Positions 1-64,000 of a stretch of DNA of 64,000 nt are shown one piece after another. Source of the DNA: Rossellomorea vietnamensis (GTDB taxonomy: Bacteria; Bacillota; Bacilli; Bacillales; Bacillaceae_B). Numbering within the stretch: position 1 is the first letter of the stretch; the number at the start of each line of letters is the position of its first letter. The notes beneath the pieces were generated by a model. That model ran no database searches, was not told where the DNA came from, and saw only the letters and a list, made by a program, of their open reading frames with translations. Where the stretch lies: contig NZ_CP104558.1 of the NCBI RefSeq assembly GCF_025398035.1, positions 1,984,001-2,048,000 on the forward strand, given 5' to 3'. The translations under genes were made by a program, and so were the position numbers.

Positions 1-226
1 TGCATTTCATTTCCAAGAAATGTAATCACGACATTAATCACAAATTCTTTCTGTCCCCGAATATTAACGAGCGTATCCTTTTCCGGCCCTTCCCTCTCTC
101 CCACACCTGGTCCAACAGAAATCGAGAGCATAGGCGGATTCCTCGACGCCACCGAAAAAAAGCTGAACGGCGCAAGATTCAATTCTCCCGATTCGGATAT
201 GGTGGACACCCATGCGATGGAAAAAC
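1..226 (-). pseudogene. Flavin reductase-like protein, 5'-truncated and cut by the window edge
   Basis: The minus strand reads as an open frame containing IAWVSTISESGELNLAPFS, then SVASRNPPMLSISVGPG and NIRGQKEFVINVV. This is the typical N-terminal core of flavin reductase-like FMN-binding proteins. The C-terminus lies outside the window. The 20-30 residues that should precede the core are missing: an inverted repeat sits there instead and brings an in-frame TAA just upstream. No start codon with a ribosome binding site is visible. The fragment lies directly downstream of the fructokinase gene and may once have been the last gene of that operon. The family call is fairly sure from the motif; the status as a broken gene is inference. 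Confidence 0.6.
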
Positions 227-278
227 GGTGCCTGACCCCCAGCACGCTAAAGCTTTACCATGCTGGGCATCAGGCACC
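227..278. repeat. Imperfect inverted repeat, GGTGCCTGACCCC type
   Basis: The arms are GGTGCCTGACCCCCAGCACG and a near-complementary TGCTGGGCATCAGGCACC around a short AT-rich loop. The element replaces the expected 5' end of the flavin reductase-like gene and could act as a terminator-like hairpin for the fructokinase transcript. It resembles the other short palindromic repeats of this window in style but carries the GGTGCC...GGCACC core. Confidence 0.7.
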
Positions 279-308
279 AATCTTTAGTTCAAGAATGTAT
301 AGTTATTA

Positions 309-1268
309 TCAATTAGAGGTCCGTCCCTCTAATGCTCTTATTGCGCTGATCGCCCCTATTTTTGTACAGACAGTAGCCCCCACGCGATTGCTGATTGAAA
401 TGACGTTCTTTAATTCTTCGAAATCCTCCAGGAGGGCTTTCGGATCTGGATAGTGATTGAATTGATGCAGTGTCGCTCCAACGAATGCGTCTCCTGCCCC
501 CGTTGAATCAATGGAAGGAACGGGAATGCTTGGGACGATACACGATTCTTTTCCATTTGAAACCAGTGTTCCATCCTTCCCTAGGGTGACGGCTACCGTA
601 TTGGCTCCCAGTCTATGAAAACGTTCGACTCCATCTGATAGATGGGCGAATCCAGAAATGATCTTACATTCCTCTTCGCTTACTTTGACGAAGTCTGCTT
701 GACTGATGCACTGTTCCGTCACCCCAATGAATTCCCCCTCTCTCCCTTTCCATAAGTCGCTTCGAAAGTTCGGATCGAAGGAGACGAACTTCCCTGCTTC
801 TTTAACCGTTTGGATAAAGGATACGTACGCGGAATTAAAGGGATCATCCAATAAAGCGGTAGCTGATCCGAAGTGAATGATGGAAGATTCCCTCCAGCTG
901 CTTTCATAAAGCTCTTCCTTGTTCAGATGGGCATCCGCCCCACGATTAAACACGAAATCTCTTTCCCCATCTTCTTTCAATGATACAAATGCCAGAGTCG
1001 TAGGATGATGCTCATCAAGAAGAATGGAAGAATCATCAATGGTAAGACCTTTCATAGTCTTTTTCAAAAAATGGCCGAAGGGGTCATTTCCTACCTTACT
1101 TAGGAACCTGGCGCGCCCCCCAAGTGTGGTAATGGTGGCACACACATTAGCCGGAGCCCCTCCTGCTTGCTTTGAAAAATGTTGTCCTTGAGCCAGGTCT
1201 GTATTGATATCAGTACAAAAGAAATCGATGAGCAGTTCACCGATGCACAGGATCGTGGATTCATTCAT
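309..1268 (-). CDS. Fructokinase-like PfkB/ribokinase-family sugar kinase
   Basis: The 319-residue protein has the usual length of the PfkB family. The N-terminal signature GGAPANVC binds the sugar region, and the C-terminal STGAGDAFVGA motif (about residues 252-262) carries the catalytic aspartate and anion hole. It would phosphorylate fructose, or a related hexose, with ATP in the cytoplasm. Its start codon lies 4 bp after the stop of the upstream GH32 gene, so the two are co-transcribed and probably translationally coupled. This fits release of fructose from fructans or sucrose followed by phosphorylation. The exact sugar is inferred from the neighbour; 2-keto-3-deoxygluconate kinase or another PfkB specificity cannot be excluded. 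Confidence 0.85.
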   Translation of the reverse strand: MNESTILCIGELLIDFFCTDINTDLAQGQHFSKQAGGAPANVCATITTLGGRARFLSKVGNDPFGHFLKKTMKGLTIDDSSILLDEHHPTTLAFVSLKEDGERDFVFNRGADAHLNKEELYESSWRESSIIHFGSATALLDDPFNSAYVSFIQTVKEAGKFVSFDPNFRSDLWKGREGEFIGVTEQCISQADFVKVSEEECKIISGFAHLSDGVERFHRLGANTVAVTLGKDGTLVSNGKESCIVPSIPVPSIDSTGAGDAFVGATLHQFNHYPDPKALLEDFEELKNVISISNRVGATVCTKIGAISAIRALEGRTSN

Positions 1269-1272
1269 ATGC

Positions 1273-2778
1273 TCATTCTTCCTTTCCCCAGATAGAGGAA
1301 AGCTCGGTAACCGAGAGCTCTTCTACCTTGGAAACACCTCCACGGGAAGTGAGGGAGAGGGTGGTATTCGTTCCCTTCGGAAAGATAAGATTCGTTAATA
1401 CTCCCCGTCCTCCCTGTGCGAATACTTCTAAGGAAGATGAGTCCAAGAATAACTGGAGGTTGAGCGTATCCTCCATTAATGCCACAGGACATTCGGAAAA
1501 TGCCGCAAAAGAATCCGAAAACGCGTGTTCTCCTGACTGAGTCCGATCGACCGTTAACAATTGGTTAATTCGATTGTACCGGATACTCGTTTTCTCATCG
1601 GATGAATGGTGGATAGTCAAACTGAACTCCTCTGCCTCTTTCAACGTTACAGCCAGATTCACTTCCACTAATTCATGATTCACATCCATTAAGGATGCTT
1701 CTTCCGTTACCTCTATTGCTTTAGTGACCTTTGATTCTTTTCTGATTCCGCTGATTTCGGATACAGGTTTTTGTAAAAGCTGAACACCATCTGCATTAGA
1801 AATCAAAGTCAATTCTCGAGGCAGCGTCATGGCTCCTCTCCACGTTTCAGTCGGAACCTGGTTTGCATATCTCCAGTTGTTCATCCATCCAAGACAGATG
1901 CGTCTTCCGTCCTTTTCAGGAATATCAGACCAACTTACTCCCGCATAATTGTCCCTTCCGTGATCAAGCCAGAGGAGGGTGTCCGCACCATGATGGTTGA
2001 TGAACGTCTTGCCGTCAAAGTCACCAACAAAGTACTGCGTTCTTGACCCTTCCTTGAAATCGGAATTGTCACCAATGCTCACCAACATCACCCATTTCAC
2101 ATAATCGGGATTTCCGTCGACCATAAGTGGAAACAGATCCGGGCATTCCCATACTCCGGAATGGGCTCCTTCTTCCTGGCCGAATTCACTGGCGAACTCC
2201 CAGTCGATCAAATTAGGTGACGTATAAATGGTAATCGTCTGACCCGTCGCAAGCACCATGATCCAACGTCCAGATCCGTCATGCCAAAATACTTTGGGGT
2301 CCCGGTAATCGGTAATGTCTTCATCTGATAGGACAGGATTCCCCTCATATTTCTCCCACGTCCTGCCATGATCAAAACTATAGGCCAGACTTTGCCTCTG
2401 TCTTGGACGATCGGAATCCGGATATGTGCCCGCACTTGTATAAATGGCGACGAGCCCCCCATTCCCCTCTTCAAAAAAACCCGATGTATTCTTCCAATCC
2501 ACCACGGCGCTTCCAGAGAAAATAGCCCCATGCTCATCGGGATAAAGAGCGATCGGCAGCTCCTCCCAATGGATCAAATCACGACTCACCGCATGCCCCC
2601 AGTGCATCGGTCCCCATGTGGTCCCCTGTGGATGATATTGAAAGAAGAGATGATATTCCCCTTTGAAATAGACCATCCCATTCGGATCATTCAGCCACTT
2701 TTCCTTCGGGGAAAAATGAAATTGTGGACGATAGGTTTCTGAATATAGGCTCATTTTTTCTTGATAATGATTCGTCAT
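1273..2778 (-). CDS. GH32 fructan/sucrose hydrolase (levanase or sucrose-6-phosphate hydrolase type)
   Basis: This is a glycoside hydrolase family 32 protein. The three catalytic blocks are visible: WLNDPNG with the nucleophile Asp near the N-terminus, YRDPKV with the transition-state stabiliser, and WECPDLF with the acid/base Glu. A beta-sandwich domain follows, ending near LEVFAQGGRGVLTNLIF. The start at 2778 (MTNHYQEK) is chosen because AAAGGAG lies at the right distance; an upstream in-frame ATG lacks such a site. There is no signal peptide, so it probably acts inside the cell on imported short fructans, sucrose or their phosphates. With ABC-type import and no PTS gene nearby, unphosphorylated fructo-oligosaccharide is the likeliest substrate. 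Confidence 0.9.
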   Translation of the reverse strand: MTNHYQEKMSLYSETYRPQFHFSPKEKWLNDPNGMVYFKGEYHLFFQYHPQGTTWGPMHWGHAVSRDLIHWEELPIALYPDEHGAIFSGSAVVDWKNTSGFFEEGNGGLVAIYTSAGTYPDSDRPRQRQSLAYSFDHGRTWEKYEGNPVLSDEDITDYRDPKVFWHDGSGRWIMVLATGQTITIYTSPNLIDWEFASEFGQEEGAHSGVWECPDLFPLMVDGNPDYVKWVMLVSIGDNSDFKEGSRTQYFVGDFDGKTFINHHGADTLLWLDHGRDNYAGVSWSDIPEKDGRRICLGWMNNWRYANQVPTETWRGAMTLPRELTLISNADGVQLLQKPVSEISGIRKESKVTKAIEVTEEASLMDVNHELVEVNLAVTLKEAEEFSLTIHHSSDEKTSIRYNRINQLLTVDRTQSGEHAFSDSFAAFSECPVALMEDTLNLQLFLDSSSLEVFAQGGRGVLTNLIFPKGTNTTLSLTSRGGVSKVEELSVTELSSIWGKEE

Positions 2779-2802
2779 ATGGATTCTCCTTTTGCATTTG
2801 AA

Positions 2803-2835
2803 AGGCTGCACGATTGCCTGGGCAAGGTACAGCCT
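2803..2835 (-). other. Intercistronic hairpin between binding-protein gene and GH32 gene
   Basis: AGGCTG pairs with CAGCCT and TTGCC with GGCAA around a short loop on the minus-strand transcript. There is no U-run, so it more likely marks RNA processing or 3' stability of the abundant binding-protein mRNA than full termination. Confidence 0.4.
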
Positions 2836-2843
2836 GAATGTAA

Positions 2844-4457
2844 TTATGATTGGTTACGGTCATATCCATCCTGCTTGATTTTCAGCCACTCTTGTAACCC
2901 AAGGCGATCGAGTTCTTTCAAATAATCCGCCCATTCTTCATCAGCTTTCCCGTTGGTGATCCATTCCGCCTTTTTACGCTGGACATAAGCAAGTAAGTCA
3001 GTCTCGATCTTCGAAAGCTTATCTAACTCTTCAAGGGAGAAGAATACTTTTGGATAGATATTTTCTGCCTTCATATCCGGTACCATGACATCCTTCATGA
3101 GTCCCAGTCTCCAAGCAGCATCATCCGGTTTTGTCGTCACGGTTCCATAGTATTCGTCCAGTATTGCCAGTGGACCGCCGACGGATGTTTTTTCCCTGAG
3201 CTCAACAGGGGCCGTTCCTTCTAATGGAAGGTGTTTTAATGAATTGCTTGCACTATCCATTTCGAAGATGTTCTGCTGTTTGTCATCCCCATATGTTCCC
3301 CAGTTATTTTGAACCGATTGAAGCGGGTTATAGAATTGATCGATCCACTTCGCCGTCAGTTCAAGGTTCTCGTTCGCACTCGTGATGACCATTCTGTTCC
3401 GGTCAAATCCCATACCGTTCGTTCTTGCCACATTCTTCGTTCCATCAGGTCCTTCAAGGGCCGGCATGAGGTCGTATCGATCGTTCATACCCGTGATATT
3501 GGCTTTATCCCATGTGAAGTACATGCCGTAGCGTCCTTCTTTCCCTTTCGACAGGTAGGTGTTCCAATCCTGTTCAAACGCTTCTACGTCAATCAAATCT
3601 TCTTTATATAATTCATTCAAATAATTGATGGCATCCTTATACCCTTCGTCGGCTGCCGTCAGCTTCACTTCGCCGTCGTTGGTGACAACCGTGTGATCCC
3701 AGTTCTCACCGAGTCCGAATGAACCGAACAAGAAGGACACATCTTCACCTCCATGGTTGATGATGAAAGACATCGGGATTTCATCTGCCTCTCCATTCCC
3801 GTTAGGATCCTGTGTCTTAAATGCTTTCAGGACTTCTTTAAGTTCATCGGTTGTTTTCGGCATCTCAAGCCCCAGTTTATTCAGCCATTCGACATTGATC
3901 CAAGGGAAGTCATCAACAGAGTGGATGCTTACCTTCCCTGAACCAAGCTCTTCAATCCAAGGAAAGGAATAAATATGTCCATCCGGTGCCGTCATCATCG
4001 AACGATATTCAGGCGCAGCGTCCAAGACCTTTTTCAGGTTGGGCATATGCTCATCAATCAGATCCTCAACAGGAACGATCGCCCCATCCTTCGCAAGCTT
4101 CAACAGCTCATAGTCACTGTATCCCGCATTCATGATCGCGTCTGGAAGCTCGCCGCTCGCGACAGCCAGATTCCGTTTTTCATTGAAGGTTTCCCCTGCT
4201 GTATAATTGGTCCAGTCGATCTTCACTCCTGTTTCTTCCTGGAGCCTTTTGAAGATCAGCTTTTCATTTGGATCATCTGGAGCAAGTGGTGAGCTCGATG
4301 TCATCATCTTAAGCGTCACTTGTTCCTCCAGCGGAAACTTGACATTTTCCAATTCATAATTCTCAGAAGAAGCACTTTCACTGTTGTTGCTGCATCCTGC
4401 TGCAAGCAGCATGCCTGACATTAGAATCGCCGACATTGTCTTTGTCTTTTTCCCCAT
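2844..4457 (-). CDS. LplA/LipO-type extracellular sugar-binding lipoprotein
   Basis: The 537-residue protein begins with a lipoprotein signal peptide ending in the lipobox LLAAGC (Cys22), followed by a low-complexity Ser/Asn linker. Its length and its two-permease context match the large LplA-type solute-binding proteins of Bacillaceae (500-550 residues), which pair with LplB/LplC-type permeases. It would sit on the outer face of the membrane and deliver a complex sugar to the two permeases encoded just upstream. No ATPase gene is in the locus, as is usual for this class, which shares an MsmX-like ATPase encoded elsewhere. A fructo-oligosaccharide substrate is inferred from the GH32 gene. Confidence 0.8.
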   Translation of the reverse strand: MGKKTKTMSAILMSGMLLAAGCSNNSESASSENYELENVKFPLEEQVTLKMMTSSSPLAPDDPNEKLIFKRLQEETGVKIDWTNYTAGETFNEKRNLAVASGELPDAIMNAGYSDYELLKLAKDGAIVPVEDLIDEHMPNLKKVLDAAPEYRSMMTAPDGHIYSFPWIEELGSGKVSIHSVDDFPWINVEWLNKLGLEMPKTTDELKEVLKAFKTQDPNGNGEADEIPMSFIINHGGEDVSFLFGSFGLGENWDHTVVTNDGEVKLTAADEGYKDAINYLNELYKEDLIDVEAFEQDWNTYLSKGKEGRYGMYFTWDKANITGMNDRYDLMPALEGPDGTKNVARTNGMGFDRNRMVITSANENLELTAKWIDQFYNPLQSVQNNWGTYGDDKQQNIFEMDSASNSLKHLPLEGTAPVELREKTSVGGPLAILDEYYGTVTTKPDDAAWRLGLMKDVMVPDMKAENIYPKVFFSLEELDKLSKIETDLLAYVQRKKAEWITNGKADEEWADYLKELDRLGLQEWLKIKQDGYDRNQS

Positions 4458-4485
4458 TGTTAAACCCCCATTGATAAAAAATAGA

Positions 4486-5364
4486 TTATTTTAAAGATCC
4501 CACCATAACACCTTTTTCAAAGTATTTCTGGAAGAATGGATACATAATGATCAGCGGCAAGCTCGCTAATACGATGGATGAATACTTGATCATCTCTGAA
4601 ATCCTTTGCAGTTCAGCAGCTGCCTGTTGATCCGCGATCATCCCCGGTTGGACCTCATTCTGGATCAGAATCGATCGCAGGACCAGCTGTAACGGGTACA
4701 AATCCCGGTCTTCCAGGTAGATCATCGCATCGAAATATGAATTCCATTGTGCGATGAACGCATAGAGCGCAATGACAAAAATAATCGGTTTTGATAATGG
4801 AAAGACGATGTTCAAGAAAATCTTGAACTCCGAAGCCCCGTCGATCCGTGCAGCTTCCTTCAACTCATTCGGAATCGATTTGAAATACGTTCTTGCAAGG
4901 ATAATGAACCAAACATTGATGGCATTGGGAAGGATGATCGCCCAGATCGTGTTCAGCATCCCTAAGTCCTTCACCACCATATACGTCGGGATCAACCCTC
5001 CATTGAAGAACATCGTGATGAGAAAGAACACCATGATGAACTTTCGTCCGACAAGCCCTTCAGCCGAGAGGGAATAGCCGGCAAAGATGCAGACACTCAC
5101 GGTGATGAGGGTGAACCCGACAGAATAGAGAATCGAGTTGATGAATCCTTTGACGATGGTACCATCTTCGAAGATTCGTTTATATCCCTCGAGCGTCCAA
5201 TCGGAACCGCTGATGAGTAATCCTTTTTTCACGAGAACATTCGGCTCAAGAACCGAAGATAGTAGAACGTAAATCAAAGGGAACAGAACGATGATCACGA
5301 TTCCCCCAAGCAGGATTTTGTTAATGAAAAGAATGAGTTTATCACTCCTGGTGTATTGGTACAT
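4486..5364 (-). CDS. LplC-type ABC sugar transporter permease
   Basis: A 292-residue hydrophobic protein with about six transmembrane segments. It carries the EAA-type loop NELKEAARIDGASEFKIFLN, the site where the ATPase docks, and the typical C-terminal end FQKYFEKGVMVGSLK of this family. It begins after a good AAGGGGG ribosome binding site and lies 15 bp downstream of the partner permease. With that partner it forms the membrane channel for the sugar handed over by the lipoprotein encoded downstream. Confidence 0.88.
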   Translation of the reverse strand: MYQYTRSDKLILFINKILLGGIVIIVLFPLIYVLLSSVLEPNVLVKKGLLISGSDWTLEGYKRIFEDGTIVKGFINSILYSVGFTLITVSVCIFAGYSLSAEGLVGRKFIMVFFLITMFFNGGLIPTYMVVKDLGMLNTIWAIILPNAINVWFIILARTYFKSIPNELKEAARIDGASEFKIFLNIVFPLSKPIIFVIALYAFIAQWNSYFDAMIYLEDRDLYPLQLVLRSILIQNEVQPGMIADQQAAAELQRISEMIKYSSIVLASLPLIIMYPFFQKYFEKGVMVGSLK

Positions 5365-5379
5365 CTCGTTTCCCCCTTT

Positions 5380-6345
5380 CTATAAAAGACCTTCGCCTTC
5401 GTTTAATTTCTTGACCACACGGTTGACGAAAACCAATAAGATGACATTGATGACGGCATTGAACAATCCTACTGCCGTGGCGAATGAATAGTCACCAGCC
5501 TGCAGCCCCCGCTTGTATACATAGGTCGAAATGATTTCGGAGGTTGGAAGGTTCATAGATGTCTGTAACAGATAGGCTTTCTCAAATCCAATCGCCATGA
5601 TGCCCCCTGCAGCCAGGATGAACAGGACCGCCATGACAGGCTTTAGTGTCGGAAGATCGATGTGCCAGATACGCTGCAGCAGGGACGCCCCATCTACGGT
5701 TGCTGCATCGTGGAGCTGGGGATCCACATTGGCGAGTGCTGCCACATAGATGATCGATGCCCACCCTGCACCTTGCCAAATCCCTGACCAGATATAGATG
5801 CTTCTGAAGGCATCGGGATCAGACATGAACGAAATCGGCTTATCCGTAAATACCGACAGCATCGCATTAATGGGGCCGGTAGGTGATAGGAAGAGAAAGA
5901 TCATCCCCGAGATGACGACGACCGAGATGAAATGCGGTGCATACAGGATGAGTTGTACATTTTTCTTTACTCCTGCTTTTCGGAGCTGATTCAGCATGAG
6001 TGCAAGGATGATGGGAATCGGAAATCCGATCAGTAGCTCGAAGGAACTTAATTTCAACGTATTGATCAGGATATCCATGAAATTCGGAGACGATAGAAAG
6101 TCCGAGAAGTGCTTCAACCCCACCCATTCACTGCCATTGATCCCCCTGATGGGACTGAAATCCTTAAAGGCGATGGATGCGCCATACATGGGAACATATT
6201 TGAAAATGATCGTAAGAATGATGGCCGGTGTAAGAAACAAATAGAGAATATAGTTTTTCTTCATATAATGGAGCTTTGATTTGAGTTTCGAATCTTTCTG
6301 TGTTTCTGTTATGACTGGTGTATCTGCCTTCGCAAGTTCTTGCAA
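5380..6345 (-). CDS. LplB-type ABC sugar transporter permease
   Basis: A 321-residue membrane protein with an N-terminal cytoplasmic stretch, a first transmembrane helix (YILYLFLTPAIILTIIF) and the PMYGASIAFKDFSP motif usual for LplB/YteP-type permeases. The EAA-like loop reads DPQLHDAATVDGASLLQRIW. The start is a TTG preceded by AAAGGGGG at about 8 nt. It is the first gene of the permease-binding protein-GH32-fructokinase transcription unit, which begins after a terminator and a cre-like site. Confidence 0.87.
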   Translation of the reverse strand: MQELAKADTPVITETQKDSKLKSKLHYMKKNYILYLFLTPAIILTIIFKYVPMYGASIAFKDFSPIRGINGSEWVGLKHFSDFLSSPNFMDILINTLKLSSFELLIGFPIPIILALMLNQLRKAGVKKNVQLILYAPHFISVVVISGMIFLFLSPTGPINAMLSVFTDKPISFMSDPDAFRSIYIWSGIWQGAGWASIIYVAALANVDPQLHDAATVDGASLLQRIWHIDLPTLKPVMAVLFILAAGGIMAIGFEKAYLLQTSMNLPTSEIISTYVYKRGLQAGDYSFATAVGLFNAVINVILLVFVNRVVKKLNEGEGLL

Positions 6346-6427
6346 TCGTTTGACCCCCTTTATAAAAAATCAAGTTGTGTGTAATACCATGACCTGCCTG
6401 TTGAGTTCACTTTACTAGAATCCCAAA

Positions 6428-6443
6428 ATGAAAACGTTTACTA
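6428..6443. promoter_or_regulatory. cre-like catabolite-control (CcpA) site
   Basis: ATGAAAACGTTTACTA matches the CcpA operator consensus WTGNAARCGNWWWCAW except for one position near the end. It lies about 85 bp upstream of the first permease gene. Carbon-catabolite repression of the sugar operon is therefore likely; the CcpA role itself is inferred. Confidence 0.65.
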
Positions 6444-6483
6444 TTTTCGGAAGCAATAGTTTAAATATTTTGGAAGTTCACGG

Positions 6484-6517
6484 CAAACAAAAAAACCTCC
6501 GGCGTCTGCCAAAGGTT
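6484..6517 (-). terminator. Rho-independent terminator after the anchored binding-protein gene
   Basis: AACCTTTGGC and GCCGGAGGTT form a GC-rich stem on the minus strand, followed by TTTTTTTGTTT. It begins right after the stop codon at 6519 and separates the regulator operon from the transport/hydrolase operon. Confidence 0.85.
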
Positions 6518-6518
6518 T

Positions 6519-7856
6519 CTACTTTAAATCATTCAGTTCTTCATTAATCGTTCTTACCGCCTTATCTGCTGACGTTTTGACATCTTTCCCTCCGATCCCC
6601 ACGTCTTCAAATAACGTTTTGACCGCTTCACTCACGACAGGATAAGCAGGGGTAATCGGTCGATTCCTTGAGTTCTTTTGTGCCTGTTCCACAAAAATAT
6701 TCTTAGGGTACTCATTGAATTCAGGAAAGGCTTCGGCAACAGAATATCGCGCAGGAACATCACCGGTGATCTCCACATACTTCTTTGCCCCTTCAAAGCT
6801 GGTGACATATCGGACGAACTCCCATGCTTCATCGGGATAGTCGGTTTCAGACGATATACCGAGGGACCAACCTCCGTTTGGAACCGCCTGTTCGCTCCCT
6901 TTTGGCAGGGCGGTAATCCCGAAGTCCTCACCCAGTCGGAAATCAGGATTCATACTACTGAGACTCTCCACCATCCAGGAACCGAGGACGGTCATGCCGA
7001 GCTTATCGGTCTCCAAGGCCTCCTCGGGGAGTTCGACCTTGGCCACCCGGTGTTTCTGATAGAGATCCTGATAAAACTGCAGGGCTCTCAGGGAAGATGG
7101 AGAGTTCAAATATCCACTCGCTGTCTGATTGTCCGGATCCAGGACATCTCCTCCAAATTGCCAAAGGATAGGCATCTTGAAGTAGGAAGGTGACTCCCCA
7201 TCCGGGAATCCTTGAGCGGGGTCGATCCCCGTGATGTCAGGTGATAAAGCAGAGATTTTCTTAGCTGCCTCGAGAACCTCCTCCCAAGTCAACGGGTCAT
7301 GTGGATTTTTGGAAGGGAGGGGTACCCCTGCTTTTTCGAACAAATGGATATTATAAAAAAGGCCGACACTCGACTCTGCAATAGGTGATAAATAGATTTT
7401 ATTCTCGTATGTGATCCCCTTCAACGTAGGGGCTGCGAGATCCTCGATATGACCTTCTTGTTTCATATAATCGTCCAGGGACATCAATCCACCCGCACTG
7501 GCATAAAGGGCGAGAGTAGGCGTATCGATCGTCAAGATATCAGGTGGATCACCCGCTGCCATTTCGGTTCTTAGTTTCAACTCATAATCACCATATGGTA
7601 CAGGAATCATCTTCACTTCGATCGTAGGATGCTCCCTATTAAAGTCAGCCACCAGCTCTTCATACGCCTGATTTTCAAGTTCTGTCCCTTTGTTTCTCCA
7701 GAATGTCAGGTGGATTTTGGCTTGTTCATCTTGTATTTCACCAGCCTTATCCCTGCTGCTTTCCTTGAAGGAGGTGAACGAGAAGATGCTGTAAATGCCG
7801 GCTATCAACATGAGTAGCGCAGCGAGAACATAGATAATGGGCAATTTATACTTCAT
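6519..7856 (-). CDS. Membrane-anchored family 1 sugar-binding protein linked to the two-component system
   Basis: A 445-residue protein whose N-terminus has one transmembrane helix (residues about 6-30) with no lipobox and no obvious signal-peptidase site. An extracellular MalE/UgpB-like binding fold follows, with IHLTFWRNKG, PYGDYELKLRTEMAAGDPPD and a C-terminal NGGWSLGISS region. It overlaps the response-regulator gene by 4 bp (ATGA) and is cut off from the permease operon by a terminator. This placement suggests it presents the sugar signal to the histidine kinase rather than serving transport, though a second transport role is possible. The family call is firm; the sensor role is inference. 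Confidence 0.78.
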   Translation of the reverse strand: MKYKLPIIYVLAALLMLIAGIYSIFSFTSFKESSRDKAGEIQDEQAKIHLTFWRNKGTELENQAYEELVADFNREHPTIEVKMIPVPYGDYELKLRTEMAAGDPPDILTIDTPTLALYASAGGLMSLDDYMKQEGHIEDLAAPTLKGITYENKIYLSPIAESSVGLFYNIHLFEKAGVPLPSKNPHDPLTWEEVLEAAKKISALSPDITGIDPAQGFPDGESPSYFKMPILWQFGGDVLDPDNQTASGYLNSPSSLRALQFYQDLYQKHRVAKVELPEEALETDKLGMTVLGSWMVESLSSMNPDFRLGEDFGITALPKGSEQAVPNGGWSLGISSETDYPDEAWEFVRYVTSFEGAKKYVEITGDVPARYSVAEAFPEFNEYPKNIFVEQAQKNSRNRPITPAYPVVSEAVKTLFEDVGIGGKDVKTSADKAVRTINEELNDLK

Positions 7857-9445
7857 CGTGCCTCCCCCTTATCCTCTGTCATGGATTTCCGGTAATCCAG
7901 TGGTTTCTGCCCAAATCGCTTTTTGAACACCGTACTGAAATATCCGGAATTGGAATAGCCGACAAGGTGGGCAATTTCGATGACCTTTAACTGCTCATCC
8001 ATCAACAGGGAACGGGCTTTTTCCATTCGTAGGTTGACGAGATAATCACTAAAATTCTGTCCTATCAGTTCTTTGAACATCTCCGATAAATAGGCGGAGT
8101 TGATATGGAATTGATCAGCAAGGGAGGTGAGTGAAATTTCATTGGTGTAATGCCTGTCCATATACCGCCTTACATTCTCCACGATGGCAATGCCATTAGA
8201 GGAATGGCGGGTTTCACTCACCTTTTCCGCAATCACTCTTGCAAGGTCCAGCAGTTCTCCTTTAACCCGGTCACGGGAAGTCAGTTCCCATATCCCCAGT
8301 TGACAATTCCACATCTTCTTCTTCAAATCATCGGTATATAGATCATATTTTCTTGCCATTGATCCAAGCATGAAGAGCACCCGGCTTGCTGCAAAAGAAT
8401 ACGACATCACTGATTGCCGGTCGCATTCAGCAAGAGTTATCAGAAGATGTTTTTTGAAGCTCTCGAAATCCCCCTGCTCCATACTGTTGGACAGCTTCCA
8501 CTCTGCATCCTCAGTGAACTCTGCAGTCTGTTTATTCGATGTCCCGTCGATGAGCTGGGACATGACATCAGCTGAACTTTGGCTCCAGGAAAGAAGGGCC
8601 GAAATATATCCGTTCTTTAATTGTGACAAACCCCTGACCACTTTCCCCAGTCCGATGACCGTTTCAAGATTGAGATAGGCTCTGACATTCTTTTGCAGCT
8701 CCTGAACAAAGGGAGGGACTTGATCTCCCCCTGAATGATGATGACATAGAAAATGAATCATATTCGGATAACTCGTGTCATAGAAGGACATGATGCCTTC
8801 ATGCTTATAGGATAATTCTCTGCACAACATCTTGAACGGCAGAAACAAATCCCTCACTTGTTCGGAGTCACTACTTCGAATCTCTACGGTAATGAACTGG
8901 ACGACCGTGTCCTCACCCACCAGCACATCAAGCTTCAGCTGACTCAGCCTCTCCTTGGAAATATTCTTCTCCGCCCATTCATCCTTCACCAAATGAAGAA
9001 GGTACTGCTCCCTCATTTCCTCGGCGTGGAATTGGTTCATTCTATCCGTTTCCATCCTTCTCTGCTTCTCCACTTCAATCTCGCCCTTACTTTTTCTAAG
9101 GGCAGCCGTCAATTCCTCGGGATCGACCGGTTTAAGCAGATAATCCTTTACTCCTTCGACCAAAGAGGAACGGACATACTCGAAATCTGCGTAACCCGAC
9201 AGGACGATTACCTTGATCTCCGGATACTTACCCGATAACGCTTTCACAAGTTGCATCCCGTCCATGACCGGCATCCTGACATCGGTCAGGACAAGATCAG
9301 GCATCACCTCTTCAATGACCTGTAACGCTTCCTTACCATTCGAGGCTTCACCGGCAATAAAGAAGCCTTCTTCTTCCCAATCCACTTTCCAATTCAACCC
9401 TCTTCGGATTTGAATCTCATCATCGACCAGAATCACTTTCAGCAT
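7853..9445 (-). CDS. YesN-type response regulator, receiver plus AraC-type DNA-binding domain
   Basis: The N-terminal receiver has the acidic pair VDDE, the phosphorylation site LTDVRMPVMDG, the switch region LSGYADFEYV and the lysine in DYLLKPVDP. A long middle region follows. The C-terminal 100 residues form two helix-turn-helix units of the AraC/XylS family (SLADQFHINSAYLSEMFKEL and IEIAHLVGYSNSGYFSTVFK). The start MLKVILVDDE at 9445 is preferred over an upstream in-frame start because GAGGGG lies 6 nt before it. It overlaps the kinase gene by 26 bp. It probably activates the sugar transport operon. Confidence 0.92.
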   Translation of the reverse strand: MLKVILVDDEIQIRRGLNWKVDWEEEGFFIAGEASNGKEALQVIEEVMPDLVLTDVRMPVMDGMQLVKALSGKYPEIKVIVLSGYADFEYVRSSLVEGVKDYLLKPVDPEELTAALRKSKGEIEVEKQRRMETDRMNQFHAEEMREQYLLHLVKDEWAEKNISKERLSQLKLDVLVGEDTVVQFITVEIRSSDSEQVRDLFLPFKMLCRELSYKHEGIMSFYDTSYPNMIHFLCHHHSGGDQVPPFVQELQKNVRAYLNLETVIGLGKVVRGLSQLKNGYISALLSWSQSSADVMSQLIDGTSNKQTAEFTEDAEWKLSNSMEQGDFESFKKHLLITLAECDRQSVMSYSFAASRVLFMLGSMARKYDLYTDDLKKKMWNCQLGIWELTSRDRVKGELLDLARVIAEKVSETRHSSNGIAIVENVRRYMDRHYTNEISLTSLADQFHINSAYLSEMFKELIGQNFSDYLVNLRMEKARSLLMDEQLKVIEIAHLVGYSNSGYFSTVFKKRFGQKPLDYRKSMTEDKGEAR

Positions 9446-11207
9446 GAAGATCCCCCTCTCCACTTTTTATGCGCAAGACAATGGTTGTACCTATATTCTC
9501 TTTAGATGTAATGTGATAGGTGAAATGTTCTCCGTAATATAGCTTCAAACGTCCCAGGACATTTTTGAGCCCTATGCTTCGTCCTTTGCTTTCAAGTACT
9601 TGACTGGTTTCATGACGACTCAGGTCACGTTCCAACTCTTCCACAATAGACTCAGGGATCCCTATTCCATTGTCCTCAATCACAATTTCCACCCAGTCAT
9701 CCATTTTCTTCGTCGCAATGCGAAGAACGGCCTCGGTTTTTTCTATGAAGCTATATTTCACAGAATTCTCCACAAGTGGCTGGATAACGAACTTGATGAT
9801 CGGGAGCGTAGAGGCTTCAGGATCTTCCTCAATGGAAACGGAAAGAGCCTCTTCATAGCGCAGCTTTAGAATTTCCATAAACCTCCGTATATAGGTCATT
9901 TCTTCTCCGAGGGTCACCATGTCCGATTCCGTATTGAGGGAATAGCCCATAATCCTCCCTAAATGGATTGTGACATTGATCACCTCTTTGTTCTTCCCTT
10001 GAGCTGCGAGACCACCGATGGTTTCCAGTGTATTATTGAAGAAATGGGGATTGATTTGCAGGAGCAGCGCCTTGTATTCCGCATCCCGTCTGCGGATATT
10101 GGCTTCATATTCAGTTTCGATCAGAGTGTCGAGGCGGTCGGTTGTCTGGCCGAACACATCTACCACATAACCAATCTCATCATTTGCTGTCTTAATGGAA
10201 GGAATCAATTGCTTCGCTTTCTTAAATTCTCCCTTTTCAACCAGCTTCATGGCACCGGTCAATTTCCCCAAAGGCTTTACGATAGTTGAAGAGAAAAGAT
10301 AAGACGCCATGATCGTCAATAAGAATATCCATCCACTCGTCAAAAGGAGATTCCTCTGAAGCTCATTAATCTGAGAGAACAGTTCGGACTTGGTAATTTC
10401 ACTGACCAGCACCCAGTCTCCTACTCTTGCCTTCTGATAGAAAATCATATACTCTTCTTTCTCGAAAGGGACCTCTATTAATCCCGAGCTGTTTGTTTCC
10501 GTCTTAATGGTCTTTAAGCTTTCTTTTACCACCTTCTCTGGTGTATCGATGGTTCCTGACAGCACATTTCGGCCGAGGTTGTCCAGGAGATAGACTCTTC
10601 CGTTCTCACCCAGCTTAATCTTGCTTAAGGCATTCTCAAGAAGGGACGATGGAAAGTTCACCTTGATCACCCCAGATAAATCAAGGGTATTAATATCAAA
10701 GAGGGGTAGAAGATAACTATTCACATGATCCGCTATCAGATCATTATGAGACCGAAGCCAGCGCTGGTCATCTTTATAGAAATCATCGAACCAATCTGTT
10801 TTCTCCAGAGGAGGAAGATTCCCGGCAGTCCCAGTCCCATCATTGAGGTAAACCGATACGGACATCGACTTGGAATTGTTGATCATCATTGAAGATAACT
10901 CCGCCTTTAACTGGTTCTTCATCAGGAGACGTTCAGCATCCGTTGCCTTCCTTTCATCCTCCTCGGACTTGATCCATTCCTGAGTCGTAGGGTTCACCAG
11001 TACCTGCTTTCCTAAATCCTCTGCCTGCGACGTGATCGAATCAATATACAGGGAATACTGCTCCATCATTTCAATCGTCGAACTCGTCGTACGTTCCTCC
11101 ATAATGGACGTAAACCAGTTCGGAATCAGAATCGACAGAACTAGAAAAGGAAAGGTCAGCAGCAAGGTGAAGATCATAAATAATCGGTTGCGAAGTGAGA
11201 AAAACAT
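9420..11207 (-). CDS. YesM-type sensor histidine kinase (LytS/His_kinase family)
   Basis: A 595-residue membrane sensor. A transmembrane helix near residues 11-30, an extracellular Cache-like domain and a second helix near residues 293-310 are followed by a HAMP region (KLTGAMKLVEKGEFK). The phospho-accepting His lies in QINPHFFNNTLETIGGLA, the His_kinase signature. The ATPase domain has the N box FVIQPLVENSVKYSF and the G1 box IEDNGIGIP. It is the first gene of the regulator operon. It probably reads occupancy of the anchored binding protein and phosphorylates the AraC-type regulator. Confidence 0.92.
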   Translation of the reverse strand: MFFSLRNRLFMIFTLLLTFPFLVLSILIPNWFTSIMEERTTSSTIEMMEQYSLYIDSITSQAEDLGKQVLVNPTTQEWIKSEEDERKATDAERLLMKNQLKAELSSMMINNSKSMSVSVYLNDGTGTAGNLPPLEKTDWFDDFYKDDQRWLRSHNDLIADHVNSYLLPLFDINTLDLSGVIKVNFPSSLLENALSKIKLGENGRVYLLDNLGRNVLSGTIDTPEKVVKESLKTIKTETNSSGLIEVPFEKEEYMIFYQKARVGDWVLVSEITKSELFSQINELQRNLLLTSGWIFLLTIMASYLFSSTIVKPLGKLTGAMKLVEKGEFKKAKQLIPSIKTANDEIGYVVDVFGQTTDRLDTLIETEYEANIRRRDAEYKALLLQINPHFFNNTLETIGGLAAQGKNKEVINVTIHLGRIMGYSLNTESDMVTLGEEMTYIRRFMEILKLRYEEALSVSIEEDPEASTLPIIKFVIQPLVENSVKYSFIEKTEAVLRIATKKMDDWVEIVIEDNGIGIPESIVEELERDLSRHETSQVLESKGRSIGLKNVLGRLKLYYGEHFTYHITSKENIGTTIVLRIKSGEGDLHAESDSGR

Positions 11208-11313
11208 ATGGCCTCCATGGTTAATGCAGAATAGGATTCTATTGTTTGAAAAGTGAAACTACTATTCTACTAAATTTACCATAGAATAGGTGGGGTGAAA
11301 AAGGAGAAAATAA

Positions 11314-11340
11314 GAAGCACAGGGACGGTTCTCCCGCTTC
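11314..11340. repeat. Short palindromic repeat of the GGGACGGTTCT family
   Basis: GAAGCACAGGGACGGTTCT followed by CCCGCTTC; the outer GAAGC and GCTTC arms pair. It lies between the kinase gene and the accessory island and is one of about 20 members of this family in the window. Confidence 0.75.
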
Positions 11341-11352
11341 CATTTCACCCAC

Positions 11353-11643
11353 CTAACACCTCATCCTCACCCAACTCCCCCCACTAACCCTCTCCCTCCC
11401 AATCAATCCCCCATCCTCCACCACACCCACCATATCCATCATCACCGCAAACCCCTGATCCACCCCACTCAACACCCCAGCCCTTTTACACCCCTCCCAC
11501 AACTCCCGATAACTCACCAACACATACCCATCCTCACGCCTCTCCCGCTCCTCACCCAACAATCCCACCAACACCCCATACACCTTCAAACTCTCAACCC
11601 GAAAATCCAACTCATTCACCTTCGCATACCCCGTCACCAACAT
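11353..11643 (-). CDS. Hypothetical protein at the edge of the decayed replication module
   Basis: A 96-residue protein that I do not recognise. The start MLVTGYAKV at 11643 is chosen because GGGAGGG lies just upstream; a longer in-frame start would overlap this site. The stretch VLVSYRELWEGCKRAGVL could form a helix-turn-helix-like pair, but this is weak. The sense strand is extremely rich in G and poor in C, far more than any neighbour, which makes chance openness of the frame possible. The gene lies downstream of the phage-type DnaB/DnaD-like genes in the same direction and may be the tail of that module. Confidence 0.4.
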   Translation of the reverse strand: MLVTGYAKVNELDFRVESLKVYGVLVGLLGEERERREDGYVLVSYRELWEGCKRAGVLSGVDQGFAVMMDMVGVVEDGGLIGRERVSGGSWVRMRC

Positions 11644-11698
11644 CCCAATCCCTCCCATTTATCATCAGTGATCCAAGGGGCCTTTCCCCCAGCCCCAC

Positions 11699-12514
11699 TC
11701 AAACCGAAGCAACAGAACCGTCCCCCTGCTTCATCCATCCCCCACGAAACCGCCCAAACTCCCTCACAAACTCCAGCTTCACCGTCCCCACCGGCCCATT
11801 CCGGTTCTTAGCAATCTTCACTTCCACTTCCTGTCCGTTCTTCGAATCCGGATAGTAGTAATCATCCCGATACAGAAACAACACCACATCCGCATCCTGC
11901 TCGATATTCCCTGAGTCACGCAGATCCGACAGCCTCGGCCGCTTATCATCCCTGGCTTCCACTCCCCTCGATAGCTGCGACAACAGAATGATCGGAATCC
12001 CAAACTCCTTCGCCATCCCCTTCAGCTGCTTCGTAATATGCCCAATCGCCAAATCATGCCGGTCTAACCGCTCCTTCACCGTGATCAGCTGCAGGTAATC
12101 AATCACCACGAGAAACGGCTCCGTCGGGTACTCCCGCTTCAGATTCATGATCCGCTGTCTGATCTCCGGCAGGGTGATCATCCCATTTTGCGAGAGTTCA
12201 AGCTTCGCCTTGTACACCGCGTTCATCGCCCCGTGCATCCTCGGCATCTCGTCCTTCGTCAGATACTTATACGGATTCTGCCATTTCATCATGTTGATAT
12301 CCGTGATGCTTGAGAGAAGTCGCTGCATGATCTGCCTCGAACTCATCTCTAAGGAAAACACCATGCTCACCCCTTTCTCCCTCGTGCACTCCCATGCAAG
12401 CTGGATGGCAAAAGCCGTCTTCCCCATGGAAGGTCTCGCCGCCAGAATGATGAGCTCCCCTTCCTTCCACCCTCCCGTCAGCGCATTCAGGCTCTCGAAT
12501 CCCGTCATACTCAC
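11699..12514 (-). pseudogene. DnaB-type replicative helicase, C-terminal ATPase domain only
   Basis: The 271 residues form the RecA-like domain of DnaB. Visible are the start of the domain TGFESLNALTGGW, the Walker A motif ARPSMGKTAFA, Walker B-like FLVVIDYLQLI, the QLSRGVEAR DNA-binding/arginine motif and LRDSGNIEQDADVVLFLYR. The roughly 180-residue N-terminal domain of normal DnaB is absent, and the frame begins at a GTG that overlaps the truncated loader gene upstream. A deletion has most likely joined the 5' end of the loader gene to the 3' half of dnaB. A functional short helicase cannot be ruled out. The DnaD-like and loader-like neighbours indicate a phage or conjugative replication module. 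Confidence 0.7.
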
Positions 12515-12623
12515 AGTCCTTCAGATGCCGAAACCAGATGATCGCCGTATCACGACTGAGCAGCCGGTGAGGATAAGCCCCCTTGATCATCTTCACCAGC
12601 TCCCTGAACTCACCCGAAGTCAT
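12510..12623 (-). pseudogene. Truncated helicase-loader/inhibitor (G39P-like) start
   Basis: The first 38 or so residues, MTSGEFRELVKMIKGAYP followed by a Trp-containing helix and HLKDCEYDG, resemble the N-terminus of the small phage helicase-loader inhibitors of the G39P type. Beyond about residue 40 the frame is an out-of-frame reading of the DnaB sequence, so the gene has lost its 3' part. Its ATG overlaps the stop of the DnaD-like gene (ATGA), the normal coupling in such modules. The family assignment rests on a short stretch and is tentative. Confidence 0.4.
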
Positions 12624-13474
12624 GCCTCCGTCACAATCTCCTCAAGCCCGTCCAAGAAGTCATCCATGTCCTGCATCGCTTCCCGGGGAGTGATATACCC
12701 CTCAAGAGCCTTCTCCAAATACTTCGGACTGTTGATTGTCAGTTTCGGATTAATGCTCTGCTGTCTGTCAAACTCCTCATCCATGAACACAATCAGCTCC
12801 TCCGTCGACAACTCGCTCAAACTGATCCGCTCCATCGCCACATAATCCATCGGCGTCAAGATCAGTCCTCTCTCCCTCCTGCCAACGAAATGCCCGATCA
12901 GCGCCTGCAGCCTATTTACATCCTTAGTGTCTCTAGTGGCAGTGGTGTTGATGTTGTTGTTCTCTAAGATCTCTTCTTTCTCTAATTTCTTAAGTCTGTT
13001 TGCAGGTTCTCTCCGCACCTGTTTCACATCCTTTTCGCCGCACGAAGACCCTCCGGAACCAGCCCCATCATCAGGCTGATCATCACCGGATTCCTCACGT
13101 CCCTCTTCCTTCTTAGACATCCCCACTCAACTCAAATACTCCGCACAGGCAAAATCTTTCGTCGGTCTCAGCGTAAACACATACCCATGCTCATACTTCT
13201 CCGCCTTCAACCACCCACACTTCTCCAACCGCTTAATAGAACGCTGAATCCGCGAATGCGAATACTCATCAATCTTCTTCCCATTATAGAACCACAGATC
13301 CTCCCGCAGCTTCCGGAGCGAACGCACATACTGCCTCTCCCCAACCTGAACCCCACCTTGATACGTTGCATTCAACAGAATCAACACATACAACCGAAGA
13401 TCCTCCGGGTGGTGAAACGTCTCCTTATCCAACATACCTGTCTCCAACTTTCTCCATCCATTCATTACAATCAC
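12620..13474 (-). pseudogene. DnaD-like phage replication protein, copy 1, interrupted by an in-frame TGA
   Basis: Compared with the intact copy at 23282-24136, the Trp codon in EYLSWMGMSK has become TGA near 13127, with GTG following. This gives a 115-residue N-terminal part (13127-13474, winged-helix-like, starting MIVMNGWRKLETGML) and a 168-residue C-terminal part (12620-13126). The N-terminal part would bind DNA; the C-terminal part, after a Ser/Gly/Glu-rich linker, ends in an all-alpha region containing RGLILTPMDYVAMERISLSE. A good GGAG precedes the first start. Two separate proteins coupled by TGAGTG are possible, but decay is more likely given the broken genes downstream. Confidence 0.7.
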
Positions 13475-13556
13475 TCCTCATTCATTTTGGTTTCACCCTT
13501 TATATAGGGGGATGGGAGTGAAAGGGACACCCTATGGATAAATTTTATATAAAAAA

Positions 13557-13579
13557 ACATTCGGGTGGGGTCCGAATGT
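13557..13579 (-). terminator. Hairpin upstream of DnaD-like copy 1 (part of R1)
   Basis: ACATTCGG and CCGAATGT form a perfect 8-bp stem with a GC-rich loop; on the minus strand a T-run follows. The same hairpin is present in the right copy. It would stop transcripts entering from upstream. Confidence 0.7.
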
Positions 13580-13585
13580 TTGAAA

Positions 13586-13616
13586 GGGAAGCACGGGGAC
13601 GGTTCTCATGCTTCCC
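13586..13616. repeat. Short palindromic repeat of the GGGGACGGTTCT family
   Basis: GGGAAGCACGGGGACGGTT followed by CTCATGCTTCCC; GGGAAGC pairs with GCTTCCC. It lies just outside the left direct repeat, at the edge of the cargo segment. The rest of the gap up to 13950 holds no supported gene. Confidence 0.8.
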
Positions 13617-13950
13617 CTTATGATCTCTGAATTAAAATTCCGCTTAAATGATTCTAATTTATGGTATAATTAGTTACTGTTGATCAGGATGACTTGATAG
13701 AAATAATGATAACAAGGGACGACAAATTCCTTAATGAAGAAGGACTAAGAGATTACTTTTGTTTAATAGGTTCTTTACGATCAAATTGGCTAGTCACCTT
13801 TTCTATCCCACGAAAGGCCCACTTCAGCATAAGTTTTGATGGAATACCCCAACAAATACATATTCAATCTATGCTCCCATAGTAAGGACCGACCCAACAG
13901 AAAATAAAATTAGAAGATAAGCGAAACCAAAAAAGGTAAGGAGCTTTTCC

Positions 13951-14448
13951 ATGAAGGTATCTCATTCAAAACGCTTTTCCCGGCTTAAGATCATACTGAT
14001 TATTTTATTCGTTATGATAATTATAGGTAGATTTACGTTAACCACAGCACAGATTGAGGGTGAATCAATGCTCCCTACGTTTTTTACCGGTGACAAAGTA
14101 TTTATTTCTAAATTCAGTTTGATTGACCGATTTGATATAATTGTTTTCAATTCTCCAATTGAGAGTCATGTTCATATTAAAAGGGTAATTGGAATGCCCG
14201 GGGATGAAGTCCAAGTGAAAAATGATGTGTTGTATGTGAATGGGAAAAAATATAAAGAAACCTATCTCAATGAACATTCAACAGAGGACTTAAAAGTTAC
14301 AGTTCCCGAGGGAAAACTCTATGTTATGGGCGACAACCGTCGAGAGAGTAACGATAGTCGTCTTTACGGATTTATATCCAAAGAGGCAGTCATAGGAGAA
14401 GTGAAATTGAAATATTCTCCACTTAACCAATTGTCCATATTTAATTAA
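13951..14448 (+). CDS. Type I signal peptidase (SipS-like)
   Basis: The 165-residue protein has one N-terminal transmembrane helix (about residues 12-32), then the catalytic serine in EGESMLPT (Ser39) and the general-base lysine in HIKRVIGMPGDEV (Lys77), with the conserved box GDNRRESNDSRLYGF near the C-terminus. It would cleave secretory signal peptides on the outer membrane face. AAGGAG lies in front of the start. It is an extra, AT-rich copy inside the cargo segment, divergent from the lipoprotein and secreted-protein genes. It may process the secreted protein at 16304-16804; a direct role in the RiPP pathway is possible but unsupported. Confidence 0.9.
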   Translation: MKVSHSKRFSRLKIILIILFVMIIIGRFTLTTAQIEGESMLPTFFTGDKVFISKFSLIDRFDIIVFNSPIESHVHIKRVIGMPGDEVQVKNDVLYVNGKKYKETYLNEHSTEDLKVTVPEGKLYVMGDNRRESNDSRLYGFISKEAVIGEVKLKYSPLNQLSIFN

Positions 14449-14521
14449 AGACCTCTAAGTGGGTCGTGTATATTCTTAATAGGCATAAATGCCAGCTAGA
14501 AACCTTAAAGTTGAAAACAAA

Positions 14522-14559
14522 AGCCCTGCAAGATAACTATAATGTTAACTTGCAGGGCT
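14522..14559 (+). terminator. Terminator after the signal peptidase gene
   Basis: AGCCCTGCAAG and CTTGCAGGGCT form a perfect 11-bp stem, followed by CTTTCATAT on the plus strand and preceded by an A-rich stretch. It lies between two convergent genes and may work in both directions. Confidence 0.75.
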
Positions 14560-14699
14560 CTTTCATATAATATGGAAGGGTTGAGTCCAAATAAACCACT
14601 TGATTAAATTAGTATCTTTTTCATATTTGATGATTATGCGAATAGCTTAAAAATATATTTGACTTAGGCTTTTAGCAGTATTTACGCCGAGACTTTCAT

Positions 14700-16241
14700 T
14701 CATTCCTCTTCACCCTCACCAATAATATCCAAGGCTTTTATTGCGACGAATATTTCATCAGGCACCTTTGAAGAATCTACAGTATCCTGTAGCTTTTTAC
14801 GCGTTTTTTCCTCATCAATTTTTATCAATTGCTTTTGGCTAATTTGATTTATTCTCAATGACATATAAGTATCATACGTATTTTGTGGGATTAATTTAGT
14901 ATTAATGTTAGAAGCGTTCTTTGCAGAAAAACGATTTAAAAGAACGTTGAGATACAAATAGACATAGTCATTTTCCTCTTTATAATTTTCTTCTACAAAC
15001 TCATATAAAGCTATTTGAATATCCTCATTCACAAATCTTTTTACATCCTTTTCAACGCCTAAATTATTTGCAGTTTCTAATAAGATTAAGATGATGCTAG
15101 GATTTAGTGTTTCTTTGTTTATTTCTTTTTCCAAACTCTTTACAGTGAATTCCTTTATTTCTTCAAGTTTAGTTTCATCTTCTACTATCTTATAACTATT
15201 TACTACACTTGGTAGATATAAAAATAGATACTCCCAATCATTCTTTATTTCAACAAATGCTGAATCCAGGAACTTCTGTAAGGAAGGCTTATTGAAATAA
15301 TCAACCGAATGATAATGGTTAGCTATAGTGATACCTTGCTCAGTAGCTGCTAAATTAATAGTTGAACTAGGATTACTCCATCCATTCTCTAATGACATAC
15401 TTACTAAGAAATCAATGATCACTTTTTTATCCTTTTCACTAATGGAATCTTCAAAAACAGACAAAAAATAAAATAAAAATTCAGTGTTAACTTTATTATT
15501 CATATAGTCTTCTATTACCATTTTTACTTCTTTAGATTTGACAGTATGAGTAAAATCTTTACCTGATATCTGTTTCAGGTAATATAAGTCAAGAAGGCTT
15601 TGGAAATTCAAATCACCTATCTCAATATTATTATTAAGCTGATTTAAGGTATCTTTACTAATATCATGTCCCAATAAATGATAGAGATATGCATAATAGA
15701 CTACCTTATCGTTAATAGCCTTTTCTAATAAATCCTTATGATCAAAATCACCAAATGAAGATAAATTGAGATACTTTTTTGATAAAATTAATACTTCATT
15801 TGCTTCTTTGTTATTCCCAAGTTGAATTAAACTGTTCGTTTTCTCTAAGTAATTGATTATTTCTTTTCGGTTTTCATTGGAAATATCAAACTGATCTTTC
15901 AAATATAAATATTTCATTAACTTTCCTTCTGATTCGCTCCGTTCGTCCCCATCTAACATTAATTCATCTGTATTTATCTTATCAATCCAACTCACTAGTC
16001 CATCTTTATTATGTATTTTAATATTATATGTATCTAGTATTTTCACTACCCAATAAGTATTGTTTAGATCTGGTTTTTCATTATTCGTAAAACCACTTTC
16101 AAAGTCACTATCCAGATAATTCAATTTTGATTTCAATAACAAGTCTTGAACATTTTCGTTTAATGCCTTTTTTTCAACAGGATCGCTCATACACCCTGTA
16201 AGTAACATGATTATAATTGAATAGATGATAAATTTCTTCAT
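14700..16241 (-). CDS. Large hypothetical lipoprotein
   Basis: The protein begins MKKFIIYSIIIMLLTGCMSD: a lipoprotein signal peptide with lipobox LLTGC, so it is anchored on the outer membrane face. The start at 16241 is preferred because GGAGG sits directly before it; an in-frame ATG 15 bp upstream does not have this. The remaining roughly 500 residues are helix-rich and very rich in Lys, Glu, Asn and Leu, with no family I recognise; an alpha/alpha-barrel or repeat fold is conceivable. It follows the secreted protein gene behind a strong hairpin and ends convergent with the signal peptidase gene. An immunity or receptor role for the secreted protein is speculation. Confidence 0.75.
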   Translation of the reverse strand: MKKFIIYSIIIMLLTGCMSDPVEKKALNENVQDLLLKSKLNYLDSDFESGFTNNEKPDLNNTYWVVKILDTYNIKIHNKDGLVSWIDKINTDELMLDGDERSESEGKLMKYLYLKDQFDISNENRKEIINYLEKTNSLIQLGNNKEANEVLILSKKYLNLSSFGDFDHKDLLEKAINDKVVYYAYLYHLLGHDISKDTLNQLNNNIEIGDLNFQSLLDLYYLKQISGKDFTHTVKSKEVKMVIEDYMNNKVNTEFLFYFLSVFEDSISEKDKKVIIDFLVSMSLENGWSNPSSTINLAATEQGITIANHYHSVDYFNKPSLQKFLDSAFVEIKNDWEYLFLYLPSVVNSYKIVEDETKLEEIKEFTVKSLEKEINKETLNPSIILILLETANNLGVEKDVKRFVNEDIQIALYEFVEENYKEENDYVYLYLNVLLNRFSAKNASNINTKLIPQNTYDTYMSLRINQISQKQLIKIDEEKTRKKLQDTVDSSKVPDEIFVAIKALDIIGEGEEE

Positions 16242-16260
16242 GTAAACCTCCAACAAATGA

Positions 16261-16296
16261 AAACCTCAATTAGTTACGAATAACTAATTGAGGTTT
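16261..16296 (-). terminator. Perfect long hairpin between secreted-protein and lipoprotein genes
   Basis: AAACCTCAATTAGTT and AACTAATTGAGGTTT form a perfect 15-bp stem with a six-base loop. The following minus-strand sequence is moderately T-rich. It starts 7 bp after the stop of the secreted-protein gene and lies just before the lipoprotein ribosome binding site, so it should lower lipoprotein expression relative to the secreted protein. Confidence 0.7.
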
Positions 16297-16303
16297 ATAT
16301 TCA

Positions 16304-16804
16304 TTAAAATACTCTAGTATATCCATCGATATCTGATTTAAAACCATTACTCACATCGATATAAGCTGATGGGTATATTCGAATACTCGTAATTGTTCCT
16401 GCTACAGGAACAACATCTTTGTAAGATACTGAAACTACTGTTCTATATCCTGTTGCATAACCACTGTATGTGGTATTTTTAGCGAAGTCTGCTGTTTCAG
16501 AAGAGTATGTACCAAACCATGATCTTTGAGAATGTTCTGCATATCCAGTAACCCAAGCAGAATCAATTGTTGGACTTCCACCGAAAGCGTCTTCAAGGTT
16601 AAGTGCACCCCAACCATTATATGTAAGAGTTCCAGCTCCTAGCTTAACAGTTCCCTGCGTTGCCAATTTAACTCCACCATGACTTGCCGCGTGAGTTGAA
16701 TAATTCCAACTCGCACTTGTAAATGCAGCACTTGCGCTACTAGAAAAAAGTGCTCCGAACGCTAAAAAGGATAAGACAAAAATTACAGACATTTTTTTTC
16801 TCAT
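16304..16804 (-). CDS. Secreted hypothetical protein with Sec signal peptide
   Basis: A 166-residue protein with a clear signal peptide: MRKKMSV, a hydrophobic core and the cleavage motif SSSASA-A near residue 27. The mature part (about 139 residues) has no cysteine and is rich in Gly, Ser, Thr, Tyr and aromatic residues (SWNYSTHAASHGG, YNGWGALNL, WVTGYAEHSQRSWFGTYSS), which suggests a beta-rich secreted protein. I do not recognise the family; a bacteriocin-like or cell-surface protein is possible. A GAGGTGAGC-type ribosome binding site precedes the start. It forms a unit with the downstream lipoprotein through the long hairpin. Confidence 0.75.
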   Translation of the reverse strand: MRKKMSVIFVLSFLAFGALFSSSASAAFTSASWNYSTHAASHGGVKLATQGTVKLGAGTLTYNGWGALNLEDAFGGSPTIDSAWVTGYAEHSQRSWFGTYSSETADFAKNTTYSGYATGYRTVVSVSYKDVVPVAGTITSIRIYPSAYIDVSNGFKSDIDGYTRVF

Positions 16805-17111
16805 ATGCTCACCTCCTATCTGTTTCTATTATTACTAATTATTTCAAAAACCTCAAAGCACATATATACTTATAAAACCAACTGACCGCTAGTAAAAATA
16901 CATAGTTCTACTATTTTCTACATATTCTTATAAATTCTATTCTTCTAAGAATAATCTTCTATAGAAACAATTTATAAGTCATTACGCCCTTGAAATTTTT
17001 ATCATACCTATAATACTTTTAGAACCAAATCCCTCAGTCAAGGAGATCTCTTGGTGGGAATTCTGGTATGAATTATATATTAAATGAATTTTTTTAGTGA
17101 AGATTTCAGAA

Positions 17112-17151
17112 AAGAAAAAAGCAAGAACCCACCTATAGTTGGGTCCTTGCT
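17112..17151 (-). terminator. Terminator of the RiPP operon
   Basis: AGCAAGGACCCA pairs with TGGGTTCTTGCT on the minus strand, followed by TTTTTTC. It lies about 110 bp after the oxygenase gene, the last gene of the operon. The remaining 300 bp up to the secreted-protein gene start at 16804 show no gene. Confidence 0.85.
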
Positions 17152-17258
17152 CTTTTGAAGATAGAGGTTACTATGTTAATCTGTACAGATTATTCCATTG
17201 GTTATAGATACAGTTTTCCGAGAGCAGTTGGAGTAATCTATGGTTGACTATTACCTAC

Positions 17259-17870
17259 TTAGTTTTCCTCATTGAAGAAGAAATTATGTGATAATCTTGC
17301 ATTTTCTCTTGTATCACCAAATTGTTCCGTGACTGAATGAAAATATTTCGAACCTTTTAATAACACCAACCTGTTAAATTTCATCGGTACAAATTCAATC
17401 AATTCCCATTTATTCATATCATTTGTATCTGGATAAACTACTTTTTGATCAAGATCTTTAATGCTGGAGTACCCTTTCTTGTTCAATTCTCCCTGTGCAG
17501 GAACACAAGTTAAGCCGCTATCCATATGCTTATAGACTCCCAGTCCCCCTTCACAATGTTCATCCAGTGTAAGGTATACAATTGCACTCCAGGTCGCTTT
17601 ATCTAAGTGAACAGAAGAAAGAGACTCTGAATTTCGAAGAGAATACCGAAACTTTCCATACGTTAATTGATGAGGATTAATTTCAATATCACGCTCTAAG
17701 TACTTAGAAAACTTAGTTTTGTACATTTGATTATAAAAAGAGTGTTTACTTTCAAAGCCAGGTACATTCTTATTAACAAATTGTAAATACTCTGCTTCCA
17801 ACGCCAAATTTCGTATATTATATGGGTTATCATAAAAATCATCTACCACAATCAGATCTGTTTTTTCCAT
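17259..17870 (-). CDS. 2OG-Fe(II)-oxygenase-like protein (DUF6445-like), putative RiPP tailoring enzyme
   Basis: The 203-residue protein has the arrangement of a double-stranded beta-helix dioxygenase. HLD (His88, Asp90) and YFHS (His178) would bind iron, and an arginine at about residue 192 in ENARLSHNFFF would bind 2-oxoglutarate. Regions between them (WSAIVYLTLDE, GGLGVYKH, FNRLVLLKGSKYFHS) match the core strands of this fold. It starts 4 bp after the MFS gene and is the last gene of the operon. It most likely hydroxylates a residue in the repeat peptide, for example Pro, Asp or Trp. The fold is supported by the motif; the substrate is inferred from context only. Confidence 0.65.
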   Translation of the reverse strand: MEKTDLIVVDDFYDNPYNIRNLALEAEYLQFVNKNVPGFESKHSFYNQMYKTKFSKYLERDIEINPHQLTYGKFRYSLRNSESLSSVHLDKATWSAIVYLTLDEHCEGGLGVYKHMDSGLTCVPAQGELNKKGYSSIKDLDQKVVYPDTNDMNKWELIEFVPMKFNRLVLLKGSKYFHSVTEQFGDTRENARLSHNFFFNEEN

Positions 17871-17873
17871 TGC

Positions 17874-19121
17874 TTATACCTCCCTTAACATCCTTTTGTT
17901 ACTAACAACCTTTATAAAAACGAGTGTGCCTAATAGTCCGTACACTAATAGGATCATTGCAATATAGTAATGATTTAAAAAAGCACCTATTATTAGTGAA
18001 AAGGATCCAGTCATTGCTGCCCCTCTTCCAACTAATCCGTTTATTGCCAAAAACGCACCTTTATTGTTTTCTGGTATATACTCAGATAGATATGTCTTCT
18101 TTATTGGCCAATAAAGCATCTCACCTAAAGTTGCTATCAACATGGCAATGAATAAAATGGAATAATTAAAATTAATAACCAATAGCATATAGCCAAGGAC
18201 ATTTAAAGAAATCCCTATTATTAATAGATGCATTCCATTCATATTCTTCACCCATTTAGCTACACTAAGACTTAGCAACATGATCAACAATGCATTTTCC
18301 GCTCTTAAAAACCCATACATTTGAGTACCGCTGAGTGAAATTCCGCCTATCAGTGTTTGACTTTCAATTAATTCAGATAAGTTAACCCCAAAATAATTCT
18401 TCGCTTGGGTTTCTACCGATAAGATTAGGAATGAGGCTAACACAATTAACAAGAATGCCTTATTCCGCTTTACGATGGATAAATTTTGAGCAAGCTTGGA
18501 TAAAGGAGATTTGGATTTACTTACTCCATCCATTGTCATGGACGTTTTCGGTATGCTTTCTTTTATAAAATACACTACTATAAATAAAGAAACGGACGAT
18601 ATAAAAAAGCACAGCAAGAAAACATAAAATTTATAGTCTTCAAAGAAGTAACCACCTATAACCGAACCTAAAAATAGGGCCGTATTTAAAGTCCAGTATT
18701 CAATACTAAAGATTTCTTTCCTTTCTTCTAATGTGCTTACATCCAATAGCATCGCTTGATTTGTAGGGACCGAAATACCTGCAGTCGCATTAATAATAAC
18801 AAACATAACAAAGCTTATTTCAGCTGAGTGAAAGAGAGTAGAATTAGAAAGAACAATGATCCCTAAACTTACTAATCTTATAGAACCACAAATAATAAGA
18901 GTTTTCCTTCTACCATATTCATCAGATATATGGCCACCTAGAAGACTTGAAATTATCCCAGATGCAAAGTAGATTGAAAGTAAGATTCCGGCATTCGCTA
19001 TACCAAACTCCCCAGCGAAATAGATAGCCAAAAAAGGGAGCATCATATTATAAACAGCGGAACTCATAAAAGCATCGATCATCCTAAATTTAATATTAGG
19101 ATGCAGTTCTTTAAATTTCAT
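17874..19121 (-). CDS. MFS transporter, putative exporter of the RiPP product
   Basis: A 415-residue protein with about twelve transmembrane helices. The family's loop 2-3 motif is visible as GGHISDEYGRRKTL, and a central cytoplasmic loop (residues about 190-210) separates the two six-helix halves. It is of the drug-efflux type. Its start overlaps the end of the dehydratase gene by 11 bp, and the oxygenase gene follows after 4 bp, so it is a core member of the operon. Export of, or self-protection from, the modified peptide is inferred. An MFS protein replaces the usual LanT-type ABC transporter, which would suit small proteolysed units better than the 233-residue precursor. Confidence 0.85.
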   Translation of the reverse strand: MKFKELHPNIKFRMIDAFMSSAVYNMMLPFLAIYFAGEFGIANAGILLSIYFASGIISSLLGGHISDEYGRRKTLIICGSIRLVSLGIIVLSNSTLFHSAEISFVMFVIINATAGISVPTNQAMLLDVSTLEERKEIFSIEYWTLNTALFLGSVIGGYFFEDYKFYVFLLCFFISSVSLFIVVYFIKESIPKTSMTMDGVSKSKSPLSKLAQNLSIVKRNKAFLLIVLASFLILSVETQAKNYFGVNLSELIESQTLIGGISLSGTQMYGFLRAENALLIMLLSLSVAKWVKNMNGMHLLIIGISLNVLGYMLLVINFNYSILFIAMLIATLGEMLYWPIKKTYLSEYIPENNKGAFLAINGLVGRGAAMTGSFSLIIGAFLNHYYIAMILLVYGLLGTLVFIKVVSNKRMLREV

Positions 19122-22100
19122 AATTAAACTTCCTTTTATTTTCTAGATTCTTCATTAAGTGTCTTACGACTCCAAGAACCCTAACCTCTTTTTTCTGATC
19201 AGGTCCAAATAACCTATTTAAATTCATGTGGATTAATTCCCCCATAATTTGATAAGGATCCACTAGTATTTCGTTTCGACTATTGGTTGATGAAATTTCC
19301 TTTATGTAACTACAAAGTGCATGTCGCCGACTTTCTAGGCCAACCCCAATAAAGGCAGGAAGTACATCAAGGTTCATTTCTATTTCGCTTCGTGAGCAAA
19401 TAAAGCTCTTCATATAAACGGTCTTTCTATCTCTAAATTCCTCTAAATTACTTTGATATGGAACAATTGAGTCAATCCACGACACCACTACATTGTGTGG
19501 TAAATGAAACGTATTTATAATGTCATAAATACTCATCACCGCTATATCGATTTTGCTCCATATAGATCCACTCTCTAGCCTAGAATCCAGCCAATACATG
19601 ATTGATTCACTATCTGCTTTGAACCATTTTTCAGCATAGTTCAATAAATATCTTCCACCATACTTTTGTGTTTCTGGCTCATACGTATCAATTACGATAT
19701 TATTTACAAAGGATTTATTTAGAAGCCGCAACTTTTGTAATAAATAGAATATAATTTGTTCAGTGGCTTCTTCTGATACTGTTTTTATTCTTAGCCTAAT
19801 ATGTTTCCGAGGATCTGAATACTTCAGAAAATACCAGGTATCAATAACCCCTTTACTATATAGCTCTTGTATCCATGATTTTAATCTTCCTTTAATAAAA
19901 TCATCTTGAATGGTACCAGACATATATATTCTTAGAGAAGTCCATATCTCTCCAGGAAAATAATGTACTTTTTCATCTGGCACCATCATCAAATTCTGCT
20001 GGCTGACACTGCTCTTATAACGATCATTAGACATTAAAGGCAAAACAATTTCTTGTGAATATCCATCACTGTTATTTCCTTTGAAGTTCTCATTTGATTC
20101 CACCATAACCAAGGATGCATTCTCTTTCAGCCTCTTAGCCTCAACATGAATTTTCTGCAAATCCCTCAAATTATCCAAATTGAAAACTAGTCTGTTTGAA
20201 GTAGTACCTAAATGAATATAAGTCGGTACCTTGTTTAATTCCTTCCATTCCTTGAACTTCTTGATGAATGATTCAAAAGAATCTAATCTGTCTAGATTTA
20301 TTAATGAAAGGTTAAAAAGCCACCTGGCAGAGTATAAAATAGTATTTTTGTACCTAACTCTTGGTAAGGAATTCAAACTTTCTAGCCTTCCCCAATTAAA
20401 AGGAGTCCAATTATTTTGGTTCTCATACTCTAAATCACAAAGGAATCTAGCAATATCCGGGAATGACTTGTGACTTAGCATATGATTTTTCACAGGTATG
20501 ACCTGCTTATTTAATTTCTTTGACTTTAAATAAAAAGAGTTTTTTTCAACTCCCACTAACAAATCATCTAAATCAATAATGTGGAAGTCATTCGATCTAC
20601 ATGAATTAATTGCGATGTAGTAATGGAATGGAGAGGTTTTAGGCAGAACATTTATGGACTTGGAATTTATAGGAATATAATCTATTTCTGCATATATTAT
20701 TTCTTCATCTGTCCTCCTCCTTAACTCCGAAAAGATCCTTTCATCAAATTTTTCATTAAGACGATGATAGAAAGAATTAAACCTAGAAAATGTTTTGCCA
20801 GCTCCTCTACTACCAACATTTGGACCAAGAATAATGGAATAGGATTTATCCTTACCAGGAAGAATCGTTTCCTTAATATATTCAAAATAAAGCTCTAATG
20901 AATTAGGTTTATTCTTATTTTCTTTATTATATGTAAGCTTATGTATCAGATCATCGGTCAGTATTAATTCTGCTTGTTTATTAGATGTAAGGTGCTTTAA
21001 TTCATTAAATAATATTGCTTCCTTCTTATCAGTATTCGCAAATAGCTTCTGTCTTACTTTGTATGGGGAACCTATACCTAAATCTTCATCCAATAGTTCT
21101 TTTAATGGGATTTCCCTTCTAACGCCATATTCTTTTATAAATAGTTCTCTATAACTTTCTATTTGGTTAAATGACTCATCTTTCCTTGATAATTGATAAA
21201 GAACTTCCGCTACTTCTTCAATCTCAGCACCGACTTCTGGAGGTAAGTTACCTGTTTTTTGTTGTTCATATAAATTTACTGCAAAAGGCAAGTTTATTGG
21301 ATATTTCTCCTTTAACCGTCCCCCTATATGTTTCAAAGCATGTCTTCCTGATCCTAACTTCATGGCTTCATATTCATCTAGGAGTTTATGGATTTCTTTT
21401 AACTCATTAAACTGTTTGGATTCAGTGATTAAACTTTTCTCATGTTCCGTATAGTTGGATTGACGCATTGAAAAGTAATAGGAATCCACTTCAGAAATAA
21501 AAAAACTCCATTTATATAGTTTCAAGATAAAAACTTCCACTTGCTCTTTATGAATTGATTCAAATTCATCATTAACTATTTTGATTACTTCACTCAGCAA
21601 TGTTAACTCCTTAAACTTTTCATATAGGAACATAACGAGTTTATCCTGCTTTATATAATTTTCACTAAATTTCCCGTTCATTTCCTTGTTTGGAGCTAGA
21701 ACATATACTTTTCCTTCTTTTATAAATAGGGATGGATTAACTTTAACCTTAAGTTTTTCGAGTATTTCATGATTATAAACCAATTCTTTATTAAATAATT
21801 GCAACCATTGACTATCAACATCTATTTCTTTGTTATATGAAGACATGTGTGTATAAGAGACTTCATTACCAAATTCACCGAATCCTACACTTGACATTAA
21901 ACCAAAAGGTGTAGATCTTGAAGACATTCTATTCAAATAGTTCATTAGGCTCTCCACTATCTGCGTCTTCTGTTTTATACTCTTTTTATTAAAATGATTT
22001 ACAAAAGTTGAAAGAGAACTACTTGATACTTCTAATGCTTCCAAAAAAAATTCTTTCATTTTATATTGATCTAGATATAAAAATATCTTTTGGAAGTTGG

Positions 22101-22230
22101 ACTCAGGGTCATCATTAAGCTCACTATTAATTTCTTCATATAGTCTGAAGGGTATCTTAGATGTTCTTGTCATAAAGAAATCAAAGTGTTTAAACGTTGT
22201 CTTTGTTTTTTCATTTTTTTTTAAATTCAA
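19111..22230 (-). CDS. Full-length LanB-type lantibiotic dehydratase
   Basis: The 1039-residue protein has the length of class I LanB dehydratases. The N-terminal glutamylation domain (about residues 30-690) contains the typical RSTPFGLMSSVGFGEF motif near residue 105 and GPNVGSRGAGKTFSRF. The C-terminal SpaB_C/thiopeptide-type elimination domain starts near residue 757 with IWTSLRIYMSG and contains WYFLKYSDPRKHIRLRI. Having both domains, it should glutamylate Ser/Thr with Glu-tRNA and eliminate to dehydroalanine or dehydrobutyrine. The start is a TTG after GAGAGG. It is the second gene of the operon, after the repeat precursor and an intercistronic hairpin. No LanC cyclase gene is present. 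Confidence 0.92.
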   Translation of the reverse strand: MNLKKNEKTKTTFKHFDFFMTRTSKIPFRLYEEINSELNDDPESNFQKIFLYLDQYKMKEFFLEALEVSSSSLSTFVNHFNKKSIKQKTQIVESLMNYLNRMSSRSTPFGLMSSVGFGEFGNEVSYTHMSSYNKEIDVDSQWLQLFNKELVYNHEILEKLKVKVNPSLFIKEGKVYVLAPNKEMNGKFSENYIKQDKLVMFLYEKFKELTLLSEVIKIVNDEFESIHKEQVEVFILKLYKWSFFISEVDSYYFSMRQSNYTEHEKSLITESKQFNELKEIHKLLDEYEAMKLGSGRHALKHIGGRLKEKYPINLPFAVNLYEQQKTGNLPPEVGAEIEEVAEVLYQLSRKDESFNQIESYRELFIKEYGVRREIPLKELLDEDLGIGSPYKVRQKLFANTDKKEAILFNELKHLTSNKQAELILTDDLIHKLTYNKENKNKPNSLELYFEYIKETILPGKDKSYSIILGPNVGSRGAGKTFSRFNSFYHRLNEKFDERIFSELRRRTDEEIIYAEIDYIPINSKSINVLPKTSPFHYYIAINSCRSNDFHIIDLDDLLVGVEKNSFYLKSKKLNKQVIPVKNHMLSHKSFPDIARFLCDLEYENQNNWTPFNWGRLESLNSLPRVRYKNTILYSARWLFNLSLINLDRLDSFESFIKKFKEWKELNKVPTYIHLGTTSNRLVFNLDNLRDLQKIHVEAKRLKENASLVMVESNENFKGNNSDGYSQEIVLPLMSNDRYKSSVSQQNLMMVPDEKVHYFPGEIWTSLRIYMSGTIQDDFIKGRLKSWIQELYSKGVIDTWYFLKYSDPRKHIRLRIKTVSEEATEQIIFYLLQKLRLLNKSFVNNIVIDTYEPETQKYGGRYLLNYAEKWFKADSESIMYWLDSRLESGSIWSKIDIAVMSIYDIINTFHLPHNVVVSWIDSIVPYQSNLEEFRDRKTVYMKSFICSRSEIEMNLDVLPAFIGVGLESRRHALCSYIKEISSTNSRNEILVDPYQIMGELIHMNLNRLFGPDQKKEVRVLGVVRHLMKNLENKRKFNYEI

Positions 22231-22255
22231 AAATTCCTCTCTCCCACAAAAGAGA

Positions 22256-22281
22256 ACGTTAGGGGTAACACCGCCTAACGT
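22256..22281 (-). other. Intercistronic hairpin between precursor and dehydratase genes
   Basis: ACGTTAGG and CCTAACGT form a perfect 8-bp stem with a 10-base loop, followed on the minus strand by TCTCTTTTGT. This weak terminator would let the precursor be made in excess of the dehydratase, the usual design of RiPP operons. Confidence 0.65.
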
Positions 22282-22295
22282 CCCTGTATATATTT

Positions 22296-22997
22296 TTACA
22301 TTGCTTTAAGAATTGGGCTTTCCCAGCCTGTTTCTGTATCAGCTGCTCTTAACGGGCTCTCCCAACCTGTTTCTGTGTCGGCTGCTCTTAACGGGCTCTC
22401 CCAACCTGTTTCTGTGTCGGCTGCTTTTAACGGGCTCTCCCAGCCTGTTTCTGTATCAGCTGCTCTTAACGGGCTCTCCCAGCCTGTTTCTGTGTCGGCT
22501 GCTCTTAACGGGCTCTCCCAACCTGTTTCTGTGTCGGCTGCTCTTAACGGGCTCTCCCAGCCTGTTTCTGTATCAGCTGCTCTTAACGGGCTCTCCCAGC
22601 CTGTTTCTGTATCAGCTGCTCTTAACGGGCTTTCCCAACCTGTTTCTGTATCAGCTGCTCTTAACGGGCTTTCCCAACCTGTTTCTGTATCAGCTGCTCT
22701 TAACGGGCTTTCCCAACCTGTTTCTGTATCAGCTGCTCTTAACGGGCTTTCCCAACCTGTTTCTGTATCAGCTGCTCTTAACGGGCTTTCCCAACCTGTT
22801 TCTGTATCAGCTGCTCTTAACGGGCTTTCCCAACCTGTTTCTGTATCAGCTGCTCTTAACGGGCTTTCCCAACCTGTTTCTGTATCAGCTGCTCTTAACG
22901 GGCTTTCCCAACCTGTTTCTGTATCAGCTGCTCTTAACGGGCTTTCCCAACCTGTTTCTGTGTCAGCATTGTGCCAACCATTACCATTTTCGCTCAT
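22296..22997 (-). CDS. Multi-core RiPP precursor with 17 tandem 13-residue units
   Basis: The 233-residue peptide consists of a 10-residue head (MSENGNGWHN), sixteen units of ADTETGWESPLRA (one with Lys for Arg) and a last unit ADTETGWESP ending ILKAM. Each unit has two Thr, one Ser, one Trp, one Pro and one basic residue; there is no Cys. It lies first in an operon with a LanB-type dehydratase, an MFS transporter and a 2OG-oxygenase-like protein, so it is the obvious substrate. Dehydration of Thr/Ser and cleavage at the conserved Arg/Lys to give many identical short peptides are inferred. AGGAGGT and a consensus-like promoter precede the start. A structural repeat protein is the alternative, but less likely beside LanB. 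Confidence 0.88.
   Translation of the reverse strand: MSENGNGWHNADTETGWESPLRAADTETGWESPLRAADTETGWESPLRAADTETGWESPLRAADTETGWESPLRAADTETGWESPLRAADTETGWESPLRAADTETGWESPLRAADTETGWESPLRAADTETGWESPLRAADTETGWESPLRAADTETGWESPLRAADTETGWESPLRAADTETGWESPLKAADTETGWESPLRAADTETGWESPLRAADTETGWESPILKAM
22315..22968. repeat. Tandem 39-bp repeat, 17 copies, inside the precursor gene
   Basis: The 39-bp period encodes the 13-residue unit. The eight units at 22627-22938 are identical. Units toward the C-terminus differ only at a few mostly synonymous positions (CAG/CAA, GTATCA/GTGTCG, CTC/CTT on the plus strand) in a mosaic order. The pattern points to recent expansion by slippage or unequal crossing over. There are no spacers, so it is not a CRISPR array. 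Confidence 0.97.
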
Positions 22998-23005
22998 ACG
23001 TAATA

Positions 23006-23010
23006 CCTCC
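23006..23010 (-). promoter_or_regulatory. Ribosome binding site of the RiPP precursor gene
   Basis: GGAGG, within TAGGAGGTATT, lies 8 nt before the ATG at 22997. It is the strongest site in the operon, in keeping with high precursor expression. Confidence 0.85.
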
Positions 23011-23038
23011 TATTTAGTAGTGACTAACCGAAATCCAA

Positions 23039-23067
23039 AATATACAATATTAAGATAATATCGGCAA
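23039..23067 (-). promoter_or_regulatory. SigA-type promoter of the RiPP operon
   Basis: On the minus strand TTGCCG (-35) and TATATT (-10) are separated by exactly 17 bp, about 40 bp before the precursor start. The match is 4/6 and 5/6 to the vegetative consensus. The AT-rich stretch from 23068 to 23280 behind it shows no gene; an operator could lie there but none is obvious. Confidence 0.6.
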
Positions 23068-23281
23068 TTGTCATTATAATACAAAAATCTTCCTTTTCAT
23101 TAAGATATAACTAGAGTTATTATTTTAATTTTCAGAAAAAATGAGGTGACCTAGTTGAATAGTAAACTAACAAGACGATGAAATATGCAGAAAACATAGT
23201 ATGAGATCAATTAAGAATTGCCCTCGAATTACTTAAGTTCATTCTTGATAAAATAGTCATCCACAATGAATTCCCCGAACG

Positions 23282-24136
23282 TCATGCCTCCGTCACAATC
23301 TCCTCAAGTCCTTCCATGAGGTCATCGATGTGCTCCATGGATTCCCGAGGAGAAATGTACCCCTCAAGGGCCTTCTCCAAATACTTCGGACTGTTGATCG
23401 TCAGCTTCGGATTAATGCTCTGCTGTCTGTCAAACTCCTCATCCATGAACACAATCAGCTCCTCCGTCGACAACTCGCTCAAGCTGATCCGCTCCATCGC
23501 CACATAATCCATCGGCGTCAAGATCAATCCTCTCTCCCTCCTGCCAATGAAATGCCCGATCAGCGCCTGCAGCCTCTCTTCTTCCTTAGTGCCGTTAAGG
23601 TTGGTGGTGTTCTCCTTCTCTTCTTTCTCTAAGTTCTTAAGTCTGTTTGCAGGTTCTCTCCGTACCCCATTCACATCCTTTTCGCCGCACGAAGACCCTC
23701 CGGAACCAGCCCCATCATCAGGCTGGTCACCACCGGATTCCTCACGTCCCTCTTCCTTCTTAGACATCCCCATCCAACTCAAATACTCCCCACAGGCGAA
23801 ATCCTTCGTCGGCCTTAGCGTAAACACATACCCATGCTCATACTTCTCCGCCTTCAGCCATCCATCCCTCTCCAACCGCTTAATCGAACGCTGAATCCGC
23901 GAATGCGAATACTCATCAATCTTCTTCCCATTGTAGAACCACAGATCCTCCCGCAGCTTCCGGAGCGAACGCACATACTGCCTCTCCCCAAGCATCACAC
24001 CGCCAACCTGAACCCCGCCTTGATACGTCGCATTCAACAGAATCAACACATACAACCGAAGATCCTCAGGGTGATGAAACGTCTCCTTATCCAACATACC
24101 TGTCTCCAACTTTCTCCATCCATTCATTACAATCAC
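23282..24136 (-). CDS. DnaD-like phage replication initiation protein, intact copy
   Basis: The 284-residue protein has an N-terminal winged-helix-like region (MIVMNGWRKLETGML, HSRIQRSIKRLERDGWL), an acidic/Gly-rich linker around residues 125-185 and an all-alpha C-terminal region with RGLILTPMDYVAMERIS and FMDEEFDRQQSINPKL. This is the two-domain layout of phage primosome proteins that load the helicase at the origin. The start follows a GGAG site. Copy 1 at 12620-13474 has the same sequence with a nonsense codon. No helicase or loader gene follows this copy, so it is an orphan and its present role is unclear. Confidence 0.75.
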   Translation of the reverse strand: MIVMNGWRKLETGMLDKETFHHPEDLRLYVLILLNATYQGGVQVGGVMLGERQYVRSLRKLREDLWFYNGKKIDEYSHSRIQRSIKRLERDGWLKAEKYEHGYVFTLRPTKDFACGEYLSWMGMSKKEEGREESGGDQPDDGAGSGGSSCGEKDVNGVRREPANRLKNLEKEEKENTTNLNGTKEEERLQALIGHFIGRRERGLILTPMDYVAMERISLSELSTEELIVFMDEEFDRQQSINPKLTINSPKYLEKALEGYISPRESMEHIDDLMEGLEEIVTEA

Positions 24137-24219
24137 TCCTCATTCATTTTGATTTCACCCTTTATATAGGGAGATGGGAGTGAAAGGGACACCCTATGGA
24201 TAAATTTTTTATAAAAAAA

Positions 24220-24242
24220 ACATTCGGGTGGGGTCCGAATGT
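24220..24242 (-). terminator. Terminator hairpin upstream of the intact DnaD-like gene
   Basis: ACATTCGG and CCGAATGT form the same stem as in the left repeat, followed on the minus strand by a run of eight T. It insulates the gene from upstream transcription. Confidence 0.75.
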
Positions 24243-24309
24243 TTTTTGGGGAGTTATAGTATTCTATCTTCATAAAATTAGTAGAGAAAGTAAAGGAACC
24301 AAAACCTTA

Positions 24310-24462
24310 TCACCTTAGTGAATTCTCTTTTTTCAAATTAAAGAAGTGAGTTAGAATAGCAGTTATAATTACTCCACATGTCGAAATAATTAGTGTAAAA
24401 ACATTAATATCATCCATCCCATAACCTTCTTTCTTAATGTACTTTTGTACCTTATCATACAT
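24310..24462 (-). CDS. Small hypothetical membrane protein
   Basis: A 50-residue frame, MYDKVQKYIKKEGYGMDD at the N-terminus, one transmembrane helix (FTLIISTCGVIITAILTHFF) and a short basic tail. The charge pattern suits a small inner-membrane peptide. The ribosome binding site is weak (TCTAAGAT), so the call is tentative. It lies between the right direct repeat and the defence-like island. Confidence 0.35.
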   Translation of the reverse strand: MYDKVQKYIKKEGYGMDDINVFTLIISTCGVIITAILTHFFNLKKENSLR

Positions 24463-24618
24463 ATCTTAGATACATTACATAAACATAAGTTTTTCCCTCG
24501 CTGACACTACTACAGGAATTAAATTTCACATGGTGTGTGGATGAATCAACTATGGGTTATCCCGCCCAATGACCCAAGTGATAATGTAGTATTACCCCCC
24601 ATATCTATTACATAATAT

Positions 24619-24642
24619 AAAGAGACTCATTTGGAGTCCCTT
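24619..24642 (-). terminator. Terminator downstream of the HNH endonuclease gene
   Basis: GGGACTCCAAATGAGTCTC forms a short stem on the minus strand followed by TTTATATT, about 100 bp after the stop codon. The gap around it contains no supported gene. Confidence 0.5.
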
Positions 24643-24744
24643 TACATGCCTTATATTTCTTATTTGATTCTTCATTGCACTAGTCTTAGAAATGCATTCA
24701 ACCTACGCAAGGATTTACTATTTGCATATAACTCTGACCAGATT

Positions 24745-25785
24745 CTATATCCTCAACATAAAAGATGAATTTCTTTGTCTATACTTAACTATGATTTCTT
24801 TTAATTCATCAATACTTAATACTTCGTCTTTTCTTCTATGAACCATTCGATGACAGTTAGAACATAATGGAACTAAATCCGTTTCGGGATTTATCTCAAC
24901 TGATTCCTCTAATGTACTTAAAGGTTTAATATGGTGAATTTCAATGAAGTCTCTACCACGCTCACCGTAAACTTCTTCAAAATCAAATTCGCAAGCATGG
25001 CATATTGTTCCATGCTTTTTAATAGCTAACCTTCTATTCTTAGAATCTCTTTCATAACGTTTTCCATAGTAATACTTTACATTACCTTCTATTCCGCGCC
25101 CTTCTTCTACCTCTTCAGCTTCAAGATCAGAATTAATAGTATTTATTAACTCACTGTCGTCTAAAAGTGTCAGTAAACGGACTGTGTCTTCAAAGGCTTT
25201 CCCCTGTTCTGTTAATACGTCTATTACTTGTTTTAATTCTTTACCTTCAAAGATGCCCTTATACTCTGACTTTATCCCTAGAAAATGGAGGATGCCCATT
25301 GATTGATAACCCTTGCTCTTTTTTTTATCTAATCCAAGAACAGTTTCATCAAGTTCTCTATGTGTTAAACCATTGACAAGATGTTCAAAAATTATTTCAC
25401 CCTTTAAGTAGTCCTCATAGTTATTAAATTCTCTAGCTCGACCACTTGGATTCAATTCTGGTATATCAATATTAAAGTCGTCTACTTTATAGCCAAATTT
25501 GCTTAGTCTACTTTTAGCAATCTCAAGCTCTTCTTTACTAAACAAAGGTATAAATTTTTTTTGTAATATTATCGCTTCAGTTGACAAATCTAACCTATTA
25601 AGTTCCCATAGCTTCTCAAAACCAGTTGATGTTTTATTGATTAGTTTTTTTGCAGTTATGTACCCACCTTCAGTTGATAACATTTGATTGAATATAGTTG
25701 GATTGTATCCAATACTTTTAGCACTTTTGGCGGCGTCTATTAAAGCTTTATGTAAGTCAACTTGTAATTCTTGTTTTTCAGACAT
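24745..25785 (-). CDS. HNH endonuclease with long N-terminal domain (McrA-like)
   Basis: The 346-residue protein ends in an HNH nuclease module (about residues 235-345): zinc-binding CHACEFDFEEVYGERGRDF, the catalytic DFIEIHHIKPLS and a second pair in CSNCHRMVHRRKD. The helical N-terminal two thirds is probably a target-recognition domain; I do not recognise its family. The stretch EGNVKYYYGKRYERDSKNRR before the module is typical of HNH restriction enzymes of the McrA type, some of which cut modified DNA. It opens the defence-like island. A role in restricting incoming DNA is inferred; it is not next to a methyltransferase of its own. Confidence 0.82.
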   Translation of the reverse strand: MSEKQELQVDLHKALIDAAKSAKSIGYNPTIFNQMLSTEGGYITAKKLINKTSTGFEKLWELNRLDLSTEAIILQKKFIPLFSKEELEIAKSRLSKFGYKVDDFNIDIPELNPSGRAREFNNYEDYLKGEIIFEHLVNGLTHRELDETVLGLDKKKSKGYQSMGILHFLGIKSEYKGIFEGKELKQVIDVLTEQGKAFEDTVRLLTLLDDSELINTINSDLEAEEVEEGRGIEGNVKYYYGKRYERDSKNRRLAIKKHGTICHACEFDFEEVYGERGRDFIEIHHIKPLSTLEESVEINPETDLVPLCSNCHRMVHRRKDEVLSIDELKEIIVKYRQRNSSFMLRI

Positions 25786-25928
25786 TTAATCCTACTCCTA
25801 TCCTTTTAAACCTTTGAAATTAAGTCCATCATATCTTTATTTCTACATGTTTTTGCAACTTTGGAGTTTAGTTGAAGGTGGCTATTAAGTTTTGTCACCG
25901 ATTTATTTAAAATGGAAACTATCGAAGC

Positions 25929-26705
25929 TTATACATTCTCCAAGTTGAATCTAGTAGCAAGAGTACCTTGGTATATCTTTTTGTCCCATAAGTTTGGTTT
26001 TACACTATTATGGTTATTTGTTCTATTAACTACTTCTTTTAGCAACTCTTGATTTTGATATAAACCAGCATATAGCGCTTCAAAATACCTAGCAAACAAT
26101 AAATCTTTTCCCCAATCATCTTTTCCATAATTATTACTTGGAGGGTAGTTAAGGTCTTCTTGCAGTGTACACCATTTTATAAATGACACTATTTCAGGCA
26201 ATCCATACCCACTGTATGTACTTATATATAGCTCTTCTTCATTAAAATTCAGTCTTTTTAACGGTGGAAAATCAAAGTAAAGATTCTGTAATATTATTGC
26301 CAAGAATTCATAGGCTCCTCTTCTTTTGCTATCATAAATAGATGCAACCTTATTATATAAATCCTCAACGATTTCCTCATGCTTTGGGGTACTGTAGTTA
26401 TTAGAACTGCTTCTTTTTAATCTTATTCTAATATCAAACCTCTGAATATCGTCTGTAATATCTCTTGTTAGTCGATGTTTGTATGTTAACCGTCCGGGTA
26501 CTCTAAGTTCAATGCAATGCTCATTTATCGTTCCTTTCCCATATACAATAGGTAATTCAGCAGGAGTATCTGTAAGAACAAAAATTTCCCCTTTTCTATT
26601 TTTAAATGCACATTTTCTTAAGGAAGTTTTGTCTTTCATTGCATATAGATTTTCAACATACTTCTTTAATTCAAAATAGTTTCTGATTTCCACTTTTAAC
26701 ATCAC
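25929..26705 (-). CDS. Hypothetical protein in the defence-like island
   Basis: A 258-residue soluble protein that I do not recognise. The N-terminus MMLKVEIRNYFELKKYVENLY and the basic middle part (RRLTRD-like and RIRLKRSSSNNY segments) suggest nucleic-acid or protein contact, but no catalytic motif is clear. It is AT-rich, with a good GAGTGATG-type start region, and lies 140 bp upstream of the HNH endonuclease gene in the same direction. It could be a partner of that nuclease. Its context in a restriction-rich island is the only functional hint. Confidence 0.6.
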   Translation of the reverse strand: MMLKVEIRNYFELKKYVENLYAMKDKTSLRKCAFKNRKGEIFVLTDTPAELPIVYGKGTINEHCIELRVPGRLTYKHRLTRDITDDIQRFDIRIRLKRSSSNNYSTPKHEEIVEDLYNKVASIYDSKRRGAYEFLAIILQNLYFDFPPLKRLNFNEEELYISTYSGYGLPEIVSFIKWCTLQEDLNYPPSNNYGKDDWGKDLLFARYFEALYAGLYQNQELLKEVVNRTNNHNSVKPNLWDKKIYQGTLATRFNLENV

Positions 26706-27264
26706 TCTTTCAGATTTTTCCCATTCAACAGGGATCTAATATAAATTTAACATAAGAGTGAATTTCAATGGGACTTTTTTCCTTAAATTATATGTTTATG
26801 CCCAAATTCCCCTTCCAACTATATCGCTGTTTTCTAACAATTTATTAATTGATAAAATTTTCATATTATTAATTTTTACAGGGAGAGGTTTCATGGAGGT
26901 AACTGAATCTAAAAGGGTAAATATCGCTTAGCAATTAACTTGGTTTGGAGTTTAAGTAATCGTTAAATGTAGCATTCCTGTTCTCAGTCTCCTCATTTGA
27001 TTTCGGAGACGGAATTGATAGGGTCAAAAGTAGAAACTATATTGAAAGTTTAGTTTTAGTAGTTATTTTTTTAGCTCCTATCCTAACCAGTGCATAACCA
27101 TATTTCACTGCATTTTCCTCCGATAATTATGTCACTAAGTTATGCCACCATCTTACACCTTGATTTTACTAAGCATGGAAATGGGTATTAATACTTTTTA
27201 AGTTTTGTCACCACCATAGCCTGATTAGTTAAAAAAACAGTTCGTAGAAAGCGAACTTTTCAAT
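26706..27264. other. Gene-free AT-rich interval
   Basis: About 560 bp without a convincing coding frame, stems or repeats. It precedes the Sau3AI-like remnant and probably contains eroded parts of that gene, but I could not follow any further homologous segment by eye. Confidence 0.5.
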
Positions 27265-27462
27265 ATGTTCTCAGAGCAAAAGTATCTTTTATTGATATTC
27301 CGATTTAATCTTGCTGGTTCCAAGTTCAATAGAATTTGTCATGTAAGATTAAAAGCCCAAGACGGTGATGATAAAGTAATGCTTCCTGAAGGAAAATGGA
27401 TTACTAAACAAGGCTATTGGCTGGATAAAGAGTATATACAAAAAAGATTAGATAAAAGATAA
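27265..27462 (+). pseudogene. C-terminal remnant of a Sau3AI/MutH-type restriction endonuclease
   Basis: Residues from about 24 on read RICHVRLKAQDGDDKVMLPE and then KWITKQGYWLDKEYIQKRL. This matches the C-terminal signature of Sau3AI-like endonucleases (HVRP.A....., K(Q)..WL...YI) and parallels the end of the intact enzyme at 31472-33124, which reads HLRPDAK and TKQAWWLSKDYIYEQI. Only this last 40-residue piece survives; no ribosome binding site or N-terminal part is present. A terminator follows at once. It shows that a second enzyme of the same family once stood next to the Vsr and methyltransferase genes. Confidence 0.65.
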
Positions 27463-27468
27463 ATTGTA

Positions 27469-27501
27469 AGCCGCAAGTTCCTTCTTGTGGCTTTTTCTTT
27501 T
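27469..27501 (+). terminator. Terminator after the endonuclease remnant
   Basis: AGCCGCAAG and CTTGTGGCT pair (one G-U) and are followed by TTTTCTTTT. It lies directly after the remnant's stop codon, as expected for the original gene's terminator. Confidence 0.8.
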
Positions 27502-27601
27502 AAGCCCAAAATATTTATATGTAGGAACCCTATTGAGCGATGTTTATCTCTCCCAAAAGCTAGGTAGTATAAACATATACCATAAAAAGGAGTTCGTTAA
27601 A

Positions 27602-28024
27602 ATGAAGAACCCTAAAACAACCGAGGACAGAAGTAGAATCATGGGGTCCATCAAAGCTGTCTCGAAATTGGAAAACATGGTGACCGAGGAATTGTGGAGC
27701 CGGGGTTACAGGATTCGTAGAAATGTTAGGTCATTAAAAGGAACGCCCGATATCGCCATAAAAAAGTATAAAATAGTGGTCTTTATTGACTCCTGCTTTT
27801 GGCATCTATGCCCGATTCATGGCAAGATACCTAAATCCAACGTCGAGTTCTGGACTGAAAAGCTTACCAGGAACCAAGAACGAGACAAGGAAGTGACTGA
27901 ATACTACGAGGAAAAGAAATGGAATATTTTGCGCCTTTGGGAACATGAAATACGAGGGGAATTCGAAACCGCAATTCAAAAGATTAGTGACTTCATTGAT
28001 GAAGCAAAAATGGAATATAAATAA
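27602..28024 (+). CDS. vsr: Very short patch repair (Vsr) endonuclease
   Basis: The 140-residue protein is a Vsr endonuclease. It shows DRSRIMGSIKAV at the N-terminus, the catalytic aspartate in LKGTPDIAI, the zinc-binding/active site FIDSCFWHLCPIH and the C-terminal WNILRLWEHEI. It nicks DNA 5' of a T:G mismatch that arises when 5-methylcytosine deaminates. The start MKNPKTTEDR at 27602 is chosen because AAGGAG lies 9 nt upstream; the frame stays open further upstream without a signal. It is convergent with the C5 methyltransferase gene, whose mutagenic product it would counter. Confidence 0.93.
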   Translation: MKNPKTTEDRSRIMGSIKAVSKLENMVTEELWSRGYRIRRNVRSLKGTPDIAIKKYKIVVFIDSCFWHLCPIHGKIPKSNVEFWTEKLTRNQERDKEVTEYYEEKKWNILRLWEHEIRGEFETAIQKISDFIDEAKMEYK

Positions 28025-28057
28025 AGAACTCTCCTAATCAAATCAGAAGAGTTCTTT
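28024..28057. terminator. Bidirectional terminator between vsr and the methyltransferase gene
   Basis: AAAGAACTCT and AGAGTTCTTT pair perfectly; A-run and T-run flank the stem on both sides, so it can end both convergent transcripts. Confidence 0.8.
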
Positions 28058-28060
28058 TGC

Positions 28061-29323
28061 TCATTGTCCATCGGTTTCCGAAAATACCAAGTCAAGTTCA
28101 ACTTGATTCCCATCTATATTTTCTTGCTCGATTTGCGATACCCGTTTACCCATGCGCTCTATCAAACCGACGACCAAGGCATTCCCCATACAGAAGTATC
28201 TCATCCGGTCGGTCATCCCCTCCGTCCAATCATCCGGGAATCCATTAAGGCGCTCACATTCGACCGGTGTCAGGATACGAAGTCTTTTCGTCTGTGGATC
28301 TTCCACTACATGAGTGCTCCGGTTGACAGTGCCTTCGCTTGTCAACATCGTCCTTCCTGGCTTGTCTAACGCCTCAGGGAAAGCCATGCCACCTTCGGAG
28401 AATGTGTATTTATGGCCTGTGGCTGACGTCCTTTCAATCCTTTTGGGACCTTTTAAATACGTGAACTTTTCAATGGCCGCTTCCGACAAATAATATTTTT
28501 CGTCAACGTCAGATTGAAGGATATCCTTCAATGGAGTCGGTGAATCCTCTAAAGGTGTGACTTCTTCCGTATAAACCAGATCGTCTCTCATGATGCCGGC
28601 ATTATAGTAACTCATCGAAAATTCATCTGAGATTTCAACAAGGTCCTTCTTCATGATAAAAGATTGAGGCTTTTTCTTTTCAGAAATACCTTCCTTCACA
28701 GGGAATGCCTTCGCAAAGAAGCCTTCCCCGTGTATCATCTGAGTTTCATCGAACCCTCTTCTATTATCGACATAAGGGGTTTCATTCTTAGTGGCAAAAA
28801 TGAAGACCCTCCTCCTTCTCTGGGCTTGTCCATATTCAGCCGCATTGATGACTCTCCACTCCACTGAATATCCCAAGTCCCTGAAGCTCGCCAACATGAT
28901 TGAGAAGTCCCTTCCCCGTTGTTTGGAAGGTGACTTCAGCAATCTATCCACATTTTCAAGCAAAACATATTTTGGGCTAGTCTCCCTCATCAGGCGGGTA
29001 ATTTCCCAGAAGAGGACCCCTTTCTTACCTTGCAGCCCCTTTTCCCCATTTAAACTCCTCGCCACTGAATAATCCTGGCAAGGGAATCCACCCACAATCA
29101 TATCGATATCCTCGTTCTTGAAAGTCTCTCCATCCACCTTGCTGATATCTTCATTGGAATGTTCACCTTGACCTTCAAATCTACGTGCATAACAATCGAA
29201 TGCATGTTGCGCCTTCTTGGAAGGCTCCCATTGGTTACCCCACACAACATCAAAACCGCCTGCAGCCTCAAGACCTATTCGGAAGCCGCCGACTCCGGCA
29301 AATAATTCTATTACATTTATCAT
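28061..29323 (-). CDS. C5-cytosine DNA methyltransferase, Sau3AI-type (GATC) candidate
   Basis: The 420-residue enzyme carries the C5 methylase blocks in order: ELFAGVGGFRIGL (AdoMet binding), GGFPCQDYSVARS (catalytic Cys), LLENVDRLLKSP, QRRRRVFIFA and, at the C-terminus, LTPVECERLNGFPDDWT and MGNALVV. The stretches NQWEPSKKAQHAFDCY and HSNEDI resemble M.Sau3AI-type methylases as I recall them, and the intact Sau3AI-like endonuclease at 31472 supports GATC as the target. It protects host DNA from that enzyme and creates the T:G mismatches repaired by the neighbouring Vsr. The specificity is inferred. Confidence 0.9.
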   Translation of the reverse strand: MINVIELFAGVGGFRIGLEAAGGFDVVWGNQWEPSKKAQHAFDCYARRFEGQGEHSNEDISKVDGETFKNEDIDMIVGGFPCQDYSVARSLNGEKGLQGKKGVLFWEITRLMRETSPKYVLLENVDRLLKSPSKQRGRDFSIMLASFRDLGYSVEWRVINAAEYGQAQRRRRVFIFATKNETPYVDNRRGFDETQMIHGEGFFAKAFPVKEGISEKKKPQSFIMKKDLVEISDEFSMSYYNAGIMRDDLVYTEEVTPLEDSPTPLKDILQSDVDEKYYLSEAAIEKFTYLKGPKRIERTSATGHKYTFSEGGMAFPEALDKPGRTMLTSEGTVNRSTHVVEDPQTKRLRILTPVECERLNGFPDDWTEGMTDRMRYFCMGNALVVGLIERMGKRVSQIEQENIDGNQVELDLVFSETDGQ

Positions 29324-29660
29324 GACCGAACATCCTTTCGGTTTTTTACTTATTCATATTATATTAAAAGTTGTCCAAAAGATCAACTATTTTGTTGAAG
29401 AATATTAAAATTCATTGGAATTCATTAACTTACCACAAAAATATATTATAACAGAAAAAATGTTAATCAATATAGTGCAGATTATAGTAAATATTTCTGA
29501 TATCCAGTATATAAATCTTAATTAATAGGGTTTGATATAGTTACTTTGCATACTCAATTCCCCTTTTAAATATTACACACCATATATATGTAATATTTGG
29601 TAAACTGTTATTATTAGTTTTAAATGGTTTTTTTGTGATTTGAAGAATTAAATCCCTACA
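29324..29660. promoter_or_regulatory. Divergent AT-rich intergenic region
   Basis: About 340 bp between the methyltransferase start and the next gene on the plus strand. It is very AT-rich and must hold promoters for both; several TATAAT-like hexamers occur (for example near 29350 on the plus strand) but none has a clear -35 partner. No gene is seen. Confidence 0.4.
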
Positions 29661-29678
29661 AACGTGGTGAATATATTA

Positions 29679-30458
29679 ATGGTAAATAAAGTAAATGAAT
29701 TCTTAAATAATTTTATGGAAGAAAAACTAGAGTTATTATGTGATGAACTTTTATCAGAAAAAATGAAAATGAAATATGGTCTCCATTACCACTCCTACGG
29801 TATCTCTTTTGAAAATGTTTTTGCAGAACTCACTTTTATCCTTATGTATGAAGAAAACTCTTATGAACTTTTTCAAAATCACCTTTTTAGAATGGCTTAT
29901 TGTCTTCTCGAAAGAACGCCAATAAAAGAACTGACTTTACTTTCAATGGGAATAAGTAGGAAAGATGTATATGCAAAAGAGGAGTCTCTTTTACAAGAAA
30001 TTTCAAGAAGAATTATTGAACTGGCAAATAAAAAAGTTCTTATCCTCCTATCATTACAATCTGATGAAATCTATGACATTTATATTCATCAAATATTAGA
30101 ACACATAATGGCCATCCCCTGCGGTATAGCCAATTTTGAAGATTATAAGATTCAAAGTTATTGGGATGAATTTTGTGTAATTATACAAGAGGGTTACGAC
30201 TATCACCTAGGATTTTTCTATGAAGAAATCATTGATTATATTTTGGGTGTATTAAGAAAAGTTCCTATAGTAGAATTGAAGTTATTATACTCAGGTACTG
30301 ATGAGGTGTGGGACCAAGGGCATCAAAATCCTCTTTCTATTCATGAGGGGACATATGATTCAATTGCTAACAGGATGTTCAATTTAATCTCATATATTGC
30401 ATCTTCAGAACATATTGACCATATTTTGTTTCCAGAATTAGAAGGAATCGATGAGTAG
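29679..30458 (+). CDS. Hypothetical protein inside the restriction-modification locus
   Basis: About 259 residues, acidic and helix-rich (FMEEKLELLCDELLSEKMK, LERTPIKELTLLSMGIS), with no motif I recognise. The ATG at 29679 is chosen; a GTG 15 bp upstream is in frame and neither has a strong ribosome binding site. The middle of the protein appears to repeat its own layout: two halves contain YELFQNHLFRMAYCLLERTPIKEL and a similar FFYEEIIDYILGVLRKVPIVEL, suggesting an internal duplication. It stands between the methyltransferase and the HNH gene. A regulatory or defence role is possible only from context. Confidence 0.6.
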   Translation: MVNKVNEFLNNFMEEKLELLCDELLSEKMKMKYGLHYHSYGISFENVFAELTFILMYEENSYELFQNHLFRMAYCLLERTPIKELTLLSMGISRKDVYAKEESLLQEISRRIIELANKKVLILLSLQSDEIYDIYIHQILEHIMAIPCGIANFEDYKIQSYWDEFCVIIQEGYDYHLGFFYEEIIDYILGVLRKVPIVELKLLYSGTDEVWDQGHQNPLSIHEGTYDSIANRMFNLISYIASSEHIDHILFPELEGIDE

Positions 30459-30793
30459 TATATGAAGAAAGCAAATATCAATTTGAATTGTTCTTACTAA
30501 CGAAAGGTATGATTCGTTTCAATAGATAAACTAATCACGGCTTCGGGCTAATTGATATCATACTAATCACTCGTGAGTATTTTGATATCTGCTCCTTTTG
30601 GTGCAGCAAAACGTAAAAGTCATTTCAACGTGAAATGACTGATGTAATAATATAAATCGTCTTCCCTTTTCGGGTTTTTTCATGTAACTCTACCCTATTT
30701 AATATTATTTTAATGATTGAAAAAATGGGAGGACTCTTTGAAAAAAGCAGAAAAAACTCATATGTCATATGTCAGAAGAAGGCTTTAGCAAGA
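30459..30793. other. Intergenic interval with hairpins
   Basis: About 335 bp without a gene. AGTCATTTCAACGTGAAATGACT at about 30617-30640 is a perfect stem-loop that may terminate the hypothetical gene upstream. A CTTCCCTTTTCGGG stretch lies near 30661. Confidence 0.4.
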
Positions 30794-31093
30794 TTAAGCG
30801 GGGTAAGTTGTACTGTCAAAGTATAAACCATTTTCTTTCCTATCAAGCATGGCATGACAGTTAGGACATACTGGGATGAGGTCTTTGATTGGATCCACTT
30901 TGTAGTCTTTTTGGATTTCATGAAGCGGTACTATGTGGTGGACATGAATGAAGTCCCTTCCGACCTCCCCATACATATCCTCCAAGTTAAGCTCACAAAT
31001 TTGGCACTCGACACCATAATACTCCATACATTTTTTACGGCCATGTGGGTTTCTTTCATAAACATTGACATTGATGGTAATCGGGTTAATCAT
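30794..31093 (-). CDS. Small HNH endonuclease, probably the C-terminal module of a lost larger enzyme
   Basis: The 99-residue protein is an HNH module alone. It reads VNVYERNPHGRKKCMEYYG, then zinc ligands CQICELN, the catalytic DFIHVHHIVPLHEI, and CPNCHAMLDRKENG. The same module ends the larger protein at 24745-25785, with a closely similar spacing. The N-terminal recognition domain usual in this family is missing, so the gene may be a truncated remnant or a free-standing nicking module. It has a GGAGAAATG-type start. It lies between the methyltransferase and the Sau3AI-like endonuclease. Confidence 0.75.
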   Translation of the reverse strand: MINPITINVNVYERNPHGRKKCMEYYGVECQICELNLEDMYGEVGRDFIHVHHIVPLHEIQKDYKVDPIKDLIPVCPNCHAMLDRKENGLYFDSTTYPA

Positions 31094-31471
31094 TTCATTT
31101 CTCCTTATTATAAAGAGTGAAGCAAAGCGCCTTAAAACTAAAAGAACTCCATATCAAAAAGAGGAACCCTACTCCATCAAATAAGTAGATACCGACTATC
31201 CTGTAAGAATATGCAGTTAAGCTGAATGGGGGGCAGGCCCCGTTTTAAAATACTTTTGCAGTATATCTTCGGAAAAATAAAGCATGCGAACGAAGTCGGA
31301 ATTGGTTACATACTTAAATACTTATGATGAATGGATATTTGTCAATATTATATAAAATCAAATACTAATTCTTATAGAAAGATTATCAAAACTTAGCTAC
31401 CACGTTATTACAGCCATTGATATACTATATATAAACAATTATTGATAATATTGTAAGAGGGGTAGATTAGT
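31094..31471. promoter_or_regulatory. Divergent intergenic region before the Sau3AI-like gene
   Basis: About 380 bp between the HNH gene and the endonuclease gene on the plus strand. TATACTATATATAAACAATT near 31423-31440 could provide the -10 region of the endonuclease. No gene, repeat or clear operator seen. Confidence 0.35.
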
Positions 31472-33124
31472 TTGAGTAGTGTTTATAATTCCAAAGAGAA
31501 AGTACACAAACGAGCATTGGAAGCAATCGGAAAGACCCTGGGAGAAATTGATGTTAAAAGAACTTTGAATATTAATAATAAATCTTATCCAGGTAATGTA
31601 ATAGAACAAATCTGGTTTGATCACCCAGCGGATAATAATGCAGATCCAGACTTTCCAGAAGCTGGAGTAGAATTAAAGGTCACTCCAATTGATATACAAA
31701 CAAAAAAAATTAACAAGAAAAAAATCACAAAAATCATTGCTGGGGAAAGACTAGTCTTAAATAAGATTAATTACCAAAATGAATTTGGTAAATCGTTTGA
31801 ACAAAGTTCATTCTGGCATAAGAATAAGCTAATCGAATTAATTCAATATTATAGACGTGATGTAGCAGATAAGAAAAAGATTTCTAGTGGAGAGATGATA
31901 GAGGATAAGACAAAATTTCGAGTTTCATACGCTAACCTTCTTACAATGACAGAGTTAAAAGAATTTGATTTGCCTAAAGACACGGTAATAAAAATCCCTG
32001 AAAAAGATTTAGAAATCATCAAGCAAGACTGGAATAAAATATCCGAACTCATAAACTCCAGTAAAGCTCATCAAATATCTGAAGGGATTACAAATTATCT
32101 AGGAGCTTGTACAAAATCAACAACAAGTGCTGTTTTTACAAAACAAAAGAATACAACTGTCCCTGCGAAGCCTAGAGCCTATTCATTTAAAGCAAAATTC
32201 ATTAATGAACTTATTAATAATCATATTATTGGTAAAGACCACACCGATGCAATTGTAAGCATTGTGAAAGATGTTAGTGAACTAAAAAGTAAAACTCTGG
32301 AGGAAATAATTTTATCTAGGTTCAAACCTTATTACGGTATGAACCAAAATGAATTAATACAAAAACTTGGAATCAGAATAGGAAAAAGCCAACCACAAAA
32401 AAACATTAACAATATGATAATTCGTGGTATTCTAAATTTGCCAACCACTACAGATGAAGTTACATCAGAAGAAATTGAAAAAGCAGATATTAGCTTAAAA
32501 ACGGTTGCTTTAAGGAATGGTCAACCAAAAGAGCATTTTAAATTTATGGGAATCCCTTCATTTATCAATCTAGTTAACGAATCATGGGAGGAATCCTCAG
32601 TAAATGATTTCTTAGAAAGAAAAAAATTTCTACTCCTTGTCTTTAATGATCTCAATAAAAAGAAAAAGGATGGAAAGTCTTACGAAGCTAACCGTGAGAA
32701 AATTATTTTCAAAGGCGCTACCTTTTGGAATATGCCAATTTCTGATTTAGATGGGACAGTACGGAATATTTGGGAAACAGAAGTAAACAAAATGAAAAAT
32801 GGTGTTGAATTAACTTTTTCCAAAAATGATAAGGATGAAATCAAAGTGAAAAATAACTTCATTAAACCCTCTCTCGAAGCTATCTTACATCTTCGTCCAG
32901 ATGCCAAAGTTGCACAATACAAATCACAATACTATAAAAACGTGGTAGACAACGGTATTCCTAAAAAGAAATTAATGAATAATGCCAGGAAATTACCCAG
33001 TCCAGCTAAATGGATAAATCGACCAGAAAATGAAAAAGAAAATTTCACAGATGATTATATGACAAAACAAGCTTGGTGGTTAAGTAAAGATTATATTTAT
33101 GAACAAATTAAAGGTATGCTGTAA
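31472..33124 (+). CDS. Sau3AI-like type II restriction endonuclease (GATC candidate)
   Basis: The 550-residue length fits the Sau3AI family, which is built from two MutH-like domains. In the N-terminal domain the active-site triad is visible as ADPDFPEAGVELKVTP (Asp, then Glu-x-Lys). The second, regulatory MutH-like domain begins near residue 230 and ends in ILHLRPDAKVAQ and TKQAWWLSKDYIYEQI. The start is a TTG preceded by GAGGGG; no better start exists downstream before conserved sequence. Together with the C5 methyltransferase at 28061 and Vsr it forms a GATC-type restriction-modification set, although two other genes have moved in between. Confidence 0.88.
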   Translation: MSSVYNSKEKVHKRALEAIGKTLGEIDVKRTLNINNKSYPGNVIEQIWFDHPADNNADPDFPEAGVELKVTPIDIQTKKINKKKITKIIAGERLVLNKINYQNEFGKSFEQSSFWHKNKLIELIQYYRRDVADKKKISSGEMIEDKTKFRVSYANLLTMTELKEFDLPKDTVIKIPEKDLEIIKQDWNKISELINSSKAHQISEGITNYLGACTKSTTSAVFTKQKNTTVPAKPRAYSFKAKFINELINNHIIGKDHTDAIVSIVKDVSELKSKTLEEIILSRFKPYYGMNQNELIQKLGIRIGKSQPQKNINNMIIRGILNLPTTTDEVTSEEIEKADISLKTVALRNGQPKEHFKFMGIPSFINLVNESWEESSVNDFLERKKFLLLVFNDLNKKKKDGKSYEANREKIIFKGATFWNMPISDLDGTVRNIWETEVNKMKNGVELTFSKNDKDEIKVKNNFIKPSLEAILHLRPDAKVAQYKSQYYKNVVDNGIPKKKLMNNARKLPSPAKWINRPENEKENFTDDYMTKQAWWLSKDYIYEQIKGML

Positions 33125-33146
33125 AGTATTTATCGGGGGGATTATC

Positions 33147-33347
33147 ATTAAAAAACAAGAACTAATCTTATTCAAAAATAAGCAAAAGTACAATTTTATG
33201 ATTATCGGATTTACCCGTGCAGAGGAATACGGGGAAATTTACTTTACCAATCACAATAGGCAAACTTCTGTTTATAGAGGTTCCGATGTGAAGGAAGTTA
33301 TTAAAATAGCCAAGAGAGGAAGCATCAGCTCAAATCATTGTTCTTAA
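33147..33347 (+). CDS. Small hypothetical protein, paralogue 1, apparent ATT start
   Basis: A 66-residue protein reading (I)KKQELILFKNKQKYNFMI, then FTRAEEYGEIYFTNHNRQ and YRGSDVKEVIKIAKRG. A paralogue with over half identical residues lies at 34391-34588. Both genes have ATT-AAR-AAA-CAA-GAA placed 6 nt after GGGGGG, so an ATT initiation codon seems the shared start; no ATG, GTG or TTG occurs at the matching place here. The frame is open further upstream but overlaps the endonuclease gene. I do not recognise the family; the compact beta-rich pattern could suit a small DNA-binding or inhibitor protein. Confidence 0.6.
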   Translation: MKKQELILFKNKQKYNFMIIGFTRAEEYGEIYFTNHNRQTSVYRGSDVKEVIKIAKRGSISSNHCS

Positions 33348-33389
33348 TTTGAGACGAAATATCCCATTCTACACCGTTACAATTAATTA

Positions 33390-33447
33390 GAAGTAAGTGG
33401 GACGGTTCTACTGGCTCCGAATTAAGAGAACCGTCCCCTCGCTTCCT
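33390..33447. repeat. Paired palindromic repeat of the GGGACGGTTCT family
   Basis: GAAGTAAGTGGGACGGTTCT is followed about 15 bp later by its near inverse, AGAGAACCGTCCCCTCGCTTCC, here quoted only in part as AGAACCGTCCCC. Two facing units form one long hairpin, probably ending the small gene upstream. Confidence 0.8.
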
Positions 33448-33532
33448 TCAAAGCTGTTTTGTTAGTTGGCTTCCACCTTGCTTAGAGATTTATTTATTCA
33501 TATAAATTAGATGAGTTACAAATTTAATTGAA

Positions 33533-33856
33533 TCAATCCTCTACCCCATTCAGAAATATCTTTTTCTCAAATCCCCCACGCTTCCCAGCCTTCTCTACCC
33601 GAATTGCTTCCACTTCTTCGATAGAAGATTCATGCTGCTTCGCCAAAGACCTGATAACCTCCAACAAATCAGCAAGCTCTTCCACTGCTTCTCCATCTGT
33701 TTCAGCCGCACAGAACTCGTCTAGTTCCTCATAAGCCTTTACTTTTAAATACTTTATGTAGTCTTCATCGTTGAGGATCCTTGTTGAAAACCCCTTACCT
33801 TTACTTTCAATGATCTGTGGGATTTTATCCCGTATTAACTTGTTGTAGGTCGGCAT
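33533..33856 (-). CDS. MazG-like nucleotide pyrophosphohydrolase
   Basis: The 107-residue protein starts MPTYNKLIRDKIPQIIESKG and has the all-alpha MazG-type metal site: KAYEELDEFCAA (E-x-x-E) followed by GEAVEELADLLEVIRSLA (E-x-x-D). Proteins of this layout are annotated as phosphoribosyl-ATP pyrophosphohydrolase-like house-cleaning enzymes in Bacillus. It would hydrolyse a non-canonical nucleoside triphosphate to the monophosphate. The start follows GGAGG. It is a single gene facing its neighbours; a defence role is not needed to explain it. Confidence 0.85.
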   Translation of the reverse strand: MPTYNKLIRDKIPQIIESKGKGFSTRILNDEDYIKYLKVKAYEELDEFCAAETDGEAVEELADLLEVIRSLAKQHESSIEEVEAIRVEKAGKRGGFEKKIFLNGVED

Positions 33857-34099
33857 GCTGGTGACCTCCTATAGATTATATTATCTATATTTTAACATTT
33901 AAATGGAGTCCATAGAGCAAAGATGGGTTTTTTACCAATTCTCAATTCCTATTAGCCACCTGAATGTAGTAATCCCTTTGAAATAACCAGTGGAAAAATA
34001 AATTTAATTTATTTTACATAATTTGTAATAATCCTACTTACTGTTCGTGGTGCATGATTTTCCCCAATTTGATAATGGTTCTAAAAAGGGGAGAATCCT

Positions 34100-34348
34100 T
34101 TGGTAAAAGAAGATAATAAGCCTTTTGCGGAATTACTGGGTAAGCTACTGAAGAGAAGAAGGGTTGAAATGGATATGACCCAGGCTGAGTTTGCCTGGAT
34201 CACTAAAATGTCTGAAGAAGGCTACGGAAGGATCGAGAGAGGAGAAAGTATTCCAACCTCACTAACACTAAGTAGAATACATAATAATACAGGAATTAGT
34301 ATTGACCGGATTTTTCAGGAAATTGATAGATTAGAAAAAAAAGAATAA
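34100..34348 (+). CDS. XRE-family helix-turn-helix regulator
   Basis: An 82-residue protein that is almost entirely an XRE/Cro-type domain: LGKLLKRRRVEMDMTQAEFAWITKMSEEGYGRIERGES, then a stabilising helix, with IDRIFQEIDRLEKKE at the end. The start is a TTG preceded by GGGGAG at 6 nt. It stands just before the second small paralogue and may control it and the neighbouring restriction or ATPase genes, as small XRE regulators (controller proteins) often do. The target is not known. Confidence 0.82.
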   Translation: MVKEDNKPFAELLGKLLKRRRVEMDMTQAEFAWITKMSEEGYGRIERGESIPTSLTLSRIHNNTGISIDRIFQEIDRLEKKE

Positions 34349-34390
34349 GTCAGAAGAAGAATGACTTGGTAGTTAATCGGGGGGCTTACC

Positions 34391-34588
34391 ATTAAGAAAC
34401 AAGAATTGATTCTATTAAAAGGGAAGCACACATATAATTTTTTGATTATCGGCTTTACCCTTGGACATGATTATGGGGAGATATATTTTACAGATCATAA
34501 TAGAAGAACTTATATATATAGGGGTTCGGATGTGAAGGAAGTTATTAAGCTAGCTAAGAGAGAAAGCTATGACTTACATAGGAAGTAA
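34391..34588 (+). CDS. Small hypothetical protein, paralogue 2, apparent ATT start
   Basis: A 65-residue protein reading (I)KKQELILLKGKHTYNFLI, then FTLGHDYGEIYFTDHNRR and YRGSDVKEVIKLAKRES. It is a paralogue of 33147-33347. ATT-AAG-AAA-CAA-GAA lies 6 nt after GGGGGG exactly as there. A TTG five codons later is an alternative start here, but it has no equivalent in paralogue 1 and is 20 nt from the purine run. The gene follows the XRE regulator by 42 bp and ends inside a terminator stem. Function unknown. Confidence 0.62.
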   Translation: MKKQELILLKGKHTYNFLIIGFTLGHDYGEIYFTDHNRRTYIYRGSDVKEVIKLAKRESYDLHRK

Positions 34589-34604
34589 GCCATAGCTTTC
34601 TTTA
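34561..34604 (+). terminator. Terminator overlapping the end of paralogue 2
   Basis: GAAAGCTATG pairs with CATAGCTTTC, followed by TTTATTGTTTT. The left arm contains the last codons of the gene. Confidence 0.75.
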
Positions 34605-34704
34605 TTGTTTTGTATCTTACCATTGATATCTAACAAACCTCAAGTAATTTCACTGTTAGGTTGCTTTAAGAGGCAATATTAGCTGTTAAGAATGTGCTAC
34701 AGAA

Positions 34705-37014
34705 TTAAAACAATTGTTGCTTCTCAGTCATAGAAATATAATCTCTTAAATCATCACTAGAGTTGTAAAAGTCCTCAAGTAAAAGCTCTTCAACCTTTTC
34801 TCTTAAACATATTACCTTAATCTTCTTGATTCCATCATGATGTACAAGATAGTCTTTATCTTCTGTTAAAGTATATCTACCATCATCTGCATCGAAGTTA
34901 GTATATCCTTCTTCTTCAAAATCCCAACATATTAAATGTGAAACAAGCACCATCGAGTGTCCTAAATTATCTTTCTCACCTAGTTTATACTTTAATTCCA
35001 CATAGGAATAAGCACCTTCATTATTATTTGAAAACTCAGTCCATTCACTATTCCATTTGCTCTCAAAGCGGACCTTCATATTAAGTGCATTATACAATGA
35101 ACCCTTTTTAATCTTAGCGACACAATCTATTCCTTTAGATTCGTTATAATCTAATAAAATAAAGTCAAATTTATCTGGGAAAAGATTTAAAAACATGTAT
35201 AAAACGCCATATGTTTGTACTTCATTTAAAGGCTCAAGTAAGGTACCAGTGAATGGTTTTTCCTGAGTTAAAAAATTCGACTTAATTAATCTTCTATTTT
35301 TACTTTTAGCATTATTCACACGATTAACTAATTCATTTGATGGTTCAATTAATAGTTTTGTCTTTGAGCTAATAATACTTTTAAGTTGTGCCAGTTTCTG
35401 CGAAGCATCTTTTACTACATTCTCAATATTACTAATTAATTTTTCAGCACTTTTGGTTTCGGCACCACTTAATTTATTTCCATCAACTATATTAGTAATA
35501 AATTGGGATATATAACCATTTTGTTTATTCAATTCTGCAACAGCATCCTTAACAGGGATTAAATCAATTTGGGTACCTATAGATCGGGCTTTAGCAATAT
35601 TATTCTCAATTTCAACCTCATAATAGTTCGCTTCTTCAGACTTGCTTTTAAGACGGGAAACTAGCGGAGCATTAAGTTTTGGTTCTTTTTTTGGCTTCGC
35701 TTTACTTCTATAGTTTTTTGTATAACTTGACAGTGTAGTATTAACCTTCTCGTTGATTCTATCTTTTATCAGTGACGCTAATGAGTGTTTTAAGTCGTAT
35801 CTATTTTTGTTAACTTGAATTCCAAGAAAGTCATCAAATATAGGTGAAAAAGCCATTTCAAACCTTAAATAGTTCAAAGATGGATGATCAACACCTAATA
35901 TTTTCGCTGCCCTACCTATATAACGATGGTTTCTTTTAATATAAAAACCTGAATCTTCAATAGAAGGTAACATGCAACCTGGTAAATCTCTATTTACTTT
36001 ACTTTTGACACTTGCTATTAAGAAAGCAGCATTTAAATGATACATATTTATTATAATTTTTTGACTTAAAAAAGCATCATCACTTTCAAAGAAGGCCCTA
36101 TATTTTCTCTTTATACTTTCCTTCACATAGGAGTCTTCCATTTTTAATATATCCTTTAAGGTAATTTCTATTCTGTCTATTAACTTTGAACCTATTCCAT
36201 ACTCTACATATAATTCTTTTCTTAGAAATGGATCAATGGCCTCTACTTTTTCGTCATTGATAAATATATTAGTACCCATTTCTAAGTAATCACTATAGGT
36301 AATACCAAACTGCTTCAGCAGACTATTAACTATACCAGGTACACCATCTGCCTCAACCTCGGATTTCCTTACTCCCTGAACATGAACGACAGTTCTTACA
36401 TTGAATTCAGGATCATCTAGATTTAGTTCTTTATCTCCAACTGTTATTTCAGGATGAAGTTTCGCTTGATAAGTGAAAATTTTGTTTGAAATATCACTGC
36501 CTTCCAAACAATTCATCCACCATCCCGATTCTTTGGTTCTAGAATAAAAGTATAATCTTGTTCCTACGTTCAAATGGGAAGACATCCCATAATGAAATAA
36601 GCCATTTAATGAATTTAAAGCATTTAAATTACGAAACCTTTTGGTTTTTTCTTTTCCAAAATCGAATACTGTATCCACTAAAGTTCCAGGTCCATTATCT
36701 AATATTAGATAGGAATACCTTCTAGAATTATCATCTTGCTCCCCTATTCCATCAACGTTCTCCTTGTCACCCTTATTAAATTCCTTTGTTTCATTATAAA
36801 TTTCTTCAAACACATAGATTTTTATTTTTCTATCAGAGTTAGTTATATCCGTAAAGTAAAAAGCATCACATGAGTCATCTGTTGATTCCATTAGCGCTTC
36901 AGAAAACTTAAAACCGGACTTTCGTTTGCTTATATCTATTGTTACTTCTTGTTTTTGTTCTTTCAGTATTTGTTTTGATTTGCTTACACTTATACTTAAT
37001 ACGTTCATGACCAC
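34705..37014 (-). CDS. GHKL (Hsp90-like) ATPase of a probable defence pair
   Basis: The 769-residue protein starts with a Hsp90/MORC-type ATPase fold. The N box is FSEALMESTDDSCDA (about residues 37-51), the G1 motif LILDNGPG (about 102-109) and a G2-like GLFHYGMSSHLNVGTRLY. The usual Mg-binding Asn of the N box (E-x-x-D-N) is Asp here. A long coiled-coil-prone segment follows around residues 440-580, then a C-terminal domain of unknown family. It lies downstream of the split DUF6119 protein on the same strand, so the two probably act together. Anti-phage function is inferred from location in a restriction-rich island. Confidence 0.7.
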   Translation of the reverse strand: MVMNVLSISVSKSKQILKEQKQEVTIDISKRKSGFKFSEALMESTDDSCDAFYFTDITNSDRKIKIYVFEEIYNETKEFNKGDKENVDGIGEQDDNSRRYSYLILDNGPGTLVDTVFDFGKEKTKRFRNLNALNSLNGLFHYGMSSHLNVGTRLYFYSRTKESGWWMNCLEGSDISNKIFTYQAKLHPEITVGDKELNLDDPEFNVRTVVHVQGVRKSEVEADGVPGIVNSLLKQFGITYSDYLEMGTNIFINDEKVEAIDPFLRKELYVEYGIGSKLIDRIEITLKDILKMEDSYVKESIKRKYRAFFESDDAFLSQKIIINMYHLNAAFLIASVKSKVNRDLPGCMLPSIEDSGFYIKRNHRYIGRAAKILGVDHPSLNYLRFEMAFSPIFDDFLGIQVNKNRYDLKHSLASLIKDRINEKVNTTLSSYTKNYRSKAKPKKEPKLNAPLVSRLKSKSEEANYYEVEIENNIAKARSIGTQIDLIPVKDAVAELNKQNGYISQFITNIVDGNKLSGAETKSAEKLISNIENVVKDASQKLAQLKSIISSKTKLLIEPSNELVNRVNNAKSKNRRLIKSNFLTQEKPFTGTLLEPLNEVQTYGVLYMFLNLFPDKFDFILLDYNESKGIDCVAKIKKGSLYNALNMKVRFESKWNSEWTEFSNNNEGAYSYVELKYKLGEKDNLGHSMVLVSHLICWDFEEEGYTNFDADDGRYTLTEDKDYLVHHDGIKKIKVICLREKVEELLLEDFYNSSDDLRDYISMTEKQQLF

Positions 37015-37114
37015 ATTTCCCCCTTACAAACTAAAATGAATTACTATTGAAAATTTTCTGTTATATTTTATAATTATAATCCACTTATTCCGAATTTGCT
37101 GGTCTTACTGTTAA

Positions 37115-37819
37115 TTATGTTTTGAGAATGTGGGCTTTTTGGACATTAAATTGCATTCTCTTTAGTGCTTTAACATTGTGTACAAAATTTAATTTTGAAA
37201 AGAAAGGAATCCTATTATGGATTTCTTTCTCACCTTCATATATGATAGCATACACAATTGTGTAATCCCCTGGGTTGAAGGCGTTAGAAACAAATACGTT
37301 CTCAAATTCATCATTTTCTCCCTGATTCTCTTTTATCTTTGTTCTGATTGTAGGTAGTACTTCTTCAGGAAAATTTACTAGAGTTTCAGCGCTAATCCTT
37401 CCTTGAGAAAATAAATGGCTCAAAGTAGAAGAACTACTCCAAGGTTTCACATGGATCAAATGCTTTTCTAGTGATAAAAGATCACAAAGTTCAAATCTAG
37501 CATTGTCTATCACTATATTAATTCTATCCATGCATAAAAGGCTCTCATGATTTTCAGCTGCAGCAACGTTATAGGCATTCTCAGTTTTGAGAGTAGAACT
37601 ATCGTACTCAATCAAATCAATGTTTATTTCTTCTATGTTTTCTATATAAGAATTAATTTGATTTAAATACTCTTTATCGATTAAATACCATTGACCGAGA
37701 GTTAATATGAAGTAGTTTTCCTCATGTTCTACTTCACCAATTAAGCAGTTATATACCGGCCACCGATCAACTAACTGTTCAGTAGACGAATTAAATACTA
37801 AAACTTTATCACTCTTCAA
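37115..37819 (-). CDS. DUF6119/TIGR04141-like protein, C-terminal part (frameshifted gene)
   Basis: The 234 residues contain WPVYNCLIGEV, FILTLGQWYLIDKEYL and LIHVKPWSSSSTLSHLFSQG, which continue where the preceding frame stops. Together the two frames give about 540 residues, the normal size of the sporadically distributed TIGR04141 family. The TTG that opens this frame has no ribosome binding site at a useful distance, so it is unlikely to be translated alone. One additional T in the CTTTAAAG run near 37825 would fuse the two frames cleanly. It is followed by the GHKL ATPase gene. Confidence 0.6.
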   Translation of the reverse strand: MKSDKVLVFNSSTEQLVDRWPVYNCLIGEVEHEENYFILTLGQWYLIDKEYLNQINSYIENIEEINIDLIEYDSSTLKTENAYNVAAAENHESLLCMDRINIVIDNARFELCDLLSLEKHLIHVKPWSSSSTLSHLFSQGRISAETLVNFPEEVLPTIRTKIKENQGENDEFENVFVSNAFNPGDYTIVYAIIYEGEKEIHNRIPFFSKLNFVHNVKALKRMQFNVQKAHILKT

Positions 37820-37824
37820 TTTCT

Positions 37825-38727
37825 TTAAAGAGTATCATTATCTCCTTTTGGCTTTTTATTTCCAATATACGAAGCTAAACTTAGCTCATCTTCTTTATTG
37901 CCAGTTGCTAAGAATGAATACACTAAATGGTCCTCCATATTTATTATTTCCGGAGGCGCAAGGTGAATTGATTCATCCTCAACACCATTACGATAGCATT
38001 CATTAATCTTGTTAACTAAACCAGCATTTAACGAGTTAATTAGTAAAGGGTCCTTTATTTCAGATAGATAATCAATCCATTCAAAATGTTCTTTATACCT
38101 GGTGGATCGACTATCTTCCAACACCCTGTCACACAAATCTTTCAGGGTAGCAAATGAGAAATCATAATAAAAGTGAAATGGATCTCTACCGGCAATTACC
38201 TTTCCATATCTATTGAAATCTCTGGCTTCAGCTGTTACAGACTTCAATAAATCCCTAGTATCATCAATGTTAAACTCATAAATATTTGACGATTTGCTCG
38301 TTTGTGTTCTGGATTGAACAGTAACAGTGTCAATTGTAGACGAATCAATACTTTTTAATTTACTTACTTCACAGTTATTAAGCACTACTTTAAAACCAAA
38401 TCCCCTTTCATATGATTCTGGTTTGAGCATGTGCTTTCCATGTCCAAAAACAAAAGCAAAGATTCGTCTGCTTCTTTTAATAAGCAAAACCAACCTTGTA
38501 GATTGATTATTTAAGCTCGGTGGATCGGTCAACCCTTCCTTCACTTCCGAGTACCAAGAAGGTTCACTTGAATCATTATGACCAATGAATACTTTACCAT
38601 TCAAGTCAAGCCCTTCTCTTAATTCAACAACCTGATCATATTTTTCATCATCTAATACATCTTCAAATTCGGTATACTCTTCTTTTATTAAGTAGACAGT
38701 GTATTTTATTTTGGACGAATCTGACAT
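37825..38727 (-). CDS. DUF6119/TIGR04141-like protein, N-terminal part (frameshifted gene)
   Basis: The 300 residues show the family pattern: a YTVYLIKEEYTEFEDVL start, then LVLLIKRSRRIFAFVFGHG, FGFKVVLNN, the Ser/Thr-rich VTVQSRTQTS and a GRDPFHFYYDF region. The frame stops at TAA 6 bp before the frame that encodes the rest of the domain. A good GGAGG site precedes the ATG. Proteins of this family are scattered among bacteria and often lie near restriction systems; their activity is unknown to me. With the GHKL ATPase downstream it likely forms a two-gene defence-like unit, here inactivated by the frameshift or affected by a base-call error. Confidence 0.68.
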   Translation of the reverse strand: MSDSSKIKYTVYLIKEEYTEFEDVLDDEKYDQVVELREGLDLNGKVFIGHNDSSEPSWYSEVKEGLTDPPSLNNQSTRLVLLIKRSRRIFAFVFGHGKHMLKPESYERGFGFKVVLNNCEVSKLKSIDSSTIDTVTVQSRTQTSKSSNIYEFNIDDTRDLLKSVTAEARDFNRYGKVIAGRDPFHFYYDFSFATLKDLCDRVLEDSRSTRYKEHFEWIDYLSEIKDPLLINSLNAGLVNKINECYRNGVEDESIHLAPPEIINMEDHLVYSFLATGNKEDELSLASYIGNKKPKGDNDTL

Positions 38728-38910
38728 TTTGCGGCCTCCTTACTTTTAGGGTAGTGAAGGTTAAAAAGTTTTTCGTTAATTACATAAATAGTTGCTGACT
38801 GGATTTTCAAAAGTATAATGAAATTTCCCCAATCTTGGTTTTTACTATGTAATATTATGGTAACATAAAAGGAGTATTTTACTAGTATTCAATGAAACGA
38901 GGAACCATTT

Positions 38911-39033
38911 ATGCCTATAGTAGAAAGAGATTACTGGAATGATGATCGTTATCGGCCTAAAAGCAAAAAAACTCCCAAATGGTCATGGGGAGTCACCAGA
39001 TTTATCCTCTTAACACTTTTCATCTGTGGATAA
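38911..39033 (+). CDS. Small hypothetical protein
   Basis: A 40-residue frame beginning MPIVERDYWNDDRYRPK, then a basic stretch (KSKKTPKWSW) and a hydrophobic end FILLTLFICG. GAGGAA lies 7 nt before the ATG. The acidic-basic-hydrophobic pattern suits a tail-anchored small membrane peptide. No family recognised; it may be a chance frame. Confidence 0.4.
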   Translation: MPIVERDYWNDDRYRPKSKKTPKWSWGVTRFILLTLFICG

Positions 39034-39061
39034 CCAATGAAACTCAACGAAATCACATGAA

Positions 39062-39090
39062 ATCCTTTCTACTTATATAGAAGAAAGGAT
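39062..39090. other. Stem-loop in the gap before the membrane-protein gene
   Basis: ATCCTTTCT and AGAAAGGAT pair around an AT-rich loop, about 30 bp after the small frame. It may end that transcript. From 39091 to 39370 nothing further is supported. Confidence 0.45.
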
Positions 39091-39383
39091 ATTTACGTCC
39101 ATTAATGATTGAAGGATTGCAGAAAGCTGATCTGCGTTATCATTGAGCAGGATGGAACGTTGACGTATTGGCTGAAGGATTATTATAGGTGGGAGATTGG
39201 AGTAGGGATAACAGAAATTGGTCCGAACTCTCCCTTTTAATGGACAGACTTTCATTTTGAAGATGTGGTCAGTCCTCCGTCACAATAACAAATTAGTTTA
39301 CCTAGGTACTAAACACAAATTCATTAACAATAAATTAGAAACGAATATAATAGGTTAAATTTCTACAAAAAGGAGACATGAAC

Positions 39384-40589
39384 TTGTTGTTTGAATTCTT
39401 AAATAGCATAAATGAATATAGGAAAAAAGAGTGGGTCAAAAATATAGTATTTGCTCTTAGAATCTTCTCTACTATTGCATTATTAGTTACAGGTATAAGC
39501 CTGATTACACTATCTATTGGGTATGCTTTTCTATATGGATATTACTTTAGTGGAGATGTCTCTTCAGCAACATCAATCATGGAGCTAATTACTGTCATCG
39601 TTCCTTTTAACAAGTATTCTATAATAGTGATATGCACTTATATAGTTCTTTCTGTTGTATTTATTTATTCTTTGATACATGTTATAAAAACGAAAAATAT
39701 TTTACTTATATTTGTTTCCTTAATATTCTTCGCCGTATTCCAATATTTATTAACGACCTTTTTCACTGGAGAAGTGAACTTTGAGAACCTTTTATATACT
39801 CTTTCAATGTGGTTTCTACCCGCAATATTTTCTAGCATATTTTACTTTGCATTTCTAACCTCGACTAATATTCTCTCCTGTAGCTCTGGGGCAGCACTAG
39901 GAATCGTGATCTTTTACTACTTAAATATATCAATTGAAATAAATAGTGACCTTGGTTATTTGATACTTTTATTCTTAATACCCTTTACTGGAATAACAAT
40001 TACTTTCCTATATAAAAAATTCAGGGTGCTACAACGCTTTGTTCTCATCCCTTTATTTCTATGTATATTTTATTTAGGTAATATATCTCTATTAAGAATA
40101 GATGATACTAACTATTTAATAATTGCACAAATATTAATAATAATATCAGGTTATTCTGCATCATTCGTAGTCCCTAAAAAGTGGTTCAATACCTCCAATC
40201 ATTCTCCTGAAAATGCGAATGACGGTTTAGAGGAGAAAAAGGGGTTTGATAATTTCGTTCACTTTTTTGAAAAGAATAATAAATACACTCTGTTAAACTC
40301 TTTTTCTATTCTGATACTTACTATTCTAATCATAATACCTTCTTCATCTTTAATAACAGGGAAGTACATTAGTAGTTTTATACCTAATCAATCAATAAAA
40401 AAAGAAAAAGTAATGATTTATAGCAAACCATTGTATGAAGGGAATTCTACTAAAGACTCAAATGAATACAACGATGATGAATTAACGGGAATAATAATCG
40501 CTATTAAGGATGATATTATTTATTTATCAAATGAAAATAGACGATTAGAGAGGGTTAGGACACAAGAATTTAGAACTTTTGTTAAATAG
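39384..40589 (+). CDS. Multi-spanning hypothetical membrane protein
   Basis: About 400 residues with roughly nine hydrophobic helices (for example IALLVTGISLITLSIGYAFLYGYYF, ILLIFVSLIFFAVFQYLL) and a C-terminal soluble tail of about 70 residues after a last helix LNSFSILILTILIIIPSSSL. AGGAG lies only 2 nt before the ATG at 39378 but 8 nt before the TTG at 39384, so the TTG (MLFEFLNSINEYRKK) is the better start. I recognise no family. It is the last gene of the AT-rich island. Confidence 0.65.
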   Translation: MLFEFLNSINEYRKKEWVKNIVFALRIFSTIALLVTGISLITLSIGYAFLYGYYFSGDVSSATSIMELITVIVPFNKYSIIVICTYIVLSVVFIYSLIHVIKTKNILLIFVSLIFFAVFQYLLTTFFTGEVNFENLLYTLSMWFLPAIFSSIFYFAFLTSTNILSCSSGAALGIVIFYYLNISIEINSDLGYLILLFLIPFTGITITFLYKKFRVLQRFVLIPLFLCIFYLGNISLLRIDDTNYLIIAQILIIISGYSASFVVPKKWFNTSNHSPENANDGLEEKKGFDNFVHFFEKNNKYTLLNSFSILILTILIIIPSSSLITGKYISSFIPNQSIKKEKVMIYSKPLYEGNSTKDSNEYNDDELTGIIIAIKDDIIYLSNENRRLERVRTQEFRTFVK

Positions 40590-40713
40590 CTTCTAAATAT
40601 TTTGTAAAATCCTTTAAAGATTATCACTCCTTCTGCATATAATCCTTCAAGTTGCATTAAATCAGCCTTTAAGATTTTATCTTTTCTAAATGCTGACAAC
40701 TTAAACAAGAAAT

Positions 40714-40734
40714 GGACAAGACCTCCCCTTGTCC
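40714..40734. terminator. Hairpin between convergent genes at the island's right edge
   Basis: GGACAAG and CTTGTCC form a 7-bp stem. It lies immediately after the stop of the HEAT-repeat-like gene. The T-run is poor on both strands, so it is only a possible terminator. Confidence 0.4.
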
Positions 40735-40735
40735 T

Positions 40736-42421
40736 CTACTCCTCAATATAAGGCAACTCCCTCAAATGCCCTGTCTGCTCCACCATCACATAATAAAACT
40801 CTCCATACTCCACCCAGCGCAATGGAACCTTCATCGTAAGAACATTCTCTTTATTGTAAACACTGATCTGCTTCTTATCATACGTCACCTTCTTAATCTC
40901 CTGAAGGGGAATGCTCTCCTTCTTCTCACCCGTGACCTTCCTCAATTCCCTGCCCACAATGACGACGGCACTCCTCTTTTTCTTCCATAGTTCATAGAGG
41001 GTCAGGATCCCTCCAAGGAGAGTGAAGCCGACGGAGATGTAGACTTCGGTTTCCGTGATGCCATTAATGAAGACCCTGATCCAGTGGGAAATCAGGATGG
41101 CATAGAAGAACCACAGGCCTTTAGGTAGGCTTGGTGAGCTCTCGTAGTAGACGGTCTCTTCATTCTCACGTGCGTATTCTTCCCGTTTTTTCAGGAAGTG
41201 CTGTTTGTGCTCCTCGACGGTTCTGTTTTGTATCTGCTTGAGGTCGGTATGGGTGCCTTCCCACATGTCCGCACTGTCACCTTCTTCCTCAAGGCTATGT
41301 CCTCCCACCCAGGCAGCGAGTACCTCGTCCCCATGGGAGAAGCTCATCAGATAATAGCGCAGGGGCTGACCGTATGAGTTCACGGTTTCCACGGAATCGA
41401 CGACCTGAATGTTTTCCGGAAAGATATGTAGCTCCTCTCCTTCTTCATCTTGCAAATGGACCAGATGGTTAAAGAGATGTGCCTTGGCAAGCACCGGCTG
41501 CTTCGGACTGACCGGGAAGAGATGCTCTTTATTGTGTTCCGCGAGCCCCCAGTACATCATTTCTGCACTTTCGACATGGGTGGAAAGCGATTGGAGGATG
41601 TCCGGTTCAACCGGGATGTTCTTATTCATCGCAACCACGACCGCATTCGTGCTGATGCGTGGATCCTTGAACGACACCGCCTCCTTCAGGAAACCTTCTG
41701 CCTCTTCGGAGTAATAGAAGTTCATCAACCCGATCAGTACATTGAGGCGGTACCTCAGCCGGAAGTACGACTCTTTCCACGATTGATACGCATAGTTGGA
41801 CCGGTATTCCTTGTAGTACTTGAGGTACTCGTCCCGAAGCTTCGCATAATCAGCCAGCAGCAACGGAAGGATCCTCGCTCTCTTATACCCTGCCTCCACT
41901 CCCGACTCATTGATCGCTGTAATGAAGTCATAGTACATATATTTATAATAAGGGGATTCCAACTGATCAATCGTCTTATCCACAATCCCCTTCAATAGCA
42001 CGGGAAACTCACACAATTCCTCAACCGGCAGCACGACTTCCTCATGGGTAACCAACTGCACCGTCTTGTCATGAATTTCCTGAAAGATCCCCTCATCCTT
42101 TGTCAGCAGCAGACACTCAAGAGCCCGCACCTTCGCATTCGGATCAAACCCATCAAAGCGCAACAGCATCTCATCAATGATCTCAGGCATCGGATAATCA
42201 CACACAAACTCCACCAACCCAAGGGAAGGATTATCCCACACATCCACCCGCTCAGGAAACGTTGAAGCCGCCTCTTTCACCATATCCTTCAACATCTCCA
42301 CCCGGATCTTCAGATCATCCTGCCCCTTCAACTCATACAACTTCCCAAGCGCCTCATACCGCGTCCCCGGATCCGCACTGTGCAGCTGCTTCACCAAACT
42401 TCTCATCTTGATCTCGTTCAT
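40736..42421 (-). CDS. Alpha-helical repeat (HEAT-like) protein with C-terminal membrane segment
   Basis: The 561-residue protein begins with helical repeats (LVKQLHSADPGTRYEALGKLYEL, RFDGFDPNAKVRALECLLL, LKEAVSFKDPRISTNAVVVAM) that look like HEAT repeats. Two hydrophobic helices near residues 445-490 and a C-terminal soluble domain of about 70 residues (VIVGRELRKVTGEKKESIPL) follow. No signal peptide is present, so the repeats should face the cytoplasm. Base composition returns to the GC-richer level of the core genome here. The function is unknown; it stands alone next to the first toxin locus and I see no link to it. Confidence 0.65.
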   Translation of the reverse strand: MNEIKMRSLVKQLHSADPGTRYEALGKLYELKGQDDLKIRVEMLKDMVKEAASTFPERVDVWDNPSLGLVEFVCDYPMPEIIDEMLLRFDGFDPNAKVRALECLLLTKDEGIFQEIHDKTVQLVTHEEVVLPVEELCEFPVLLKGIVDKTIDQLESPYYKYMYYDFITAINESGVEAGYKRARILPLLLADYAKLRDEYLKYYKEYRSNYAYQSWKESYFRLRYRLNVLIGLMNFYYSEEAEGFLKEAVSFKDPRISTNAVVVAMNKNIPVEPDILQSLSTHVESAEMMYWGLAEHNKEHLFPVSPKQPVLAKAHLFNHLVHLQDEEGEELHIFPENIQVVDSVETVNSYGQPLRYYLMSFSHGDEVLAAWVGGHSLEEEGDSADMWEGTHTDLKQIQNRTVEEHKQHFLKKREEYARENEETVYYESSPSLPKGLWFFYAILISHWIRVFINGITETEVYISVGFTLLGGILTLYELWKKKRSAVVIVGRELRKVTGEKKESIPLQEIKKVTYDKKQISVYNKENVLTMKVPLRWVEYGEFYYVMVEQTGHLRELPYIEE

Positions 42422-42555
42422 AGGTACCCCTTCTTAGTAAGAAATTTGATTATTTCTTTGTTATTTTTTTATGGGGGAGGGAGGAGTACATGTGTCTTTG
42501 GGACTAGGTAAATAAAAAATTTTACAGTTAGAGTTTTCTCCATTTAACATAAAAA

Positions 42556-42580
42556 GAAGCACGAGATTCGCCCTCGTGCA
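42556..42580. repeat. Short palindromic repeat, GAAGCACGAG type
   Basis: GAAGCACGAGATTCGCCCTC followed by GTGC; a diverged member of the intergenic family with outer GCACGAG and CTCGTGC arms. Confidence 0.6.
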
Positions 42581-42589
42581 ACCTTTGTT

Positions 42590-42638
42590 AGAATAAAAAA
42601 ATAAAACACCTGCTGCCTAAATACAAGCAAGTGTTTTA
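42590..42638 (-). terminator. Terminator of the first LXG toxin-immunity operon
   Basis: AAAACACTTGCT pairs with AGCAGGTGTTTT (one G-U) on the minus strand, followed by ATTTTTTTATT. It lies just after the immunity gene. Confidence 0.85.
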
Positions 42639-42668
42639 GTAATTTAACTAGTAACTGAATTTAAAACA

Positions 42669-43211
42669 TTATTGAACTGGCCCCATAAATTCAGTAATAA
42701 TAAGAATATGTTCTTTAAGTTTGACTTTTTTTAAGTTCTCGACTTTTTCTTCTCCACCTAGACCTAGAAGAGGTGTATAACCGAAGCAATCTTCATAAGA
42801 TAGTTCTCCAAAGTTTTCAACAGCTTCGGGATATGGTTTCCACTTCAAATACTCATCTCGAAACTTTTCTGATTCTAAGCTACTGAAGAAATGCAAAAAA
42901 TTCGGCATAACTGTTTTAATTACTCCATATCTAAAATTAAGCAATCTTACATAACCATCCGCCCATAAAACTAAATCTCCCATTCCAGTAGCAAATAGCA
43001 CGACAGAATCCGTATATCTTTGGCTACACTCTTTTAGAATATCAACGTACTCTTCTGGATTAACACTTTTCAAGTACCCTTGCATAAAAGTTCCAAATCC
43101 ATATTCCTGCCACATATCTATTATTTCTTTTGGAACAAGATTTTTATATTTTTCTATTACTACGCTTGGAACATTACTTGTTATCTTAAAGTCATTTAGT
43201 GTTTTTTCCAT
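42669..43211 (-). CDS. Immunity protein with GAD-like and DUF1851 (Tdi1-type) regions
   Basis: The 180-residue protein has a GAD-like N-terminus (VVIEKYKNLVPKEIIDMWQEYGFGTFMQGYLKSVNP) and a DUF1851-like C-terminus (SVVLFATGMGDLVLWAD, FFSSLESEKFRDEYL, EDCFGYTPLLGLGG). This is the architecture of the Tdi1-type immunity proteins that neutralise Ntox15/Tde1-type DNases. It starts 13 bp after the toxin gene, which ends in such a domain, so the pair is self-consistent. It would bind and block the DNase domain in the cytoplasm of the producer. Confidence 0.85.
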   Translation of the reverse strand: MEKTLNDFKITSNVPSVVIEKYKNLVPKEIIDMWQEYGFGTFMQGYLKSVNPEEYVDILKECSQRYTDSVVLFATGMGDLVLWADGYVRLLNFRYGVIKTVMPNFLHFFSSLESEKFRDEYLKWKPYPEAVENFGELSYEDCFGYTPLLGLGGEEKVENLKKVKLKEHILIITEFMGPVQ

Positions 43212-43224
43212 ACAATAAACCTCC

Positions 43225-45087
43225 TTAATGTGTTAATTTTACATTTAAATAGGTGTTTTCCAATTGCTCTGGTGTCATATTTTTTGCCATTTCCCGTATT
43301 TTTTCATCGATAACATCAATTCTATATCTCCATTGAGATCCAATTGAAGAGTTAACTCCCTTATGCCCCATGCCACCAATTTGATCCGGTTTTCCACCTG
43401 CAATTTGATCTGGATTATGAAGCGCCGCTTGAGTATTCAGCCATTCTTTAGCTTCACTTTCTGCTTCATCAAATGATTTCCCGTTATCCATTAGTTCTCC
43501 AACCTTATCAGAAAATGCTTCCTCTCGAGCCGTTTGTTGAGCAACATTGCCTTCTATCGCTCGTCCCTCAGCAATGTACCTATCTCTATTTTTCAGATAT
43601 TCGTCAATCGTTAATTCATTCATACCTTTTTCCTGATCCTTTAATTGTCTCACAAACTCTTCTGAATCATATTTTGCATTGTACTTAAAATTAACTTCTA
43701 TTTCTATAACTCTAGGTGCATGTTTTAAGTTCTTCCCAGAAACCACCACATGCCCATCCTCATTCAACAACACCTTCCCCATCCTCGAGAAAGTCTCCGA
43801 CTGAGCCACCCTCGAAACCGGACCGGCCACTACCTTTTGATAGGTCTTCTCCATCACCGATTTCACTTTCCCTGGATTCAGGACATGTTTGGTCTTCCGG
43901 AACAGCTCTTGAAGAAGTCCAGAAAAAGAGTTCAATCCCAGTGCCCTTTTTCCGGTTCGGGAAGAAAGCAGCTGATGTGCGGTGTCTTCCACTTTTCCAA
44001 AGGTGCTTTTGACTCCGTTGTGGATGAAGGATTTGATACTGGCCGTCGTCATAACGTTGTAGGGTACGTCCGTTTTGGAGCTCATTTTGCCGGCTTTGCC
44101 CATCTTGCCGACTTTGTCTACGCCTTTCGCTCCGAAAATGGATGCGGCGATGTATGTTCCCGCGTAGGAAAAGTATCTCGCCCGGCTTCGCACATCTCCG
44201 TTGACGACTTCTTCTTCAAAGGATTGTTTCAGGTCCTTCCATATGTACTTCGCCGTGTCGATGGGGTGAAGGACGGTATGAATGATGCCTTTGAAGAATC
44301 CGATGGGATCGGTGAACAGGGCGATGAGCGTGTCAACGAGATCGCTGACGATATCCACAATCGCAAACAGGGCTCCTTCCACGGTCCCAAGAAATTCGGA
44401 TACTTTATTTTTGACCATGACCGATGTAAACTCGGATAGTTTGAATAGAAACGATGAGTCTTCCTGATGAGCCTTCTTCTCTATTATACCAAGCTTTCCT
44501 TTTTGAAAAACAGTTTGGAGCCGAGCGATTTGCTGCGTCATCGTGTGGACCTGTTCTTCAAGGGAAGATAGAGAGGCCGTTTGAGTATGGTCGAACTCAT
44601 GCAGCTTTCGGAGGCTGAGTTCTTTTTCCTCCTGGGCATGGGTCACCTGCTGTAAAAACGACCAGTCCTGGATTCTTGGCACCGATACGATGTCTGATAC
44701 ACTTCTGATGGTAGCATTGGCTTCCCCCGTCAGTTCCACCGTTATCTGCCGTGCCCGGTGAAGCCCTTCTTCTACTTCATTGTCCAGAAAGCTCTGCCTC
44801 ATGAACCCGTCAGGCGATGGCTCTAAGTGACCTAGAGCCTCCTTCATCTGCCGAATGACGGATTGATAGTCGGATAAAAACAACCGGTACTGTTCCAACA
44901 TGGGAAGGTGCTGACTCCGGTAGAAATCCCGGATTGCATTCCCGCCCTCCCCCTTAAACGCATCATCCAGATTGACCACGTCCTGAACGGCTCTTTCCAT
45001 CTGTTGTACCTGATCTTTCTGAGAGGACAGGGTTTCTTCTATTTCGTTCATTCCATTGTGAAAGCCGTCAACATCCAGTATTTTCAT
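43225..45087 (-). CDS. LXG polymorphic toxin with Ntox15-like DNase tip
   Basis: The 620-residue protein begins with an LXG domain (MKILDVDGFHNGMNEIEETL, residues 1-200), the T7-type secretion targeting region. A hydrophobic/Gly-Ala-rich middle part follows (about residues 230-330). From about residue 450 the tip reads FKYNAKYDSEEFVRQLKDQ, LTIDEYLKNRDRY, LHNPDQIAGG and SSIGSQWRYRID, the Ntox15 signature with the HxxD motif. The tip is clearly AT-richer than the LXG part, which suggests a swapped-in toxin domain. It is secreted against competing bacteria; the DNase activity is known for the family, not shown here. Confidence 0.92.
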   Translation of the reverse strand: MKILDVDGFHNGMNEIEETLSSQKDQVQQMERAVQDVVNLDDAFKGEGGNAIRDFYRSQHLPMLEQYRLFLSDYQSVIRQMKEALGHLEPSPDGFMRQSFLDNEVEEGLHRARQITVELTGEANATIRSVSDIVSVPRIQDWSFLQQVTHAQEEKELSLRKLHEFDHTQTASLSSLEEQVHTMTQQIARLQTVFQKGKLGIIEKKAHQEDSSFLFKLSEFTSVMVKNKVSEFLGTVEGALFAIVDIVSDLVDTLIALFTDPIGFFKGIIHTVLHPIDTAKYIWKDLKQSFEEEVVNGDVRSRARYFSYAGTYIAASIFGAKGVDKVGKMGKAGKMSSKTDVPYNVMTTASIKSFIHNGVKSTFGKVEDTAHQLLSSRTGKRALGLNSFSGLLQELFRKTKHVLNPGKVKSVMEKTYQKVVAGPVSRVAQSETFSRMGKVLLNEDGHVVVSGKNLKHAPRVIEIEVNFKYNAKYDSEEFVRQLKDQEKGMNELTIDEYLKNRDRYIAEGRAIEGNVAQQTAREEAFSDKVGELMDNGKSFDEAESEAKEWLNTQAALHNPDQIAGGKPDQIGGMGHKGVNSSIGSQWRYRIDVIDEKIREMAKNMTPEQLENTYLNVKLTH

Positions 45088-45099
45088 AGAGTGCCTCCC

Positions 45100-45381
45100 T
45101 TACCGGCTCAAGGTCATGGTAGAAGAAAGAGTGCGATCGGTTTCTTCCATGCCTTCTACAGAAAGTTGCGTGGCCGCCTGGTTTTCCATCAGAAGCTCTT
45201 GATAGCTCTCCAGCATCTTTTGGCATTGTTCATTGAGTTCATTCAGCTTGTTGATGACCTCCAGTTCATTCGCCCCGCCAATCTGCTTTGGATACGTCGT
45301 ATTCCAAGCGTCAATCGTCTGACGAAGCTTGGAAAGCGCCCTCTCCGTCTCTGAGTACTGAATCTGGATTTCAGTGTGCAT
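45100..45381 (-). CDS. YwqI-like (DUF5344-type) small partner of the LXG toxin
   Basis: A 93-residue all-helical protein (IQYSETERALSKLRQTIDAW, QCQKMLESYQELLMENQAAT). Its size and helical pattern fit the small WXG100-like partners that bind the LXG domain and help present it to the T7-type secretion machine. It lies 12 bp upstream of the toxin gene in the same operon. The DUF5344 label is from pattern and context. Confidence 0.75.
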   Translation of the reverse strand: MHTEIQIQYSETERALSKLRQTIDAWNTTYPKQIGGANELEVINKLNELNEQCQKMLESYQELLMENQAATQLSVEGMEETDRTLSSTMTLSR

Positions 45382-45564
45382 ATGATCGGTCCTTTCTATA
45401 TAAATCTATTTATTTTTAACATCCTATAAAATTCCAATTCATAGAATATCGTACCATCGTTTCTGTGGTCATTCTATTATGAACCAAGGTTTTTCTAGAA
45501 TTAGGAAATAGTGCTCATTTCTTAAGTAACAAAAAAGTAATTAGACGTATTCTTTATTAAAAAG

Positions 45565-45590
45565 AAGCATGAGAACCGTCCCCATGCTTT
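45565..45590. repeat. Short palindromic repeat, AGAACCGTCCCC type
   Basis: GAAGCATGAGAACCGTCCCC followed by ATGCTT; arms GAAGCAT and ATGCTTT pair. It lies after the end of the Cys-rich protein gene on the minus strand. Confidence 0.8.
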
Positions 45591-45621
45591 CCTACCCATT
45601 TATTTTTGGCGAATTCAGCTT

Positions 45622-46266
45622 TTATACACAAGTAGGAAGAACTAAAAATCCAGCTATAGTTAATTGTATATTTCCAAGAGAGTCTATTTCGATGGCATAT
45701 GATCTAGCACCTATACCGATTTGGCAGAAGTCAGGACAAGGAGTGGGAGTACAAGTGTAGCAGATAACATTGTTGACGCAGAATGTTTCTCTATTAGCTG
45801 CAGTAACTAATCCAAAACCGCAGTTTGGAGTGGAGTGTATACTTAGGGAAAGTCTTAGGGAACCAACAGCACGTACACGATTTACGGCAATCTCACATCC
45901 TGTAATTGGAGGCTCTCCGGGACATGGACTCGTAACGGTTGCACCTTCAAGAATACAGGGTTCAGGAACACAATGAATACAGCAAGCATCAATGGCAAAA
46001 TCAACCTCTATACTTTCATATCCACATGAAGAAAACGGTGTAGCCGTTCTTATACGAAACGGAACTAGACGATTACAAGGTGCTGAACCGCAGGAAGGGA
46101 CAGTCACTTGTTCTCCTGTTTCACCCTCAAATCCTTCATTTTCTTCTTTGAAATTTTCTATAGCTTTTATAATTCCTGGACGATCCTCTTCTACTACATT
46201 TATAAAATATATCCCGTTTTCATCAATAGATTTTTGCAACTCTTTCATACTATTACCTATTTTCAT
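45622..46266 (-). CDS. Cysteine-rich protein, probable spore-surface component
   Basis: The 214-residue protein has a charged N-terminal 50 residues and then a Cys-rich part with about 19 cysteines in pairs and triplets (SCGSAPCNRL, DACCIHCVPEPC, CYTCTPTPCPDFCQ). There is no signal peptide, so the cysteines probably form disulfide crosslinks in a mother-cell-assembled structure such as the spore coat or exosporium. Nearby genes are of the same type and some have SigK-like promoters. I do not recognise an exact family. AAAAGGAG precedes the start. Confidence 0.65.
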   Translation of the reverse strand: MKIGNSMKELQKSIDENGIYFINVVEEDRPGIIKAIENFKEENEGFEGETGEQVTVPSCGSAPCNRLVPFRIRTATPFSSCGYESIEVDFAIDACCIHCVPEPCILEGATVTSPCPGEPPITGCEIAVNRVRAVGSLRLSLSIHSTPNCGFGLVTAANRETFCVNNVICYTCTPTPCPDFCQIGIGARSYAIEIDSLGNIQLTIAGFLVLPTCV

Positions 46267-46421
46267 TACTTTTTCTCCTTTTAAATTTTTGTAACTTCCT
46301 GAAGCACTTATTAATAGAAGAATCTACTATCAGGGTCTGCATGAATGTCACGTTCAATTACCGTGGAAAGTCCCTGCATTTTTTCATTTAAGTGAAATGA
46401 CATTTCTTAAAGATGAATAAA

Positions 46422-46447
46422 ACCCATAGCAATGACTTACTATGGGC
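46422..46447 (-). terminator. Terminator after the 84-residue protein gene
   Basis: CCCATAG and CTATGGG pair around a 10-base loop; on the minus strand TTTTATT follows. It lies about 170 bp after the stop at 46616. Confidence 0.6.
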
Positions 46448-46615
46448 TCAAAATTCACAAAGAAATACACTCCTGTCTGAACCTCATCCGCATATAAGCA
46501 CACTCTCTATAAGAGATAGGGGCTATAAGATGGAGTGAAGGGACAGAAATTCATTTAGTCCTTTTGATAGATTCTTTTCTATCAAACGATAAACCCTTTA
46601 AACATTTACAAAATA

Positions 46616-46870
46616 CTAGCATTCCAGAGGATTACGATAATACTCGTGAGGTGGAAAATGGAACGTCCCACCTATAACAAGGATACGTTGACCTTCTTGA
46701 AATATAAGTGTTTGAGCATCGATTCCTTGCAAAGTCAGTTCTACTTCTGAATCATTTGATTTTGCTGTATAAAGTACCACGCCGTCCGATAATGAGCGAT
46801 CCCAGTTTTTATCGAAGGTTGCTAATAAAACACGATTGGATACTGAATAGTTTGTTTTAATAGTTTTCAT
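46616..46870 (-). CDS. Hypothetical 84-residue protein of the spore-surface-like cluster
   Basis: A small protein, MKTIKTNYSVSNRVLLATFD at the N-terminus and FHFPPHEYYRNPLEC at the end, with a predicted beta-rich middle (VVLYTAKSNDSEVELTLQG, LIFQEGQRILVIGG). It starts after AAGGAGGTGATTTC, a very strong ribosome binding site. CATAATGTA, a SigK-type -10 element, lies shortly upstream on the minus strand, which would place expression in the mother cell. No family recognised. Confidence 0.55.
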   Translation of the reverse strand: MKTIKTNYSVSNRVLLATFDKNWDRSLSDGVVLYTAKSNDSEVELTLQGIDAQTLIFQEGQRILVIGGTFHFPPHEYYRNPLEC

Positions 46871-47000
46871 GAAATCACCTCCTTTCTTTTAATACATTAT
46901 GCAAAAAGGGGAAAAATGGGATTTCGTTTGCCTATTATGGGGAAAAATGATGAATCCACGGATTTTTAATTCCTTTAGCCTAATAAATAGACTTGCCTAT

Positions 47001-47027
47001 ACCAATCTTTCATAATGACATACCTTA
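47001..47027 (+). promoter_or_regulatory. SigK-type promoter candidate
   Basis: AC at 47001, 16 bp, then CATACCTTA at 47019-47027, which fits the SigK pattern AC-N16/17-CATANNNTA. It lies about 37 bp before the decayed small gene at 47064. Confidence 0.45.
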
Positions 47028-47063
47028 TAGAGTAACGATTGAAAGATAACAGGAGAGAAGTCT

Positions 47064-47233
47064 ATGAAACTGAAGCATGAAGCTGTTAAACAATTAGAAG
47101 ATAGATTAAAAGTTCAATTGGGCTAGGAAGTAAAAGAATTGAGAGATGATCTGATCTATTAAACTCAAAAATAGGTGATGAAGTAGGGGTTATGACGAAT
47201 AGCGGTAAAATGACATTTGGAAGTGTGGCTTAA
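47064..47233 (+). pseudogene. Decayed small gene of the spore-surface-like cluster
   Basis: After GGAGAG the first frame reads MKLKHEAVKQLEDRLKVQLG and stops at TAG; beyond the stop it continues EVKELRDDLIY to a second stop. A shifted frame then reads NSKIGDEVGVMTNSGKMTFG to its end at TAA. The pieces line up as one protein of about 55 residues broken by a nonsense codon and a frameshift. The promoter is of SigK type. No family recognised. Confidence 0.5.
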
Positions 47234-47260
47234 ACTAATGATAGAAAAGAGGTGATATTC

Positions 47261-47974
47261 ATGAAAAGTCATTCAATAAGCGATCAGTATGAGAAGTCTG
47301 AAAGCCTCCTTAAGTATTACAATGCAGTTGAAACCTCAAGTACATTTTTAAAAGTAATACCGGTGAGTACTACTGAAACAGGGCTTGAAGTTCCTTTGAG
47401 TTTAAAACGTATTTGCCCGGGAGATCAGATAGAACTAATTGCAACCATTAATTGGTTAGCTGCGTTAGGAGGAACTCCTATTGTCGCTGCCCAACAATTT
47501 CTAAGTACTGAGGAGGTAGTGACAACTGTCCAGACAAACATACATTATTTGCTGGAAGTTCCTATTGTCTTTACTGTTTATCGTGATGGTGTATTCATGC
47601 GCCAAACAATGGATTTTAGAACACTTTTGTTCTCATTCAATATTCCAAGTATTGTCATCACGGATTTTACAACTATAGGGGATATCGTTCTCAGACCATT
47701 ATCTCCTACTATTACAGGGGCACCTCCTTCAGCAACCACGACATTTCAGTGTCTTGATAAAAACCCATTAAAAAGTGATCATGTGTATAGCATAACTGCT
47801 CAAATACCCAGTTTTTCCCTAGTGACATTTACACCTGTTCTAAGTACAACATCCACAGAAGTTCCACTCATACCGATAAGAACTGCCTGGACTATACCTT
47901 ATTCTAAGTTTGCTGCCGTTTCGTCCGTTCATTTTACAGGAAAAGTCATTGTTGAAAAGAATGAGGATAATTAA
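47261..47974 (+). CDS. Probable spore-surface protein, paralogue 1
   Basis: About 237 residues, starting MKSHSISDQYEKSESLLKYY. The protein shares its whole layout with the gene at 48154-48885: SSTFLK, LSLKRICPGDQIELIATINWL, LLEVPIVFTVYRDG, then TFQCLDKNPLKSDHVYSIT and VTFTPVLSTTSTEVP. It looks like an all-beta, jelly-roll-type domain. It is translated from the ATG at 47261 with AGAGGTGA upstream; a GTG 9 bp earlier is less suitable. No signal peptide. A coat or exosporium role is inferred from the neighbours and the SigK-like signals. Confidence 0.62.
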   Translation: MKSHSISDQYEKSESLLKYYNAVETSSTFLKVIPVSTTETGLEVPLSLKRICPGDQIELIATINWLAALGGTPIVAAQQFLSTEEVVTTVQTNIHYLLEVPIVFTVYRDGVFMRQTMDFRTLLFSFNIPSIVITDFTTIGDIVLRPLSPTITGAPPSATTTFQCLDKNPLKSDHVYSITAQIPSFSLVTFTPVLSTTSTEVPLIPIRTAWTIPYSKFAAVSSVHFTGKVIVEKNEDN

Positions 47975-48153
47975 ACATCCTGGAGACGTAGTTATGTTCA
48001 CTTTTTAAAATGAAATTCTGTAAAACTCCGTTGTTTTTTGCACATCGTTGATTCGAGTTGAAGTTGGCCAATCCAGGTGTTGCTGAGTACCTTCAATGAA
48101 AATCAACAAACACAATTAAGAGATCCTAAAATAATTGAAAGGAGGTGTTAATG

Positions 48154-48885
48154 ATGAACTATCAATCAAAAATCGGCCACCATGGGAATTCTGATGAATT
48201 GCTAAAATATTACGATTCAATTGAAACATCTTCTTCATATTTAAAAATGATATCAAATAGTGGTACCAGTGAAACACCATTGGATGTTGCATTAGACTTA
48301 AAACGTATCTGCTCACATGATCGGATAGAATTAATTGCCACAACAAATTGGCTGGCGCATTTAGGAGGATCTCCTGCTGTCCAAATTACTATCCCAAGAA
48401 CTGATCAGTTGTTAACAACTAACCTAACACCCTTATATTTTCTACTAGAGGTACCAATCACATTTAATGTGTATCGTGATGGGGTATCTGTATACAAAAC
48501 GACGGATTATCGAACACTTTTGTACAATGCCAATATACCAAGTACGGTAACATCTATTACGGGTGTCACAAGGCTAGAAAGTATCGCTCTCCGCCCTGTA
48601 GCAGCCACTTCTACTGGGACACCGCCTGCAGCAACCACCACATTTCAATTTATTGATCAAAACCCATCCAAAGAAGAGCATGTCTATACCATAAGTGCGC
48701 AAGTAAACAATCTATCACTTGTAACATTTACACCTGTTTTAAGTACAACATCCACAGATATTCCAGCAATCCCGGTAGGCTATAATGCGAGTTATGGTTC
48801 ACTGTCTTCTTCTGTATCGTTCGTTAGTTTTTCCGGAAAAGTTTTTGATAAAATGGAGAATTTTTGTAAGGGTGACTATGAATGA
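48154..48885 (+). CDS. Probable spore-surface protein, paralogue 2
   Basis: About 243 residues, starting MNYQSKIGHHGNSDELLKYY. It repeats paralogue 1 closely (LDLKRICSHDRIELIATTNWL, LLEVPITFNVYRDG, TFQFIDQNPSKEEHVYTIS, VTFTPVLSTTSTDIP). GGAGG ends 8 nt before the ATG at 48154; another ATG lies one codon upstream. The two genes are a tandem duplication separated by 170 bp. A terminator follows. No family name is recognised. Confidence 0.62.
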   Translation: MNYQSKIGHHGNSDELLKYYDSIETSSSYLKMISNSGTSETPLDVALDLKRICSHDRIELIATTNWLAHLGGSPAVQITIPRTDQLLTTNLTPLYFLLEVPITFNVYRDGVSVYKTTDYRTLLYNANIPSTVTSITGVTRLESIALRPVAATSTGTPPAATTTFQFIDQNPSKEEHVYTISAQVNNLSLVTFTPVLSTTSTDIPAIPVGYNASYGSLSSSVSFVSFSGKVFDKMENFCKGDYE

Positions 48886-48954
48886 GAATGTCGGTGCCGC
48901 CAAGGTGGCCTAGTATACTTATTACAAATACTCCATTGTGACATGACAAAGCTG

Positions 48955-48980
48955 AAGGCTGTCCTTAATGGACAGCCTTT
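48955..48980 (+). terminator. Terminator after paralogue 2
   Basis: AAGGCTGTCC and GGACAGCCTT form a perfect 10-bp stem with a six-base loop, followed by TTAAAAG. The T-run is short. Confidence 0.65.
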
Positions 48981-49075
48981 AAAAGTGAGCAGTATAAGAG
49001 CTGATGCTATTTTAATCGCCTAAACATACATACTTTTTTATAAAAATCATGTAGTTTTTGAATGGCGCTTCCGCA

Positions 49076-49714
49076 TCAGATGGATGTATGAAAAAGGTGA
49101 CTTAAGTCTTCTTCTTCAACTCTGCCATCAGAGCGGATGATCATCTTTTTTGCATGAGGTTCCTTAGCTGAAGGTTCAACAGAATCTTGCAGAGTAGGTA
49201 ATTTAGCTGACACAGAATCATGCTTCTTACATGAACTGTCAGAATCCGGGCATGGGGTAATCGTTGTATTCCCTCCATAACCAGCGAAATAAATGAGTTG
49301 TACTTCACCAGAAGGCGTTATTCCTAAAAATGAAAAATAAGACACAGCCTCTTCCATTATAAGGGTAAACCCCCCTTCTACATCTGAAGATCCCGGAGTG
49401 GTGATCCTCCCCGTTCCCACAACCGTTAAATACTTGACGTCATTTTCTTCCACACACACTGGGCTGTTTACACTACTAGAACTAAATTCAAATGTTTCAA
49501 AATCAAACGTAACAAAACTATCTTTATTCACGCAATCAGGACAAATACTTGCTTGGAAACGAGCTGCATTAATAACTCCGCTACATTCACACTTCTTCTT
49601 TTTGGCAGAATCATTACAATGCACGTTTACCACCTGATTAATATTGATTCCGCCTTGCGCTTTTATCAAATCCATTAATTCATTGCTATACATAGCTTTT
49701 TTCTTTTTTCCCAT
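49076..49714 (-). CDS. Hypothetical Cys-containing protein, probable spore-surface component
   Basis: The 212-residue protein has a Lys-rich start (MGKKKKAMYSNELMDLIKAQ), cysteine pairs (KKKCECSG, SICPDCVNKD, CPDSDSSCKKH) and a beta-rich centre (YLTVVGTGRITTPG, GFTLIMEEAVSYFSFLGI). There is no signal peptide. A SigK-like promoter lies just upstream. It is the last gene of the spore-surface-like set. No family recognised; the spore link is inference. Confidence 0.6.
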   Translation of the reverse strand: MGKKKKAMYSNELMDLIKAQGGININQVVNVHCNDSAKKKKCECSGVINAARFQASICPDCVNKDSFVTFDFETFEFSSSSVNSPVCVEENDVKYLTVVGTGRITTPGSSDVEGGFTLIMEEAVSYFSFLGITPSGEVQLIYFAGYGGNTTITPCPDSDSSCKKHDSVSAKLPTLQDSVEPSAKEPHAKKMIIRSDGRVEEEDLSHLFHTSI

Positions 49715-49736
49715 CTATCATTACTCCTTTTACTCC

Positions 49737-49763
49737 AATCTATGAGAAACTCCCTTTAGCTGT
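49737..49763 (-). promoter_or_regulatory. SigK-type promoter candidate upstream of 49714
   Basis: On the minus strand AC, 17 bp, then CATAGATT, ending about 22 bp before the start codon. The match to AC-N16/17-CATANNNT is good, but the very short leader makes this uncertain. Confidence 0.35.
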
Positions 49764-49844
49764 ATAAGCGATTGTACCTATATAAAAAATCTTAATGGAA
49801 TTAGTTCGAACTGAAAATACGATCCATGTTCAAGAGGGTGTGCA

Positions 49845-49860
49845 GGGGGACTGACCCCAA
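49845..49860. repeat. Short repeat of the GGGGACTGACCCC type
   Basis: GGGGGACTGACCCCAA, with a related half-copy CTCTGACCCAAC at 49909-49920. These match the third palindrome type of the intergenic repeat collection. Confidence 0.5.
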
Positions 49861-50011
49861 ATCTTCAGTAAAAGAAGAGATTAAGTATCAACAAAAGAAT
49901 TATCATGGCTCTGACCCAACAATTTGGTTTATACTGGGAACAGGCAAATGGTGTAGCAAGCATCATACTTGTTCCTTGCTTCTATTAACAATCTAGAAAG
50001 GTGTGTCTGAA

Positions 50012-50200
50012 ATGAAATACATAGTCGGCATGTATGTGGTTATGTCTATGATGATATGTGTGAATTTGATAAGTGGATATCTATTAAACGGAGAGTATTG
50101 GGCGATCGCCTGCTGGGTGCTTACCGGGTTGTTTTTCTTTGGCACTTTATTTTTCATTAATGCTAGATATGTATTTTCGAAGAAGAAGGTTGAAAGTTAA
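50012..50200 (+). CDS. Small membrane protein with two transmembrane helices
   Basis: A 62-residue protein: MKYIVGMYVVMSMMICVNLISG forms the first helix, WAIACWVLTGLFFFGTLFFI the second, and the tail is basic (RYVFSKKKVES). The ATG at 50012 follows AAAGGTG at about 8 nt; an upstream GTG at 50003 falls within that site. No family recognised. A palindromic repeat follows the stop and probably terminates it. Confidence 0.55.
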   Translation: MKYIVGMYVVMSMMICVNLISGYLLNGEYWAIACWVLTGLFFFGTLFFINARYVFSKKKVES

Positions 50201-50231
50201 AAGAAGCACGGGGACGGTTCCCGTGCTTCTT
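50201..50231. repeat. Palindromic repeat, terminator-like
   Basis: AAGAAGCACGGGGACGGTTC followed by CCGTGCTTCTT; AAGAAGCACGGG and CCCGTGCTTCTT pair perfectly. It lies directly between two convergent genes and could terminate both. Confidence 0.85.
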
Positions 50232-50234
50232 TCT

Positions 50235-50726
50235 TTAAAACGTTGCAGTATTATTCGCCTGATCCGCCTTCACACAATCAATCGCAATCACAAGCGCCAG
50301 GATCACAGTCTCCATCTCTTCCTCCAGTATCTGCACCCTGTAGCTGTCCCCCCAACTGAACCATTCCTTCCCTACTTCGCCTACGACTCTGCCTTGGTGC
50401 AGTACCTTAAAGTTCATATCCATCCAGCTTCCTTCCACTTCAATGCCTTCCGCATCAATGGAATACTTGGCCTTCAGAAAGGATAATTCCTTCTTGATCG
50501 TCACAACCTCTTCACCATTCACCTCGACAAAAAATGTCGGCAGAAAGCTCAACACCTTTTTCGTGATCAGGGCTACTTCATCCCGATCTTGATTCATAAT
50601 GGTGAATGTCTTCGGGACCTTCATAAAACTTCCCTCGACATAATAAACGTCCTTCTCATCCTGGTCCTTTACGGTGAATTTTTCGCTCAGACTGAATACT
50701 TTCTGTTTGATGTAAAGCTCTTTCAT
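50235..50726 (-). CDS. LURP-one-related (DUF567-like) protein
   Basis: About 163 residues of alternating short strands: MKELYIKQKVFSLSEKFTVKD, DVYYVEGSFMKVPKTFTI, VEVNGEEVVTIKKELSFLKAKYSI and a C-terminal hydrophobic helix VILALVIAIDCVKA. This is the twelve-stranded barrel pattern of LURP-one-related/Tubby-like proteins, widespread in Bacillus and of unknown function. The start at 50726 has GGGGGG 7 nt upstream. Monocistronic. Confidence 0.8.
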   Translation of the reverse strand: MKELYIKQKVFSLSEKFTVKDQDEKDVYYVEGSFMKVPKTFTIMNQDRDEVALITKKVLSFLPTFFVEVNGEEVVTIKKELSFLKAKYSIDAEGIEVEGSWMDMNFKVLHQGRVVGEVGKEWFSWGDSYRVQILEEEMETVILALVIAIDCVKADQANNTATF

Positions 50727-50798
50727 AGTAGTGCCCCCCATTTTATTCTCTCCTTTATATACGATTGAGATGGGGATAAGTTCCAGTCATTCTACAAG

Positions 50799-50832
50799 TA
50801 AAAAAAAGCCGTTCCCTCACAAAAGGAACGGC
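50799..50832 (-). terminator. Terminator of the thermonuclease-family gene
   Basis: GCCGTTCC and GGAACGGC form an 8-bp GC-rich stem; TTTTTTTT follows on the minus strand. It lies just after the stop codon at 50846. Confidence 0.9.
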
Positions 50833-50845
50833 ACATACTCTCTCT

Positions 50846-51889
50846 TTATCTCTCACACGCCCAGTCATCCTTATCACGGTCATGCTTCCGTGCATATGCT
50901 GGATGATCGGAAGGGACTCCATCCGGATAGACTTTTCTCAGTTCGGTACAATTTTGATAGTACTCTTGTTCTTGAGCAGCTGCGGGTTCTTCCGTTGAGG
51001 CACTGGAGCTGGAATTAGATGTTGTCGTTGTTTTCTTTTCTTCCTTTGCATCCAGATCCCCTTTGGTCGTACCATTTTCCCCGTATGCCCAGAGACCCGT
51101 TCCATTCTCCCTTGCTTCCCGGGCAAATTTCACGAAGTAGTCGCTGTACTTCACATCCGGATTGTAGGTCGACGGCTCTGCATATCCGTTTAACACCAGG
51201 TCGGCATTGAACATCTTCGTCCGGATTTCTTCTTCGTCCATGTCATCCTTAGGAATCTCAAGCCAGATAAGACGCAGGGAACGATTGTAACGGTCCGTTT
51301 CGGACACATCTTTTTGGAGCCAGACCGTCTTACCTTCCAGCTTTTCGGTCGTATAGTTACTGGCTTCTTTTCCGTATTCTTCTGTTCTCGTTGTGGACTC
51401 AGGGGTGTTGACGCCGATGAAGCGGACTTTTCTTCCATCCTTCAATTCGACTGTATCGCCGTCCACCACGCGGGAAACCAGCACTTCTTCTAATCCGAAT
51501 GTGTCGGCAAGCTCCTGCTGCTCTTTCTCAGCTTCAGCTTTTTCATTTGCTGCCGTATCTTCTTCTTCCTTGGCTTTCTTCTCTTCTACCGCTTGTTTAT
51601 CTTCCTTTGCCTTTTGATCGACTTCCTTATCATCCTTCTCAGTGGTTGCTGCTTTATCCACTTGATCTGATGGAGCTGCACAGCCCCCGAGGATGATTCC
51701 CAGAATTCCGACCGTAATCAACCAGCCTGGTTTCCTTAAGAACATCCTTCTGCCTTTTCTCTTTTGAGAAGTTTGGTATAAGCTAAACCCCACGATCAAT
51801 AATCCAACCCAAGCTAGAGGCGTTATCATCGTCAGAAGCATGGTGACAACGATGGCAACGGCAGCCAAGATCATACGTGATCCGTTCAT
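50846..51889 (-). CDS. Thermonuclease-family protein with excalibur domain
   Basis: The 347-residue protein starts with two hydrophobic helices (residues 5-40) and a further helix ending in LGGCAAPS, lipobox-like. A charged Lys/Glu coiled segment (residues 80-130) leads to a staphylococcal-nuclease domain: SRVVDGDTVELKDGRKVRFIG, NTPES, ETDRYNRSLRLIWLE. After a Ser/Thr linker the last 40 residues form an excalibur calcium-binding motif (YPDGVPSDHPAYARKHDRDKDDWACER). It would degrade nucleic acid outside the cell while tethered to the membrane. AAAAAGGAG precedes the ATG. Confidence 0.9.
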   Translation of the reverse strand: MNGSRMILAAVAIVVTMLLTMITPLAWVGLLIVGFSLYQTSQKRKGRRMFLRKPGWLITVGILGIILGGCAAPSDQVDKAATTEKDDKEVDQKAKEDKQAVEEKKAKEEEDTAANEKAEAEKEQQELADTFGLEEVLVSRVVDGDTVELKDGRKVRFIGVNTPESTTRTEEYGKEASNYTTEKLEGKTVWLQKDVSETDRYNRSLRLIWLEIPKDDMDEEEIRTKMFNADLVLNGYAEPSTYNPDVKYSDYFVKFAREARENGTGLWAYGENGTTKGDLDAKEEKKTTTTSNSSSSASTEEPAAAQEQEYYQNCTELRKVYPDGVPSDHPAYARKHDRDKDDWACER

Positions 51890-52044
51890 TTTAGCACTCC
51901 TTTTTCGTTAAAAAAATTCTTGATCCCCTTTGGCTGACCGCAAAATTGTTTAACAGATTTGTATGTTAATTGTATTATAAAATTGCTTATTTATCAGATA
52001 ATAACGAAATTTTAGTACTTCACGAGTAAAAAAGGAGAATCTAC

Positions 52045-52109
52045 GGAAACTTGGGGACCGTTCTATCGCTTCATACAAAATGAAAGAAGCACGAGTCGCC
52101 CCGTGCTTC
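52045..52109. repeat. Two facing palindromic repeats
   Basis: GGAAACTTGGGGACCGTTCT...CGCTTC at 52045-52071 and GAAGCACGAGTCGCCCCGTG-CTTC at 52085-52109. Both are diverged members of the GGGGACGGTTCT family and lie after the end of the second toxin-immunity operon. Confidence 0.65.
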
Positions 52110-52140
52110 CGTACCTCTCATTTTCTATTCAGTCAAACCT

Positions 52141-52749
52141 CTATCCCAGCAGATATAATTCTTTTAACGTTTCTATAAAATCATCATCGTTTTTCACTTC
52201 AGTCTTATTAATAAGAGCATAAAATTGGCTTAGTTTAAAAGAAAAATTATATAAAACAATAGCTGCACTATTCAAGTTTCTAGATTTAGTTATGTACGTC
52301 TTAGAATCACGCTTTCCTAAGAATAGAACATTGTACTTATCGTTCGTACTTTTTTCTAATATTATTTTATCAGGCATCATTTTTAATAGTGAATAATAGT
52401 TTCCATCTAAAAATGTTTTTAACATCTTTTGAAGATCATTTAGTGATGCTACATTTTCAACCGCAATGTGACCATCTGTATTATATTTTCTTTCTTCTAA
52501 TTTACTCTTTGATAAGAAATATAGAGCTATGATGGATTTATATTTATCAGTAAATACATCTACTTTGTATTCATTTCCATCGTTAACCTCAAAAAGCTCA
52601 TAAAGGTCCATTCCTTCATTTAAAGTTAATTTAACGGTGGTTTCAGGATAATCCCCTCCATTTACTGGTGCGACGCAAATAATATCTTTTTCATTTTTCA
52701 TTACTTTAAATTCCGTCTCAATGAAATGATATATACCATTTATGGCCAC
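52141..52749 (-). CDS. Hypothetical protein, possible second immunity gene of the TNT locus
   Basis: The 202-residue protein (MAINGIYHFIETEFKVMKNE at the N-terminus) is AT-rich, soluble and has no motif I know; a GTG start with AGGAG at 8 nt is chosen. It lies downstream of the immunity gene of the LXG-TNT toxin on the same strand, separated by 88 bp and a palindromic repeat. Accessory or orphan immunity genes are common at this position, which is the only support for the role. Confidence 0.5.
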   Translation of the reverse strand: MAINGIYHFIETEFKVMKNEKDIICVAPVNGGDYPETTVKLTLNEGMDLYELFEVNDGNEYKVDVFTDKYKSIIALYFLSKSKLEERKYNTDGHIAVENVASLNDLQKMLKTFLDGNYYSLLKMMPDKIILEKSTNDKYNVLFLGKRDSKTYITKSRNLNSAAIVLYNFSFKLSQFYALINKTEVKNDDDFIETLKELYLLG

Positions 52750-52780
52750 ATTCTAGACTCCTTTTTGTTTAATGTAAAAA

Positions 52781-52807
52781 GAAGCACAAGATCTACTCCT
52801 GTGCTTT
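52781..52807. repeat. Palindromic repeat, diverged
   Basis: GAAGCACAAGATCTACTCCT then GTGCTTT; arms AAGCACA and TGTGCTT pair. It sits between the two presumed immunity genes. Confidence 0.55.
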
Positions 52808-52837
52808 ATGTTCCATCAACTGCTTTATCATTTTCCT

Positions 52838-53464
52838 TCACTTAATAAAAATCTCAATATCATTATCATCAAATTTATTTTCTAATACTCCATTTTCTAA
52901 ATATGTCTTTTCCACTACTTTAAGCAGGTGAAGAGCATATGCCAGTTTGTACATTGCAAAGATACCCCTTTCTAAATTCAAGGGCAATGTAGAAAATTTC
53001 CTATTGTTTTGTTGATCAATATAACTCACTACCATTTTACTTTCTGACACCTCGGCAAAAATTGATTGCGGTCTCATTTTAGTGAAACTATAACATTCCT
53101 CCCTAATGCCTAAAGAATCAAAGAACATCTTTGTTTCTTCCCGGGTTTTTAAATTTCTAATAGGGTTATTAGGAAAATGAATTTTCTTAAAATAAAATTT
53201 CCTCAACGTCTTTAAATAGAAATATTTAATTGCATCTTCTTTATTATGGAATTTTTTGATTTTATCTCTTTCTGGGGAAGGCCGATTTTCAAAGTTCATC
53301 TCAGAATAATACCATTCATTATTATTAGCCTCTAATTGATTGTAATTTTCATAGTATCCAGTTTGTTCTCTTATCGATATATCATCTACAAGGAGGTTTA
53401 TACCTAAATCTTTACATATACGAAGTAACTGTTTAGTGTTCAAGGAAATCTTCCTTCCCTTCAT
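52838..53464 (-). CDS. Imm59-like immunity protein
   Basis: A 208-residue, AT-rich, charged protein. The C-terminal part YALHLLKVVEKTYLENGVLENKFDDNDIEIFI resembles the Imm59 family of immunity proteins, whose members often accompany LXG toxins. Its ATG overlaps the toxin stop (TAATG), the tightest coupling in the operon, which argues strongly that it protects against the TNT-type tip. The family label is by memory of the pattern and moderately certain. Confidence 0.65.
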   Translation of the reverse strand: MKGRKISLNTKQLLRICKDLGINLLVDDISIREQTGYYENYNQLEANNNEWYYSEMNFENRPSPERDKIKKFHNKEDAIKYFYLKTLRKFYFKKIHFPNNPIRNLKTREETKMFFDSLGIREECYSFTKMRPQSIFAEVSESKMVVSYIDQQNNRKFSTLPLNLERGIFAMYKLAYALHLLKVVEKTYLENGVLENKFDDNDIEIFIK

Positions 53465-55302
53465 TACTCAATTATTTTCTCAATATACCCGTAATCTAGC
53501 AAATTTTCTACTGTTGCTTCGACCATATTTCCATAGTCATCCATAATTTTAATTTGAGTATTATATTGTACTCCATAACCTAACTCATCAAACCAGGGGG
53601 CAATCTCTCCAGATCTAACTTCAAACCCATTAATTATACGGTATTTTGTGTATGGCTGATCCTTCATATGAGGGGGTAATGCCCTTTTTTCATAACTTGT
53701 CCCTACAGGAGAAAAGTATTTGCCAGTTGGATTACTTCCGTACCTATCAATTTCATTACCTGGTTTAAGGGTTTCTACCTTATATTCTCCTTTAACGAAA
53801 CCATCAATATTGGGATCTCCTTTTGTCCCTGGCCAGTTTATTTCTCCAGTCTTCTGGTCATAGTATTTAGGATTATCATAAACATGTTTATATTCTATAT
53901 AAAGTTCTTCATGCGGAGAATACTTCCACCCAGCGAGTTTATTTTTATCTTTGTCGGTTATGACAATACCGGGTTCATCATCTGTATAAACCTTTTTCCT
54001 AGTTCCACTTTCCTGGACCTTAACATCACTTTCTACAGAAAACCGACTCCACCCAGGCTCTCCACCAACCAACATACCATTATCAGCAGCTACCATCGGC
54101 CGGTTATAAAGATCATCAACCCCCAAACGAATCTGATTCCATCTATGAGTCAATGAAACCTTCGGAACTGTCCTAGGTGCAGGAGTTGGTATATTCGTGC
54201 CACCTTTCACTTTCAGCCCGGGTTTGGCACCTCCGACAAGAAGTGCTGCCAGGCCAAAGCTATTCATCCAGTGTTCTTTGGAGTAGGTGTCTTCTGGATT
54301 GACTGCCCCGTTGAAAAGGTCCATCCCACCCATCGTCAGGTAGTTGATAAAGTCAGAGCCGGATTCGGTTGCTACCTCCGCTCTTTCATTCAGACCACTC
54401 ATAAAGCCTTTGCCTAAATCAAGGCCGCCAGCCGTAATATAGTTCCCAAAATCATAGACGGAGTCAAACTTCTCTTCATTCCGTTTCTCCATCCCTGCCC
54501 AGAGATCCTGTCCGATTTCCTTAAAGCTGTTAAGGGATTCCATGAACGGATTCTCATTGACTTCTTCTTCCAGAAGGGGCTTGGGCTCTCTTGCCTGTTC
54601 CTGGGCTTCCTTGAATTTCAAATAAGATTCTGTCTCTGCTGTAATATCATCCGTTAGCTGATAGGTATCACTGGAGTAATAAGCTGCTGCATTGAAATAA
54701 AGCGGTGATATGTGACTGCCCTGCGTGGACGAGTCCATTAACTGCTTCATAAGACTTGTGAGTACCTGTTCACTGGTTTCTAAATGTTGATATTCCTGTG
54801 TTAATTCTTCATCAAATTGATTGACGGCGTCAAGTGTATCTTCTCGCTTCCTCCTCGCGTCTTCCATATGGGCATCGAACCGTTCCCTCGAAAAGACGTT
54901 CAATGGATGGATATCGCTTATACGATTGAGGATTCCTTGAAGTTCCTGCTGTTGTGCAGCAACCATTTCATCTGATCGTCTCTCACTCTGTCGGAGATCT
55001 TCCTCCAGGAATGGAAGTCCCACCGATTCCCTGCCAAGGTTTCTTCCATCGGCGTCACCATGAATGCCGTCGAAGAAAGCGATGTTCCTTTCAGCCAGTT
55101 GAATCCAAACCTCAACGACATCGATTTGAGCGCCGTAGAAACCTTTAATGGCATCGGCACCCTTTCCCTGGAATTCATCGTCTAGGTCCACAATGGCTTG
55201 AAAAGAGTGTTTAAGTGTTATCAGTTGATCTTTTAATGTTTCGTATTCATGTCGGCGTGATGACATTGCGTCGAGTAAAGTAGGGGCTTCATATACTTTC
55301 AA
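53464..55302 (-). CDS. LXG polymorphic toxin with TNT-like NAD glycohydrolase tip
   Basis: The 612-residue protein starts with an LXG domain (MKVYEAPTLLDAMSSRRHEYETL; residues 1-220) and a linker to about residue 370. The tip from about residue 490 reads NEIDRYGSNPTGKYFSPVGTSYEKRALPP, then PYTKYRI, FEVRSGEIAPWFDELGYGVQYNTQI and a closing DYGYIEKI. These are the hallmarks of the TNT domain, which hydrolyses NAD(P). DNA composition changes from GC-richer to AT-rich at about 54.19 kb, where the variable tip begins. The operon upstream supplies the YwqH/YwqI-like partners for secretion. Confidence 0.92.
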   Translation of the reverse strand: MKVYEAPTLLDAMSSRRHEYETLKDQLITLKHSFQAIVDLDDEFQGKGADAIKGFYGAQIDVVEVWIQLAERNIAFFDGIHGDADGRNLGRESVGLPFLEEDLRQSERRSDEMVAAQQQELQGILNRISDIHPLNVFSRERFDAHMEDARRKREDTLDAVNQFDEELTQEYQHLETSEQVLTSLMKQLMDSSTQGSHISPLYFNAAAYYSSDTYQLTDDITAETESYLKFKEAQEQAREPKPLLEEEVNENPFMESLNSFKEIGQDLWAGMEKRNEEKFDSVYDFGNYITAGGLDLGKGFMSGLNERAEVATESGSDFINYLTMGGMDLFNGAVNPEDTYSKEHWMNSFGLAALLVGGAKPGLKVKGGTNIPTPAPRTVPKVSLTHRWNQIRLGVDDLYNRPMVAADNGMLVGGEPGWSRFSVESDVKVQESGTRKKVYTDDEPGIVITDKDKNKLAGWKYSPHEELYIEYKHVYDNPKYYDQKTGEINWPGTKGDPNIDGFVKGEYKVETLKPGNEIDRYGSNPTGKYFSPVGTSYEKRALPPHMKDQPYTKYRIINGFEVRSGEIAPWFDELGYGVQYNTQIKIMDDYGNMVEATVENLLDYGYIEKIIE

Positions 55303-55322
55303 TGGTCGCGTCTGCCTTTCTT

Positions 55323-55622
55323 TCAGGATTTAGTTACAGCTTCATCCTGTTGTTTTAAAGCTTCTACATTCGCTTTTGTATCTTGTATATTCTTTTCAAC
55401 AACGGCGATGTAGTCCTTCAATATCTGGTGAATATTCTGTTCACGTTGGATCCATGCATCTGTATAATGCAGCTTGTTCCGTCCCAACTGCTCTTGTGCA
55501 GGTGGATTCAACTGTAGCCGTTCCAGATTGTGCATCACTTCATTCAGTTTTGCCATGACTGCATGATGGTTGAGCTTGATTTGCTGTGCTGATCCCCCTC
55601 CAGATCCCGGGTTCACATTCAT
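55323..55622 (-). CDS. YwqI-like (DUF5344-type) small LXG partner
   Basis: A 99-residue helical protein (IKLNHHAVMAKLNEVMHNLERLQ, IHQILKDYIAVVEKNIQDTKANVEAL) with a Gly/Ser-rich N-terminus. It lies 20 bp upstream of the toxin gene and abuts the gene before it. By analogy to ywqH-ywqI-ywqJ in B. subtilis it binds the LXG domain for T7-type secretion. Confidence 0.78.
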   Translation of the reverse strand: MNVNPGSGGGSAQQIKLNHHAVMAKLNEVMHNLERLQLNPPAQEQLGRNKLHYTDAWIQREQNIHQILKDYIAVVEKNIQDTKANVEALKQQDEAVTKS

Positions 55623-56051
55623 CTAAAACAACCTCCCTTTCAAGTCACTGAGTTTATGAGAAACCTGCTCATAAAAATCTTCCCCTTTGGAAAGTAAATG
55701 TTCTGCATCTTGAGCCAAATGACCATAGAAGTTCATTACACCCTGCTGAGCTTCCAATACATGAATCTTTGATTCTATTGAACTGACATACTCGTCATAG
55801 TTTTCATGTCCGATTTGCCTCATGGCCTGGAGGGCAGAATCCCGTTCCGTTTGATATTTTTCAGACCTTGGGCCCATCCAACTTTTATGTAATTCCGGCT
55901 GTTGAATTAGTTTAATTTCACTAAGTAGTTGACTTTGCTCATGCAAAATGGCGTTCTTCGCTTCCCTCAACCGCGAAATCTTTTCCTGAATATCGCTCGA
56001 TTGGGAATGGATCACACTCTGAATGTAATTTAACTCATTGTAGAGTCCCAT
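55623..56051 (-). CDS. YwqH-like (DUF5082-type) LXG partner
   Basis: About 142 residues forming a long helical hairpin (NYIQSVIHSQSSDIQEKISRLR, LHKSWMGPRSEKY, YEQVSHKLSDLKGRLF). The WMG turn recalls WXG100 folds. The start at 56051 (MGLYNELNY) is chosen because GGGAG lies 8 nt upstream; an upstream in-frame start would need a site that is absent. It is the first gene of the operon and ends directly at the start of the YwqI-like gene. Confidence 0.78.
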   Translation of the reverse strand: MGLYNELNYIQSVIHSQSSDIQEKISRLREAKNAILHEQSQLLSEIKLIQQPELHKSWMGPRSEKYQTERDSALQAMRQIGHENYDEYVSSIESKIHVLEAQQGVMNFYGHLAQDAEHLLSKGEDFYEQVSHKLSDLKGRLF

Positions 56052-56222
56052 TTCGGCATCTCCCTTACCAATTAATCCGCTAATATACCTATAAAATTCC
56101 AATCATCTTTGATATCGTACCACCCTTTTGTTCATCATTCTACTCAGCAATGAGAATATAACAAAAAAAGGAAATTATTCATGATTCTTTTGTACCACGA
56201 TATTCAATATCTAAAACCTTTT

Positions 56223-56292
56223 GGGAGCAAGGGGACGGTTCTCCTGCTTCCTCCTCATTAAAAAGAAGCACGAGAACCGTCCCCGTGCTTCC
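56223..56292. repeat. Two facing palindromic repeats
   Basis: GGGAGCAAGGGGACGGTTCT...TGCTTCC at 56223-56252 and GAAGCACGAGAACCGTCCCC-GTGCTTCC at 56265-56292. They are inverse units of the same family and could fold into one long hairpin between the toxin operon and phoD. The rest of the 470-bp gap holds only the phoD promoter. Confidence 0.85.
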
Positions 56293-56455
56293 TCTCATTC
56301 TATTATGTTGTTTTCTTTTCACCCATGTTAAGAAAAACAGGTCTGTCCGCCTACTAAAATGGATGAAATCCACTGAATCTTTCTCACTTATTGAAACATT
56401 CAAATAAAAATGGGCTTTTGTCCCAGGAATGAGTCCCCTCCTCTTCCTCCCTCTA

Positions 56456-56497
56456 TTTACATTCATTTACAACAAGTTAAAAGTGGGCTCCTATAAT
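56456..56497 (+). promoter_or_regulatory. Pho-box-like promoter of the phoD-tatC-tatA operon
   Basis: TTTACA at 56456 and 56466 and TTAAAA at 56477 resemble the TTAACA-type PhoP half-sites; the last two are spaced 11 bp as the consensus demands. A perfect TATAAT follows at 56492-56497, about 45 bp before the start codon. Induction by phosphate starvation through PhoPR is expected for phoD and fits these signals. Confidence 0.55.
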
Positions 56498-56540
56498 ATG
56501 AACTGTTCGATTCAATAGATTCATGAAGGGAGTCATCCAT

Positions 56541-58295
56541 ATGACGAATGAGAGATCAATGGAAAATTGGATTCAAAAGCTGAATGTAGAGACCTTATAT
56601 AAAGGGGTCGACCGCCGCAACTTCCTTCAAGGGGCGGGGAAAGTCGCAGGCATTTCCCTGGGGATGGCGATTGCTCAATCGATGGGCGGTTTGTCTGTCT
56701 CGGCAGAAGAAGCCGGATTTCAGGATTTCCCTTTTTCACTTGGGGTAGCTTCCGGTGACCCGCTGCCGGATAGTGTCGTATTATGGACACGTTTAGCCAC
56801 TGACCCCCTTAATGGCGGGGGCATGCCTGACCGCAAGATTCCTGTGAAGTGGGAAATCGCGAAAGATGAACATTTCCGGCATATCGTGCAGCGAGGTACG
56901 GAAGTGGCAAGTCCGTCCCTCGCTCACTCCGTTCATGCCGAGGTTGGGAACCTGGAAGCAGGCACGGTGTACTATTACCGGTTCAAAGTCGGAAAGGATT
57001 TCAGCCCGATCGGAAGGACGAAAACCCTACCTGCCTTGAATGCAGATGTCTCAAGCCTGTCCTTTGCCTTTGCTTCCTGCCAGCAATATGAGCACGGCTA
57101 TTATACGGCCTATAAGCATATGGCCAAAGAAGATCTTGATCTCATTTTCCATCTTGGAGACTATATTTATGAATACGGCCCGAATGAGTATGTAGCTAAA
57201 TCAGGAAATGTACGAGACCATAAAGGTCCTGAAATCCGCACGTTGGAGGACTACCGCAACCGCCATGCCCAATACCGGACGGATGCCGACCTCCAGGCTG
57301 CCCATGCGGCTTTTCCATGGGTGGTGACATGGGATGACCATGAAGTGGAAAACAACTATGCCGACATGATTCCTGAAAAAGGCCAGTCTGTGGAAGAGTT
57401 CGTGAGGAGGCGTGTTGCAGCCTACCAGGCCTACTATGAGCATATGCCGTTAAGGAGATCTTCCATGCCTCATGGAGTGGACATGCAGCTCTACCGTCAG
57501 TTCTCTTACGGAAACTTGGCCAATTTCATGGTCCTCGATTCCCGTCAGTATCGTTCCGATCAGGCAAATGGAGATAAAAGCTCTCCCCAGACGGCAGAAT
57601 CCCTGGACCCTTCACGCACCTTGCTGGGCCGCGAACAGGAACAATGGGTGCTTGATCATCTCGGCAGCTCCAACAGCTCATGGAATGTACTGGCCCAGCA
57701 AATCTTTTTTGCCAAGAGAAATTATGGTCCAAGCCCTGATCAACCGCGTTACAGCATGGATGGCTGGGATGGCTACACCCCTGCCAGGGAACGCATCACG
57801 GACTTTGCCCGTCAGAAAAACATGGATAACCTGATTGTCCTGACAGGTGATGTACACGCAAACTGGGCCTCGAATATCCTGGCAGACTTTGACGAACCGT
57901 CTTCCCCCTTGCTTGGAGCCGAGTTTGTCGGCACATCGATCACATCAGGCGGGGACGGTGCAGACAAGCGCGCTGACACGGACCGCATTCTTGCCCAGAA
58001 CGAACATATTAAATTCTTCAATGATTATCGCGGATATGTCCGCTGCCATGTCACGCCCGCCCAGTGGAGAGCCGATTATCGTGTCGTTCCTTTCGTCTCG
58101 AGTCCAGGCGCGGATATTTCTACCAGAGCCTCCTTCGTGTACGAAAAAAATGCAGAAGGACTGAAGGAAGTGTCAACGTCAACCGTTCCAGAAGGGAAAC
58201 CCTTGTCTTCCGAGGTGGAAGACGATCGTCATGAAGCGCATGCCCGCGCCCATAAAAAGCAAGCCCAAAAAGGCAAACATATGCAAATGAACTAG
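56541..58295 (+). CDS. phoD: PhoD-type alkaline phosphatase/phosphodiesterase with Tat signal
   Basis: The 584-residue protein has a twin-arginine signal (DRRNFLQGAGK, then a hydrophobic stretch ending SVSAEEA). The PhoD catalytic domain follows, with ASGDPLPDSVVLWTR, FAFASCQQYEHGYYTAYKHM, LIFHLGDYIYEYG, TWDDHEVENNY and VLTGDVHANWAS, the metal-binding blocks. It hydrolyses phosphodiesters and monoesters outside the cell, with Fe/Ca cofactors in the family. The start MTNERSMENW at 56541 has GGGAG at 8 nt. It is the first gene of an operon with its own Tat translocase genes. Confidence 0.95.
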   Translation: MTNERSMENWIQKLNVETLYKGVDRRNFLQGAGKVAGISLGMAIAQSMGGLSVSAEEAGFQDFPFSLGVASGDPLPDSVVLWTRLATDPLNGGGMPDRKIPVKWEIAKDEHFRHIVQRGTEVASPSLAHSVHAEVGNLEAGTVYYYRFKVGKDFSPIGRTKTLPALNADVSSLSFAFASCQQYEHGYYTAYKHMAKEDLDLIFHLGDYIYEYGPNEYVAKSGNVRDHKGPEIRTLEDYRNRHAQYRTDADLQAAHAAFPWVVTWDDHEVENNYADMIPEKGQSVEEFVRRRVAAYQAYYEHMPLRRSSMPHGVDMQLYRQFSYGNLANFMVLDSRQYRSDQANGDKSSPQTAESLDPSRTLLGREQEQWVLDHLGSSNSSWNVLAQQIFFAKRNYGPSPDQPRYSMDGWDGYTPARERITDFARQKNMDNLIVLTGDVHANWASNILADFDEPSSPLLGAEFVGTSITSGGDGADKRADTDRILAQNEHIKFFNDYRGYVRCHVTPAQWRADYRVVPFVSSPGADISTRASFVYEKNAEGLKEVSTSTVPEGKPLSSEVEDDRHEAHARAHKKQAQKGKHMQMN

Positions 58296-58314
58296 CACCA
58301 AGGAGGCTGAGGCC

Positions 58315-59064
58315 ATGAATGATTGCAACCAACAGGTGATCGGACACTTGGAAGAGCTCAGGAGCCGCGCCATTAAAACCGTACTCGCCTTTATCGGTTT
58401 CCTGATCGTGGGGCTCTCTTTTATGAAACCGATCTACGGATGGCTGATCAGGGATATAGACATGAAACTCGCGATCCTCGGACCGAGTGACATTTTGTGG
58501 GTGTACTTGATGATCGCATCCGTTTTCTCAGTCGCTGCCACCATCCCAGTCGCTGCCTATCAGATCTGGCGTTTCGTGTCTCCGGCTCTGAATGAGGCAG
58601 AAAGAAAAGTCACGTTACGCTTCATACCCGCCTTGTTCTTTCTGTTCATTTTCGGCATCGGGTTCGGCTACTTTCTACTTTTTCCGATCGTCCTGAGCTT
58701 CTTGACCACCCTGTCAGCCGACCAATTTGAAACAATGTTCACGGCGGAGAAATACTTCCGATTTATGTTACACCTGACCCTGCCTTTTGGATTGTTATTC
58801 GAAATGCCATTAGTCATCGTCTTTCTGACGGTACTTGGCATTTTGGATCCTTCCAAGTTGAAAAAATCAAGAAAGATCGCCTATTTCCTGCTGATCGTCA
58901 TTTCAGTCGTGATTACACCGCCGGATTTTCTTTCCGATGTATTGGTCATCCTGCCGCTCCTTCTTTTATATGAAATCAGCATCACCTGCTCAACCATGGC
59001 GTATAAGAAAAAGGCTTCCCCTTCTGCGGAGTCAAATGCAGGTCAAGAGAATGTTGCTCTATGA
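58315..59064 (+). CDS. tatC: Twin-arginine translocase subunit TatC
   Basis: The 249-residue protein has the TatC layout with six transmembrane helices. The N-terminus GHLEELRSRAIKTVLAFIG contains the conserved E-L-R-R twin-arginine docking region, and PALNEAERKVTLRFIP marks the first cytoplasmic loop region. It starts 19 bp after phoD with AAGGAGG. It recognises the Tat signal of PhoD and, with TatA, moves the folded enzyme through the membrane. It corresponds to the TatCd type. Confidence 0.95.
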   Translation: MNDCNQQVIGHLEELRSRAIKTVLAFIGFLIVGLSFMKPIYGWLIRDIDMKLAILGPSDILWVYLMIASVFSVAATIPVAAYQIWRFVSPALNEAERKVTLRFIPALFFLFIFGIGFGYFLLFPIVLSFLTTLSADQFETMFTAEKYFRFMLHLTLPFGLLFEMPLVIVFLTVLGILDPSKLKKSRKIAYFLLIVISVVITPPDFLSDVLVILPLLLLYEISITCSTMAYKKKASPSAESNAGQENVAL

Positions 59065-59165
59065 AGGAAGAGGCTCGGAATGAACAGAAGAGGCTTCTTG
59101 AGTGTAATCGGGATCGGCACATCCGTGTACCCACGCACAAATCAAACTGACAGGAGGAGAAATCT

Positions 59166-59399
59166 ATGCTTACAAATATCGGAATCCCGGGATTAATTCT
59201 CGTACTCGTGATCGCCCTGATCATCTTTGGCCCGTCAAAACTACCGGAAATCGGACGGGCATTCGGAACGACCTTAAAGGAATTCAAAAGTGCTACGAGC
59301 GATTTAGTGAATGGACATGACCAGGAAAAGAATCCTTCAAAAGACGAAGGTCAACGACTGACAGCGGTGGAAAAAGACAAGCAGCATACAGGCAGCTGA
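59166..59399 (+). CDS. tatA: Twin-arginine translocase subunit TatA
   Basis: The 77-residue protein has one N-terminal helix ([34 protein letters not shown], quoted in parts: [14 protein letters not shown] is the family hallmark), an amphipathic helix and a charged tail. It forms the size-variable pore for TatC. AGGAGGAG precedes it; about 100 bp separate it from tatC. In B. subtilis the order is phoD-tatAd-tatCd, so the order is inverted here. Confidence 0.93.
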
Positions 59400-59685
59400 C
59401 CTGCCACATCAAAAACCGCCCAGAGCTTCTTAGCCTGGGCGGTTTTCGGTTTCTGGTATCCATTTCTCTAACCTCTTTTATGTAGTTTTCATATACTTCC
59501 CTTGCCTTATCCGCTCCTGGCATTTCTTTCGTTATTCTTTTATGTAGATCACTTAGCAAATAAAGCCCCCTGAACAAACAACCTGCAATGATGCCGAAAG
59601 CCAGGATGCCGCCTATCCAGGGCCCGGATATAAACAAGATCAAACCTAGTATACTGGCTGAAAACACCGATAATAGTAAGTACAA
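59293..59685 (-). CDS. Small membrane protein, C-terminus running into the tatA terminator
   Basis: The first 65 residues look genuine: a TTG start after AGGGGG, two hydrophobic helices ([39 protein letters not shown]) and a charged helical part ([22 protein letters not shown]). From about residue 80 the frame reads through the tatA terminator and then antisense to tatA, which is not a natural gene end. The gene has probably lost its own stop, or a frameshift moved it. Family unknown. Confidence 0.45.
59414..59447 (+). terminator. Terminator of the phoD-tat operon
   Basis: AACCGCCCAG and CTGGGCGGTT form a 10-bp GC-rich stem followed by TTTCGG; A-run on the other side. It begins 15 bp after the tatA stop. 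Confidence 0.9.
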
Positions 59686-59736
59686 ACGAATAGATCCCCC
59701 TTCTCTCTTATGATTTATTCGTCTAGGATCGCGATC

Positions 59737-59758
59737 CAGAGGGACAGGTCCCCTGGCC
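59737..59758. repeat. Short repeat of the GGGACAGGTCCCC type
   Basis: AGAGGGACAGGTCCCCTGGCC, palindromic at its core; another sequence type of the intergenic repeat collection. It ends at the stop codon of the next gene. Confidence 0.55.
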
Positions 59759-60027
59759 TACTTCCGATCCCCACCATGCCTCACTCTATACAGAATCGAA
59801 GCAAAAAGATTAGCCAAAAAGAATAACGGGTTCCCCTGCATATTCCCATGAAGGCTCAGCTCACCAACATTCATGGCATCATACATTTCTCCCTGTTTCT
59901 TCCCTTTTAATCGGTTCTTCTCCTCTTCAGCTTTTAAAGCGATCAAGAAGCGATATTGCATAGGTAAGATCAATAGGGAAATCAGTACATATAAACCGAT
60001 AACAGCTAGAAAGATATACACTTCCAA
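59758..60027 (-). CDS. Small membrane protein (DUF3949-like)
   Basis: An 89-residue protein with an N-terminal helix MEVYIFLAVIGLYVLISLLILP, a basic/acidic middle (AEEEKNRLKGKKQGEMYDAMN) and a second short hydrophobic region (NPLFFLANLFASILYRVRHGG). The pattern recalls the DUF3949 proteins of Bacillus, of unknown function. It is monocistronic with AAGGAGG upstream. The DUF label is a recollection and uncertain. Confidence 0.65.
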   Translation of the reverse strand: MEVYIFLAVIGLYVLISLLILPMQYRFLIALKAEEEKNRLKGKKQGEMYDAMNVGELSLHGNMQGNPLFFLANLFASILYRVRHGGDRK

Positions 60028-60106
60028 TTTGACTGCCTCCTTAAATCCACCACTGTTTATTCTTTATATATGTATACGTTTAAATGGATTGGAAAGTTTC
60101 GTTAAT

Positions 60107-60176
60107 GGGGAGCAAAGGGACGGTTCTCCTGCTTCCAATTTATAAAAAAAGAAGCACGAGAACAGTCCCCGTGCTT
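60107..60176. repeat. Two facing palindromic repeats
   Basis: GGGGAGCAAAGGGACGGTTC...CTGCTTCC at 60107-60136 and GAAGCACGAGAACAGTCCCC-GTGCTT at 60151-60176, inverse units as at 56223-56292. They lie between the DUF3949-like gene's start side and the end of the aldo/keto reductase gene. Confidence 0.8.
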
Positions 60177-60186
60177 ATATAAACGT

Positions 60187-61212
60187 TTACACCCCCTGCA
60201 AGATATGAATGTTCTCCTTGATGTGTTCAACCTTCTTCATTCCCACCATTGTAGAGAAGACACCTTTGGTGGAAGTGACCTCCGTTAACATACATCTTGA
60301 ATCACTTGCCCCATCAAACCCCTTCCCTAGATGAAATGGAGCATTTGTTGTTGAATAGATTCCCAGCTCATGTGCAGCTTCGAGGACAGAAACCCACTTT
60401 CCATTTACCTGTTGATTCTGTTTTAGAATTCCCTCATTCATATGCTTATTCAGCGGAAACTGGATGAATTTGAAGTGATGCTCTTCCCCTGCCACTTTTT
60501 TGGCTATATTTATAACCTCTTCGATTGAAAGATAGCCCTTTTCCGTAGGATCTTTGAGAAACCCGAACCAGGTAGCAAACCCATAATACTTAATATTCCC
60601 TAGTTGCACTTGATTTTCAAAGAAGGAAAATAACTTTTCCAGTTGGGTATAAAAAAGCGTCGGTCCAAGGACCATCATGGAGATCTCTGGGTTATGGATA
60701 TAATAAATATCAATCGTTTCTAAGTGAAGATGTTTCTTACTGGTATCAATGGCAAATTGATAATAATCGGGAGCTAACACATGCCGATGGGTATCAACGC
60801 TATTCACGTCCGTTTCTTGAATAATTTCACCTTCCAACAAGACTTTTTGTAAAAAATCAGATGGGACCAAGCTTGCCTCGATGTCCCCTGGAATGATGCC
60901 TCCTTTGGTAGATACAATCACCTCATCTCGCTTAATTGATCCCCTCTTGATTAACGACTTTAAAACATAGCCGACATCTCTTTCAGATCTCATCCCGCGA
61001 TAATTAATGGCCGTATCGATGAAATTCAATCCATTCAACAGCCCGTACTCAATCCCTTCACGATAAAGCATTGAGTCTTCCTCATTCATTTCCCCCAGAT
61101 GAGTCCCAAGCGCAATAGGAGAAGCGCAAAACATTGGCGATTCTCGACAAGCCAAAGAAAACCTACTCAAATAGTCACTTGTTCCACTTAAAGAAGCATA
61201 ACCGGAAATCAT
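60187..61212 (-). CDS. Aldo/keto reductase family protein
   Basis: The 341-residue protein fits the aldo/keto reductase barrel: FIDTAINYRGMRSE carries the catalytic Asp and Tyr, IVSTKGG the Lys, and IDIYYIHNPE the His region; GLLNGLNFIDTA precedes. NADPH-dependent reduction of a carbonyl is the family reaction. Some segments (RESPMFCASPIALGTHLGEMN) are unusual, and the protein belongs to a less-studied branch. Its start follows GGGGGGATGTG. It is probably monocistronic; the substrate cannot be told. Confidence 0.85.
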   Translation of the reverse strand: MISGYASLSGTSDYLSRFSLACRESPMFCASPIALGTHLGEMNEEDSMLYREGIEYGLLNGLNFIDTAINYRGMRSERDVGYVLKSLIKRGSIKRDEVIVSTKGGIIPGDIEASLVPSDFLQKVLLEGEIIQETDVNSVDTHRHVLAPDYYQFAIDTSKKHLHLETIDIYYIHNPEISMMVLGPTLFYTQLEKLFSFFENQVQLGNIKYYGFATWFGFLKDPTEKGYLSIEEVINIAKKVAGEEHHFKFIQFPLNKHMNEGILKQNQQVNGKWVSVLEAAHELGIYSTTNAPFHLGKGFDGASDSRCMLTEVTSTKGVFSTMVGMKKVEHIKENIHILQGV

Positions 61213-61307
61213 TCACATCCCCCCTTTATGTTCTTTCACATCATAAAAGAAAAATAATCCAAATTACAGACTGAAAATTCCAATAATTATTTGTTATAAT
61301 AAAGATA

Positions 61308-61346
61308 GAAGCAGAAGACTGAATTTGGTCTCCTGCTTCTTTTTTA
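61308..61346 (+). terminator. Terminator-like hairpin in the gap before the aldo/keto reductase gene
   Basis: GAAGCAG and CTGCTTC plus inner GAC/GTC pairs form a stem followed by TTTTTTAT on the plus strand. A TATAAT at 61295-61300 lies 8 bp before it. It resembles a palindromic repeat that has lost its GGGGACGGTT core. Confidence 0.55.
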
Positions 61347-61347
61347 T

Positions 61348-61418
61348 GGAAGCACAGGAACGGTTCTCCGCTTCCAACCCATAAAAAAAGGAAGCAAGAG
61401 AACCGTCCCCTTGCTTCC
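61348..61418. repeat. Two facing palindromic repeats
   Basis: GGAAGCACAGGAACGGTTCT-CCGCTTCC at 61348-61375 and GGAAGCAAGAGAACCGTCCC-CTTGCTTCC at 61390-61418. The second abuts the 3' end of the dihydroxyacetone kinase gene and may terminate it. Confidence 0.85.
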
Positions 61419-61424
61419 AACTCC

Positions 61425-63182
61425 TTACTTCAAACTCTCCGCAAGCTCCGTAAAGATAACCCCTAGCGCATAAGCACCTGCATCCGGATGTCCAAGGCTT
61501 CGTTCCCCAACCGTACCGGCACGACCCATCCGGGCAACGATATCTTTGGTTTTCTCGGCTCCATCTATAGCGGCGGCTGCTCCTTTTTCAAACGCAGTCT
61601 TGAAGTCATCTCCGTTCGCTGCACTTGCCGACCAGGAGTCCGCACATGGAACGAGTGCGTCCACGAGGGTTTTGTCCCCGACCTCTGCTCCTCTGCCGAA
61701 GGATCTCTCGCCTGTATCCTGGATTCCCTTCACGGCCGCCTGCAGCATATCCGCGAATTCTTTCACGGTCAGTTCCAATCGGTCCCCTGCCGATTTCCCT
61801 GCCGCACGGAATGCAGATCCCCATATCGGACCGGAAGCACCGCCGCAATATTCCATGATGACCATGGAGCTTGCATCCAGGAAGCCGCCGATTGTGAGGT
61901 TTTCTTGACTAAGGATATCCTTCCATTCCCTCTTCAATTGCTTGAACCCTTTGGAGACGCTCATTCCGAAATCCCCGTCTCCGGCATGTGAATCCAATTC
62001 ACAGAACGGTTTTTCATTTTTGATGATCGTGTCGCTCATTTTATCCACCAGGTAGATGATGTTTTCGAGTGTTGCTGTATTATTTTTTATTACAGCATGT
62101 TCTTCCGGTGTTTCCACTTCAAAGGAGACGGGTTTCGCTTCTTCATCTTCCTCAAGGTCGATATACTCCACACCCGGTACCGGTCCATCCACCCTGAACG
62201 CAGGCGCTGCGCTTTCACTGGACAGCAATGTTTTCAACTCTTCATCCAGCTTCATTACGGTTAGGGAAACACCTGCCATATCGATGCTTGTCATGTAGTT
62301 GCCGACAAAGGCACGGTTAATGGATACCTTTTTCCCGGACAGAATTCGGGTAACGCTATTATTAAAGAGATAGAGCTCCTGAAGCGGCGTACCACCAAAG
62401 CCGTTTACAAGAATCGCGACCTCGGAAGAATCCCCCTCTTCCATTTTCAGATCCTTCAGAAGATCGTTGACCATCCGCTCTGCCAGTTCGTCCGCAGACG
62501 CCATTTGTTCCCGTCTTGTTCCCGGTTCCCCGTGAATTCCAACACCGTATTCGATTTCGTCATCAGCCAATTTGAACGTAGGAGATCCACTAGCTGGGAC
62601 GGTGCAGGATGTCAGTGCGAACCCAATGCTCCGGACATTTTCTGCCGCCTTTTCTGCCACAGCTTTCACGGCCAGCAAGTCCCTACCTTCTTCCGCAGCC
62701 GCTCCGGCGATTTTATGTACAAACACAGTTCCCGCGACACCACGACGCCCCACTGTATAAAGGCTGTCTTCCACGGCAATATCATCATCCACTTTGACGT
62801 ATTCCACAGGGATGCCATCTTCTGCAGCCATGTGAGCCGCATTTTTAAAATTCATGATATCCCCACTGTAATTCTTAATGACGAGCAGGGCTCCCCTTTT
62901 ACCAGCCGTTGCCTTAATCGCCTGATAAACCTGAATCTGTGAAGGCGAGGCAAACACATCACCGCACACGGCAGCGTCCAACATCCCTTTCCCCACAAGC
63001 CCCGCATGTGCAGGCTCATGACCACTTCCGCCGCCGCTGATCAACGTTACCTTATCTTCATTCAAATCCTTTTTCTTCATCACCTTATACTTCTTCATAA
63101 ACTCAAGCTCCGGATGAGCCATGGCCATCCCATTGCACATCTCCACGACCAAATCTTCAGGTTCATTCATGACTTTCTTCAT
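61425..63182 (-). CDS. Dihydroxyacetone kinase, DhaK-DhaL fusion
   Basis: The 585-residue protein joins a DhaK domain (about residues 1-330) to a DhaL domain (about 370-585). DhaK shows SGGGSGHEPAHAGLVGKGML, CGDVFASPS and GIHGEPG with the substrate-binding His. DhaL shows DSHAGDGDFGMSVSKG with metal-binding Asp residues and GGASGPIWGSAF. This fused form is the ATP-dependent type; it phosphorylates dihydroxyacetone to the glycolytic intermediate in the cytoplasm. A TTG/ATG start region with AGGAGG lies upstream. It is a single gene. Confidence 0.93.
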   Translation of the reverse strand: MKKVMNEPEDLVVEMCNGMAMAHPELEFMKKYKVMKKKDLNEDKVTLISGGGSGHEPAHAGLVGKGMLDAAVCGDVFASPSQIQVYQAIKATAGKRGALLVIKNYSGDIMNFKNAAHMAAEDGIPVEYVKVDDDIAVEDSLYTVGRRGVAGTVFVHKIAGAAAEEGRDLLAVKAVAEKAAENVRSIGFALTSCTVPASGSPTFKLADDEIEYGVGIHGEPGTRREQMASADELAERMVNDLLKDLKMEEGDSSEVAILVNGFGGTPLQELYLFNNSVTRILSGKKVSINRAFVGNYMTSIDMAGVSLTVMKLDEELKTLLSSESAAPAFRVDGPVPGVEYIDLEEDEEAKPVSFEVETPEEHAVIKNNTATLENIIYLVDKMSDTIIKNEKPFCELDSHAGDGDFGMSVSKGFKQLKREWKDILSQENLTIGGFLDASSMVIMEYCGGASGPIWGSAFRAAGKSAGDRLELTVKEFADMLQAAVKGIQDTGERSFGRGAEVGDKTLVDALVPCADSWSASAANGDDFKTAFEKGAAAAIDGAEKTKDIVARMGRAGTVGERSLGHPDAGAYALGVIFTELAESLK

Positions 63183-63246
63183 TCATAACTCCTCCTTCAG
63201 TTTTGTGGTTGCTCAAATTATCTCACTCACCACGTGAAAACGAAAG

Positions 63247-63312
63247 GAAGAAGCATGGGGACGGTTCTGTTGCTTCTTCTTGGAGTAGAAAAAAAGCACG
63301 AGGTCCGTCCCT
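63247..63312. repeat. Palindromic repeats upstream of the dihydroxyacetone kinase gene
   Basis: GAAGAAGCATGGGGACGGTT...GTTGCTTCTTC at 63247-63279 with pairing arms, then a diverged facing unit AAAAAGCACGAGGTCCGTCC at 63291-63312. Confidence 0.75.
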
Positions 63313-63431
63313 CCTTGATCTTAAATCGTTTTTGTAGTTTCTCATTATGATAAAATTACATTATCAGAATTTTATAATTAATCGACGTGGTTGATTACAG
63401 AATGCGGAATGCATCGGGGAGGAGAAACATA

Positions 63432-64000
63432 CATGAATGAGACTTTAATCCACCAAAGAATTGAGCAGATTTGGAGAGCGGAATCAGCGAAAGTAGTAGC
63501 ATCCCTTACTCGGATGGTGAGGGATATAAGCATTGCGGAGGATCTTGCTCAAGACACACTGATCATAGCGCTTGAGCGTTGGCCAGTCTCTGATATACCT
63601 GATAACCCTGGTGCATGGCTGATGACCGTGGCTAAACGAAAAGCCATAGACATGCTTCGCAGAAAAAAAAGACTGGATCAAAAATATGAACAAATGGCTC
63701 ACTCAATGAATATTCATCATGATCAAAACTGGACTGATGAAATGGATGAAGAGATTGAGGATGATGTACTGAGGCTGATTTTTATGACATGTCATCCGGT
63801 GTTATCAACAAACGCACGTGTAGCTCTTACCCTAAGACTGGTTGCGGGACTGACAACAGAAGAAATCGCAAACGCGTTTCTTGCACATGAATCGACGATT
63901 GCCCAGCGTGTGGTTAGGGCAAAACGAAAACTTGCGGCAGTCAAGGTTCCATTCGATGTTCCTCAGGAGGCAGAGTATGCAGAACGGCTTTCTTCCGTAT
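63432..64000 (+). CDS. ECF-family RNA polymerase sigma factor (partial, runs off the window)
   Basis: The first 189 residues are visible: MNETLIHQRIEQIWRAESAK, region 2 (IAEDLAQDTLIIALERWP, AWLMTVAKRKAIDMLRRKKRL) and region 4 (RVALTLRLVAGLTTEEIANAFL, STIAQRVVRAKRKLA). The LIFMTCHPVLS stretch between them marks the ECF branch with a long C-terminal (DUF6596-type) extension, which would lie beyond the window. GGGAGGAG precedes the ATG at 63432. These sigma factors usually sit beside a small DGPF/YCII-type gene, which is not seen upstream. Confidence 0.9.

What the first reader, a model, noticed from the sequence alone, without database searches (positions are those of the whole stretch)
17259..22997. 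A four-gene RiPP operon built on a 17-unit repeat precursor
Seen: precursor with 17 near-identical 13-residue units, then LanB-type dehydratase, MFS transporter and a 2OG-Fe(II)-like oxygenase, tightly packed (11-bp overlap, 4-bp gap) between a promoter and a terminator. Known: full-length LanB enzymes dehydrate Ser/Thr with Glu-tRNA; multi-core precursors exist in cyanobactins and some other classes but I know of none with LanB plus this repeat. Inference: the operon makes many copies of one short, dehydrated and possibly hydroxylated peptide.
Basis: partly seen in the sequence, partly recalled or inferred. Interest (0 to 1): 0.95.

Follow-up and report, generated by a model that had tools for sequence, protein, structure and literature searches.

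The report
Seventeen-repeat RiPP operon without lanthionines
A bacterial chromosome carries one gene for a protein built of 17 copies of the same short cysteine-free peptide, followed by genes for a lantibiotic-type dehydratase, an exporter of a family that moves small molecules and a predicted iron oxygenase, which together are predicted to make many copies of one small, linear, chemically altered peptide; none of the ten other dehydratase loci opened has such a repeat gene.

Summary
On the minus strand lie a 233-aa precursor (17 copies of ADTETGWESP, short basic spacers, 10-residue N-terminus, no Cys), a full-length class I dehydratase, an MFS transporter and a DUF6445 protein, with a terminator downstream and a hairpin between precursor and dehydratase. 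Differences between units within the 10-residue core are all synonymous.

The dehydratase models onto MibB, MadB and NisB and keeps 9 of 11 mapped active-site residues; two swaps (NisB D299 to N, R826 to K) are typical of its small clade. DUF6445 models as a 2OG/Fe(II) oxygenase. Homologues of both proteins are listed with matching contig lengths (10,935 and 16,097 bases). No LanC was found in the genome. Ten other LanB loci have no repeat gene; seven of seven cyclases tested there are LanC.

Best reading: a multi-core RiPP giving a linear, thioether-free, likely dehydrated and likely hydroxylated peptide of about 13 residues. Chemistry and function are untested. The segment lies between ~1 kb direct repeats of a DnaD-like gene; one of four sibling loci opened has a lasso-peptide cluster between copies of that gene. 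New variant of a known kind.

The parts
22296..22997 (-). repeat precursor, 233 aa: MSENGNGWHN + 17 copies of ADTETGWESP with spacers LRA (15), LKA (1) and terminal ILKAM (1); no Cys
   Evidence: every difference within the 10-residue core is synonymous
22231..22295 (-). intergenic hairpin between precursor and LanB (possible attenuator or processing element)
   Evidence: -22.5 kcal/mol, z -2.78, 3 of 200 shuffles as stable (folded stretch 22231-22300)
19111..22230 (-). full-length class I lantibiotic dehydratase (glutamylation domain with RRE-like region, plus elimination domain), TTG start
   Evidence: Pfam PF04738 + PF14028; MadB/MibB/NisB by sequence and by fold; catalytic positions
17874..19121 (-). 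MFS transporter, LmrP-like
   Evidence: PF07690; LmrP 9.6e-23; overlaps the LanB end by 11 bases
17259..17870 (-). DUF6445 protein, predicted 2OG-Fe(II) oxygenase, H88-x-D90...H178, R192
17115..17156 (-). intrinsic terminator
23073..23100 (-). possible sigma-A promoter, not better than chance as a pattern
23267..24244 (-). right direct repeat: DnaD-like helicase loader (284 aa, 23282-24136)
12605..13581 (-). left direct repeat, 90.7% identical, with one stop inside the DnaD-like reading frame

Best explanation
This is most likely a RiPP operon whose precursor carries 17 identical-core, cysteine-free units that a class I (Glu-tRNA-type) dehydratase and a predicted 2OG-Fe(II) oxygenase (DUF6445) likely modify to give, after likely cleavage at the basic spacers, a small linear peptide without thioether rings that the MFS protein would export. 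Shown by sequence: the units, the gene order, the enzyme families, and the absence of Cys in the precursor; shown by search: no LanC match in the genome; shown by model only: the folds. Inferred: (1) the dehydratase finds its substrate through the short N-terminus and/or the repeated unit itself (there is no ordinary long leader); (2) it glutamylates and then eliminates at Thr3, Thr5 and/or Ser9 of units, giving Dhb/Dha; (3) the oxygenase hydroxylates a residue of the unit, with the Pro of the conserved Ser-Pro the first guess from fold; (4) a housekeeping protease cuts at the basic spacer, since no protease gene lies among the four genes; (5) the product is a secreted antagonist or signal, the antagonist guess resting only on a lasso-peptide cluster found between copies of the same flanking gene in one sibling species.
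Against: The NisB R826 equivalent is Lys in 3 of 4 clade members, against Arg in 18 of 18 others with this domain; the D299 equivalent is Asn in 3 of 4, against Asp in 20 of 21 others. D299A NisB still dehydrates in vivo, mainly 7-fold (PMC4341554, passages), but the same text says results for such residues differ from an earlier study, and I found nothing on R826K. No relative of the precursor was seen; the protein search with it failed to list even itself. No protease among the four genes. The contig link rests on equal contig lengths, not on contigs read; P0004's contig (4,577 bases) has no DUF6445 hit. The two DUF6445-bearing genomes of the order besides the own (G232, G140) are not among the genomes with a LanB at E 1e-60, and 17 phage records, by organism name Synechococcus phages, cyanophages and marine viruses, hold DUF6445 relatives, so the family is not tied to LanB or to RiPPs. 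Foldseek's top hits for DUF6445 are halogenases (WelO5, HalA).
Confidence: 0.6

Rival explanations
1. The LanB of this clade only glutamylates (or eliminates poorly), so the units carry glutamyl esters rather than dehydro residues.
For: Lys replaces the elimination-site Arg (NisB R826) in 3 of 4 clade members and in 0 of 18 others.
Against: The other elimination residues (R786, E823, H961 equivalents) are kept in all 4; P0002 has Arg; Lys is a conservative change; a glutamyl ester would be labile (own knowledge).
Confidence: 0.12
2. An ordinary class I lanthipeptide cluster that lost LanC and took up a repeat gene, now decaying.
For: Low-GC island; in the genus only 1 of 36 genomes has this LanB.
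Against: All four ORFs are open; synonymous-only core variation; LanB/DUF6445 homologues with matching contig lengths; no Cys to cyclise.
Confidence: 0.08
3. The repeat protein is not cut up: it works whole as a modified repetitive polymer (surface or binding protein).
For: No protease among the four genes; uniform units.
Against: No signal peptide seen by eye; the exporter is LmrP-like, of a family known for drug-sized substrates (own knowledge), not a protein secretion system; a basic residue stands at the spacer after all 17 cores (Arg 15, Lys 2).
Confidence: 0.15
4. The product is a metallophore or nutritional peptide rather than an antagonist or signal.
For: Asp/Glu-rich unit; the oxygenase fold is also close to PiuC, an iron-uptake factor.
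Against: No uptake genes among the four; a fold match is not function.
Confidence: 0.1

Closest known systems
Class I lanthipeptides (nisin, maddinglicin; NisB, MadB, MibB)
   Same: Full-length two-domain dehydratase, same fold, 9 of 11 mapped active-site residues
   Different: No Cys, no LanC match in the genome, an MFS gene and no ABC transporter among the four genes, no conventional leader, 17-fold core, D299N and R826K swaps
Multi-core RiPPs (cyanobactins, AMdnA microviridin, orbitides, ustiloxins)
   Same: Several core copies in one precursor (PMC5934393 passages)
   Different: AMdnA uses an ATP-grasp ligase and cyanobactins a heterocyclase; that none of the others named there uses LanB is recalled; 17 identical cores against three in AMdnA
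Goadsporin and thiopeptides (LanB-type dehydratases without lanthionine)
   Same: Dehydro residues left free of thioether rings (goadsporin: start of abstract in the listing; thiopeptides recalled)
   Different: Recalled: split dehydratases and azole enzymes; here one full-length enzyme and no azole enzyme among the four genes
2OG-Fe(II) oxygenases of the P4H/PHD2/OGFOD1 kind
   Same: Fold, H-x-D...H residues, C-terminal Arg
   Different: DUF6445 has no described activity that I found; 0 papers in the held library contain the word DUF6445

Membership tests
Class I lanthipeptide cluster | LanB with N- and C-terminal dehydratase domains | tested here: met
Class I lanthipeptide cluster | Cys in the core for (Me)Lan rings | tested here: not met
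   0 Cys in the precursor
Class I lanthipeptide cluster | LanC cyclase | tested here: not met
   no PF05147 match in the genome at E 0.001 (the same search rings in 1 of 14 control genomes)
Class I lanthipeptide cluster | FNLD-type leader (motif recalled) | tested here: not met
   N-terminus is MSENGNGWHN
Multi-core RiPP | several near-identical cores in one precursor beside modifying enzymes | tested here: met
Multi-core RiPP | release of separate modified cores | not testable with these tools
   needs mass spectrometry
2OG-Fe(II) oxygenase superfamily | double-stranded beta-helix fold with HxD/E...H and 2OG-binding basic residue (recalled) | tested here: met
   by model and alignment
2OG-Fe(II) halogenase subgroup (WelO5, BesD) | Gly/Ala in place of the metal-binding Asp (recalled) | tested here: not met
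   D90 in 63 of 63, although halogenases lead the Foldseek list
Prolyl hydroxylase | hydroxylates Pro in peptides | not testable with these tools
   fold only, tied with enzymes acting on other substrates
PEARL | LanB homologue without elimination domain that adds an amino acid to a C-terminus (recalled) | tested here: not met
   elimination domain present

The most novel reading that the evidence does not exclude
A new RiPP class: a leader-poor polymer of 17 self-recognised units, worked along by a variant Glu-tRNA-dependent dehydratase (D299N/R826K clade) and a DUF6445 hydroxylase, yielding linear, thioether-free dehydropeptides in 17-fold stoichiometry for MFS export; DUF6445 would be a new peptide-tailoring oxygenase family.
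Probability: 0.35. Interest if true: 0.85.

Novelty: new variant of a known kind. Interest (0 to 1): 0.72.

Why it matters
If true it would show a Glu-tRNA dehydratase that works on a tandem array with almost no leader, so substrate recognition by LanB could be studied outside the leader model; it would also give a linear dehydropeptide made without LanC and put a function on DUF6445, a family of unknown function. The compact operon (four genes, one 13-residue unit) should be easy to express and to re-code.

Tried and rejected
Genome-contig scans with LanB alone and with the four-sequence alignment, and a viral-contig scan, confirmed no relative at all, ordinary LanBs included, so these scans were insensitive here. 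The protein search with the precursor returned nothing, not even the precursor itself, so it says nothing on relatives. tblastn of the precursor in plasmids at E up to 1 gave 7 records, all under 60% identity; the best is a pentapeptide-repeat protein (6e-24), two more have E of 2e-7 and 4e-7. I took them as compositional and did not open them. The repeat pattern occurs 17 times in the own genome, all in this gene, and in no viral contig.

DUF6445 was sought in 397 order genomes (3 with a match, own included), again in 348 with a stricter completeness filter, whose listed rows largely repeat the first sample (3), in 279 of the class (1, own), in 61 around G140 (1, G140 itself), in plasmids (1 record) and in phages (17 records). 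LanB was sought in 41 relatives (1, own), the own genome (1), 36 of the genus (1, own), 397 of the order at E 1e-60 (11, own included), 398 of the phylum at E 1e-100 (1, own) and plasmids (106 records, the 20 listed at 24-27% identity).

Considered and set aside: lanthionine formation (no Cys, no LanC match); halogenase (metal-binding Asp kept, rule recalled); PEARL (elimination domain present); minisatellite artefact (synonymous-only core variation). The Pfam hit of the precursor to an antitoxin family has no stretch passing on its own and was taken as a repeat artefact. In the catalytic-site panel L014 and L017 came in only, L022 was dropped by the script's motif filter, L019 and L020 look near-identical, and three proteins lack the C-terminal domain.

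Literature: searched the held open-access library; read as passages only: PMC12241602, PMC4341554, PMC13003496, PMC5934393; the rest were seen as listings with the start of the abstract. No listed title or abstract start describes LanB with a tandem-repeat Cys-free precursor. Most subscription papers are not held.

Full report
Observation. The four ORFs lie head to tail on the minus strand. The precursor (22296-22997, 233 aa) is a 10-residue N-terminus followed by 17 copies of ADTETGWESP; the spacer is LRA 15 times, LKA once, and the chain ends ILKAM. It holds 34 Thr, 18 Ser, 18 Trp and no Cys. TRF gives period 39, 16.7 copies, 97% matches; residue shuffles reach at most 0.214 self-identity in 1000 trials, against 0.927 observed.

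Selection on the units. Among the 17 units the 10-residue core varies at five codon positions, all synonymous (GCT/GCC, GAT/GAC, GGT/GGC, GAA/GAG, CCG/CCA); amino-acid changes fall only in the three spacer residues. Random single-base changes of the consensus unit would be synonymous in 22% of cases, transitions in 13 of 39. Copies arise by duplication and are not independent, so I give no probability, but the pattern fits a translated and selected peptide rather than a drifting minisatellite. A basic residue, Arg or Lys, follows all 17 cores.

Transport and release. The only PDB match of the MFS protein by sequence is LmrP (9.6e-23), a multidrug transporter (recalled). That family would suit a short peptide better than a 25-kDa chain, so I infer cleavage before export, by a host protease since none lies among the four genes.

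Recurrence. Closest LanBs are P0002 (49%), P0003 (44%) and P0004 (41%). Closest DUF6445 proteins P0018 (73%) and P0019 (68%) are listed with longest contigs of 10,935 and 16,097 bases, the same lengths as for P0002 and P0003. I infer that the pair is linked on both; the contigs could not be read. P0004 (contig 4,577) has no such partner in the list. DUF6445 homologues also sit beside an MFS gene (L028, a 6-kb contig), in three tandem copies after a 53-aa ORF (L029) and beside TfuA-like and DUF692 genes on a Piscinibacter plasmid (L030). The first two genomes are not among those with a LanB at E 1e-60, and 17 phage records hold DUF6445 relatives. So DUF6445 is not tied to LanB; some of its members may be peptide-tailoring oxygenases.

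Contrast with ordinary clusters. Ten other LanB loci of the order were fetched: none of the ten has an ORF of 50 aa or more with over 40% self-identity at one period, and the cyclase tested in seven of them is LanC in 7 of 7. L017 looks the same by eye, L018 is a 10-kb contig on which I saw no LanC ORF, and L022 looks by eye like another type. The window's genome has no PF05147 match at E 0.001.

Setting. GC falls from about 46% to 31-34% in 11 of 13 two-kb bins between 14 and 40 kb; the bins at 22-24 kb (45%) and 28-30 kb (39%) are the exceptions. Two ~1 kb direct repeats (90.7% identical) with a DnaD-like gene bracket the 9.7 kb segment. The LanB is present in 1 of 36 genus genomes, while the DnaD-like gene has a match in 29 of 36. 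I opened four sibling loci. In G006 three copies of that gene stand in a row and the gap between two of them holds a lasso-peptide cluster (B2 over its NCBIfam cut-off; the cyclase is an Asn-synthase protein that hits the lasso model below its cut-off). In G012 two copies flank a large SbcC-like ATPase gene and a DUF2397 gene. In G004 and G022 the fetched stretch shows one copy. The site thus looks like a hot spot for swapped cargo, which is the only ground for guessing an antagonist.

Verdict. It should not be filed as a lanthipeptide: Cys and LanC, both defining, were tested and not met.

Noticed in passing
window 12605-13581 and 23267-24244: ~1 kb direct repeats of a DnaD-like helicase-loader gene (90.7% identical) bracket the operon's segment; the left frame has one stop inside.
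   Followed up: partly
L050 (sibling G006) 2241-16430: Three copies of the same DnaD-like gene with a lasso-peptide cluster between the first two and a pair of small secreted-looking proteins between the next two: a possible cargo hot spot.
   Followed up: partly
L049 (sibling G012) 2487-16300: Two DnaD-like copies flank a 1389-aa SbcC-like ATPase and a DUF2397 protein, possibly a defence system (system name not tested).
   Followed up: no
window 14700-16804 (minus): A 166-aa protein with a signal-peptide-like start and a 518-aa lipoprotein-like protein, without Pfam or NCBIfam match apart from one Pfam hit below its cut-off, next to the operon.
   Followed up: no
window 27485-33124: Vsr-like endonuclease, C5 cytosine methylase and a MutH-domain protein: a restriction-modification-like stretch in the same low-GC island.
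   Followed up: no
window 37115-38727: DUF6119 family split over two adjacent ORFs covering two parts of the profile, 301-522 and 2-283 of 524.
   Followed up: no
L029 6978-9883: A 53-aa ORF followed by three tandem DUF6445 genes and a CmcI-like methyltransferase: a candidate RiPP cluster of another kind.
   Followed up: partly
L030 3128-11204 (Piscinibacter plasmid): DUF692 protein, a carbamoyltransferase-domain protein, TfuA-like, DUF6445 and GNAT genes in a row with a 57-aa ORF upstream.
   Followed up: no
phage records: 17 phage records (Synechococcus phages, cyanophages, marine viruses) encode DUF6445 relatives at 23-32% identity; one match overlaps a feature annotated as prolyl 4-hydroxylase alpha subunit Fe(2+) 2OG dioxygenase.
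   Followed up: no
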